From a virus, in the IMG/VR virus record IMGVR_UViG_3300009320_001035, positions 1 through 29,629 of that record: a DNA stretch of 29,629 nucleotides. The stretch is one strand, 5' to 3'. A program made the translations under genes and the position numbers. Positions within the stretch are counted from its first letter, which is position 1, and every line of letters begins with the position of its first letter. Below, piece after piece: positions 1 to 29,629 of the stretch. The notes under the pieces are model-generated. The model worked only from the letters and a program-made list of their open reading frames with translations, did no database searches and was not told where the DNA came from.

Positions 1-32
1 GCCTCAACCGGGGCGTAGCATACCCTTACGAC

Positions 33-106
<74 letters not shown>

Positions 107-108
107 GT

Positions 109-138
109 GAGGCCAACCGGCTAGAACCGGTTGGCCTC
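109..138. terminator. Perfect 12-bp hairpin just after the tRNA
   Basis: A perfect inverted repeat (GAGGCCAACCGG, loop CTAGAA, CCGGTTGGCCTC) begins three bases after the tRNA. It probably terminates or processes the tRNA transcript. No T-run follows on either strand, so an intrinsic terminator of classical type is not proven. It could also be a boundary structure of the adjoining element. Confidence 0.55.
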
Positions 139-521
139 GCCGGTTAACGCAAGGCACCGTGGCCAGCCAGCCGCGGCGTCTCGCGTTTACCGCGAGTATT
201 CGCAAGAACTTGCGCCTGTCTCGACCGCCCCAAGCTCTCTCCGGCCCGCGGCCAGAGAGCGCATCTGCCGTCGCCCAGCCACCCCTCTCACGCCCCTCCG
301 CCAAAGAACTCTCTGACTCTCTCGTCGACCTCGGAGATCGGGTTAACAGGGGGTTGGGCCACCTCCCATGACACGGCCCCCGGTGGTTGCGGTCGCCCTG
401 CGGCCACAACGGTTCACGTCATACCGGTCTTCCGTGAATCGCTTCTGCTCCATTCCTGGTCTCCCTGGAAATGCGAGCCGAAGCCTAACGGGCTCACGCT
501 CACCGTGAACCGGGAAACAGG
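139..521. other. Gene-free stretch between tRNA and brxL
   Basis: No convincing gene is seen; the short open frames here have no recognisable product and no good ribosome binding site. It contains a GC-rich imperfect hairpin at 234-260 (GCTCTCT...AGAGAGC outer arms with GGCC/GGCC inside and a two-base bulge), a short palindrome at 201-214 (CGCAAGAACTTGCG), and a weak 5-bp stem at 494-508 (TCACG/CGTGA) just downstream of the brxL stop. Any of these could end the BREX transcript, but none has a T-tract. No integrase fragment and no second copy of the tRNA 3' end was seen. Confidence 0.5.
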
Positions 522-2645
522 CTACTTGTTCTGATGGCGGTAGATATCCACTTTCGTCTCCAAGCATGGACGAAGGGCCATGTCATGTGCGCCAACGCAG
601 AACCATGTCGTCGGCTTCTGGTAGAAGTCCAGGCCGCGGCCAATCTTGATCATCCACCCATTGTCAATCCTGATCTCACGGTCGTGCAGGTTTGGGTTGA
701 GTTCGATTTCCAGCACGACGTCGACCTCCAGAAGACTTTGTTTAAGCTCTTCCAGTCGATCTCGGACCTCGTCAAGTGAGGTGTTCTCGTCGTAACTGGT
801 TACCAATTTGATTCGCTTGACAGTCGAATGCTTGATCACCGCCTCGCAGACTCGAACGAAGTTCTGTATCTGATGGGTCAGGCGAACATAAGGATCCTCT
901 ACGATGACCTCATTCGCGCCCTGCAGGTATGGGGAGATGATCGATTCATAGCTGTATCCCGTGTCACCGTAGAGCATCGTGAAATGCTGCTCCTTAAGCT
1001 CCAGTCCAGTTGATGCTCCATGATTCTCAGCGACTTCTGGCTCAGCAACTACTGCGTCACCATCAGGTGTTGCCGCCATCACTGACGGATCCACGTCCGC
1101 TGTTACGTCGGCTTCAACTGAGTCAGTCCCAGTCCCCGCCATGGATGCCTTCGAGAGCGACCGGCGCAGGGGCTCCTGCGTTGCTGGGGCATTCTTGGAC
1201 TCGGGGCAGTAGACAATCACTTCCTCACCATCCGTCGTGAAGTAGGACAAGTTGATCCTGGAAAACTCGTCGTCTGGCTTGCGCTTATTCATCTGCTCCT
1301 TGACTCGTCGACGACATTCGACCGCATAGGCAACGTATTGCTCGAACTCCCTGTCGTCCGGCGGGCCTTCGGGGTGTAGAATCTTCAGTAAGGCGCAGGC
1401 CGTCTTCTTGATACCTTTCTCGTCCCGCCCCTCCACCGCCTTCCCCAGTTTGATCCGCCTTGTCACCTCTTCATAGCGATTCGTGTGAGAGAACTGGTAG
1501 TGGAATGCTTCAGCCATGTAATCCGTGATGAAGCCGTAGTTCATCGTGAGGTATTCACTGCTGTTCTTGAGCATCTCCCATCCTGGCAGGTAGCAGGCGA
1601 AGCGATCCATCACCGCCAAGTCAAACTCCTTGGGCAAGGGGATGAACAGATCGTGTTCGGTCGAGTGCACAAGTTGCTCGATCGAATGGTCGATGTTGCC
1701 CACGAATGCCATACTGGCATCGGCGATCACTTCGACGCCTCGCGAAAATCGGCCGTTTGCCAAGTAGTCCTTCATGATCTGGATGGTGTCGGGATCCCTG
1801 ATCTTAATCCCTGCTACCTCGTCGAAGGCCACGGTGTCCCAGAACCCCACGAGTCCGATTCGCTTGCGGGCGTTGTTATAGAAAAGCGTCGCCTTGGTCC
1901 CCTGGCCGCCGCTGATCAGCGTGGAATATGGCGAGAATTCGCTGAAGAAGTAGGACTTACCCGTCCCACGCGGGCCCAACTCGATGAAGTTGAAGTTTGG
2001 CTCCACGAGTGTCGCCAGCCGGGCCACGAAGTGAAACTTCAGCCGCTCGGAAATCTTGCTTGGCTCCAGACCAACGGAGCGAAGCACCACGTCCATCCAT
2101 TCATCGCGGGAAAACTCCTGGCGTCCCTTGACATAGCCGTCGAAGTCAAATCGGCTGAGTTGGATCGGACGGAGATCCTCGACATAGAAGGCGTAATCAT
2201 CGTCTTCGATCTCGTTGTAGCCAATCGTCACCTCGGCCCAGATACCACCCTCAAGAAGACGGTCGTTGTCGCGGTAGAACTTCTCTGCGATGGCGATTCG
2301 CTGGGAGTTGAAATTCTCGAGACCCGCCCAGTGCTTCTTCTCCTTCTCAACATACCGAACGTGAACCTTGTCAATGAAACGGTGTTTGCCCTTGGTGGCT
2401 ACCGTCGACTGGGCGGCATTGGCCTCGTCAGGCTTCACGTAGTTGTCCTGAAGTGTCGCGAGAACAGCTTCAAGCCCAGCTTGAATCTCCGCAGGCTCAT
2501 CACTGGCGCAATACCGAGCCAATAGGAACTCGAGCACGAACGTCGGCACGTTCGTGCCCTTCTTGATTCGGTGGAGCAGGTCTTTGCGCACAACCTTGCC
2601 GCCGAAGACACCGAGAAGCTTTTCGTCCAACGCGTCATTTGCCAT
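522..2645 (-). CDS. brxL: BREX protein BrxL (AAA+), with MITD1-like C-terminal domain
   Basis: A 707-residue protein starting at ATG 2645, three bases after the pglZ stop. The middle is the BrxL AAA+ core: Walker A GPRGTGKS at 224-231, Walker B VAFDE at 272-276 and a sensor-like segment FVGNID at 314-319. BrxL is the last gene of type 1 BREX and forms a ring-shaped DNA-binding ATPase; its usual C-terminus is a Lon-like protease fold. Here residues about 485-545 are an acidic, Ala/Thr-rich linker, and 549-705 instead resemble the phospholipase-D-like C-terminal (MIT_C) domain of eukaryotic MITD1. The signature HDREIR, DNGWMIKIGRGLDF and LRPCLETKVDI at 654-701 is nearly the same as I recall in MITD1. 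No Lon Ser/Lys catalytic motif is visible. The BrxL assignment is confident; the domain swap rests on motif recognition. Confidence 0.93.
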   Translation of the reverse strand: MANDALDEKLLGVFGGKVVRKDLLHRIKKGTNVPTFVLEFLLARYCASDEPAEIQAGLEAVLATLQDNYVKPDEANAAQSTVATKGKHRFIDKVHVRYVEKEKKHWAGLENFNSQRIAIAEKFYRDNDRLLEGGIWAEVTIGYNEIEDDDYAFYVEDLRPIQLSRFDFDGYVKGRQEFSRDEWMDVVLRSVGLEPSKISERLKFHFVARLATLVEPNFNFIELGPRGTGKSYFFSEFSPYSTLISGGQGTKATLFYNNARKRIGLVGFWDTVAFDEVAGIKIRDPDTIQIMKDYLANGRFSRGVEVIADASMAFVGNIDHSIEQLVHSTEHDLFIPLPKEFDLAVMDRFACYLPGWEMLKNSSEYLTMNYGFITDYMAEAFHYQFSHTNRYEEVTRRIKLGKAVEGRDEKGIKKTACALLKILHPEGPPDDREFEQYVAYAVECRRRVKEQMNKRKPDDEFSRINLSYFTTDGEEVIVYCPESKNAPATQEPLRRSLSKASMAGTGTDSVEADVTADVDPSVMAATPDGDAVVAEPEVAENHGASTGLELKEQHFTMLYGDTGYSYESIISPYLQGANEVIVEDPYVRLTHQIQNFVRVCEAVIKHSTVKRIKLVTSYDENTSLDEVRDRLEELKQSLLEVDVVLEIELNPNLHDREIRIDNGWMIKIGRGLDFYQKPTTWFCVGAHDMALRPCLETKVDIYRHQNK

Positions 2646-2648
2646 ATC

Positions 2649-5174
2649 TTACACCGTATAGTCGGTTTCGAGGTCCACCTTGCTGAACGTGGTCAACGTC
2701 GTCGGGTCCAGAGCCTTCACCGTGAACTTGCCCTCAAACTCAAGGTCCATCCGCAGCGTCACTTGCAGTGTCTCACCGGGCTTGATCGAGAGCGTTCGCG
2801 TCGCCGGATTCACCGGCCCGCCAGGCTTCGCCTCGCCGACTACGTCGCCCTTCTTGTTCTGTGCTTCCAGCAGTACCTCGAAACTCGACCCCATCGAGAA
2901 CAGATCTCCGGCGCCAACGCTGACCTCGACCACGGGCAGTCGTGTCGTAGTCTTCTTCGCGCCACGCTTGTAGTTCAGCGCCACTGTCGGTTGTTTGCCT
3001 GCCTTCTCCTCAGCTGCTTGCAGTCGCACCGCGATCACCGGCACGACTGCCTCCTGCAGCGATGCGCCACCGTGAAAATACCACTCGCCCGCGCGGTACG
3101 GCACCATAGCCCGAGGACCGGCGAGTTGACTGAAGTCGCCTCGAACACCAAGGTTCTCCGCAGGAATCACGAAGTTGGCGGCATCCGAAGAGCCATCCCC
3201 CAGGAGCATTCGTCCATGGATCGTTACCCAGTTGCCCTGTGGCTTGGCGCATACATCGCCCGCTTCGATGGCGGTATTCAGGTAGAAACCGTGGTCAGTG
3301 ACGATGACCGCGTCCTTGAATCCCTGGCCGCGCAGCTTGTGGATCGCGACCCGGATCGACTTGAGCGATTCGTGAATCAGCCTTAGCGCCATCTCCGGCG
3401 TCGATTCCATATGCTTGTCAATCGTCGTACTGCGAAGCACGAGTAGCTCAACCGAACCGTCGATCTCAGCCTTACCGCGAACGAACTCGGTCAGCAGCAT
3501 CTCTGCAAAGCGGTCGCCGTAGCGCTTCCGCAGCACGTCCATCCGCTGTGTGACTTGAGGCAAGGCTTGATCGCCCAGGGCCACAGTCATCTGGTCGTCC
3601 TTCTGAATGAGCTTCAGATCGCTACCAGCTCCGGGCAACAGGCTGGCCATGCCGACCGGTGTGACGCTGGGCAGTTGGGCGAAGGCCGCCTGCATCTCAA
3701 CTTGGCCGTCCTCGACAAGCTGCTTCTCCAACTCCACGCCCAGTTCATACCGCAGGGCGTCTATCAGCAAAACCGCAACGCGTCGGCCGCTCTCTTGGAG
3801 TTTGGGGACAATGAGCTTGTCGAATACATCTGCGTTTGCCAGCCGTCCCGCAGGAGGCCAGCCGGATTCCTCCAGGTGCCGAACGAAGAGATCCTGCACC
3901 TTATCAATGAGTCTCCGATACGCCGCCCGGGCATGCGGCACGACCTCCTCTACGCCATCCTGCTTGATGAGCAGGTCGCGTTCGGCCTGCTCAAACTCAC
4001 GCTGAAGGCGATCCACCTCACGAAGATTCGACGTGTAGAAGTCGATTAGCGCCTCCTGGCTGCGAGCGTGATCCGGCAGTTGCCGGTCGGCGTCTTCACA
4101 CTTCTCCACCAAGCTTACCGCCGCCTGGAGCAGCTGCCATTGGGCTTGGTTCTCACCCCGGCCCACCCAGACTGACCCAGCATGCCGCCCAAGGACTTCG
4201 CGGAGCTTATCAACGTTATCGAGTTTCAGCGCATTCACCGCCTGGGCGAAGAACGACCGCTCCTCGAACGGGAAGGTATCCCGCACACCCAGATCCTCGA
4301 TGCCTTTGCAGGCCTCGGGCAGGCCCAGCTCCTTCTCGATGCCTTCCGCCCGTTCGATGAATAGCGACTTCGTGAGGTCATACCCACGGAGCCGATTGCA
4401 CAAGTCCTCCACAAGCAGCTTGGCCTCATCGGCTGCCTGGGGGACGTCGGCCAATGCGGCGGGCAGGTCGACCGGAAGGTCAACGGCGAACTCGCTGAAG
4501 AGCAAGAATCGCCACAGCTCATCGGCAACGGGCGACCAGTTCTTACTCTTGGTCTTGAGCTTCAGCCCCAAGGTATCGGCCAGCAGCGTCTTCGCCTCGG
4601 CCGCCCAGGAATCATTAGCCTTCAAGCTCTCGATCTGTTTGTCCGTCGGCGCCAGCAGTGCGAACAAGATGTCCCGCGCGGACTCGACCTTGAGTTGAGC
4701 TTCGAGGTTCGGCCAGCCAGCCCCGCCGCCGACTGCGTCGATCACTTCGAAGCTGGGATTCGGATTGTCCGCGAAGATGCGGCGAATCTCGGTAGCTTGG
4801 TCTGCCTTCGCCTTCAGGCAGAGGCTCATGTACTCGTCACCGTCTCCCTCAGGGAAAGCCGCGCCGCAGGCCCCGTAGATTGCGAAGGGATCTCGCTGCT
4901 TGTCCTCGTCCGTCAATGGCGCGTTAGCGGGCACATAGATCAGCATGCCCTCGAGCTTTGTGTTCGGCTGTCCCAACACCTGGAGCGTTGCCAGGCATTC
5001 CTCCCGGCTCTCGATACTGCTCTCTGTAGTGTCCACCACCACGCAATTCTCGTCGGCTAATCCCAGGCAGAGCTCTCGGTATCTTTGGGCCGGATCGTAG
5101 ACCACGAGCACACCAGCCTTCTTGATCCGTGGGAGCAGGACCTCACGTTGAATGAATGTCTCGATCGTCATCAT
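2649..5174 (-). CDS. pglZ: BREX alkaline-phosphatase-superfamily protein PglZ
   Basis: An 841-residue protein typical of BREX PglZ, a core subunit with an alkaline-phosphatase-like metal-dependent fold. Recognisable motifs are RVAVLLIDALRYELG near residue 470 (first metal-binding Asp of the fold) and AVIVTDHGFYL near residue 628 (Asp-His metal ligands). The N-terminus (MMTIETFIQREVL) matches the usual PglZ opening. Two adjacent ATG codons (5174, 5171) follow GGTGA, a good Shine-Dalgarno; upstream in-frame GTG and TTG codons also exist. Its stop lies three bases before brxL, implying co-translation. A C-terminal beta-rich segment (about 730-841) has no function I can assign. PglZ is known to be essential for BREX defence and to associate with PglX. 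Confidence 0.95.
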   Translation of the reverse strand: MMTIETFIQREVLLPRIKKAGVLVVYDPAQRYRELCLGLADENCVVVDTTESSIESREECLATLQVLGQPNTKLEGMLIYVPANAPLTDEDKQRDPFAIYGACGAAFPEGDGDEYMSLCLKAKADQATEIRRIFADNPNPSFEVIDAVGGGAGWPNLEAQLKVESARDILFALLAPTDKQIESLKANDSWAAEAKTLLADTLGLKLKTKSKNWSPVADELWRFLLFSEFAVDLPVDLPAALADVPQAADEAKLLVEDLCNRLRGYDLTKSLFIERAEGIEKELGLPEACKGIEDLGVRDTFPFEERSFFAQAVNALKLDNVDKLREVLGRHAGSVWVGRGENQAQWQLLQAAVSLVEKCEDADRQLPDHARSQEALIDFYTSNLREVDRLQREFEQAERDLLIKQDGVEEVVPHARAAYRRLIDKVQDLFVRHLEESGWPPAGRLANADVFDKLIVPKLQESGRRVAVLLIDALRYELGVELEKQLVEDGQVEMQAAFAQLPSVTPVGMASLLPGAGSDLKLIQKDDQMTVALGDQALPQVTQRMDVLRKRYGDRFAEMLLTEFVRGKAEIDGSVELLVLRSTTIDKHMESTPEMALRLIHESLKSIRVAIHKLRGQGFKDAVIVTDHGFYLNTAIEAGDVCAKPQGNWVTIHGRMLLGDGSSDAANFVIPAENLGVRGDFSQLAGPRAMVPYRAGEWYFHGGASLQEAVVPVIAVRLQAAEEKAGKQPTVALNYKRGAKKTTTRLPVVEVSVGAGDLFSMGSSFEVLLEAQNKKGDVVGEAKPGGPVNPATRTLSIKPGETLQVTLRMDLEFEGKFTVKALDPTTLTTFSKVDLETDYTV

Positions 5175-5176
5175 GT

Positions 5177-5314
5177 TCACCAAGCCAACGCTTCCGGAGC
5201 CTCTATGAATAGCTGCCGTAGTTCATCCACTACATCCCGCTGACGTTTCATCTCCAGCCATACATAGCGGCGCTGGCTGCGTTTGAAGGGGTCAGTGCTC
5301 CTATTCCGCTTCTC
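5177..5314 (-). pseudogene. Start-less small reading frame between pglX and pglZ (remnant or tiny gene)
   Basis: The gap between pglX and pglZ contains a 45-codon open frame that looks protein-like (charged and amphipathic, for example DPFKRSQRRYVWLEMKRQRD near its start and LRQLFIEAPEALAW at its end) and stops with TGA at 5179-5177, overlapping the pglZ initiation region. An in-frame TGA precedes the first codon, and no good start codon exists before ATG 5251, which would give only 24 residues (preceded by CTGGAG). It could be the 3' relic of a lost gene, or a leader peptide coupled to pglZ. I recognise no family. Confidence 0.35.
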
Positions 5315-5322
5315 TCAGATCA

Positions 5323-8300
5323 TCATGCCTTCACCTCGGCAACGATTCTGTCCAGTTCGTCGTCGGTGAGGTCCTTAGGTTGCCATTCAATGGTCTTCTT
5401 GACCTTGCCACTCTTGGTCTTCTTCTCGACCTCCACCTCGTGCCAGAGCTTGTCTTCCAGGTCGTGGGCGATGGCGTAGCTGCGGTCGGCGTGACTGGCG
5501 CGGACGACGCGGTCGGGCCAGATGGACAGGGCCAGGTGGGCCCAGTCGTAGTCGCCGGCTTCGAGCTTCTCCCAGGTTTCCTTGAGCCGCTTCCGCCAGG
5601 GCTTGTGCTGGAAGAGCTTCCACAGCGGGGCGGCGGTGATCTGCACGCCATCGTTGAGGTCGGGCCTCCAAAACTTGGCGATCCGCAGCAGTTCATCGCG
5701 GAAGTCCGTGACTTCTAGTTCCAGATCGCTCATCCGTTCAAGGTCCTTCTCCTCGGCCGACGATCGGTTGGGCTTACTGCGCAGGTCGGCGGCCCCCTCG
5801 GCCACCTGCTTGAGCTTGGGCTCGACGAAGTCATTCACGCAGGTGTAGAGCGTCTGGTTCGTCAGACGGTGGTAGTAGAGCCACAGCGTATACGAGCCCG
5901 ATGGCGTGGACAGCGGCCAGTAGATCGGTGCGTAGCGTCGGCTCTTTGAATATTGGGATAGATGGTCCGCAAAGAAACTATTTGCGTTCGTGAAATACTG
6001 GCGAAGCGAGCCGGCGTCGACCAGACTACAGATATCCTGCTCAAGGTCGCCGTCGCCTAAGTACCCGATCACGTTCTGCACATGGCGCGTGATATCGTGC
6101 TGGCCACCAGGACTGTCTTCTAGTAGTCCCCCATAGTTCACCTCCACAGGATAGGCCCGTTTCTCCGCTTCGCAGAGCTCGCCAAGTGTCCCCGGTGGTG
6201 TTCTGGGCAATTCTGCGAGTGGGTCTCTGGGAGGACTGCACCGATGTGCATCGTCGTCTACGAGACGAATGTCCCATCGGCCAACCGCGACGCCGACGGC
6301 ATACGACAGCAGACTCCTCGCCACTTCTCTCGTCTCCGATATGCCGACTAGACCCAAGTCTGCGCGGGCGTTGAGAACACGCGAGTGATGGACGCCCAGT
6401 GTCTGACACAGTAGTTCGATCCGCCGGTCGGCGTAGTATGACTTCTTGGTCACTGAGCGACTGGCATTACCCGCGGCGACCTCGTCGCGAATAACGTTCT
6501 CCAGTGGTTTTTGATAGGCCTCCGCAAACTCTCCATCATCCAACACGGAATCTGGCAAGTCACCAGGGTGGCACCCGACGGTAGAGGCGATCTCCGCAAT
6601 TGACTCCGTGTCAATACCGTACAATCGCGTAACGATGTGTTCGATCTCATGGGTGCGTTCGAGAACAACCGAGACCTCGTCCTCATGCTCACGTTTGTCG
6701 CGATTTGTTGCCTCTTGAAGTCGCTGGTCAGCTCTGAGGTGATGGGCCACTCGAGGGATCGTGAACATTAGGGTCGCCTCGTCAGGGGTGAATTCGGCCT
6801 CTCTGGCGCGAACAACTGCTGCACACAGTCGCCCTAGTGATTCTGCCGTGGGTGAATCGAGGCTCGGGAACGGAATCTGCTGAAGCAATCCCAGTTGATA
6901 GCTACGTGCGGCACTACCAGATGTCACGGCATCTGCTGCAGCCATGAGCATTTCCAGAAAGAACGCAAACGTTCGCGACATTGCGATGGCAAGATACGCC
7001 AATGAATTGCGCTCAGGCAGTATCAGGTTCCCTGTATGACTGAAGATGGTAGCTGCGGGTAGAACTCGGGGGCTAAAGGAACTTGTCGTGCGAACACTGT
7101 AGGTAATGCCTGGCCGGAAGTACCATTCCTTATTCTGGACCCGGGCCCCGGGACACCCGGCTTCCATGTCCTGCCCCTGGTTTGCCCAATCGACTCTGAG
7201 GTGTATGTCGCCTAGATAGGGGGCATATTCTCCGCCTTTTGCGAAAGGCACCCAGCGTTCCACTTCATCAGCGGGGCATTCGTACCAGAGCCGAACGAAT
7301 CGAAAATCGTCGCCAGTGCACAGGCCCGATCTAAACTCAATACCATGGCTAGAAAAAGCAGGCATCGCCACATATGCATGGCGCAGCTTTCTTCCGGTAG
7401 CGTAGGCAACTCGGTGACCTGGCAGCTGCCGAAACTCCGCTAAACCGCCATGGAAAGCAACGTGAGGCCCTGGAAGAGAACCACGTCTCGTATGTGTGAT
7501 CGCCTCCAGCAAAGACGTTCCCTTGTCTGAGTAGCGAAGTACGGAGTAAGAGTGGAGAACTGATCGCCTTGTGTGAGATTTTTCCAGACAGTAAGCGGCT
7601 GCTTCGACCAATGCATCGTCAAGAACCCCATGGCCAAGGTCAGCGAGGGACCGAATCTCTGCGTCCTCGAATAACGCCCGTAGTCGGAAGTCAGTGAACG
7701 AATGCAGGAAGAGGGCTGTCCTGCTGGTGATCGCGCCAAGGCGGCCTTGGGGTGCCAGAATGTCGACTCCTCTGAGAACGAAGCAACCCAGAACATCTTG
7801 TGCACTTTCAGGGCACGATCTGCGTATCACATCTCGAGAGGGCCAACTGGGCTCGCCGAACGGAGGATTCATCAGAACAACGTCAAAGCGGTGCCGCCAC
7901 AGATCAATGAAGGCGAAGCCCTGGGCCGCATCTCGAGCGAACATCCTCCGTCGCGCCGCCTCAGTGCCATGGGCATGTTCGGCGTAACCTTCAAGCGCTG
8001 CCAGAACAAGTGCTTCTGCACGATTCCAGAAGTCTTCTTTTCCGCCGGGGATGGCCTTGTAGTACCGCACCTTCGGATTGGCCTGGGTTTCCTCGGTAAG
8101 GCCGAACTCCATCACGCGGAAGAGCGGGGCCTTTTCGACCCATTCTTCCTTGCCCTGGGCGATGGCATCGGCGAGGGATTCCTCGATCTTCAGCAGGCTG
8201 CCGGCCTCGCCGGCGAGTTCCATCTCCTTCCAGACGGTGCGGACCAGGGCGCACAGGGCCTCGGCCATGCGGGTGGTGGCGCGGACTCGGCTGTCTTCGG

Positions 8301-10053
8301 GCACGTTGAGCACGCGGCGGATGAGCGATTCGAGCCGATCATCGCGGAGGCCCTTGAGGAACTCCTCGAGCATGTCGGCCTCGCCGGGCATCGACTCGGC
8401 GCAGACGATGTTGGACCGCTGAATCTGCGGGCGATCCTGGGCCTTGACCTGTTGGGCTTGCCAAGATCTCTGCGCCCGCAGCCAGAGGGACAGGCCGGCG
8501 ATCTGCACGGCGCGGGGGTCGATGTCAATGCCGTGGATATTCTGCTCGATGATCAGACGCGGCACGTCTCGCAGGAAATCCTCTTTGCCACCGTAGGTCT
8601 CAAGGAGCGGATTCAAGCCCTCGGGGCGGACGAAAGCGTCGGCCCCCAGGTCGGCCTCGATGTCCCAGGCCTCGTCGTGGATGCGCTCGAAGAGGTCGAA
8701 GGCGTAGAGGCCGAAGTGCATCGACCCGCATGCGGGATCGAGCATCTTGATGCCACGCGGGTCCTTGAGCGGCCGATGTGGAACATAGACGGGTTGGGCT
8801 AGCAGCTCTTCCTGGGGAACATCGCCGATATCGGCGATTAGCGCGGCCCGAAGGGCCTCGTACAGGGCAAGAACGGCCTGCCACTCCTGGCCTTCGGGAG
8901 CCCTGTCCATGGAGCGATAGCCTCGCTGGGCCCCAAACAAACGAATCCAGAGCTCCAGAGAAGACCCGTGCCAGGGATCGCCTTGCTGAAAGGCCTGGAT
9001 GCCGCTCCATGCGAGCTCCTGGGGGTCGCCCCAGCCCCTGGCTTCACAGAGGGCGTATCCGCTTATCGCGAGGGCAAGGTACTGGACGTCGTCCCAGGTG
9101 GGGTCTTCAGGCAGATTCGAGAAATCGCTTCTGTAGGCGGCCGCGATTCCTTCGCTCGCTTCCTGGGCGAAGCCGAAACGGTCAGGGTCTTCGAGGAAGA
9201 CCTCATTGGGTCGGCGGAAGAGGTAGTGGCAGGAGTCTCTGAGGCTAGTTTGCCCCTTGGTCATCTCATACCAGATTCGGCCGAGGGTGTTGTCGGTGAG
9301 GAACTCGACGACGTAGCGCGGGGTGAAGAACTGGTTGCGGACGGCTAGTTCGCGACTGTTGCGCGGGGCCTGGGAGGCCTTCCGCATCGCCTTGCGTTCT
9401 TCGACGGAGTTGAAGTACTGGTAGATCCAGCCGATGGTCTCATCCTCAGCCCAGAGCGGGGCGATGTCGGCGTGGTTGATCTGCTCCAGCACGGCCAGGA
9501 GCGCCGCTTCGCGGGGAAACAACCGGCCCTGAGGGCTGAAGCGGTCGAAGAGGACGGGCAGATCGACGGCGAACTCATCGAAGACGCTGAAGAGGAAGAC
9601 GCGGTAAGCGTCGCCGGTCTCCCCCAGAGCCGTGCCAGCCAGACGCTGATAGAGCTGGAAGCCCTTGGACTGATGGCCCTTGGCGATGGACTCGATGAGC
9701 AGGCCACGCGCCTCAGCCATACGCAAGGCGCAGAGGCGGTTGAGAACGGTGAACGCCTGCTCGCGGACGATGCGCTTGAGGGCCTCCTGGCAGGCCTTCT
9801 TGGCTTTCGCGGCGGTGCTGGTATCGGCAGACGCCAGGTAGTGCTCCATTGTTTCGCGCAATAGGCGGGCTGTTTCGCGGCGGGAGTCATCGAGATGCTT
9901 GAGCTTAGCCAGGTCGGTCACGTCGCCGGTGGGCGGGTCAAGCCCGTGGTCGTTCTGAAGCTGGCGCGTGAACTCCTCGGCCAGCAGCGATCGGGCGTCG
10001 CCAACGAAGCGGGCGAGGCGGTTCCGGGTTGACTGATCAAACGCCATGGTCAC
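5323..10053 (-). CDS. pglX: BREX adenine-specific DNA methyltransferase PglX
   Basis: A protein of 1576 residues from GTG 10053 (adjacent to the brxC stop), or 1574 from ATG 10047. PglX is the BREX N6-adenine methyltransferase that marks self DNA. The SAM-binding motif DPACGSMHFG is near residue 438, and the catalytic motif IV is NPPFGEP near 728. An N-terminal helical region (1-230) precedes the methylase fold. The target-recognition region follows the motif, and a long C-terminal block (about 1250-1576, with YAPIYWPLSTPSGSYTLWLYY) ends in a Lys-rich tail. Common type 1 PglX proteins are about 1200 residues, so this one is large. Bases about 5940-8040 are visibly poorer in GC (50-55% in most lines counted by hand) than the flanks (62-72%), suggesting exchange of the specificity-determining core. 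Confidence 0.95.
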   Translation of the reverse strand: MTMAFDQSTRNRLARFVGDARSLLAEEFTRQLQNDHGLDPPTGDVTDLAKLKHLDDSRRETARLLRETMEHYLASADTSTAAKAKKACQEALKRIVREQAFTVLNRLCALRMAEARGLLIESIAKGHQSKGFQLYQRLAGTALGETGDAYRVFLFSVFDEFAVDLPVLFDRFSPQGRLFPREAALLAVLEQINHADIAPLWAEDETIGWIYQYFNSVEERKAMRKASQAPRNSRELAVRNQFFTPRYVVEFLTDNTLGRIWYEMTKGQTSLRDSCHYLFRRPNEVFLEDPDRFGFAQEASEGIAAAYRSDFSNLPEDPTWDDVQYLALAISGYALCEARGWGDPQELAWSGIQAFQQGDPWHGSSLELWIRLFGAQRGYRSMDRAPEGQEWQAVLALYEALRAALIADIGDVPQEELLAQPVYVPHRPLKDPRGIKMLDPACGSMHFGLYAFDLFERIHDEAWDIEADLGADAFVRPEGLNPLLETYGGKEDFLRDVPRLIIEQNIHGIDIDPRAVQIAGLSLWLRAQRSWQAQQVKAQDRPQIQRSNIVCAESMPGEADMLEEFLKGLRDDRLESLIRRVLNVPEDSRVRATTRMAEALCALVRTVWKEMELAGEAGSLLKIEESLADAIAQGKEEWVEKAPLFRVMEFGLTEETQANPKVRYYKAIPGGKEDFWNRAEALVLAALEGYAEHAHGTEAARRRMFARDAAQGFAFIDLWRHRFDVVLMNPPFGEPSWPSRDVIRRSCPESAQDVLGCFVLRGVDILAPQGRLGAITSRTALFLHSFTDFRLRALFEDAEIRSLADLGHGVLDDALVEAAAYCLEKSHTRRSVLHSYSVLRYSDKGTSLLEAITHTRRGSLPGPHVAFHGGLAEFRQLPGHRVAYATGRKLRHAYVAMPAFSSHGIEFRSGLCTGDDFRFVRLWYECPADEVERWVPFAKGGEYAPYLGDIHLRVDWANQGQDMEAGCPGARVQNKEWYFRPGITYSVRTTSSFSPRVLPAATIFSHTGNLILPERNSLAYLAIAMSRTFAFFLEMLMAAADAVTSGSAARSYQLGLLQQIPFPSLDSPTAESLGRLCAAVVRAREAEFTPDEATLMFTIPRVAHHLRADQRLQEATNRDKREHEDEVSVVLERTHEIEHIVTRLYGIDTESIAEIASTVGCHPGDLPDSVLDDGEFAEAYQKPLENVIRDEVAAGNASRSVTKKSYYADRRIELLCQTLGVHHSRVLNARADLGLVGISETREVARSLLSYAVGVAVGRWDIRLVDDDAHRCSPPRDPLAELPRTPPGTLGELCEAEKRAYPVEVNYGGLLEDSPGGQHDITRHVQNVIGYLGDGDLEQDICSLVDAGSLRQYFTNANSFFADHLSQYSKSRRYAPIYWPLSTPSGSYTLWLYYHRLTNQTLYTCVNDFVEPKLKQVAEGAADLRSKPNRSSAEEKDLERMSDLELEVTDFRDELLRIAKFWRPDLNDGVQITAAPLWKLFQHKPWRKRLKETWEKLEAGDYDWAHLALSIWPDRVVRASHADRSYAIAHDLEDKLWHEVEVEKKTKSGKVKKTIEWQPKDLTDDELDRIVAEVKA

Positions 10054-13000
10054 TCAATTCTCGATCTTGATGGTCACTTCGATATCGCTGTAGACCGCCA
10101 TCTCGGCCTTAAGGGCCTGGAGGGAACGGATCAGCTCCTCCAGGCCGGCGGCACTGTTGATGGAGGCGGGGATGCTGACGCTGCGGGTGAGCCTGGTCTT
10201 GCCGGACTTCTGGGCCTTCTTGCGTTCTTCTTCAAGCCGGGCCAACTGACGCTCGCGGGCCGTCTTGATGATGCCATCGCGGATGGCGTCGACCTGCGAG
10301 CGAATGACGAACGACTGGTTGAGCAACTTCTTGATACCGGCGAGGTCCTCGGTGGCCTCGAGGGTAATGCCATCGAGCTGGTTGAGGACCTGGGACTGCT
10401 CCTCGCGAAGCAATTCCGTCCACTCGGGCAATCGCTGGAACTTTTCCTCGACCTCCTTGATGGATTCCTGTTGATCCTTGGCCATCGCGATGGCGGCATC
10501 GCGGGTGCGAGCCTTGATGGCGGTGAGTGTAGTACTCAGGTCAGTCGCATGGGCGTGGAAATCCTCTTGGGCTAGGCGCTGGCCGAGTTGAGAAAGTTCC
10601 TCAGCCAAGTCTTGGCGAAGCTGACCGGGCACGCCCGAGTCGGGCAGGGATTCGATCTCACTGCGATGCTGCTGAAGGTCGCGGATGGTCGGCTCCAAGC
10701 CGTTCTTGAGGGCACGGTCGACGTCGGTAGCCCACTTGAGTCCGTCGTAGAGCGGGGATTCTTCGCTGCCCAGGCGTTGTGGCGCATCGGATGCGTCGGT
10801 CAGCAGCACGTCGGCCAATTCCTGGTTCAGAGAGCGGACCGTGTCGGCACCGGGCAAATCTAGCGCGTCGAGCTTCTCAGCAAGCGGGCCAAACTGATGC
10901 TGGAACTGCGGGAACTGCTTCGTGGCGGTCTTGCTGATCTCGTCTTCGAGAGGGATGACGGTATCGCCGATCAGATCGGTCAAACGCTCTGCGGCCCTGG
11001 CGAGCACCTCGTTGGATGGGCGCTCATCGCGGAGGGAAACGCCGACTGTCTTGAAGGCGTTGTTCGTGCGGAGGGCGTCGATGGCCTGCTGCCCGTTTAC
11101 CGTGACCTCGCGGCCGGAGACTTTGAGCTTGATCTCGCCTGCGACCAGCATGGCGGCTACGAGGTAACGCAAAGTGTCTTGCGACCAGCCGAAAGGGGCG
11201 TCGGTGAAGTGGTTGATCATCCGCTTGCCCTCGACCGTGCCATGGCGGTCGATGTGGTCGCGAATGCTGACGACAGCCTTGTGGTCGGTCTTGACATGCG
11301 GCGTGCCGCCGCTGACCTGGACGAGGTTCAGCGGATCGATTGACGAGTTCACCGCCTTGAGGTTACCGGCGCGGAGGAACTTTTCGGCCAAGCCGGTTTC
11401 CGCACGCACGGGCGCTTCGCCATAGCGGTCGAAGATCTGGTCGGCCACGTCAGCCAGATGCTTCTTGGACGCTTCAACAACGTTGTGATCGATGCTCTCG
11501 ACGGCCGTGGTCTGCCCGCGGAAGACGAACGAGCCCTGGGCCAGGCATCGCTTGAGCAGGTGTTGGAGTTCGCCGGTGAGCTTCGTCGCTCGATCGGCCT
11601 GGGCTGCGCAGTACTCTTTGACCTCGGCGTCGGGGTCATTGCGGTATCGCTGGACGATCTCGCGACACCGGTAGATTTCGGCAACCTTGTCGTCGATCTC
11701 CTGCGAGGTGCGGCCCAGCAGGTGGATCGTGTTCTGCGAACTGCGCTGACGCGATTCCTCGACCAGTCGCGTGCGGGCGGTGTCGTAGTCCGTAGGGGAG
11801 ACGAACTCGACAATCGTCTGAATGGTCTCGCGTTCGCCAGCCAGGCTCGAAACCATCGACCCGGCTACCGCCTTCAGGCCCGAAGTGACCGCAAGGGAAC
11901 CGTGCAGTCGCGTCGACGGCAACGGGCTGAATGCCTCGCGAAGGGCTTCGCTCTGAATCCGACGCGTTTCAATGGTGCGGAGTGGAATCTCGCCGCGTTC
12001 CTGGTCGATGTCGTTAAGCTTCTCGCTGAAGAAGCAGAGGTTCCCATCCTTCTCACCGAACGGCACGATGGCGTCGTTGGTCAGGTCCGCAATTGCGGCA
12101 TCGATCTTGTCACGCTGTGAAGGAGCATCTATGGCCGGATGCATCAGGCTCGTGACGTTTTGATTCGTCACCGGCATGTTTCCCAGAATCTGGAGAATGG
12201 CCACCGTTTTGGCGACATCCTGGTGCAGCTGCGAGTCCGGAAAGCGGATGGCGACCTTCCCCACGGCCTTGTGGACCGACGGGGATGTACGGCGAACATC
12301 CTTCTCCAGGGAGTCGTAAAGGGTGACCGTAGTTGCCAACCAACCGACTGGCTTGTTGGCGACGGGTTCCTGGTCGTCGGGACCTTCGACGAGGATGTCC
12401 TGGACGACCTTGATGGCCGAGCGAAGTCCGATCCCACCGGTCGACTTCGCCAGAGTACCCAGCAGATGCAGTAGAATATCGAAATGGGCAGGAAGGAACG
12501 GATAGAGGTCGACGAAGGCCGCCTTGTCGAAGTCCGAGTCGTAGTAGCGTGCGTCCTGGAGCTTCGTATTGTGTCGCAGGGCCTGACCGTGCTTATCGAA
12601 AAGGCCACCAACGACCTTCTCGCCATCGGGCGACTTGCCCAGCAGACGTCGATGGCAGATCTCCTTGATGTCGTTCGATTCCAGATCGACCTGGATTGGG
12701 AAGCGGTCTTTGAGTTTGTAGAGTTCGGGAGAGTTCAATGACGCCCGGGGATCGTCCTCGGTCAGTGTTTGCTGCGCTGTCCCAACAATCCACACTTTGC
12801 CGTTACCAATGGCCTTGAGATTCTCTGCGAGGCCTTGCAGCCTGAGGATGAGCTCCTTGCGGCTGCCGACATATTGGCCGACTTCATCAATGATGAAGAC
12901 GATAGACTCCTTGCCGGTGGTTTCCCGGACAATGTCGATCATCTCCCTCACGCGCTCGTTCTCGAACGTGACGAAATCCGCTGTCTCTGTGTTGAAGGCG

Positions 13001-13674
13001 CTAGGCGACTTGAACAGATTCGGGTACATCTCGTGGGCGACCTCTGGGATCAGGCTGTCGATCACCAAGGGGTCGTTCTGCACGTCCTTCCACGGGGTCT
13101 CCAATTCCTTCTGAATCCTCCCCGTGAACTCCTCATAGCGTCCGTCCTTCTGCAACTTTCGCTCGAAAGCGGCGACCTTAATATTCCGCGAGTACCCGGC
13201 CCACTGTAGGACCTTGTAATAGAGAACGGTGGACACATCCGCCATCGTGGCACCCGCGAGCATTTCGCTGGCCAAATCCAGGAGAACGACAGCGGCTGGA
13301 TACTTGCTGGCAACGGTTGCGAGCAATGCCTTCGTTTGCGGCGTGTTGAGTCTGTCTTGGAGGTGCTTCACGAATGACGTTCCATCGACGGTGACGCTTT
13401 CATCCAAAGCGAGGCCGAGGTACTTCGTAAATGAGCTCTTGCCAGAACCGTAGAAGCCGGAGACCCAGACGCCGACTTCGTTCTCACCGCCCACGTCCAT
13501 CGCCGCCTGCATACGGGTGAGAAGCCTCTCAAGCTGCTCCTCAATGCTGTCGGTAACGATGTACTCGGTGATCTCTGCCTTCAGTCTCGCCTCTTGTGAA
13601 GCGCCGTAGGTGATCACCTTCTCGATCGTCCGGTAGATGTCCTTGGCCGGATCGAACAGGCTCTTTATCTGCAT
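10054..13674 (-). CDS. brxC: BREX P-loop ATPase BrxC (PglY family)
   Basis: A 1206-residue protein typical of BrxC/PglY, the large ATPase of BREX systems. The N-terminus (MQIKSLFDPAKDIYRTI) is characteristic. Walker A is GFYGSGKS at 73-80, and Walker B with a following acidic residue is IVFIIDEVGQYVG at 258-270. The C-terminal third (about residues 880-1150) is rich in Glu, Gln, Leu and Arg and probably coiled. ATG 13674 is preceded by AGAGGACCTGAAAC, a fair ribosome binding site. Twenty bases separate it from brxB, and its TGA abuts the GTG start of pglX. Known roles are from the family: BrxC is required for both methylation and defence in characterised systems. Confidence 0.96.
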   Translation of the reverse strand: MQIKSLFDPAKDIYRTIEKVITYGASQEARLKAEITEYIVTDSIEEQLERLLTRMQAAMDVGGENEVGVWVSGFYGSGKSSFTKYLGLALDESVTVDGTSFVKHLQDRLNTPQTKALLATVASKYPAAVVLLDLASEMLAGATMADVSTVLYYKVLQWAGYSRNIKVAAFERKLQKDGRYEEFTGRIQKELETPWKDVQNDPLVIDSLIPEVAHEMYPNLFKSPSAFNTETADFVTFENERVREMIDIVRETTGKESIVFIIDEVGQYVGSRKELILRLQGLAENLKAIGNGKVWIVGTAQQTLTEDDPRASLNSPELYKLKDRFPIQVDLESNDIKEICHRRLLGKSPDGEKVVGGLFDKHGQALRHNTKLQDARYYDSDFDKAAFVDLYPFLPAHFDILLHLLGTLAKSTGGIGLRSAIKVVQDILVEGPDDQEPVANKPVGWLATTVTLYDSLEKDVRRTSPSVHKAVGKVAIRFPDSQLHQDVAKTVAILQILGNMPVTNQNVTSLMHPAIDAPSQRDKIDAAIADLTNDAIVPFGEKDGNLCFFSEKLNDIDQERGEIPLRTIETRRIQSEALREAFSPLPSTRLHGSLAVTSGLKAVAGSMVSSLAGERETIQTIVEFVSPTDYDTARTRLVEESRQRSSQNTIHLLGRTSQEIDDKVAEIYRCREIVQRYRNDPDAEVKEYCAAQADRATKLTGELQHLLKRCLAQGSFVFRGQTTAVESIDHNVVEASKKHLADVADQIFDRYGEAPVRAETGLAEKFLRAGNLKAVNSSIDPLNLVQVSGGTPHVKTDHKAVVSIRDHIDRHGTVEGKRMINHFTDAPFGWSQDTLRYLVAAMLVAGEIKLKVSGREVTVNGQQAIDALRTNNAFKTVGVSLRDERPSNEVLARAAERLTDLIGDTVIPLEDEISKTATKQFPQFQHQFGPLAEKLDALDLPGADTVRSLNQELADVLLTDASDAPQRLGSEESPLYDGLKWATDVDRALKNGLEPTIRDLQQHRSEIESLPDSGVPGQLRQDLAEELSQLGQRLAQEDFHAHATDLSTTLTAIKARTRDAAIAMAKDQQESIKEVEEKFQRLPEWTELLREEQSQVLNQLDGITLEATEDLAGIKKLLNQSFVIRSQVDAIRDGIIKTARERQLARLEEERKKAQKSGKTRLTRSVSIPASINSAAGLEELIRSLQALKAEMAVYSDIEVTIKIEN

Positions 13675-13694
13675 GTTTCAGGTCCTCTGTTGCG

Positions 13695-14267
13695 CTACCC
13701 ACCTACGTGAACCGACCGGTAATTCCCGTCTTCGGGATAGAAACCCATGAATTTCAGGCGTGTTTTTCCGGTTCGTTCGCCAGGATATAGGAACACAGTC
13801 GGCACGTGGAACTTCCCGTAGAGCTGACTCTCAATGGCACCGATTCGCATGTAAGGATGAAGTGCTTCCAGATTGGTCACCAGGACTATCGCGTCCGACT
13901 TGCCTTCAAGTTTCGCCAACAGCTGCTCAAGTCGCTGCTGGAGCGAACCGTTCGTGAGGGCGTTTTCCAGTGATTCGTTGGTCTTCTCCCATGCCAGCGG
14001 TGCCTTGCGATCGGCAGTAAGCCAGATTTTCCTGAGCGATGCGGATGCAAGAATCTCGGCTATCTGGTCCGCGACGGAGAAGCAATGCACGTCCCAACCT
14101 TCGTTGCGAAGCCGGGCCACCCAGGCAGGGAGCGTCCGCTTCACGTCGAGTATCTGCCCCGGCGGAAACACCAGGTAATATATGGGTTCAAAGCTGGCGT
14201 GTGCCAGATCCCGGCCTTGGCGAATCCGTTCGAGCAGCTCATCGAAGTTAGCCTTCAGCGATGGCAT
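13695..14267 (-). CDS. brxB: BREX protein BrxB (DUF1788)
   Basis: A 190-residue protein matching BrxB (DUF1788): the segment EPIYYLVFPPGQILDVKRTL near the N-terminus, HCFSVADQIAEIL, and a C-terminal FLYPGERTGKTRLKFMGF are typical. Biochemical function is unknown; BrxB is a small core component in most BREX types. ATG 14267 overlaps the end of brxA by 20 bases, implying translational coupling. Length is normal for the family (about 190-200). Confidence 0.94.
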   Translation of the reverse strand: MPSLKANFDELLERIRQGRDLAHASFEPIYYLVFPPGQILDVKRTLPAWVARLRNEGWDVHCFSVADQIAEILASASLRKIWLTADRKAPLAWEKTNESLENALTNGSLQQRLEQLLAKLEGKSDAIVLVTNLEALHPYMRIGAIESQLYGKFHVPTVFLYPGERTGKTRLKFMGFYPEDGNYRSVHVGG

Positions 14268-15033
14268 CCATCAACTCCTTCATGTCGTCGCACCGCCAAC
14301 TGATCCGCGTCACGTCGCCTGCCGTTTGGACGATGAAGACGCCTTTCACTGCAAGCCGTTTCAATTCTCCCACCACATCCGAACGGTTAAGACCGAAAAG
14401 CGTCCAGTCCGGATGAGCGACGACCCGATTGTCGCCGAGCGGGGCGAAGTGGAGGTCGTAGGCCAGGACGATCGTTACGCGAGGCTCGATGCGGAAATCG
14501 AGTATCTTCCGGACGCTTCTTGATCCTCGCCCCAGCAGGCCAAAGTCTGCGCAAGCACCTGTGAGATAGGCGGCAACGCGGCGGACCGTGCTCTCCGACC
14601 ATGGCTTCACCGTGAGGCCGTCCTGATTCGCCCGGACCACAAATTCTCGTGCGTCCTGATTCGACAAAGCGTCGCGGCCGCCGGAGTATGAGCCCCAGAA
14701 GACCTGCCTGACGAAATCAGCCAGGATAGCATTCGCTCGACACGCATACACAAAGAGCAGTTGCTCGAATTCCTTGGACGAGAGGATGGGACGCAGAAGG
14801 CCCAGATACATCGCAGGCCTGCCGTCGTCGGCCATCAGGCGCGGGCAGAAACACTCCGCCACAAGGTTCCGCAGCCGCCGAGCAGACTTCTTCGGGAACC
14901 GCCCAGACTCCAGAGCAACCTGGCACAGCCTTGCTGAACTCATCCCAGGCTCCCAGAGATCAAGGAGAGCTCTGGTTTCTTCAACCATGCCCAGACCGGC
15001 CTGGAGCTGAGTTGTGTAGACACGTCTTGGCAT
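14248..15033 (-). CDS. brxA: BREX protein BrxA (DUF1819)
   Basis: A 261-residue protein of the BrxA family (DUF1819), a small DNA-binding winged-helix protein in characterised systems. I chose ATG 15033 (MPRRVYTTQLQAG) because it sits in a TAATG overlap with the brxE stop and matches the usual BrxA opening. An upstream extension to 15111 would only overlap brxE. Family-like segments include FPKKSARRLRNLVAECFCPR, PILSSKEFEQLLFVYACRAN and the central WSESTVRRVAAYLTGACADFG. It is followed by brxB with a 20-base overlap. Confidence 0.92.
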   Translation of the reverse strand: MPRRVYTTQLQAGLGMVEETRALLDLWEPGMSSARLCQVALESGRFPKKSARRLRNLVAECFCPRLMADDGRPAMYLGLLRPILSSKEFEQLLFVYACRANAILADFVRQVFWGSYSGGRDALSNQDAREFVVRANQDGLTVKPWSESTVRRVAAYLTGACADFGLLGRGSRSVRKILDFRIEPRVTIVLAYDLHFAPLGDNRVVAHPDWTLFGLNRSDVVGELKRLAVKGVFIVQTAGDVTRISWRCDDMKELMDAIAEG

Positions 15034-15533
15034 TACTTGTCCGTGAAGTAGGGGTAGACCTCTGTGCAGCGAGCCAGCCCTGTGGCGTAGTACGATGCGA
15101 CTTGTCCCCATGAAGCTCCCTGACGTAGGTCGTCTATCGAACCAACCTTCACAGGTCCGACGCCCTCGTAGTCCTCGGTAGTAGAAATCTTGTTGAGATA
15201 TGTAAAGGCCACTTCGGGGCTTACGACATGCTCGGCAATCACTTGGTTGTGCTGTTGAAGAGCGTCGTGAAGGCTCCGCTCCATATCCTCCGGAAGCCGG
15301 AAGATGTGGAAGACGTTGCCGATGCCGATACGCTCATCGTGAAGGACTGCCGCGACCCGACTTGTCGCATGGTACTGCGCTAGAATCTGGGTTCGAGGGA
15401 AGATCGGACCGAGAAAGGCCTGGCTCCCAGTGCCAAAGAAAGAACTGGACCACCAGCGCTTCTCAGTCTGTTCACCGAGAAAGCCAACAACCGCCCGGAG
15501 AACTGCGAGCTCTCGAAGTTGGTCAACCTTCAT
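15033..15533 (-). CDS. brxE: BREX protein BrxE
   Basis: A 166-residue protein that I recognise as BrxE, a small protein of unknown function described as a component of type 6 BREX. Recognisable segments are VVGFLGEQTEKRWWSSSFF near the N-terminus, ILAQYHATSRVAAVLHDE, and GIGNVFHIFRLPED in the middle. ATG 15533 follows GGTGAACAGC (Shine-Dalgarno GGTGA, spacing 5); in-frame GTG 15542 and TTG 15545 are less likely starts. It is first in the operon and its TAA overlaps the brxA ATG. Presence of brxE in an operon that ends with brxL instead of brxD/brxHI is unusual. Confidence 0.85.
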   Translation of the reverse strand: MKVDQLRELAVLRAVVGFLGEQTEKRWWSSSFFGTGSQAFLGPIFPRTQILAQYHATSRVAAVLHDERIGIGNVFHIFRLPEDMERSLHDALQQHNQVIAEHVVSPEVAFTYLNKISTTEDYEGVGPVKVGSIDDLRQGASWGQVASYYATGLARCTEVYPYFTDK

Positions 15534-15756
15534 GCTGTTCACCAAATGTCCATGCGACGTATTCCGATATCAGCTACGGTCCCGCATGCTTTGCTCAGAG
15601 CCACCTAGCCGACGCTCCACCCTCTCACGATGAGACTGCCAGTGTTGCCCGACCATCCACCCGAACCGCTTCCCTTCCTGTGCCAACATGGAGCGTTGCC
15701 TTGGACAGATTCATACAGATGGCCAGCTCGTCGGTAGTCAACACCGTGTCCTACGG

Positions 15757-15772
15757 ATTGGGCATGCGCAAT
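15757..15772. promoter_or_regulatory. Dyad, possible operator of BREX
   Basis: ATTGGGCATGCGCAAT is palindromic at 14 of 16 positions (half-sites ATTGNGC/GCNCAAT) and lies about 50 bases downstream of the predicted transcription start and about 225 bases before brxE. It could bind a dimeric regulator. The evidence is symmetry alone. Confidence 0.3.
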
Positions 15773-15826
15773 TCCTTCCCGCACGGGAGAATAACCGCCC
15801 CCGCGCCTCAAGACGGGCAACTGAGG

Positions 15827-15856
15827 ATGTTAACCGCAAGTGCTGGATGCTGTCAA
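15827..15856 (-). promoter_or_regulatory. Sigma70-like promoter for the BREX operon
   Basis: On the minus strand a perfect -35 TTGACA (15856-15851) is followed after 18 bases by TAACAT (15832-15827), matching four of six -10 positions. It points at brxE and predicts a start near 15820, giving a leader of about 280 bases. It lies directly beside the phage-gene remnant, so the promoter may have come with the BREX segment. Confidence 0.42.
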
Positions 15857-15869
15857 ACATTGGCGTAAC

Positions 15870-16055
15870 CTACGGCGGATCACGCCAGTTGTCGTCGCCG
15901 AGGATTTCGTCGATGAAGTGGAAGAGCATCTCGGTGCCGTCGGTGCCGGTGACGGTTTCGCGGAGCCAGACGGGCGTGCCGACGGGGACGGGGAGGTACT
16001 CGGGGTCCTTCAGATCGGCCAGGTCGACGCCGTTGCCCGCTGTGGTCTTCCTCAC
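15870..16055 (-). pseudogene. C-terminal remnant of a phage structural gene
   Basis: A 61-codon frame from GTG 16055, most of which duplicates the C-terminus of the phage protein ending at 17264. Shared segments are GNGVDLADLKDPEYLPVPVG and TEMLFHF, followed by EILGDDN here against EVLGDDN there. The poly-serine end of the full gene is missing and replaced by a short unrelated tail. The preceding 240 residues of the full-length protein are absent. The GTG overlaps the stop of the small frame upstream (CCGTGAGG), so it may still be translated. It marks the boundary between phage-derived DNA and the BREX promoter region. Confidence 0.75.
15888..16038 (-). repeat. 151-bp direct repeat, copy A
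   Basis: This copy aligns without gaps to 17300-17450. I count 14 mismatches by hand (about 91% identity). Both copies are read in the same frame on the minus strand, and some changes alter the protein (WLRETVTGTD against WLHEAITGAG), so the copies are old relative to a fresh duplication. Confidence 0.85.
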
Positions 16056-16240
16056 GGCTTCGTCTCTTGGGCGCTGAGGATGTCGACGGCACGGCGGGCG
16101 ATGACCCGCACCAGCCAGTTTCGTACGTCGCTTACCTGCTGCCGAGCCGGCCGGAATAGCTCCTGCTGCTCATTTGCGCAACCCGTTTTCTTGGTGTATT
16201 CTGCATCACGGCGAACCGTCTTGGAAATGGACCTCCGCAA
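16052..16240 (-). CDS. Uncertain small ORF downstream of the DUF4145 gene
   Basis: A 62-codon frame from TTG 16240 to TGA 16052, basic overall (for example TVRRDAEYTKKTG and NWLVRVIARRAVDILSAQ). It has no clear ribosome binding site. The frame stays open upstream into the end of the neighbouring gene with no ATG, which suggests the 3' end of a truncated phage gene as much as an intact small gene. Its stop overlaps the GTG of the phage-gene remnant. No family recognised. Confidence 0.3.
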   Translation of the reverse strand: MRRSISKTVRRDAEYTKKTGCANEQQELFRPARQQVSDVRNWLVRVIARRAVDILSAQETKP

Positions 16241-16252
16241 TGTCGGAGGCCC
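16229..16252 (-). terminator. Hairpin downstream of the DUF4145-like gene
   Basis: CCTCCG-caatgt-CGGAGG forms a 6-bp stem extended by GG/CC after a single mismatch, about 30 bases beyond the stop at 16281. No T-tract follows. It may weakly terminate the upstream gene, but the TTG of the small ORF lies inside it. Confidence 0.3.
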
Positions 16253-16280
16253 CGAAGCTACATTGACCTCGGGACGTTCC

Positions 16281-17066
16281 TCACTGGTGCGTTTCGTCCG
16301 CCAAGGCGTCGAGAACGGCGATGGTGTCGGCGATCAGTTCCTTAGCATCTCTTTTCACCTTGGGCAATTTGTGAACTGCATCGCGACCTGCTTTCCTCAC
16401 GGAGTGGGCCAAGTCCAAGACCGTGGGGGTGATCCGGTTCTTGTTCTTGGCGACGTGGATCCTTGCGCATAGGCTAAAGAGCGGCTTCCCGCTTGAATCT
16501 CTGTATGCCGGCATCCCAAGCACATCAATGCAGTCGCAATTGGAGACAACAGCCTCGAATTCGCGTTCGAGTGCGCTTCGGCACATCACGATGCACTCCG
16601 CATCGAAGCCGAACAGGTAGCACCGGGCGACCCGCCGAAGAAAGGCGCGCGAGCGATCGCTCGGAGCCAGTGGCTTGACCAGTTCCAGAAGGTTCCAGAA
16701 ACGGTCGCGACACGAGTGAAGCATGCTCATTGCCTCCCACCCAAAGGTAATGCAGACGTGCTCGTCAAGCAGTTCCAGCGGCTCAATCTCGTCTTGCCAG
16801 GGGGCGAATGCAGGCACTCCCTCCAAGAAACACTCCATCGCGTCACAGTCCGCAAGTTCTTCGACGCCTTTCACCAGCATGCTGGTGGCCCGTTGGAGCT
16901 GGCGCCACTCCTGCTGGGCCTCTGCCCCCAGTTCCTTAAGCTTCACGTCCCAGTACTGCTCCCGGTCTTGCTCGTAGCGATCGAGAATGTCTTCCATCTG
17001 CCCAACTACGGGGAAATCGCCGTAAGATCCTTCAAAGCGTTCACTATTCTCTGGGTCTTGTGACAT
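16281..17066 (-). CDS. DUF4145-like protein (cargo gene)
   Basis: A 261-residue soluble protein. ATG 17066 is chosen because GGAGACCCTA precedes it (Shine-Dalgarno GGAG); the frame also extends upstream to 17186 without a good site. The C-terminal half resembles DUF4145, a helical domain found alone or fused to restriction and other defence enzymes: RRVARCYLFGFDAECIVMCR, then SALEREFEAVVSN, and a C-terminal VRKAGRDAVHKLP with DAKELIADTIAVLDALADE. No catalytic domain is seen in the N-terminal half, which is acidic and Trp-rich. It sits alone between two copies of a phage-gene repeat, next to BREX, consistent with a stand-alone defence or regulatory cargo gene. The DUF4145 assignment is by pattern only; function unknown. 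Confidence 0.7.
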   Translation of the reverse strand: MSQDPENSERFEGSYGDFPVVGQMEDILDRYEQDREQYWDVKLKELGAEAQQEWRQLQRATSMLVKGVEELADCDAMECFLEGVPAFAPWQDEIEPLELLDEHVCITFGWEAMSMLHSCRDRFWNLLELVKPLAPSDRSRAFLRRVARCYLFGFDAECIVMCRSALEREFEAVVSNCDCIDVLGMPAYRDSSGKPLFSLCARIHVAKNKNRITPTVLDLAHSVRKAGRDAVHKLPKVKRDAKELIADTIAVLDALADETHQ

Positions 17067-17263
17067 TAGGGTCTCCGGTTGTGTTGCTCTATGGCAGTAG
17101 TTAGGATTCGCTCGGCCAACGAATCGCCGGAGGCGGTACTCGCCAGGCAAATGCTGCGTCCGACCAGCGGAGTCAACACGCTCCATTCTACCGTCTTGCC
17201 TGCTGTCTCTACCATGGGTTCATTGTGCCCTCCGCAGCCGCCCCCGGCAAGCACGACCTGATC

Positions 17264-18178
17264 TTACGCACTCGACGACGAACTGCTGGACAAGCTGCGG
17301 TTGTCGTCGCCGAGGACTTCGTTGGTGAAATGGAAGAGCATCTCGGTCCCGCCTGCGCCAGTGATGGCTTCGTGGAGCCAGACGGGGGTGCCGACGGGGA
17401 CGGGGAGGTACTCGGGGTCCTTCAGGTCGGCCAGGTCGACGCCGTTGCCCTCGGTTCCCGAGCCGGTATTGATGTCCTCGTACGTGTTCCAGGCGTAGCC
17501 CGTCTTGCCGCCCGAGATCGCGGCCCAGCCGCCGTACCCGGCCGTGTTCTTGTAGGCCTCGGCATACGAGTACTTCCACTTGTTTCCGCCAAGGCTGTTG
17601 ATTGCCGTGATCTCCGCCCAGAAGCCCCGCTCGGTCGGGCTGTCGGACAGTTGCACGACCGCCCACTGCTCGCCGATGCCCGAGGCGTGCCACAGCATCC
17701 GGGCGTTTCCGAGCTGGCAGCTCTCCAGGTACCCCGTCTGGCCGTGGACGAGGTCCGCGCACGGGTGCATCGTGTTGTGGATGATGTCGACCTTGACGGG
17801 CGTGACGCCGCTGACAAGCGCCCGGCCGAACTTGCCATCCTTCACCGGCTCCTGGACGATGGCGATCTTCCCGATGTACGTCGGGATCGCCGGCGTGGCG
17901 GTCGTCATGGCGACGCCGTTCTTGAATCGCTGGAGGTTATCCGTGGGCGTGATTACCGGATTCGCGAGCCCCACGATGGAGAACCGATCGAGGTCGCCGC
18001 CCGTGTCGTTCCGGATGAGAATGATCCCGCTCTGTGCGACGATCGGCGCGGAGGTTCCGGCACCGTACTTCTCCCGCTCCCGGTGCCCCCGGGCGGCGTC
18101 CACAAACCCGTTGAACGTCGATGCGGGAATCCGGACCTTGTCGCCCGTGCTGACCTTCTTGAAGGGGTCGCCGGTCAT
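17264..18178 (-). CDS. Phage structural protein with C-terminal poly-serine tag
   Basis: A 304-residue protein starting at ATG 18178 behind an excellent ribosome binding site (GGGAGGAAAC). It follows the two genes downstream of the tape measure gene, a position of distal tail or fibre proteins. The N-terminus (MTGDPFKKVSTGDKVRIPAS, then FNGFVDAAR) and a beta-rich middle are typical of appendage proteins, and the C-terminal block GNGVDLADLKDPEYLPVPVG continuing through VWLHEAITG is duplicated as a remnant at 15870. It ends in seven serines plus alanine (bases 17270-17290), encoded by a mixture of TCN and AGY codons. It is the last phage gene before the DUF4145/BREX junction; no baseplate or host-binding gene follows. 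Confidence 0.75.
   Translation of the reverse strand: MTGDPFKKVSTGDKVRIPASTFNGFVDAARGHREREKYGAGTSAPIVAQSGIILIRNDTGGDLDRFSIVGLANPVITPTDNLQRFKNGVAMTTATPAIPTYIGKIAIVQEPVKDGKFGRALVSGVTPVKVDIIHNTMHPCADLVHGQTGYLESCQLGNARMLWHASGIGEQWAVVQLSDSPTERGFWAEITAINSLGGNKWKYSYAEAYKNTAGYGGWAAISGGKTGYAWNTYEDINTGSGTEGNGVDLADLKDPEYLPVPVGTPVWLHEAITGAGGTEMLFHFTNEVLGDDNRSLSSSSSSSA
17300..17450 (-). repeat. 151-bp direct repeat, copy B (in intact phage gene)
   Basis: Partner of 15888-16038, same length, same orientation and same reading frame. It lies inside the 3' end of the structural gene at 17264-18178. The DNA between the two copies (16039-17299) carries the DUF4145-like gene. Confidence 0.85.
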
Positions 18179-18189
18179 GTTTCCTCCCG

Positions 18190-19032
18190 TCACGTCCCGA
18201 TGCCGAGGTCGGAGAAGTCGCCGCTGTCGTACACCCGCTCGACGTACACCGCCTTGGGCCGCTTGACGATCGCCTTGGCCGTCGTGTCCTCGGCCTCCTC
18301 GTACCGGACCCACAGGTATTCCCACCCCTTCTTGGCGATGGACGTGATATCGCCCACCGTCAGGCCCGTCCTGTTCGGGCTGGCGGCGAACCGGAAGGTG
18401 ATCTCCCACTGGTCGGTTCCGCGTTGCGAGCCCGATGCGCCGAGGAACAGGACCTCCCCCTCGCTGAAGCCCTTGAACGCGTCGGCGTTCGTCTTGTAGG
18501 TCAGGGCGTACAGCTTGCCCTTGTAGGCCGTCGTGACGGCGCTGTCGGCCATGTAGTGCGTTTCAGAGAAGTGGTACGCCGCCAGGAGGATGTCGGCGCC
18601 TTCGACCTCCTGGCCGTTGAAGCCGATGGCCCCCTTGAAGTCGGGGGCCGTCTCGCCGGCCGGGGCGTAGCTGTTGATCGTCTGCAGGCTCTGCGTGATG
18701 TGCTGCGTGCCGCCGGCGGTGTCGAAGCTGTACGAGGAGTCCCCCGTCTCGGTCGGCTCGCGCTTGCCGTACCGCACGGTGACGCGCCACTCCCCGTCAT
18801 CGGCGTTCGTGTCCACCCACACCGGCTCGATGCCGATGCTCTGCCGCGTAAGGCCCTCGTAGTCGCCGGGGCTGTTCGCCTCCGCGACGGCCTTGACGAC
18901 CGTATCCTCCGCCGTGCCGCTGCACCGGTAGATCAGCTCGACGCTCGCGGCGTCACCCGTGGTCTGCGGCCGGCTGTCGACCATCTCCTCGAACATCCCG
19001 GCAAACGCGCTGCTACTGCTGCTACTGCTCAT
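18190..19032 (-). CDS. Phage tail-region structural protein with N-terminal poly-serine tag
   Basis: A 280-residue protein from ATG 19032, nine bases after the tape measure stop, preceded by AGGACGATGCG. It opens M-Ser7-Ala (serine codons at 19009-19029, all AGY). The rest is a beta-rich protein without transmembrane segments; recognisable stretches are WRVTVRYGKRE, IGFNGQEVEGADI and GWEYLWVRYEEAED. Its place directly after the tape measure gene suggests a distal tail or tail-tip component. I recognise no named family. Confidence 0.7.
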   Translation of the reverse strand: MSSSSSSSAFAGMFEEMVDSRPQTTGDAASVELIYRCSGTAEDTVVKAVAEANSPGDYEGLTRQSIGIEPVWVDTNADDGEWRVTVRYGKREPTETGDSSYSFDTAGGTQHITQSLQTINSYAPAGETAPDFKGAIGFNGQEVEGADILLAAYHFSETHYMADSAVTTAYKGKLYALTYKTNADAFKGFSEGEVLFLGASGSQRGTDQWEITFRFAASPNRTGLTVGDITSIAKKGWEYLWVRYEEAEDTTAKAIVKRPKAVYVERVYDSGDFSDLGIGT

Positions 19033-19041
19033 CGCATCGTC

Positions 19042-21045
19042 CTACCCGAACGCCAAACCGTTCCGTTGCTCTTCGAGGATCTTCCTCGTGTTCGCGGCCG
19101 TCTGCTCGGTGGCGACCGCCGTCCGCTCCGCCGCAGGGCCGGCCGCCCCCAGGCGAGAGGCGAACGCGCCGCTGAACGTCCCCACGACGCCCGCCCTGGC
19201 CTGCTCGACGCCCTCGCCGGCCCCGGCCAGGAGGTTCTTGAACTTGTTGACCAGCGCGTCGGGGCCTTCCAGCGTTCCCGGACCGCCATCGGCGTCCCGG
19301 GCGTCCCGCTTGCCCTTGGCCTCGGCGATCGCGGCCTTCCACTCGTCGCGGGCCGCGCCGAGTTCGGCCTCCGCGGCGGAGATCTGATCGGTGTGCCCCT
19401 TGCTCAGGGCGTCCAGCCGCTTCTGGTGGGCCGTGTCGATGTCGGACAGGACCGTCTCGTGGAGTTTCGCGGAGGCGGTTCTGCTCTTCTGCCGTTCGAG
19501 TTCTCGCTGGGCGGACTTACGCTGCTGCTCATCGTCGATCTCGTTGATGGCCTTGTTGTACTCGACGTCGACCTGCCGGTTGGCCGCCTCCAGGTCGATC
19601 TCCTCGTCGAACAGGCTCTTGATCCAGTTCCACGACTTCTTGGCCACCGCCTTCATGCCCTCCCACGTGCGGCTGAAGAACGCCGTGAAGCCGTACCACG
19701 CCTTGGCCAGGAAGCTCGTCGTCTCGATCCATGCCACTTCCAGCCCGTGCCAGACCGTCGCGGCGACCTTCACCGCCCCGTAGAAGGCCGAGTACGAGAG
19801 CTTGATGAACCACCCTTTGAACGCCTCCCACGCCATCGCGAGGCCCGCGATGCCCCGCTTCCACTCCATCTTCAGCGTCAGCCAGAGGATCTTCGCCGCC
19901 TGGCCGATGTCGCCATCCGCCAGCGCCGCGCTGATCCCTTCCCAGGCCTCCGAGGCATCGGTGCCCAGGACGCCGAACTTCTTCCGCAGCCAGTCGATCG
20001 CCTCGCCGCCCTTGCCGCTGGCGTAGAGCAGGTACGCCCCCATCGCCGCGACCGCCGCGATCACCAAGCCGATGGGGCTCAGCAGCAGGCCGATCATCGA
20101 ACCGAGCACCCCCAGCGCCGCCGACACGCCCGTCAGGATCATCTTGAGCCCCCCGAGGGCCATGCCGACCAGGACAATGCCCTTGCCGAGGATCACCAGG
20201 GCAATCCCGCCGGCCAGAATCCCGGCGGCGACCTGCAGGATCGTCACGACCACCCCGCGATTCTGCCGGATCCACTCCTGAGAGGCGACCACCAGATTCG
20301 TGATCCGCTCCGCCACGTCCTGGAGCACCGGGGCCAGCGCCGCGCCGAGATTGAACACGGCCATCTTCGTGGACTTCCACAGGCCGTCCATCGCGTCGGT
20401 GAAGGCCTCCGCCGCCGCCGCATCCTCGCCCCGCATCGTCAGCCCGAGGGCGCGGGCCTTGGCCTGCAGCTTCTCAATGCCCGCCGCGCCGTCGGCGAAC
20501 ATCGGCAGCAGCATCGTCCCCGCACGGCCGAACAGGCCCATCGCAATGGCCGCCTTCCTGGAGGGGTCCTCCACCTGGCTCAACCGATCGCCGAGGAGCT
20601 TGAACTGCTCTTCGGGGGCCAAGCCGTCGAGATCCTTGAACGTCAGGCCGAGATCGTCCAGGCCGTCCGTCGCCGTCGACAGGCCTCGCCCGGCGTCGTA
20701 GACGCTCCGCTGCATCCGCCGAAGCCCCTTCTCCAGCGTGTCGAGATCGGTCCCCGTCTGGCTGGCGACGAACCGAAGCTCCGAGAGGGCTTCGACGCCC
20801 ACCCCCGTGCGCTTGGCCATCTTCGCGACCGAATCGCCCATCGAGGCGAACACCCTGGACGCCGCGAGCAGCGGCGCCATCATCACCGCGCCCATGCCCG
20901 CCATCTTCAGGCCGAGGCCGCTGACCATCGAGCCGAAGGCCTTCAGCTTCGCCGAGGCGGCCTTCAGGCCCCGGATGAGCTTGCTGTTGTCGGCGAACAG
21001 TTCGACGTACGCCTTGCCGGCTCGAATTCCTCTGGTGGATGGCAT
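19042..21045 (-). CDS. Phage tail tape measure protein
   Basis: A 667-residue tape measure protein, which sets tail length and is ejected with DNA. ATG 21045 (MPSTRGIRAGKAYVELFADN) overlaps the stop of the preceding chaperone frame (TGATG); this opening, with SKLIRGLKAASAKLKAFG next, is typical. Hydrophobic segments include GLGLKMAGMGAVMMAPLLAA (about 44-63), VVVTILQVAAGILAGGIALVI (near 265-285) and LGSMIGLLLSPIGLVIAAVA (near 320-340). The C-terminal third is Ala/Glu/Lys-rich coiled coil. At 667 residues, a short-to-moderate siphovirus tail is expected. Confidence 0.9.
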   Translation of the reverse strand: MPSTRGIRAGKAYVELFADNSKLIRGLKAASAKLKAFGSMVSGLGLKMAGMGAVMMAPLLAASRVFASMGDSVAKMAKRTGVGVEALSELRFVASQTGTDLDTLEKGLRRMQRSVYDAGRGLSTATDGLDDLGLTFKDLDGLAPEEQFKLLGDRLSQVEDPSRKAAIAMGLFGRAGTMLLPMFADGAAGIEKLQAKARALGLTMRGEDAAAAEAFTDAMDGLWKSTKMAVFNLGAALAPVLQDVAERITNLVVASQEWIRQNRGVVVTILQVAAGILAGGIALVILGKGIVLVGMALGGLKMILTGVSAALGVLGSMIGLLLSPIGLVIAAVAAMGAYLLYASGKGGEAIDWLRKKFGVLGTDASEAWEGISAALADGDIGQAAKILWLTLKMEWKRGIAGLAMAWEAFKGWFIKLSYSAFYGAVKVAATVWHGLEVAWIETTSFLAKAWYGFTAFFSRTWEGMKAVAKKSWNWIKSLFDEEIDLEAANRQVDVEYNKAINEIDDEQQRKSAQRELERQKSRTASAKLHETVLSDIDTAHQKRLDALSKGHTDQISAAEAELGAARDEWKAAIAEAKGKRDARDADGGPGTLEGPDALVNKFKNLLAGAGEGVEQARAGVVGTFSGAFASRLGAAGPAAERTAVATEQTAANTRKILEEQRNGLAFG

Positions 21046-21257
21046 CAGGTCCTGCCCTTGAATCTCGCTCGAAGCATCGCCCACGACTCTTCCGGCGGCA
21101 CCGCAGACTCCGCCACGTGGAGCGGGTTGAAGTCCCGCGGCTTCGCGGGCCTCTGGCCCTTGCCGCGGAACACGTTCGCAATCATCGCCAGGACCGAACT
21201 CGTGTGTCCCCACGCCGCCTCACTGCGGCCGCGGGCCATTTCCACGAGCTGCCGCAA
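21045..21257 (-). CDS. Tail assembly chaperone, second frame (lambda T-like)
   Basis: From TTG 21257 it has 70 codons (RQLVEMARGR, AAWGHTSSVLAMIANVF, DFNPLH), resembling the downstream chaperone frame of siphophages. It lies in the -1 frame relative to the preceding chaperone. Protein-like sequence continues upstream of the TTG, overlapping the end of that gene: GSDVWRSVWQLAGIVGVDPG and then PLTLRQ, from about base 21345. No ATG or GTG start exists there, so the frame is probably entered by ribosomal frameshifting, as in lambda G/GT, or by coupling. The candidate slip region CTGGAAAGG at about 21345 is not a canonical heptamer. Confidence 0.7.
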   Translation of the reverse strand: MRQLVEMARGRSEAAWGHTSSVLAMIANVFRGKGQRPAKPRDFNPLHVAESAVPPEESWAMLRARFKGRT

Positions 21258-21259
21258 CG

Positions 21260-21736
21260 TCAGCGGTCCGGGGTCGACGCCGACGATCCCGGCAAGTTGC
21301 CAGACAGAGCGCCAGACATCGCTTCCTGTAACTGCCTTTCCAGGTCGCCGCTGTCGAGCTTGGCCTCGCTCATCCGGATCGCCGTCGCTTCCAGCGTCTT
21401 CAGCTTGCCGAGAGCCTTGGCCAGGAGCCCCCGGCGGGGCTGAGGGAAGAACGCGACCAGCTCCTCGAGGAACGCCTCGGAGGCCCGCTCGATCGCATCG
21501 CCGGCCATGGCCCGGCCGAAGTCCTCATCACTGACCTTGTCCCGGTCCGCCTGGTCCTTGCAGAGGCAGTAGACCGCGTCCACCAGGAGCACCGGATCGC
21601 CCGCCAGCCGCTCGATCAGCTTGCCGTCGAGCGCATCCATCAAGTCGACGTCCAGGAGATCCTTGACCCGCTTGATCGCCGTGACGTTGATCTCGACTTC
21701 CCACGCGCGGCCCTTGCTGTCCTCAAACTTCCTCAC
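21260..21736 (-). CDS. Tail assembly chaperone, first frame (lambda G-like)
   Basis: A 158-residue protein from GTG 21736 with GGGAGCGTGAGGC before it. The opening RKFEDSKGRAWEVEINVTAI and the helical, acidic body (LMDALDGKLIERLAGDP, LCKDQADRDKVSDEDFGRAM) are typical of the protein between tail tube and tape measure genes that keeps the tape measure soluble during assembly. The last 30 codons overlap a second coding frame. Position, length and composition support the call. Confidence 0.82.
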   Translation of the reverse strand: MRKFEDSKGRAWEVEINVTAIKRVKDLLDVDLMDALDGKLIERLAGDPVLLVDAVYCLCKDQADRDKVSDEDFGRAMAGDAIERASEAFLEELVAFFPQPRRGLLAKALGKLKTLEATAIRMSEAKLDSGDLERQLQEAMSGALSGNLPGSSASTPDR

Positions 21737-21762
21737 GCCTCACGCTCCCATCCGCCGGCCGG

Positions 21763-22215
21763 TCAGGCCGAGCTGCTGGAGGATTCCACGTCCAGCCACT
21801 GGCTGAACAGGGACAGCTTCGCCGTCACCGAAACCGAGATCGCTTCCTCCAGCGGCTCGGAGCGGCTGAAGTTCGTGATCTCGAAGTCGCCGACCAGGCC
21901 TTCCGTGCCGACGGCGTCCTTGGCCCCGGTAAGCGCCGCCAGGCGGAGGGGCGTGCCGTTGATGAAGGCGTTCTTGACGGCGATAAAACCCGCATCCGCC
22001 TCCTTCCAGACCATCTCCCACTCCACGGTGCCTTCCCGCAGCGTGGCGGCGGTGGCTCGCCAGCCGCTGTTGGCGCGGGTCGTGACGTCGGCCTCGCCCC
22101 TTTCCATGGGCACCGTCAGGTCCTTGACGTTCGTCATCTCCGTCAGAATCGCGAGGGCCGCGCCTTCGGCGCCGTAGTACAGCTTGGCGTCCATTCCGAG
22201 TTTGTAGTCGGGCAT
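21763..22215 (-). CDS. Major tail tube protein with C-terminal poly-serine tag
   Basis: A 150-residue protein from ATG 22215 with AGGAGAGACAAGC upstream. The opening MPDYKLGMDAKLYYG, ILTEMTNVKDLTVPM and the middle EADVTTRANSGW with TLREGTVEWEMVW are characteristic of siphovirus tail tube subunits. It precedes the two chaperone frames and the tape measure gene. It ends in five serines and alanine (bases 21769-21783, TCC TCC AGC AGC TCG), a tag shared with other virion proteins here. Confidence 0.88.
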   Translation of the reverse strand: MPDYKLGMDAKLYYGAEGAALAILTEMTNVKDLTVPMERGEADVTTRANSGWRATAATLREGTVEWEMVWKEADAGFIAVKNAFINGTPLRLAALTGAKDAVGTEGLVGDFEITNFSRSEPLEEAISVSVTAKLSLFSQWLDVESSSSSA

Positions 22216-22227
22216 TGCTTGTCTCTC

Positions 22228-22668
22228 CTATCGAACCGAGTTCGCCCACATGGCGGGCAGCTTCGGCTGTTCCCGCTCGAAGGCCGGGCCCATGTAGGGC
22301 CGCGGCCGGATCTTCACTCTCCGCGTGCGGCGGTTGCGTCGCAGGCCCACCCGCATGGCGGACGTCCCGCCGTGCTCGAGCGCCTCTGGGGCGCTGCCGA
22401 CTTTCTGGTTGAGCTTCATCGGGCCGATGACGACCGACCGGCGGGCGTCGTCGTAGCCGAAGAGGATGTACCTCTTCAGCAGGCCGCCGTGGCTGCTCGG
22501 CGGCTCGCCCGGGCGGCTGATCCGCTTGCGCTTCCGGATGCTCGACCGCGCGGCCGTCCGCACGAACGCCCCGAAACGCCCCAGCACCCGCCGCGTGGCC
22601 TTGTCGACCGCGCGGGCGACCTTCGGCGCGTCGAAGAACATCCGCTTGGTCACGAAGCCGATCATCAT
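22228..22668 (-). CDS. Tail completion / neck protein (HK97 gp10-like)
   Basis: A 146-residue basic protein; ATG 22668 overlaps the stop of the holin-like gene (ATGA). Segments SIRKRKRISRPGEPPSSHG, VVIGPMKLN and the C-terminal RPYMGPAFEREQPKL match the minor virion proteins of the HK97 gp10 group that sit between head connector and tail tube. The gene order (just before the tail tube gene) agrees. Confidence 0.78.
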   Translation of the reverse strand: MMIGFVTKRMFFDAPKVARAVDKATRRVLGRFGAFVRTAARSSIRKRKRISRPGEPPSSHGGLLKRYILFGYDDARRSVVIGPMKLNQKVGSAPEALEHGGTSAMRVGLRRNRRTRRVKIRPRPYMGPAFEREQPKLPAMWANSVR

Positions 22669-22895
22669 TGCCCCGGTCGCGTTGCGTCCGACCTGTCCAC
22701 CGAGGCCTCGATCACGCCGTACCCGAGGGCGGCGAGGACCAGGACCACGAGTTCCGCGATCTTGACCGCGCTGCTTTCCAGGACCTCGCCCTGGCCCGGC
22801 GTGAAGATCGCCACGCACGCGGCGATCTGGACCAGCAGGGCCGTGAGGAACTTGCGGCTCGAAAGGCGTTTCAGGATGTCGTGCAGTGTGTCCAT
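22665..22895 (-). CDS. Holin-like small membrane protein
   Basis: A 76-residue protein from ATG 22895 behind a strong AGGAGTGAC site. It has a basic N-terminal stretch (ILKRLSSRK) and two hydrophobic segments (FLTALLVQIAACVAIF and AELVVLVLAALGYGVIEA), a topology common in phage holins. It lies with a lipoprotein gene in the late operon, but no endolysin is seen in the window, so a lysis role is inferred from topology only. Confidence 0.55.
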   Translation of the reverse strand: MDTLHDILKRLSSRKFLTALLVQIAACVAIFTPGQGEVLESSAVKIAELVVLVLAALGYGVIEASVDRSDATRPGQ

Positions 22896-22896
22896 G

Positions 22897-23106
22897 TCAC
22901 TCCTTGTCCGGCTCATTGTCCGGCCGGTCGTGTTGACCCGCGTCGTGAATCTCGTCCGTCGTGGCCTCGTTGGAAGCCAGCGCCGCAGCCATTTCCTCGT
23001 CGCTCGGGTCTTGCCCGGCGTTGATGAAGTTGTCGATGATCTGCATCGCCGGTTCCGCGATCAGGCCGCCGATGTACAGCCATTGAAGGATCTCCAGCGG
23101 TGTCAT
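22897..23106 (-). CDS. Small phage protein of unknown function
   Basis: A 69-residue protein from ATG 23106, with AAAGGAGCATCCCC as a good ribosome binding site. The start overlaps the lipoprotein stop (ATGA). The N-terminal 25 residues (TPLEILQWLYIGGLIAEPAM) are amphipathic to hydrophobic, and the remainder is acidic and hydrophilic (DPSDEEMAAAL, RPDNEPDKE). No family recognised. Confidence 0.6.
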   Translation of the reverse strand: MTPLEILQWLYIGGLIAEPAMQIIDNFINAGQDPSDEEMAAALASNEATTDEIHDAGQHDRPDNEPDKE

Positions 23107-23480
23107 GGGGATGCTCCTTTCCCGTGGGTGTCGTGCCATTGCCTGCCCTGCATCTGCCTGGTGACGAGTTCGAGCAGGATCTGATTCCACTCGCGAATGA
23201 CGCTCGACGTGGGCTGGCCGAGTTCGATTGCCGCCTCCCACCGGGCGAGCATCTCCATCGCGGCGTCCGCCGTGTCGTCGATCACCTTGCCCTGCGATTC
23301 CGTGAAGGCCCCCGCCGTACGATAGAGGACAATGGCCCTTCCCGCCGCGTCGTATGCCTTCCGCGCAGCCAGTAGGTCCTGCTTCGGCGTCGTCGGCCAC
23401 CAGGACGGCTGCGTCGTGCAGCCGCTTGCCGGAAGCGTGAGGATCAGGGCCGTGGCCATCCACTGCAGTGCGCGTTTCAT
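23103..23480 (-). CDS. Phage-encoded lipoprotein
   Basis: A 125-residue protein from ATG 23480 (ATGA overlap with the kinase-like gene upstream; GGAGTCGGACA before it). It begins with a lipoprotein signal peptide: basic MKR, hydrophobic MATALILTLPASG, and lipobox Cys at residue 21. The mature part is helical (LLAARKAYDAAGRAIVLY, MEMLARWEAAIELG). A position beside a holin-like gene allows an outer-membrane spanin-like or superinfection-exclusion role, but neither is shown. Confidence 0.7.
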   Translation of the reverse strand: MKRALQWMATALILTLPASGCTTQPSWWPTTPKQDLLAARKAYDAAGRAIVLYRTAGAFTESQGKVIDDTADAAMEMLARWEAAIELGQPTSSVIREWNQILLELVTRQMQGRQWHDTHGKGASP

Positions 23481-23881
23481 TGTCCGACTCCTTCCCCGGG
23501 GCAGGCGCCCCGGAACATTTCCGCGAGTTCTTCCTTGCCCGGTTCCTCGTACGTCGTGCCCTCCCACAGCGTCCCGCCCGGCAGGTAGATCAACTGCGAA
23601 GCCGACCACATCTTCCGGGCCATCATGCGGAGATCCTTCGTCGGTGCGAACAGCTCGACGATCACGGTGTAGCCCTGCTCCTCGAGCAGTGCCGCAAACG
23701 TCGCGACCAGCTTGACGTTCCGCTTGCGGCCGGCGTCGGTGTACGCCGACGGGAACCACTTGCGGACCCGCGCGCCGTCCAGGACGGTCACACGCTCGCC
23801 CCGCTGGGACCGTTCGTAGGCCATGCGGTAGGCCAGCGTCGTCTTGCCCGCGCCGGATTTGCCCGTGATGAAGTGGACCAT
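23477..23881 (-). CDS. Adenylyl-sulfate kinase-like P-loop protein
   Basis: A 134-residue protein from ATG 23881, overlapping the upstream stop (TGATG). It carries Walker A ITGKSGAGKTTLA (GKSGAGKT at 7-14), LDGARVRKWF at 34-43 (APS kinases have LDGD-R) and RKRNVKLVATFAALLEEQGY, matching the APS kinase helix with R-N-I-R. APS kinase phosphorylates adenylyl sulfate to PAPS, the sulfate donor for sulfotransferases. The protein is shorter than cellular CysC (about 200): the region after YTVIVELFAPTKDLR is compressed, though a YEEP motif near the end is kept. The second Asp of LDGD is Ala here, so substrate may differ. Confidence 0.72.
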   Translation of the reverse strand: MVHFITGKSGAGKTTLAYRMAYERSQRGERVTVLDGARVRKWFPSAYTDAGRKRNVKLVATFAALLEEQGYTVIVELFAPTKDLRMMARKMWSASQLIYLPGGTLWEGTTYEEPGKEELAEMFRGACPGEGVGQ

Positions 23882-24234
23882 CAGGCCGGCTCCTCAGCAG
23901 CCGCGCTGCTCTCGCGGATCTCCGTGGCCGAGATCGCCTCGATCTCCGCGGGCAGGTCGATCTGCACGACCTCCCACCCGACGTCCCGGCCGTGGACGAC
24001 GTGCGTGATGTCGGCCTTCAGGTTGATGATGCGAATCGCGCCCGCGTCGATCTCGGCGCGGTACCTCTCGCGGAACATCTCCCGGCGATCCTTGACGGTG
24101 TGCGGATTGTCCTCGCCGACCTCCGTCTCCCGCAGGCCGATCACCACCTGCCCGTAGCGCTGGATCGCCTCGCGGATCAGGGCGTCGTGCCCGTCGTGGA
24201 GCGGCTGGTATCGCCCGATCAGTAGTGCTGCCAT
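23881..24234 (-). CDS. Nucleotidyltransferase of the NMNAT/cytidylyltransferase fold
   Basis: A 117-residue protein from ATG 24234, two bases after the methyltransferase stop. It opens IGRYQPLHDGHDALIREAI with the nucleotide-binding HDGH at 13-16 and ends with ISATEIRES, the second conserved motif of this fold. The middle RETEVGEDNPHTVKDRREMF is also typical of NadM-like proteins. It transfers a nucleotidyl group from an NTP to a phosphorylated acceptor; the acceptor here is unknown. NAD metabolism, or activation of a sugar or sulfate moiety for the neighbouring enzymes, are both possible. Confidence 0.8.
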   Translation of the reverse strand: MAALLIGRYQPLHDGHDALIREAIQRYGQVVIGLRETEVGEDNPHTVKDRREMFRERYRAEIDAGAIRIINLKADITHVVHGRDVGWEVVQIDLPAEIEAISATEIRESSAAAEEPA

Positions 24235-24236
24235 GT

Positions 24237-24809
24237 TTACACCCACACCAGGCCGAAGCCGGTAAAGCCCTGAACGAGCAGCGTGTTCTTTCGTTCCCCG
24301 AGGTCGCGCCAGACGGCGTTGACGCTCGGGCGGTGCCTGCGTGCCATCCCGTCGTTCTCGCACTCACCGCAGTCGTGGAAGATCACCAACCCGCCGGGCC
24401 TGACCAGCGGAGCGTAGTGATACGCATCGCACGCGACGCCGTGGATGGAGTGGTCCCCGTCGATCAGCAGCACGTCCACCGGACGCCCGCCGAGGATCGT
24501 CTGGACCTGCTCGACCGTCGCCGGGTCGAAGCTGCTGGCGAGGATCACGTCGGCGTCGTAGCCGTCCGCCTCGCAGAGTTCCTCGGCCATCGCCACCAGC
24601 CGCTCGCCCTGATTGCCCTTCGGCGGCGGGCTGGGGCGGTCCACGGCGATCAACTTCGCGCCCGGGTCCATCATGCGACCGAACACGCGGAGCGATCCGC
24701 CGTGGCGGCTGCCGATCTCCAGGTACGTCTTCTTCGGGTCGATCTCGGCGACGTGCTCCTGCACGATGCCGAGCGCCCACTTGTTCATCAGCGGTGCGGG
24801 GTCAGGCAT
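24237..24809 (-). CDS. Class I SAM-dependent methyltransferase (CmcI/Methyltransf_24-like)
   Basis: A 190-residue protein from ATG 24809, overlapping the end of the glycosyltransferase gene by eight bases. Motif I is YLEIGSRHGGSLRVF (about 29-43), and the post-motif Asp lies in IAVDRP. The downstream VDVLLIDGDHSIHG with LVRPGGLVIFHDC is typical of the small-molecule and sugar methyltransferases related to cephalosporin hydroxylase. The context suggests methylation of a sugar. Confidence 0.82.
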   Translation of the reverse strand: MPDPAPLMNKWALGIVQEHVAEIDPKKTYLEIGSRHGGSLRVFGRMMDPGAKLIAVDRPSPPPKGNQGERLVAMAEELCEADGYDADVILASSFDPATVEQVQTILGGRPVDVLLIDGDHSIHGVACDAYHYAPLVRPGGLVIFHDCGECENDGMARRHRPSVNAVWRDLGERKNTLLVQGFTGFGLVWV

Positions 24810-26574
24810 GGGCGGCTTCCTTTCCGGCTTCGATCAGAGCCTCCGTGCCGGGCAGATGCCCGAACAACTGCACCGACAGCGCGACCAGTTCCTCATCCTT
24901 GAAGGCATCGCGGAACCACGGCTTGTCGGCGCAGTTCTTCCACCGCTCGGTGTAGCTGCCCTGGCGAGCCCGCCCGTCGAGCTTGCGGTGCTCGAACGAA
25001 CTGCCCGCGCCCTGAATCGGCACGCGGTTCATCGAGTCGTCGCTGCGGAGGTCGAGGCCGAGCCACTCGAAAAGCTCATCGCGATAGGCCGCGTCGCAGA
25101 GCCAGCGGTTGTAGTTGATCGCCACCTCGCCCGGGGGGTGTTCCTCGATGATCCGCAGACACTCCCGGGCGTAGTGCTTCCACCGATCGGCCCAGCGGGC
25201 GATGCCTTCGGTCGTCGGCTCGCCTGTCTCGGTCGGCTTGTGAATGAGCGTCCAGTCCCCCCGTCGTTGGCCCATCTTGACCGTGCTCGCCAGGTGGTTG
25301 AACGGGTCGCGGATCAGAAAGACGCGCGTGCGGCGCGGGGTCTCGACGCCGCCCAGGTAATCGACCTGATCCGGGGGCGTGTCCTCATGCGAGCACAGCA
25401 CCATCGCGAGGTCGGCGCCGCGGAACGCCGCCAGCGGTTCGCGCCTGGGGATGCAGGGCAGGCGACTCGACCGACGAGCGCTGCGGTTCTGATCGATACT
25501 GTTGCGGAACAGCACCCGGCCGTCGGTCTGCGACGCGATCCAGTCGAGAACGGGGTGCCCGGCCGATCGCTTCATGTGCGCGAAGGCGATCTCCCGCTTG
25601 GCCCGGAATCGCTCGACCCGGTGGATCGCCCCGCCCTGCCGGTAGCGATTCACGGCCCGGCACACATCCTCGGGCGTGATCATGTCCATGCAGCGCGGAA
25701 TGCTGACGTCGCCCGCCGGAACCGGATGCTCACAGACCTTCTTGCGGTCCTTCTTGCTGCCGTCGCCCATCTTGTGGCAACGGGATCGCCAGCAGCCGCC
25801 CTTCTCGCAGCACGGCAGAGCCCCCACCGTGTGGAGGAACTGATGGGCCGGGTAGGCCTCCCAATGGGTAGGCTCGCGGCCGCCGGCGATCACGACGCAG
25901 GGGCGGTTGATGAGCCGTCCTGGCGGGGTCGGAACCGCCGCCGCCAGGTGCATGGCCATCGTCACGGGGCAGATCACGCCCGCGGCGTGATGGACCAGAC
26001 GCACGAACTGGCGGAGGTCGGTCTTGCCGACGAGATTCAGTACGCCCTCCAGCGGCGGGTGCCAGTGCTTTGATTCGCCGCACTGGACGAACTGCACTTT
26101 TCCGGCCAGCCGGTTGACGACTTCCTGGTAGTACGCGGGCGACCACCACTTCGCGGTGAAGTCGAACTTCCCGCCCGCCACGATGATCCAGAAGTCGCCC
26201 TTGTGGCCGAAGGTCTCCTCGACCTGGTTCGTCCACGATTTCTCCTCATCCGACAGGTGGATGTCGCCGCTGAACGGGCCTTGGGGGATCGAGATGCCGA
26301 GCTTGCCCTCCAGGAACTTCCGGAAGCCGTGGATAAAGTGGTACGGCAGCTTGTTGCTCCGGTGGATCAGCGGGTACTGGCACTTGATGTGCTCGGCGTC
26401 GGGATCGTCGTCCGCGATCTCCGTCAGGTGCGGGTTGTTCTCCCACAGCGCAGGCGCCGCCGTGCGCACGTCGATCTGCCAGTCGGGATGCGCGCGTTTG
26501 AGGTCGCGCACCGCCGCCGTCAGCATTACCACGTCGCCAGGCGACTGCCGGTTGGTGAGGATCAGCTTCTTCAT
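24802..26574 (-). CDS. Fusion: GT9-type glycosyltransferase + sulfotransferase-like domain
   Basis: A 590-residue protein from ATG 26574 (GGGAACC before it). The N-terminal part (1 to about 300) looks like family 9 glycosyltransferases (heptosyltransferase type): SPGDVVMLTAAVRDLKRAHP at 11-30, an acceptor-domain opening near 130-165, and the nucleotide-sugar region VICPVTMAMHLAAAVPTP with VVIAGGREPTHWEAY. A Cys cluster follows (LPCCEKGGCWRSRC). The C-terminal part (about 370-580) resembles a sulfotransferase: TRVFLIRDPFNHLAST near 415-430 as a 3'-phosphate-binding type motif, then INYNRWLCDAAYRDELFEWL. It could add and sulfate a sugar, with the APS-kinase-like neighbour supplying PAPS. The GT9 call is firm; the sulfotransferase call is moderate. 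Confidence 0.78.
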   Translation of the reverse strand: MKKLILTNRQSPGDVVMLTAAVRDLKRAHPDWQIDVRTAAPALWENNPHLTEIADDDPDAEHIKCQYPLIHRSNKLPYHFIHGFRKFLEGKLGISIPQGPFSGDIHLSDEEKSWTNQVEETFGHKGDFWIIVAGGKFDFTAKWWSPAYYQEVVNRLAGKVQFVQCGESKHWHPPLEGVLNLVGKTDLRQFVRLVHHAAGVICPVTMAMHLAAAVPTPPGRLINRPCVVIAGGREPTHWEAYPAHQFLHTVGALPCCEKGGCWRSRCHKMGDGSKKDRKKVCEHPVPAGDVSIPRCMDMITPEDVCRAVNRYRQGGAIHRVERFRAKREIAFAHMKRSAGHPVLDWIASQTDGRVLFRNSIDQNRSARRSSRLPCIPRREPLAAFRGADLAMVLCSHEDTPPDQVDYLGGVETPRRTRVFLIRDPFNHLASTVKMGQRRGDWTLIHKPTETGEPTTEGIARWADRWKHYARECLRIIEEHPPGEVAINYNRWLCDAAYRDELFEWLGLDLRSDDSMNRVPIQGAGSSFEHRKLDGRARQGSYTERWKNCADKPWFRDAFKDEELVALSVQLFGHLPGTEALIEAGKEAAHA

Positions 26575-26580
26575 GGTTCC

Positions 26581-26772
26581 CTACGGTGCGGGCTGCTCCG
26601 GCTGCTCCGGGACCTCGGGCGTGACCGCGTCGAGGACGGCCTTCTCATCCGCGATCTGCACGTTGAGCGGGTCGAGCTTCTTTCGGTACTCGGCCCGCAG
26701 TGCCGTCCGCCTTGCCTTCAGCCTTACCAGCCGGTCGGCGACGCGTTTTCGTGCTCGGGCACTGATTGCCAT
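26581..26772 (-). CDS. Small basic/helical phage protein
   Basis: A 63-residue protein from ATG 26772, with an excellent AGGAGAACGAC ribosome binding site. The first 45 residues are highly basic and helical (AISARARKRVADRLVRLKAR); the end is acidic and Pro-rich (PEVPEQPEQPAP). It sits between the poly-serine protein and the glycosyltransferase fusion. No family recognised. Confidence 0.6.
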   Translation of the reverse strand: MAISARARKRVADRLVRLKARRTALRAEYRKKLDPLNVQIADEKAVLDAVTPEVPEQPEQPAP

Positions 26773-26801
26773 GTCGTTCTCCTGTCGCTGCGGGGTTGCC
26801 G

Positions 26802-27641
26802 CTATGCGCTGCTGCTACTGCTGGAACTGCTGCTTGTCGCATCTTCGCCCTCGGTGTAGAGCACCACGCAGCCGTCTCCGTCGGTGGCCACGGCGAAGCC
26901 GTAGTCGCTCAGGTCCGCGTTGGGGGGAAGCTCGAGCGCCTCGCCCGGCGCGAGCACCCACGCAGCGTTCATCGGGTCCGTCTTCGCCCAGATGTAGACG
27001 TTGCCCGTGTTCACGCCGGGCAGTGCGTCGCCCAGCGGGAACTCGGCCTCGGCCTCGGAGCTGCTCGAACTGCTCGGGGCTGCGCTGCTAGACGAACTGC
27101 TGGAGCTGGAGCTGGAGCTGCTGCTCGAGCTGCTGCTCCCCGCGACCTCGCTCGGCTTGACGGCCTGGACCTTCGCCTGAATGTAGGGGCGCGACTGCTC
27201 GGACAGCAGGACGGTCGCGATGCCCGCAGCTTGGCCGCTCGAACTCGACGCCGAGGACGCATCAGCGATCACACGCAGCATCGACCTTAGCGGGCGGGCG
27301 TTGCCCTGGTGCTCGGGCACGGCTTCCTGCACCGCGTCGTTGACGAGTTGAAGCGTGCTCTCCGTCGCCTGCCCGCTGCCGTTGCTCTGGATCGCTGACA
27401 GCGCCGCGGCCAGTGTCGTCTGCGTAGCCGGATCGCCCGACAGCTTCGTCAGGATCGACTGCAGGACGGTCTCCAGGTCCGCCTGCGTCTTGCCGTTGGC
27501 GATGCCGTCCACGATCGCGGTCACGTCCACGTCCGCCACGTCGACCGACAACTCGGCGTCGCCGATCTTGACCAGCAGCGCGCCGGTGTCGTCGTCGATC
27601 ATCACGTCGACCGAGCCGATATGTCGCCTGGCATACCCCAT
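26802..27641 (-). CDS. Poly-serine virion-type protein of unknown function
   Basis: A 279-residue protein from ATG 27641, one base after the preceding stop, with GGAGAG upstream. Residues 1-110 contain beta and helical segments (SVDVMIDDDTGALLVKIGDA near the start, then a tail-fibre-like linker). A tract of about 18 serines, Ala-Ala-Pro and six more serines (bases 27057-27137) divides it from a C-terminal domain (NVYIWAKTDPMNAAWVLAPG, ALELPPNADLSDYGFAVA). It ends with nine serines and alanine (26808-26834). Serine codons mix TCN and AGY, so the tracts are held at protein level. The gene lies in the head-tail part of the late operon; fibre or decoration roles are possible. Confidence 0.6.
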   Translation of the reverse strand: MGYARRHIGSVDVMIDDDTGALLVKIGDAELSVDVADVDVTAIVDGIANGKTQADLETVLQSILTKLSGDPATQTTLAAALSAIQSNGSGQATESTLQLVNDAVQEAVPEHQGNARPLRSMLRVIADASSASSSSGQAAGIATVLLSEQSRPYIQAKVQAVKPSEVAGSSSSSSSSSSSSSSSSSSAAPSSSSSSEAEAEFPLGDALPGVNTGNVYIWAKTDPMNAAWVLAPGEALELPPNADLSDYGFAVATDGDGCVVLYTEGEDATSSSSSSSSSA

Positions 27642-27642
27642 C

Positions 27643-28080
27643 TCAAATCTCTCCGATCACGCGGAACGTCAGCGTCAGGAGGCTCGTCAGTTGCCGCATC
27701 TCGCGCAGGTGCTCGGGGTCGTAGACCGGGACGTTCTCCGTCCGCAGCCACATCGCGCCGGTGTCCGCGAGGGACTGGCGCGCGAAGTGGGCGCCGATCT
27801 CCTCGACGAGCGTCAGCAGCGCGTCGATCTGCTCGGACTCCGTGGCCGCGTCAGCGAGTTTCTGCTGGACGGCGATGTCGATCTGGACGTCCTCCTGCGG
27901 GATCGTCCTCGCGGCGGTCTCGAGCTCCCGGCCCTTGGGGACGACCGTCACGTGCAGCTCCGCCATGTCCTTCAGTTCGAAGATGGGCACGTACTTCCGC
28001 TCTGCCGTGAAGGCCTGCGAGAAGCTCCCGGCGTTCAGTTCGTCGGTGACGGCCTGCGCGATGTCGGCGATCTTCGACAT
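27643..28080 (-). CDS. Phage neck/tail-terminator-like protein
   Basis: A 145-residue protein; ATG 28080 overlaps the preceding stop (TAATG). The sequence (SKIADIAQAVTDELNAGSFS, FELKDMAELHVTVVPKG, then a helical region and VIGEI at the end) and its place between connector-like and tail genes suit a head-tail joining or tail-terminator protein. The family call is by position and general look, not by a diagnostic motif. Confidence 0.6.
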   Translation of the reverse strand: MSKIADIAQAVTDELNAGSFSQAFTAERKYVPIFELKDMAELHVTVVPKGRELETAARTIPQEDVQIDIAVQQKLADAATESEQIDALLTLVEEIGAHFARQSLADTGAMWLRTENVPVYDPEHLREMRQLTSLLTLTFRVIGEI

Positions 28081-28361
28081 TACTCCTCGATCTCCACGTC
28101 GAGCTTGGCGGCGAGCTTGACGACGTTCTTGTCCGTGCGGTTGATGGTGGAGGCGATCTCCCGCAGCCAGACCTCGCGACCGTGGCAGCGAGTGTGGATC
28201 GAGTCGATCTCGGTCTTCAACAGCTCGATCTGACCTTCCAGGGCCACCAGGCGGCTCCGCAGGTTGAATACCCCGGAGATCACCCACCACGCCGAGCCGG
28301 TCAGGACGCCGCCGCCCAGCAGGACCGCCGCGACGCCGAAGATGATCTGTGCCGTGTTCAT
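28080..28361 (-). CDS. Small membrane protein with coiled coil
   Basis: A 93-residue protein from ATG 28361 (TGATG overlap; an in-frame GTG 28364 is possible). Residues 4-32 form one hydrophobic segment (IIFGVAAVLLGGGVLTGSAW), and 35-90 are a heptad-rich helix (LRSRLVALEGQIELLKTEID). An N-terminal membrane anchor followed by a coiled coil is the layout of inner-membrane spanins (Rz-like), but the call is topological only. Confidence 0.6.
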   Translation of the reverse strand: MNTAQIIFGVAAVLLGGGVLTGSAWWVISGVFNLRSRLVALEGQIELLKTEIDSIHTRCHGREVWLREIASTINRTDKNVVKLAAKLDVEIEE

Positions 28362-28744
28362 CACGCGTCCTCTGTCTCCACGTGCTTCGTGTGTACCCGC
28401 AGCGTCTTGCGGTACGGGTCCGAGAACCTGTAGTGCGGCTCGGCACCCGGCGCCATGACCTCGTAGACGTACACGGCTCCGCCGGCCGACTCGCGGATCC
28501 GATCGCCGCGCTGCGGCAGCGTCTCCACATCCGCGAGCACGAGCTGCTCGGTCGGGATCAGGAAGTCCCGCGACTCGACCCGCTCGATGATCCCGTGGGC
28601 GTCGGCGACCTCGAAGACCGTCCGTCCGATCGCTGCCGAGACATCCACGGACAGCGCGTCGCGGACATAGGTCACCGTCCGCGACATGTGCGCGATCCGA
28701 TGCTCATCCAGCCACGCCGAGCCTTGCTCGAGCACGTCCGTCAT
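28361..28744 (-). CDS. Putative phage head-tail connector protein
   Basis: A 127-residue protein from ATG 28744 with GGGTGAGT before it (GTG 28747 also possible). It directly follows the DUF2190-type capsid gene. The opening TDVLEQGSAWLDEHRIAHMS and the middle TVFEVADAHGIIERVESRDF with IPTEQLVLAD are typical of small phage proteins at this position, and the C-terminal segment (DPYRKTLRVHTKHVE) is beta-rich. A connector or neck role is inferred from gene order. Confidence 0.6.
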   Translation of the reverse strand: MTDVLEQGSAWLDEHRIAHMSRTVTYVRDALSVDVSAAIGRTVFEVADAHGIIERVESRDFLIPTEQLVLADVETLPQRGDRIRESAGGAVYVYEVMAPGAEPHYRFSDPYRKTLRVHTKHVETEDA

Positions 28745-28754
28745 CACTCACCCG

Positions 28755-29629
28755 TCAGGCCGCGTTGGTCGGGATGTACCGCAGGATCACCGAGAACGCG
28801 GGCAGGTCCGCCGTGGTTCCCTGCGTCACCGAGAGCGTCACGTGCTCCCCGGCTGCCAGAGCCTTGTGCGTCGCATCCGGTGTGCCGAGGTCCTCGTAGT
28901 CGCTGCTCGGCGGCTGCGTGCCCGCGTCGTACGTTTTGGAAACGATCTCGTTGCTCCCATCGTCGGCCAGGGCCACAACGGCCGTGTTGGAGTCGTCCAC
29001 ATCCGCCGGGGCGCCCTCGGTCAGGATGCCGACCGATACGAGCGTCACCGCCCGGGGATGGACGAACACCGGCCGGGCACTGATGTCGGCCCCGGCGGCG
29101 AGGTCCTCGACGCGGATGATCGCCAGCTGCTCGGCGTGGGCGTCGTTGAGCGTCAGCGTCCCGTCGGCAGCCAGTGTCGCATCGCCCGAGACCGCCACGT
29201 CCTCGAAGCTGTCCCCGTCGGCAACGAGGATCCGCCCGGCCGTGTAGAGCACCGCTCCCACGTCCGAGAGGTCCCCCAGGCCCAGCGTCTCGGCCGCTGC
29301 GGCGGAGGGAACGAGCAGGATGCGCACCGTCGAACCCGTCTCGGCGGCTGCAACCAGGACGAAGCCCAGGAAGGTGTTGCCCGAGGCCGTCGCCGTCGCG
29401 GCTCCGGTCCCGGCCGTGCCGCCGTAGGGATCGCCGTCGGCGTCCCAGTAGACCTTGCCCCCGACGGTGGCGAAGGCCTCCTGGGCCTTGACCACGTCGA
29501 AGATGCCCGTGACGGCCAAGGCGCCCAAGACGCTGGCCGCGATGGGCTGCTTGGCGATGCCGATCAGGCCGCTGAGGACCACCACGTCCCCGGCCGCCAC
29601 GGCGCTGCCGGGCGTGTAATCGATTGCCG
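28755..29629 (-). CDS. DUF2190-type capsid decoration/cement protein, 5' end cut by window
   Basis: The frame runs to the right edge of the window without a start. In-frame codons upstream of GTG 29600 read AIDYTPGSAVAAGDVVVLSG, which is the usual N-terminus of DUF2190 proteins, so the true start lies outside. The N-terminal domain (VVVLSGLIGIAKQPIAASVL, ALAVTGIFDVVKAQEAFATV) is the family's beta-barrel; a variable middle and a C-terminal beta domain (about residues 170-281) follow. DUF2190 proteins are small capsid-associated (cement/decoration) proteins encoded near the major capsid gene. At least 291 residues are visible, longer than many members (about 110), because of the added C-terminal part. 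Confidence 0.8.
   Translation of the reverse strand, partial: AIDYTPGSAVAAGDVVVLSGLIGIAKQPIAASVLGALAVTGIFDVVKAQEAFATVGGKVYWDADGDPYGGTAGTGAATATASGNTFLGFVLVAAAETGSTVRILLVPSAAAAETLGLGDLSDVGAVLYTAGRILVADGDSFEDVAVSGDATLAADGTLTLNDAHAEQLAIIRVEDLAAGADISARPVFVHPRAVTLVSVGILTEGAPADVDDSNTAVVALADDGSNEIVSKTYDAGTQPPSSDYEDLGTPDATHKALAAGEHVTLSVTQGTTADLPAFSVILRYIPTNAA

What the first reader, a model, noticed from the sequence alone, without database searches (positions are those of the whole stretch)
522..1000. BrxL with an MITD1-like phospholipase-D-type C-terminal domain instead of Lon protease
Residues 549-705 of BrxL carry HDREIR, NGWMIKIGRGLDF and LRPCLETKVDI, a signature I know from the C-terminal domain of human MITD1, which binds membranes during abscission. 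The Lon-like domain expected here, with its catalytic Ser/Lys, is not seen. A eukaryote-like membrane or lipid-binding fold tethered by a flexible linker to a phage-defence AAA+ ring would suggest a different effector mechanism.
Basis: partly seen in the sequence, partly recalled or inferred. Interest (0 to 1): 0.82.

Follow-up and report, generated by a model that had tools for sequence, protein, structure and literature searches.

The report
BREX BrxL with MITD1-like PLD domain
A bacterial anti-phage motor protein (BrxL) carries, in place of its usual tail, a domain closely related to one in the human cell-division protein MITD1; this fusion is common in bacteria and already published as a probable DNA-cutting tail, but its close kinship to MITD1 was not mentioned in the papers I could search.

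Summary
The BrxL gene (window 522-2645, minus strand, 707 aa) has BrxL_N and the AAA+ ATPase, a disordered linker (about 495-547) and a C-terminal Pfam MIT_C domain (563-703, E=2e-51). The domain is about 50% identical to human MITD1, and its AlphaFold model (pLDDT 94) matches MITD1 structures at 1.5 A; no Lon match was found. The interpretation needs correcting. The fusion is not rare: 167 of 187 BrxL reading frames I collected (partly with MIT_C bait) carry MIT_C, and Rakesh & Krishnan (NAR 2026) report 1030 of 2913 type-1 BrxL with this C-terminal 'HKD-endoDNase'. Nor is it especially eukaryotic: MIT_C also ends a DruE3-like Druantia helicase, a dynamin-like GTPase and other bacterial proteins. 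The PLD signature H-x-R-x4-D is almost invariant (H and R in 150 of 151 distinct domains; D in 138); human MITD1 has N at the last position. A DNA phosphodiesterase (nuclease) effector on a DNA-loaded ring is therefore more likely than membrane binding, but no assay was possible. What appears unreported is that MITD1's domain is nearest to this BrxL subgroup (97/88 support), which suggests, without proving, a bacterial defence origin for a human ESCRT-associated domain.

The parts
522..2645 (-). brxL, 707 aa
2217..2609 (-). BrxL_N domain (residues 13-143)
   Evidence: Pfam PF20442 E=2e-44
1248..2189 (-). BrxL AAA+ ATPase domain (residues 153-466)
   Evidence: Pfam PF13337 E=3e-118
1005..1163 (-). 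disordered linker, about residues 495-547
   Evidence: pLDDT under 50 in the full-length model
537..959 (-). MIT_C / PLD-fold domain (residues 563-703) in the place of the Lon-like domain
   Evidence: Pfam PF16565 E=2e-51; MITD1 4a5z/2ymb by sequence and by fold
663..686 (-). HxRx4D signature: H654, R656, D661
   Evidence: H and R in 150 of 151 distinct domains, D in 138 (N 12, S 1); human MITD1 has N
2649..5183 (-). pglZ
   Evidence: PADLOC PglZ, E=0
5323..10053 (-). pglX methyltransferase, 1576 aa
   Evidence: NCBIfam BREX_1_MTaseX over cut-off
10054..13674 (-). brxC ATPase
   Evidence: NCBIfam BREX_BrxC over cut-off
13695..14267 (-). brxB
   Evidence: PADLOC BrxB E=4e-109
14248..15111 (-). 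brxA (true start probably downstream; the match begins at residue 28)
   Evidence: PADLOC BrxA E=1e-116

Best explanation
This is a complete type-1 BREX operon (brxA-brxB-brxC-pglX-pglZ-brxL) whose BrxL belongs to the 'PLD/HKD-tailed' variant. Proposed mechanism: the BrxL N-terminal and AAA+ parts assemble as a ring on DNA, as shown for a Lon-type BrxL. The flexibly tethered C-terminal domains, of the MIT_C/MITD1 branch of the PLD superfamily, act as a phosphodiesterase that nicks or cuts the bound phage DNA, using H654 as nucleophile and R656 and D661 in the H-x-R-x4-D site. Because the domain carries only one such motif, two domains would have to pair to build an active site. They could pair within a ring or between two rings, and so also take over the ring-pairing role of the Lon-like domain. 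Shown here: the domain, its fold (as a high-confidence model), the operon, the near-invariant signature, and recurrence of the family on another defence ATPase. Inferred: catalysis, pairing and the DNA substrate.
For: Domain identity by profile, sequence and fold. Complete type-1 operon. H, R, RGLD and a distal R are invariant or nearly so from BrxL to a dynamin fusion and distant family members at 25-30% identity. A Planctomycetota DruE3-like helicase ends in the same family with the same HDR motif, and a Druantia III DruE, whose last PLD domain is predicted active, was reported to cleave ssDNA and dsDNA, with a mutation in that PLD pocket abolishing defence (preprint PMC13192584). A published survey infers an active HRD endoDNase for the BrxL variant (PMC12839542). 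A Lon-type BrxL binds DNA as a ring and pairs rings through its C-terminal domain (PMC10164562).
Against: No biochemical evidence exists for BrxL-MIT_C in the papers I could read. The canonical HKD lysine is arginine throughout, and I found no proof that HxR PLDs are active other than indirectly through DruE; I did not compare the E. coli ECOR19 DruE sequence itself. The aspartate is N in about 8% of domains and in MITD1. The related human protein is described as membrane-binding.
Confidence: 0.62

Rival explanations
1. Membrane/lipid tether: the domain binds inner-membrane phospholipids as MITD1 does, placing the BrxL ring at the site of phage DNA entry, or perturbs the membrane.
For: About 50% identity and a 1.5 A fold match to MITD1, whose PLD domain is described as membrane-binding in the title of Hadders et al. 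2012 (cited in PMC9477494). One relative is fused to a dynamin-like GTPase.
Against: The fusion partners BrxL and the DruE3-like helicase act on DNA. The strongest conservation is of the HxRx4D signature, which lipid binding alone would not require. MITD1 itself differs at the D position.
Confidence: 0.13
2. Non-catalytic assembly module: the domain only dimerises and pairs two BrxL rings or docks other BREX proteins, as the catalytically dead Lon-like domain does in other BrxLs.
For: The Lon-like domain mediates ring-to-ring pairing and has no conserved protease site (PMC10164562). A single switch between MIT_C and Lon suffices on the BrxL tree, so the two are interchangeable at the same place.
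Against: Near-invariant H and R are hard to explain by assembly alone.
Confidence: 0.2
3. Sequence artefact or eukaryotic contamination.
For: High identity to a human protein.
Against: The domain is in frame within BrxL in the window and in about 145 BrxL reading frames from many phyla and plasmids.
Confidence: 0.005

Closest known systems
BrxL with C-terminal HKD-endoDNase (Rakesh & Krishnan 2026, PMC12839542; cites Li et al. 2025, not held)
   Same: BrxL N-terminal and AAA+ parts with a PLD/HKD-like C-terminal domain with an HRD motif in the place of LonP; 1030 of 2913 type-1 BrxL
   Different: The paper does not mention MITD1 or the two BrxL MIT_C subgroups
Human MITD1 C-terminal PLD-like domain (PDB 4a5z, 2ymb)
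   Same: Fold (1.5 A), about 50% identity, RPCxETxVDI tail, H and R of the signature
   Different: MITD1 has an N-terminal MIT domain that binds ESCRT-III, and HxRx4N instead of HxRx4D
Lon-type BrxL (PDB 8emc, 8emh)
   Same: Residues 2-474 align throughout (E=3e-124)
   Different: Lon-like C-terminal domain, absent here
Druantia III DruE (YprA-family helicase with C-terminal PLD domains)
   Same: A DruE3-like protein (L225) ends in an MIT_C-family domain with the HDR motif
   Different: SF2 helicase, not AAA+; tandem PLD domains are described in the literature

Membership tests
Pfam MIT_C (PF16565) | Profile match over the curated cut-off | tested here: met
   174.1 bits against 25, positions 1-142/142
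Pfam MIT_C (PF16565) | MITD1-type fold | tested here: met
   TM (query-normalised) 0.85-0.87 to 4a5z/2ymb
MITD1 (the eukaryotic protein) | N-terminal MIT domain | tested here: not met
   The N-terminal parts are BrxL_N and BrxL ATPase
BrxL | BrxL_N plus BrxL AAA+ ATPase | tested here: met
   PF20442 and PF13337; TIGR02688 over cut-off
Lon-type BrxL (TIGR02653) | Full-length match including the Lon-like C-terminal domain | tested here: not met
   545 bits, below the cut-off of 628, stops at residue 484; no Lon-C profile hit
Type-1 BREX | brxA, brxB, brxC, pglX, pglZ and brxL in one operon | tested here: met
PLD/HKD superfamily, catalytic member | PLD fold | tested here: met
   Next-best fold hits after MITD1 are F13, Streptomyces PLD and PLD3, at weak E-values of 0.0025-0.02
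PLD/HKD superfamily, catalytic member | HxKx4D motif | tested here: inconclusive
   HxRx4D: lysine replaced by arginine in practically all members
PLD/HKD superfamily, catalytic member | Phosphodiesterase/nuclease activity | not testable with these tools
   needs an assay

The most novel reading that the evidence does not exclude
The PLD-like domain of the human abscission factor MITD1 descends from the C-terminal effector domain of a bacterial anti-phage protein (BREX BrxL subgroup A), captured by early eukaryotes and partly disarmed (HxRx4D to HxRx4N) as it became a membrane-binding ESCRT cofactor.
Probability: 0.4. Interest if true: 0.75.

Novelty: new member of a known kind. Interest (0 to 1): 0.45.

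Why it matters
It shows that a large share of BREX systems end in a probable PLD-type effector, so BREX has more than one restricting machinery, and it offers a concrete test with active-site mutants. It also ties a human ESCRT-associated domain, 50% identical, to a bacterial anti-phage protein: a candidate case of eukaryotic cell biology borrowing from phage defence.

Tried and rejected
Eukaryotic contamination: rejected (many bacterial homologues). Lon-like fold: rejected. MITD1 grouping with the non-BrxL fusions L003/L110: rejected (AU p=0.0014). Whether MITD1 lies inside subgroup A or beside it: not resolved (AU p=0.58; only one eukaryotic sequence was to hand, 148 columns). Phage records in the public collection: no MIT_C match. 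Papers on the MITD1 structure (PNAS 2012) and on Menshen/BrxL (Li 2025) are not held, so MITD1 catalytic status was not checked. Model coordinates are not exposed, so I could not measure whether H654, R656 and D661 cluster. A tblastn of plasmids with the DruE-like C-terminus gave nothing, and the ECOR19 DruE sequence was not obtained.

Full report
Observation. The minus-strand gene 522-2645 encodes 707 aa. Pfam places BrxL_N at 13-143, BrxL_ATPase at 153-466 and MIT_C at 563-703 with E=2e-51. phmmer against the PDB aligns residues 2-474 to the BrxL structures 8emc/8emh and 561-703 to human MITD1 4a5z/2ymb at about 1e-39; the Lon-type model TIGR02653 falls below its cut-off and stops at residue 484, while TIGR02688 (N-terminal part plus ATPase) passes. 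An AlphaFold model of 545-707 built from 57 homologues has pLDDT 94.3 and pTM 0.89; Foldseek finds MITD1 at 1.4-1.8 A and then, weakly, PLD superfamily proteins. In the full-length model residues 495-547 are disordered.

Surroundings. Upstream in the operon are pglZ, pglX, brxC, brxB and brxA, a complete type-1 BREX. The operon's 3' end lies 0.4 kb from a tRNA-Met gene (33-106). From about 18 kb on, GC rises from about 0.58 to 0.67 and phage genes follow (tape measure protein 19042-21213, head decoration 28755-29600). The record is an IMG/VR virus contig.

How common. One genome-wide scan with the MITD1-like subgroup as query gave 155 confirmed stretches, of which 80 loci were kept, from Pseudomonadota, Cyanobacteriota, Chloroflexota, Planctomycetota, Bacillota, Thermodesulfobacteriota and others; apart from contig-end fragments and broken frames all are BrxL C-termini. 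A profile survey found MIT_C over the cut-off in 50 of 1752 searched genomes across seven groups, including the seven centre genomes that were chosen because they have it. Among 187 BrxL reading frames collected by several routes, 167 carry MIT_C, 19 the Lon-like domain, one neither, and none both; the collection is biased towards MIT_C by the baits. Where enough upstream sequence was held, 94 of 101 loci have pglZ. Rakesh & Krishnan (PMC12839542) report 1030 of 2913 type-1 BrxL with an HKD-endoDNase in place of LonP and an HRD motif; their text does not mention MITD1, ESCRT or Druantia. PADLOC's BrxL model PDLC02508 already spans the full length, and RefSeq names some of these proteins 'MIT C-terminal domain-containing'.

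Subgroups and evolution. BrxL MIT_C domains fall into subgroup A (this window; RPCxETxVDI tail; 45-52% identical to human MITD1) and subgroup B (about 28-37%). MITD1 groups with A: 98/92 in the larger tree (with Hymenobacter) and 97/88 in the thinned one. A position with the non-BrxL fusions is rejected (AU p=0.0014), but inside versus beside A is not resolved (AU p=0.58). The BrxL N-terminal plus ATPase tree is congruent: A, B and Lon-type each form a group, apart from three deep B sequences, and one change between MIT_C and Lon suffices (quick method). The breadth in bacteria and the placement of the one eukaryotic sequence favour a bacterial origin of MITD1's domain; with one eukaryotic sequence, 148 columns and no firm root this remains an inference.

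Mechanism. Across 151 distinct domains H and R of the H-x-R-x4-D signature are present in 150 each, and the last position is D in 138, N in 12 and S in 1; RGLD and a distal arginine (R692) are nearly or fully invariant. Distant members keep it too: a dynamin-like GTPase fusion of Thiodictyon, a Sel1-repeat protein next to a methylase and an Mrr-type nuclease, and a DruE3-like helicase of Planctomycetota (in the helicase the HDR motif aligns, with a short insertion before the D). A Druantia III DruE has a terminal PLD domain predicted to be active; the purified protein cleaves long ssDNA and dsDNA, and a mutation in that pocket abolishes defence (preprint PMC13192584). Human MITD1 has N at the D position. 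I therefore favour a DNA phosphodiesterase acting from the BrxL ring. Membrane binding, known for MITD1 from the literature, is not excluded, and an assembly-only role like that of the dead Lon domain (PMC10164562) is a serious rival.

Verdict. Observation confirmed; interpretation partly supported. As an architecture it is published and widespread, so this is a new member of a known kind. The kinship with MITD1, which I did not find stated in the papers searched, is the part worth following.

Noticed in passing
window 1-18000 against 18000-29629: A complete BREX operon of lower GC (about 0.58) sits between a tRNA-Met gene and phage tail/head genes (GC about 0.67) on an IMG/VR contig; it may be cargo of a prophage or an island beside one. 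No second copy of the tRNA 3' end was found.
   Followed up: partly
window 15888-16043 and 17300-17455: A 156-nt direct repeat (90% identical) flanks a DUF4145 gene (16281-17186); the right copy lies in the 3' part of an open reading frame (17264-18409) next to the phage genes, which hints at an insertion beside that frame.
   Followed up: partly
L003 5640-8483: Plasmid protein of Candidatus Thiodictyon syntrophicum: dynamin-like GTPase with a C-terminal MIT_C domain (947 aa).
   Followed up: partly
L225 23-5734: DruE3-like helicase of a Planctomycetota genome ending in an MIT_C-family domain, next to an AAA ATPase resembling NsnB of Menshen.
   Followed up: partly
L226 410-10945: Eco57I-type methylase, Mrr-type nuclease and a MIT_C plus Sel1-repeat protein in a row: a possible undescribed restriction-like cluster.
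   Followed up: partly
L004 7452-8501: 349-aa plasmid protein of Paenarthrobacter with an IF2_N domain and a C-terminal MIT_C domain.
   Followed up: no
L014 and L015: Tepidimonas fonticaldi carries two BrxL-MIT_C genes on one contig about 20 kb apart.
   Followed up: no

Follow-up and report, generated by a model that had tools for sequence, protein, structure and literature searches.

Near-pure polyserine tags at the ends of phage virion-type proteins, found with a four-cysteine GT9 glycosyltransferase: candidate acceptors for O-glycosylation

To our knowledge, glycosylation of the virion is known from only a few phages. Virion O-glycosylation has been shown experimentally for the mycobacteriophages Che8, Corndog and Myrna (Freeman et al., 2023, as cited in PMC12363180 and PMC11652166) and, as far as these citing papers relate it, a phage-encoded glycosyltransferase has been proposed, or demonstrated, as the enzyme that modifies their capsid and tail-tube proteins. 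TibC, an enzyme of the BAHT family, adds heptose to serine, not threonine, acting on the serines of a repetitive protein, and four cysteines in an insertion of its C-lobe coordinate iron (PMC4358343). The third group to be considered are the GT9 lipopolysaccharide heptosyltransferases (WaaF, WaaC and the Veillonella protein 3TOV). The literature that we searched, mostly without subscription journals, yielded no account of phage virion proteins with polyserine tags.

We analyzed a virus record of 29,629 bases (the window). A siphophage head-tail module, encoded by the minus strand, makes up its right half. Naming genes by their lower coordinate, the order on that strand is cement (28755), 27643, 26802, a cargo cassette, the neck-type gene 22228, tube (21763), 21260, tape measure, 18190 and 17264 (Table 1). 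The likeness to the mycobacteriophages lies in a phage-encoded glycosyltransferase and its proposed capsid and tail-tube targets; as far as the mycobacteriophage work is described in the papers that cite it, the difference is that experiment stands behind it, whereas the window offers a proposed polyserine acceptor and a four-cysteine GT9 known from sequence alone.

Table 1. Features of the head-tail module and its cargo cassette in the window.
Feature	Coordinates	Strand	Evidence
Tail-module protein after 18190; C-terminal Ser7-Ala tag 17267-17290	17264-18181	-	Homologues in the same place, 161 loci
Conserved tail-module protein directly after tape measure; N-terminal Met-Ser7-Ala 19006-19032	18190-19032	-	170 homologues
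Tape measure protein, untagged	19042-21045	-	phrog_8462, E 1.5e-42
Major tail tube protein; C-terminal Ser5-Ala tag 21766-21783	21763-22215	-	PF06199 above cut-off, phrog_1407
Small APS-kinase-like P-loop kinase, cassette	23477-23881	-	PF01583, E 2e-16, residues 2-95; PDB relatives
Nucleotidyltransferase (CTP_transf_like), cassette	23881-24234	-	PF01467
Methyltransferase (Methyltransf_24), cassette	24237-24809	-	PF13578, E 1e-14; same family beside the G112 GT9
GT9 glycosyltransferase domain (residues 1 to about 318) with a fused second half whose family is uncertain	24802-26574	-	PF01075; model, fold search
Protein with internal Ser18 and Ser6 tracts (27057-27137); C-terminal Ser9-Ala tag 26805-26834	26802-27641	-	Relatives only in L004/L005
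Phage cement (head decoration) protein, untagged in the window	28755-29600	-	PF09956, E 5e-14, phrog_122

The original prediction placed Ser(n)-Ala tags at the ends of four virion-type proteins, and all four are found at the predicted places, on the minus strand. Three are C-terminal, the serines being followed by a single alanine and the stop codon: Ser7 in the 17264 protein (17270-17290), Ser5 in the tail tube (21769-21783) and Ser9 in the 26802 protein (26808-26834). The latter also carries an internal tract of Ser18 (27084-27137), AAP and Ser6 (27057-27074). The fourth tag is N-terminal, as the 18190 protein begins Met-Ser7-Ala (Ser7 at 19009-19029); it hinges on the ATG at 19030-19032, which has AGGA about 7 nt upstream, and the homologues of this protein start near its internal Met13. 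Serine amounts to 5-7% of the tagged proteins, and the naive probability of each terminal run is about 1e-7 to 1e-11. When window ORFs of at least 100 codons were searched for terminal single-residue runs of at least four (13 residues tested), three ended in serine, one in arginine and none in any other residue. As for the term virion-type, family assignments uphold it for the tail tube only (PF06199, phrog_1407), and the 17264, 18190 and 26802 proteins lack such support. The first two keep their place behind the tape measure in about 160-170 tail modules, which suggests that they are virion-type as well; a fold search with the 18190 protein returned only weak baseplate-like matches (E about 0.1), and no relatives of the 26802 protein were found outside L004 and L005.

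These two loci stood out in a tblastn comparison of the window proteins against 180 fetched loci, in which the tube had 139 matches, the 18190 protein 170 and the 17264 protein 161. Kinase, nucleotidyltransferase, methyltransferase and the 26581 and 26802 proteins are present only in L004 and L005, and a comparable tag on the tube (SSSSSSA) occurs only in these nearest two of the 139 tube homologues, most of the others ending otherwise (e.g. PSWIGG or PEWMTVP). The survey of related phages for co-occurrence of tag and cassette, as originally proposed, thus found the two linked. No comparable N-terminal serine run was found among the 170 homologues of the 18190 protein. From the cement to the neck gene, L004 is 94-100% identical to the window, falling to 80% in the tube and 56% in 21260, which are also the values for L005; we note a recombination boundary at 21763-22668, where the identity of L004 drops after the neck gene to L005-like values. 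As window, L004 and L005 are one lineage by descent, independent tests were needed. Search by peptide patterns in viral contigs found no relatives of 17264-18181, the family having been recovered by tblastn on the fetched loci, and neither the tube nor the GT9 matched annotated phages. Several 17264 homologues (L029, L035, L047, L075, L079, L105, L135) end in long Ser/Gly-rich regions in which serine makes up as much as about half. In several planctomycetes the tail module is present in two to four copies per genome (L116/L164, which are one chromosome; L115/L124/L154; L163/L168/L170/L179), perhaps as several prophages or domesticated tails.

It had also been claimed that both TCN and AGY serine codons are used, and that selection therefore acts on the amino acid and slippage plays no part. 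The codon mix is indeed found in the three C-terminal tags and the internal tract, and the N-terminal tag of the 18190 protein uses AGY codons only. The codon argument is weaker than claimed, since duplication could copy a mixed unit whole, as in (AGCTCC)3 and (AGCAGCAGCTCS)2. That selection acts on the amino acid is supported by the comparison with L005, in which serine is kept while tract lengths and codon order differ: in the 26802 protein, the internal Ser18+6 of the window corresponds to Ser15+13 in L005 and the tail of Ser9 to one of Ser10, again with another codon order. The tube tag is likewise kept in two alleles 80% identical, with codons TCC TCC AGC AGC TCG and TCG TCG TCC AGC AGC TCG.

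The GT9 domain of the cassette matches PF01075 (Glyco_transf_9) at 36.9 bits, against a curated cut-off of 22, and scores far below the cut-off of the NCBIfam heptosyltransferase models. Cys255, 261, 281 and 295 are invariant in 29 of 29 complete members of its clade. A structure model was built from a 30-sequence alignment (A2), with pLDDT above 90 over most of residues 1-310; its closest fold is 3TOV (Z 24.6, 269 residues aligned, rmsd 2.7), followed by WaaF (1PSW, 21.4), TibC (20.2) and WaaC (19.6), the fold being GT-B as in solved GT9 enzymes. From WaaF, WaaC and 3TOV, with which it shares fold and Pfam family, the window enzyme differs by a four-cysteine insertion and by lying within a phage tail module. 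With the BAHT enzymes TibC and AAH it shares a GT9-type fold and four conserved cysteines, which lie within an insertion of the C-lobe and about equally far from the end of the domain; the spacing is C-x5-C-x19-C-x13-C versus C-x2-C-x15-C-x11-C in BAHT. Unlike them, it is phage-encoded and fused to partner domains, and has no sequence match to TibC, which was absent from the matches of a PDB profile search and found only by fold. Residue 1 pairs with TibC residue 96, leaving nothing before the catalytic domain; as the N-terminal beta-barrel of TibC (residues 1-97) is missing, we do not file the window GT9 as BAHT. Judging from their place and conservation, the four cysteines may form a structure resembling the iron finger of TibC and, by analogy, the enzyme may work like BAHT.

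The genes around the GT9 had been read as a sugar/sulfate cassette. The sulfate part is weakly supported: the kinase covers part of an APS kinase only (residues 2-95), no sulfotransferase family was matched and, of 37 GT9-bearing records, just 3 have a Sulfotransfer_3 gene. Inspection by eye shows sulfotransferase-like motifs (RVFLIRDPFNHLAST) in the second half of 24802-26574; a sulfotransferase identity found no Pfam, PDB or hhalign support and no match to the sulfotransferase of L102. The same half gave a low-confidence model, and a pattern scan found no relative beyond L004. For the nucleotidyltransferase, the nearest NCBIfam models are NMN adenylyltransferases, below cut-off. The GT9 proteins of other phages carry fused GT4 or methyltransferase domains or, as judged by eye, a GT2-like one, a variety that would be as expected of a glycan assembler.

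Starting from the enzyme, an alignment of five GT9 members (A1) was used as query and yielded 33 viral loci. Counting loci with an ORF that has both a run of at least seven serines and a Ser-rich C-terminus, C-terminal Ser-tailed proteins are found at 13 of 34 GT9 loci versus 3 of 175 control tail-module loci (P 2e-9). Once the GT9 proteins are clustered at 70% identity into about 21 lineages, 4 of 21 have such tails (P 0.003). A looser count of Ser-rich proteins (22/34 versus 68/175) was discarded as inflated because of Ser/Gly-rich fibres. In a 159-kb contig (L102), a 1279-aa protein with long polyserine is followed by a Sulfotransfer_3 protein and then by a GT9 at 50% identity, with a Ser-rich 202-aa protein and further GT4/GT2 proteins downstream. 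In members of the L192-L200 group, the surroundings of the GT9 encode two to four Ser-tract proteins, and in L206, L208 and L211 different proteins bear C-terminal tails of tens of serines. Most GT9 loci have no long serine run within 10 kb, L103 being one where none was found nearby. In the planctomycete class where related prophages live, the clade is present in 2 of 198 genomes, and in one of these (L347) the sole serine run is of eight residues, about 4 kb off in an ORF of 1644 aa. A tag common in the host, which would have counted against the original interpretation, was not seen in four related planctomycete genomes: none of their pattern matches was a pure Ser8-Ala-stop end.

For the opposite direction, viral contigs were scanned with a pattern of eight serine codons in an order not favoured by the known GT9 loci, and whole records were then searched with A1. 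At E of at most 1e-60, the clade was detected in 7 of 50 polyserine records (G086, G088, G090, G096, G111, G112, G125) versus 0 of 50 control records, these being shorter on average (P 0.012); one control gave a partial match at 6e-7. A further batch of 26 records returned G112 again and no other clade member. As many polyserine records are short fragments, the missing GT9 in the other 43 of 50 is weak evidence. PF00535 (GT2) was present in 7 of the 50, a count made with no control set alongside. An earlier whole-record pattern, 12xWSN, proved too loose, since several matches did not encode serine and the reading meant as control is identical to the reverse complement; pure-serine counts were used instead. 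The recurrence of polyserine proteins with a GT9 of the same clade in unrelated phages supports the original interpretation in part.

Tags in these contigs are found on several kinds of virion protein. In L261, the major head protein (phrog_10, E 2e-75) has a C-terminal polyserine tag and a second protein, after the apparent tail terminator, ends SSSSSSSTG; in its annotated capsid relatives Shoya, Kumotta and Wayne (55-65% identical) no tag was found. A gpJ-type protein (phrog_31) of L258 ends in S12-A, and tags are found on decoration-type proteins of L307 (phrog_122), L230 and L302 (both phrog_673) and on the major tail proteins of L233 and L306 (phrog_158), two or three tagged proteins being present in each of twelve contigs. 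In the unrelated 33-kb phage G112 (L343, L344), a decoration-type protein ends in Ser26, the tail tube in Ser18 and the protein that directly follows the putative tape measure in Ser9-Ala, while long serine tracts occur in a further two; downstream of the tagged genes lie a Methyltransf_24 gene, an epimerase and a 674-aa GT9-GT4 fusion. Across 49 distinct tags, lengths range from 5 to 42 serines, and the run is followed by nothing (11), A (10), T (4), G (3), AGA (3) or others. TCN and AGY codons are mixed in 48 of 49, a result partly forced by the search pattern; what the pattern does not force is that identical codons rarely run to more than two along long tags, even in that of 42 serines. 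A small zinc-ribbon-like protein of L302 (7629-7973), probably non-structural, ends in Ser16-AGA, so tags may extend beyond virion proteins. Another type of polyserine end, Ser(n) followed by a Gly/Tyr-rich stretch (e.g. SSSGGY), was seen in contigs without the GT9 clade (L237, L242, L249, L252, L254, L281, L285, L292).

O-glycosylation is the best supported reading, given that polyserine and the GT9 are associated in both directions, that the tags are composed of serine only and that the virion targets are shared: the Ser(n)-Ala ends would be add-on acceptor tags by which phage-encoded enzymes glycosylate virion proteins, a proposal to which we give an even chance. The chemistry, the role of serine as acceptor, the sugar and the benefit are what we infer. 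The four-cysteine GT9 would put the first sugar, perhaps heptose or a related one, on the serines of the disordered tags; its partners (the methyltransferase, nucleotidyltransferase, kinase and fused second half in the window; the GT4, methyltransferase or GT2-like domains joined to the GT9 elsewhere) would supply donors or decorate the glycan; and the tagged tube and tail-module proteins would display a sugar coat that alters adsorption or hides the particle. As unrelated phages repeat the pairing of tag and GT9, add-on serine tags are probably used to sugar-coat particles. Somewhat more doubtful is the wider reading that, in many unrelated tailed phages, a portable near-pure polyserine tag on the ends of capsid, decoration, tail-tube and tip proteins is a general acceptor for phage-encoded O-glycans, begun in some by the four-cysteine GT9, giving a virion-wide modular coat in which the amino acid is selected and the codons are scrambled. 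Counting against a glycosylation tag are a GT9 model at least as close to ordinary GT9 (3TOV, WaaF) as to TibC, the untagged cement protein of the window, the non-virion-like tagged protein of L302, and Che8, whose capsid and major tail proteins have ends without polyserine though its virions are known to be glycosylated; so do the polyserine records in which the clade went undetected and the GT9 loci without near serine runs. If polyserine tails are acceptor tags, glycosylated virions could be predicted from sequence alone in uncultured phages, the tag and GT9 pair would offer a simple system for studies of bacterial O-glycosylation, and a striking feature common to capsid, decoration and tail proteins of unrelated phages would be explained.

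Fibre proteins of this phage family commonly have Ser/Gly-rich linkers, and some bacterial secreted enzymes have polyserine linkers; the tags might be unmodified, hydrophilic disordered spacers or solubility tails of that kind, with the GT9 cassette as unrelated cargo. The absence of the clade from most polyserine records fits this. Yet glycine, threonine or asparagine would serve equally well in a spacer and the tags are nearly pure serine; they are placed at the ends of several proteins per virion, not between domains, and polyserine and one GT9 clade are associated in both directions. We consider such spacers unlikely, though they are the strongest competitor. Improbable to a further degree is that the serines carry another modification, e.g. 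phosphate or a host-made glycan, while the GT9 acts elsewhere, for instance on polysaccharide of the host surface, so that other phages are kept out. Phages are well known to encode transferases that change host surfaces, lipopolysaccharide is the usual substrate of GT9 enzymes and polyserine phages without the clade exist; against this, the clade lies within late structural modules and adjoins tagged genes (window, L102, L192-L200, L206/L208, G112).

That alanine is the commonest residue after the run would suit a shared sorting, assembly or protease signal, Ser(n)-Ala being read by a virion or host factor, but we hold this to be quite improbable, given the varied ends and lengths, the N-terminal position of one window tag and the 137 of 139 tube homologues without a tag. 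Imperfect codon repeats in the internal tract of the 26802 protein aside, functionless products of replication slippage or unit duplication can hardly account for terminal runs so improbable at the serine background, kept across diverged alleles and found again, in frame and with their codons scrambled, on several virion proteins of a single phage.

Two further observations were made. A GT9-clade gene of L338 (82-3738) is split by an intein-like stretch with a LAGLIDADG endonuclease domain. In the window, the tail module is immediately followed, in the same orientation, by a BREX-type defence cluster (522-15545) with a tRNA-Met (33-106); this cluster comprises a BrxC-like ATPase (10054-13674), PglZ-like and PglX-like genes recognized by eye, and a BrxL (522-2645) with an extra C-terminal MIT_C phospholipase-D-like domain.

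Follow-up and report, generated by a model that had tools for sequence, protein, structure and literature searches.

In a 29,629-nt stretch of viral DNA (hereafter the window), four co-directional minus-strand genes that overlap or abut one another span positions 23477-26574. Their products are a GT9-like glycosyltransferase/sulfotransferase (ST) fusion, a methyltransferase (MT), a nucleotidyltransferase of the NMNAT/PPAT fold (NTase), and an APS-kinase-like protein. Our preferred reading, to which we give just short of an even chance, is that these genes form a late-expressed phage modification cassette in which the kinase and NTase make PAPS, a sugar is added to Ser tags of the virion, and that sugar is then sulfated.

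A conserved gene order within a structural operon

The initial annotation had described this set of genes, and its coordinates, order, and family assignments were correct (Table 1). Its placement of the cassette inside a phage structural operon also held up, since genes for a tape measure protein, a head decoration protein, and a major tail protein were identified, the last through a homologue in the related phage L002 (6655-7110) that matches the PHROG major tail protein (2.1e-14). Family searches with the 63-aa protein encoded upstream of the fusion gave no convincing match. An alternative GTG start lies a few codons upstream of the NTase ATG and would overlap the MT stop.

Table 1. Features of the window discussed in the text, in order of position.
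Feature	Positions	Strand	Remarks
Protein with Ser7-Ala end, candidate acceptor	17264-18409	-	Start codon uncertain
Protein with N-terminal Ser7 tract, candidate acceptor	18190-19032	-	
Tail tape measure protein (context)	19042-21213	-	PHROG tape measure, 3.2e-42
Major tail protein, candidate acceptor	21763-22215	-	C-terminal Ser5-Ala tag (translation)
Lipoprotein-like gene	23103-23480	-	LPASGC, by eye in translation; 4-nt overlap with kinase stop; late-operon context
APS-kinase-like gene	23477-23881	-	134 aa; 1-nt overlap with NTase
NTase	23881-24234	-	ATG at 24234; abuts MT stop
MT	24237-24809	-	8-nt overlap with fusion
GT9-like/ST fusion	24802-26574	-	590 aa
ST domain	24805-25620	-	Fusion residues 319-590; AlphaFold2 model, Foldseek and VIA; motifs in alignment A3
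GT9-like (heptosyltransferase-family, GT-B) glycosyltransferase domain	25633-26574	-	Fusion residues 1-314; Pfam PF01075; alignment A1
63-aa protein	26581-26772	-	Between poly-Ser protein and fusion, same operon; ORF only
Virion-type protein, candidate acceptor	26802-27641	-	Internal Ser18 and Ser6 tracts; C-terminal Ser9-Ala tag

Because the cassette genes recur in unchanged order in L002 and L003, and in L146 in the same order minus the MT, their arrangement is not a chance one. (Two further loci, L004 and L005, duplicate the contigs of L022 and L035 and were not counted. Since ORF length picks genes wrongly where GC content is high, a crude composition score took its place, and gene calls in the relatives are approximate.) As to whether all four genes move together in other phages, a check that the initial annotation called for, they do in L002 and L003 but not in L146, and methylation as a fixed part of the set has to be given up, the MT being dispensable. 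Matches to Methyltransf_24 (9.7e-15, 55.8 bits against a cut-off of 26.3) and RMNT_CmcI (1.1e-9, 38.8 bits against 23.2) mark the MT as a predicted class I (CmcI/Methyltransf_24) O-methyltransferase with an accessory role; it did not reach the NCBIfam rhamnosyl methyltransferase equivalog cut-off.

A GT9-like domain fused to a predicted PAPS-dependent sulfotransferase

The N-terminal half of the fusion scores above the cut-off for Pfam Glyco_transf_9 (E 3.1e-9, 36.9 bits against 22), the family of the GT9 heptosyltransferases WaaC/F/Q, and shows weak NCBIfam WaaF/WaaQ matches. It differs from these enzymes in ending with a family-specific Cys-rich tail (CC..GGCW...CMDMIT) and in belonging to a family that is centred on phages and PVC bacteria and lies beside Ser-rich proteins. 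The alignment A1 search yielded 35 viral and 29 genome relatives, the bacterial ones mainly in PVC bacteria.

The C-terminal half had no Pfam, NCBIfam, or PDB-sequence match, the PDB sequences giving only unrelated chance hits. Structure prediction nevertheless upheld the earlier proposal of a sulfotransferase fold: for an AlphaFold2 model (pLDDT 77, pTM 0.81), all 50 Foldseek matches listed belong to the sulfotransferase superfamily (best E 7.7e-5), and VIA aligned it with PAPS-dependent sulfotransferases at Z 13.1 (4.3 Å over 214 residues). The model gives the ST half the fold of PAPS-dependent sulfotransferases. It keeps K/R-R-S-x-x-H near its N-terminus and RDPFNHLAS, and R18, H22, R104, D105, A111, and S112 are invariant in all 10 rows of alignment A3; we take these residues to be the 5'- and 3'-phosphosulfate-binding motifs. 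The half thus shares its fold (Z 11-13) and RDPxxxxAS/RSxxH motifs with cytosolic and tyrosylprotein sulfotransferases, while differing from them in its ~10% identity, its lack of a Pfam match, and its fusion to a GT9-like domain. Another phage, L022, encodes ST (PF13469, 7.8e-9) and GT9 as separate overlapping genes, and L055 carries an independent GT9-ST fusion; no GT-ST fusion was found in the phage collection.

A lid-less APS-kinase-like protein

The kinase matches Pfam APS_kinase (PF01583, 2e-16) and APS kinases in the PDB (8.5e-11), and has both the P-loop and the DGDxxR/DRxEN region. The three kinases of the window lineage keep the first D, the two R, and the N of this region, with Ala replacing the second Asp of DGD. 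Across all 70 phage kinases aligned (a boundary filter took out 10 of the 48 fused ones), the R of DGxxVR, the R of DRxEN, and the P of SP are kept; the two arginines are presumably APS-binding. In contrast, the KGLY/FTGI lid present in all four standard APS kinases aligned is absent from all three window-lineage kinases and from 66 of 67 other phage kinases. Because the lid is absent and the TIGR00455 cut-off was missed (51.5 bits against 138.7), we did not file the protein as CysC. When relatives of the kinase alone were sought, the viral scan gave close ones only in L002 and L003. Five weak matches in the phage collection were set aside; the four read are full-length host-type APS kinases.

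A compact NTase of the NMNAT/PPAT fold

The NTase matches Pfam CTP_transf_like (PF01467, 2.2e-7), and alignment A4, an AlphaFold2 model, and a fold search with that model (Z about 10) agree on a short NMNAT/PPAT-type fold with the motifs GRYQPxHxGH, GRDVGW, and EIEAISATEIR. Its closest PDB sequences are NMN adenylyltransferases (7.8e-11). It shares the fold and the GRxQPxHxGH/ISxTxIR motifs with archaeal-type NMN adenylyltransferase (NadM) and PPAT (CoaD), but is shorter and carries two extra arginines, R35 and R83, invariant in 76 of 76 NTase sequences (a domain-length filter took out four of 78 rows). The NMNAT nucleoside-binding segment is missing; judging by the alignment, it is the part of NadM that holds nicotinamide. 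The truncation and the invariant arginines would fit a small anion. The NTase falls far below the NCBIfam NMNAT equivalog cut-offs (best 40.6 bits against 397; TIGR01527, 28.5 against 181.2). Neither Pfam/NCBIfam (E up to 1) nor PDB sequences (up to 0.01) linked it to the ATP-sulfurylase family, and ATP sulfurylase is absent from the best 50 Foldseek and best 50 VIA rows, which does not imply exclusion. We therefore propose that the NTase probably works like an ATP sulfurylase, as a compact form, rather than being one. An A4 search of 199 genomes of one phylum returned 11 weak matches.

The kinase and NTase form an obligate pair that recurs in sulfotransferase operons

In 77 of the 78 phage loci, the NTase comes with a kinase, as a fusion in 48 and as a separate gene in 29 (one locus has no kinase), making the two an obligate phage pair, and 292 viral contigs were confirmed to carry the kinase-NTase enzyme, currently annotated as 'kinase' or 'cytidylyltransferase'. 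The two halves of phrog_10255 ('kinase', 230 aa) match the window kinase (N-terminal, 1.6e-5) and NTase (C-terminal, 6.2e-15); unlike the window, where split genes lie in a GT-ST operon, it is a single protein, and PHROG names no substrate for it. The pair resembles PAPS synthase (PAPSS; APS kinase plus ATP sulfurylase) in the two-activity logic of a P-loop kinase joined with a HIGH-superfamily NTase; the window kinase matches residues 56-151 of 630 in human PAPSS1, whose kinase-then-NTase order is that of the phage fusions. The pair differs from PAPSS in its size of about 250 aa, its lid-less kinase, and its NMNAT/PPAT-like core outside the ATP-sulfurylase family.

Nine of the 78 loci, from 5 of 38 sequence clusters, carry an ST gene no more than 60 nt from the pair, most often overlapping it by 4 nt. 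ST genes fill 9 of 152 slots adjacent to the pair, whereas among the remaining 1021 genes there are 9 (p 1.4e-4, uncorrected for relatedness). The ST-kinase-NTase operons of the unrelated phages L171, L200, and L231 lie among virion or tail-fibre genes; in L231, a tail-region protein, a GT-like gene (no Pfam match; weak match to A1, E 1.3e-4), ST, kinase, NTase, and a DUF2061 membrane protein form one closely spaced, mostly overlapping run. The other side of this distribution is that the flanks retrieved for 61 of 78 NTase loci contain no such ST, and that of 32 longer NTase records no more than 13 have a Sulfotransfer_1 match, 9 of them over the cut-off. Among 39 other phage records with GT9 or ST, 38 lack the NTase, and phages may therefore usually make do with PAPS from the host. 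The pair also sits among DNA-metabolism genes in Clavibacter phage 33, Xanthomonas phage AhaSv, and Stenotrophomonas phage DLP_6, a setting that first suggested that it is unrelated to sulfation; the wider set of 78 loci, with its ST operons, overturned that idea.

DUF2061 membrane proteins adjoin the pair in 28 of 78 loci, and neither set of control stretches (33 and 38) contains any. In bacteria, DUF2061 adjoins the sulfate-activation operon cysH-cysD-cysN in four of eight genomes inspected and lies away from cys genes in the other four, which rules it out as a universal sulfate marker. Nor does the Shewanella gene named in PMC12442407 add to the link, being given in the excerpt cited only as a gene of unknown function.

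The earlier proposal that the APS-kinase-like protein makes PAPS is thus favoured by the ST-kinase-NTase operons and the DUF2061 link and weakened by the missing family lid, which makes this a non-standard APS kinase. We infer that the pair probably makes PAPS with the NTase as a miniature ATP sulfurylase, which would make the NTase, given no role before, probably the first enzyme of PAPS supply.

Poly-Ser tags as candidate acceptors

The poly-Ser tags noted beside the cassette are present and are encoded by mixed AGY and TCN codons, pointing to selection on serine rather than a DNA repeat. Ser-rich tracts lie near the GT9 family in 20 of 35 viral loci compared with 3 of 33 controls from the same phage set, and in 15 of 29 genome loci compared with 2 of 38 controls from the same genome set; with one locus per 80% cluster, the counts were 13 of 26 and 13 of 24, respectively. 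The control stretches were unmatched for structural genes, so tail location may explain part of this signal. No Ser-rich tract was present at the threshold used in 29 of 64 GT9 loci, and L146 (22.9 kb) has no poly-Ser, though it keeps GT-ST, NTase, and kinase; a Gly/Pro-rich linker takes the place of the window Ser18. The suggestion that the virion is decorated therefore gains from the late-operon location and the Ser-rich association and loses from L146. Since Ser tags cap several virion-type proteins of the window, virion decoration appears the likeliest use.

A proposed pathway and its rivals

Each chemical step of the following pathway, and its acceptor, we infer. The NTase would join ATP and sulfate to give APS, which the APS-kinase-like protein would phosphorylate to PAPS, so that the pair would act as a compact phage PAPS synthase encoded by two adjacent genes here and as one ~250-aa protein elsewhere. 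The GT9-like domain would add a sugar to Ser-rich tags of virion (mostly tail) proteins, the fused ST domain would use PAPS to sulfate it, and in some phages the MT would cap the sulfated sugar. The particle would thereby gain a coat of negatively charged glycan, methylated in places, that may serve adsorption, shielding, or stability. In its fullest form, the proposal is that a phage miniature PAPS synthase (NMNAT-like sulfate adenylyltransferase plus lid-less APS kinase) with fused or overlapping GT and ST places sulfated sugars on the poly-Ser tags of the particle. APS would then be made by a third kind of enzyme, unrelated to either ATP sulfurylase or CysDN; we hold this only tentatively.

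Mycobacteriophages encode glycosyltransferases that are believed to modify their capsid or tail proteins with glycans (PMC11256854). The cassette shares the phage-encoded glycosyltransferase with that system, for which the excerpt cited names no sulfotransferase or PAPS-making genes. A search of the open-access literature found neither phage-encoded virion sulfation nor a phage PAPS synthase. If the pathway is right, phages add sulfate to their own virions, hundreds of viral contigs encode a compact enzyme that activates sulfate, phrog_10255 gains a function, and a new PAPS-making route becomes available for enzymatic sulfation. It would also give a testable reason for the recurrence of poly-Ser tags in phages and Planctomycetota-Verrucomicrobiota bacteria, and the GT9/Ser-rich link would predict O-glycosylated Ser-rich proteins in those bacteria.

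Alternatively, the cassette could act like phage conversion genes and alter the host envelope, for instance a surface glycan or the LPS core. The GT9 enzymes with known substrates are, by family name, LPS heptosyltransferases, the GT9-like family also occurs in bacterial genomes, mainly PVC, and L146 keeps the enzymes without poly-Ser virion proteins. Nevertheless, the cassette genes lie inside and overlap a late structural/lysis operon, the ST-kinase-NTase operons of L171, L200, and L231 also lie among virion or tail-fibre genes, Ser-rich tracts are more frequent here than in the control stretches, and inspection of the window by eye revealed no flippase or polymerase gene, so we consider an envelope target unlikely.

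The two remaining rivals strike us as doubtful, if somewhat less so. One is that the product of the pair, through kinase action followed by nucleotidyl transfer, is NAD, or else a sugar or alditol activated with NDP, and that the partner ST uses host PAPS. NadR and HldE are precedents for kinase/NTase fusions, and the NMN adenylyltransferase relatives of the NTase, the lid-less kinase, and isolate phages whose kinase-NTase fusions lie far from glycan genes would all fit; such products are harder to reconcile with the kept, presumably APS-binding kinase residues, with an NTase that lacks the nucleoside-binding segment and has two invariant extra arginines, or with the DUF2061 and ST neighbours. 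The other is that the poly-Ser tracts serve simply as flexible linkers or tags, lying near the GT9-like gene only through a common tail-region location, as the Gly/Pro-rich linker of L146 and the GT9 loci without Ser-rich tracts would suggest. Glycosylation of the tags, as in our preferred pathway, accounts better for an association that is also seen in the 29 bacterial loci against stretches from the same genome set and that survives dereplication, and for terminal S5-9A tags of mixed codons on several proteins.

The cassette and its core in related phages

In the window, a 29.6 kb viral contig, a minus-strand run between the head and tail genes comprises, in order, a poly-Ser protein, a 63-aa gene, the GT9-sulfotransferase (GT9-ST) fusion, a methyltransferase, a nucleotidyltransferase (NTase), a kinase and a lipoprotein-like gene. 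Starting at the fusion, successive genes overlap by 8, about 0, 1 and 4 nt. PHROGs recognised tape measure and head decoration proteins in the window and, through the homologue in near-identical L002, its major tail protein. Gene order, overlaps and families confirmed the four-gene cassette of the initial annotation, and its proposed function (sugar transfer, PAPS synthesis, sulfation and methylation) was supported in part and extended.

All four genes kept their order in L002 and in L003, whose fusion is 78% identical. In L146, from a GC-rich phage contig, tail neighbours of the same kinds flank the GT-ST fusion, NTase and kinase, which follow the same order; since L146 keeps these three genes without the methyltransferase, we regard them as the core. 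Its NTase has an N-terminal hydrophobic, membrane-like segment that echoes DUF2061, the membrane partner of other loci. A second, separate GT9-ST fusion was found in a Verrucomicrobiota genome bin (L055), and an ST gene (PF13469) overlaps a GT9 gene in a 159-kb phage contig (L004/L022). Altogether, relatives of the type in the ST-half alignment (A3) occurred in 11 of the 64 GT9 loci, and in three of these as fusions.

Features located by coordinates
Feature	Location	Strand
Poly-Ser protein	window 26802-27641	-
Type 1 BREX set	window 522-15111	-
NTase with hydrophobic segment	L146:6765-7202	+
DISARM/type IIG-like methylase	L247:2-3283	-
Oxygenase-like genes	L171:3130-5588	
Adenylosuccinate-synthetase-like gene	L006:3447-4460	
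Adenylosuccinate-synthetase-like gene	L008:11082-12083	

Fusion and methyltransferase

Pfam matched the N-terminal half of the fusion to GT9. A family search gave no match for the C-terminal half, previously annotated as sulfotransferase-like; structure prediction and fold comparison bore this out, yielding a sulfotransferase model, and its relatives in A3 keep the cofactor motifs. The enzyme is very probably PAPS-dependent. The methyltransferase groups with CmcI/rhamnosyl O-methyltransferases (Pfam).

Elsewhere, the GT9-like domain lies inside long ORFs of 600-1184 aa (L041, L043, L054, L013, L046 and others), where it is fused to various other domains. By eye, adenylosuccinate-synthetase-like genes, possibly PurZ, lie near a GT9-like gene in AT-rich phages (L006 and L008).

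The kinase-NTase pair and its probable role in sulfate activation

The window kinase matched APS kinases in sequence, as first annotated, but residue comparison showed that it lacks the APS-kinase lid. The 117-aa NTase has an NMNAT/PPAT fold (model and fold search), and kinase and NTase match the two halves of phrog_10255. A scan that used the NTase alignment as query yielded 292 confirmed viral contigs; we kept 80 of them and counted 78 (L002 and L003 left out), where the kinase was fused to the NTase in 48, separate in 29 and missing in one. The NTase has 22 near-invariant positions, including the shared catalytic GR.QP.H.GH and ISAT.IR, and R35 and R83 are invariant in 76/76 sequences. In the MJ0541 alignment, a residue other than Arg occupies the position of R35, and the match breaks in two because the phage protein is shorter in this stretch. 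We infer that the two added arginines, together with a smaller pocket, would suit sulfate; ATP sulfurylase also uses Arg within its GRD motif.

ST genes occurred in 17 of the 78 NTase loci compared to 0/33 and 0/38 control stretches from other phages and genomes. In nine loci the ST touches the pair, with a 4-nt overlap in seven, and adjacent slots were ST-enriched (9/152 vs 9/1021; p 1.4e-4, a value that ignores kinship). In L231, an unrelated contig, a single run of tightly spaced and mostly overlapping genes encodes a tail-region protein, a GT-like product, ST, kinase, NTase and DUF2061. When the full records of 32 longer NTase contigs were searched, Sulfotransfer_1 appeared in 13 (9 above cut-off) and Sulfotransfer_3 in 6 (5 above cut-off), so many NTase phages have no recognised ST; conversely, among 39 further phage records with a GT9 or ST, 38 lacked the NTase. 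A 2OG-Fe(II) oxygenase cluster (PF13640 for L207) occurred in 25/78 NTase loci, and several oxygenase-like genes lie downstream of the ST-kinase-NTase operon of L171.

DUF2061, a small membrane protein (PF09834, 7.7e-19 for L199), was present in 28/78 NTase loci, nearly always adjoining the NTase. It was found in 7/99 genomes of one phylum setting and 2/61 of another (one genome common to both), and adjoins cysH, cysD and cysN in 4 of the 8 genomes whose surroundings were read; NCBIfam matches verified CysD and CysN in each of the four, and CysH in both genomes submitted for it. On balance, the kinase-NTase pair probably supplies the PAPS.

Ser-rich proteins as candidate acceptors

Four window proteins start or end in Ser tracts with mixed Ser codons. 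Ser-rich tracts (at least 13 Ser per 20 residues) occurred in 20/35 viral GT9 loci vs 3/33 stretches from phages of the same set, and in 15/29 bacterial loci vs 2/38 stretches from the same genome set, both controls being unmatched for structural genes. With one locus per 80% cluster, the counts were 13/26 (p 8e-4) and 13/24 (p 2e-5), respectively. Poly-Ser is absent from the entire 22.9 kb L146 contig although the same core is present, which counts against a strict link. We somewhat favour the virion as the target. The most likely reading of the whole chain, which we hold tentatively, is that the pair would make PAPS, the fusion would glycosylate and sulfate virion proteins, and the methyltransferase would add an optional cap.

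In four bacterial bins (L045, L047, L061 and L063), Ser-rich tracts of neighbouring ORFs, some about 2100-2260 aa long, are no more than 500 nt from GT9-like genes, hinting that this pairing exists outside phages too.

Defence genes beside the tail genes

Directly downstream of the tail genes of the window, in a record classed as viral, lies a complete-looking BREX set (BrxL, PglZ, PglX, BrxC, BrxB and BrxA), each strongly matched in PADLOC (best E no weaker than 3.8e-109). Its GC content is 0.59 vs 0.66-0.68 in 17200-29629, and the set may be phage-borne or mark a prophage/host junction. A methylase on the L146 contig (L247; DrmMI, 1e-88) lies on the same side of the tail genes, so defence genes may repeatedly occupy the end of this late operon.
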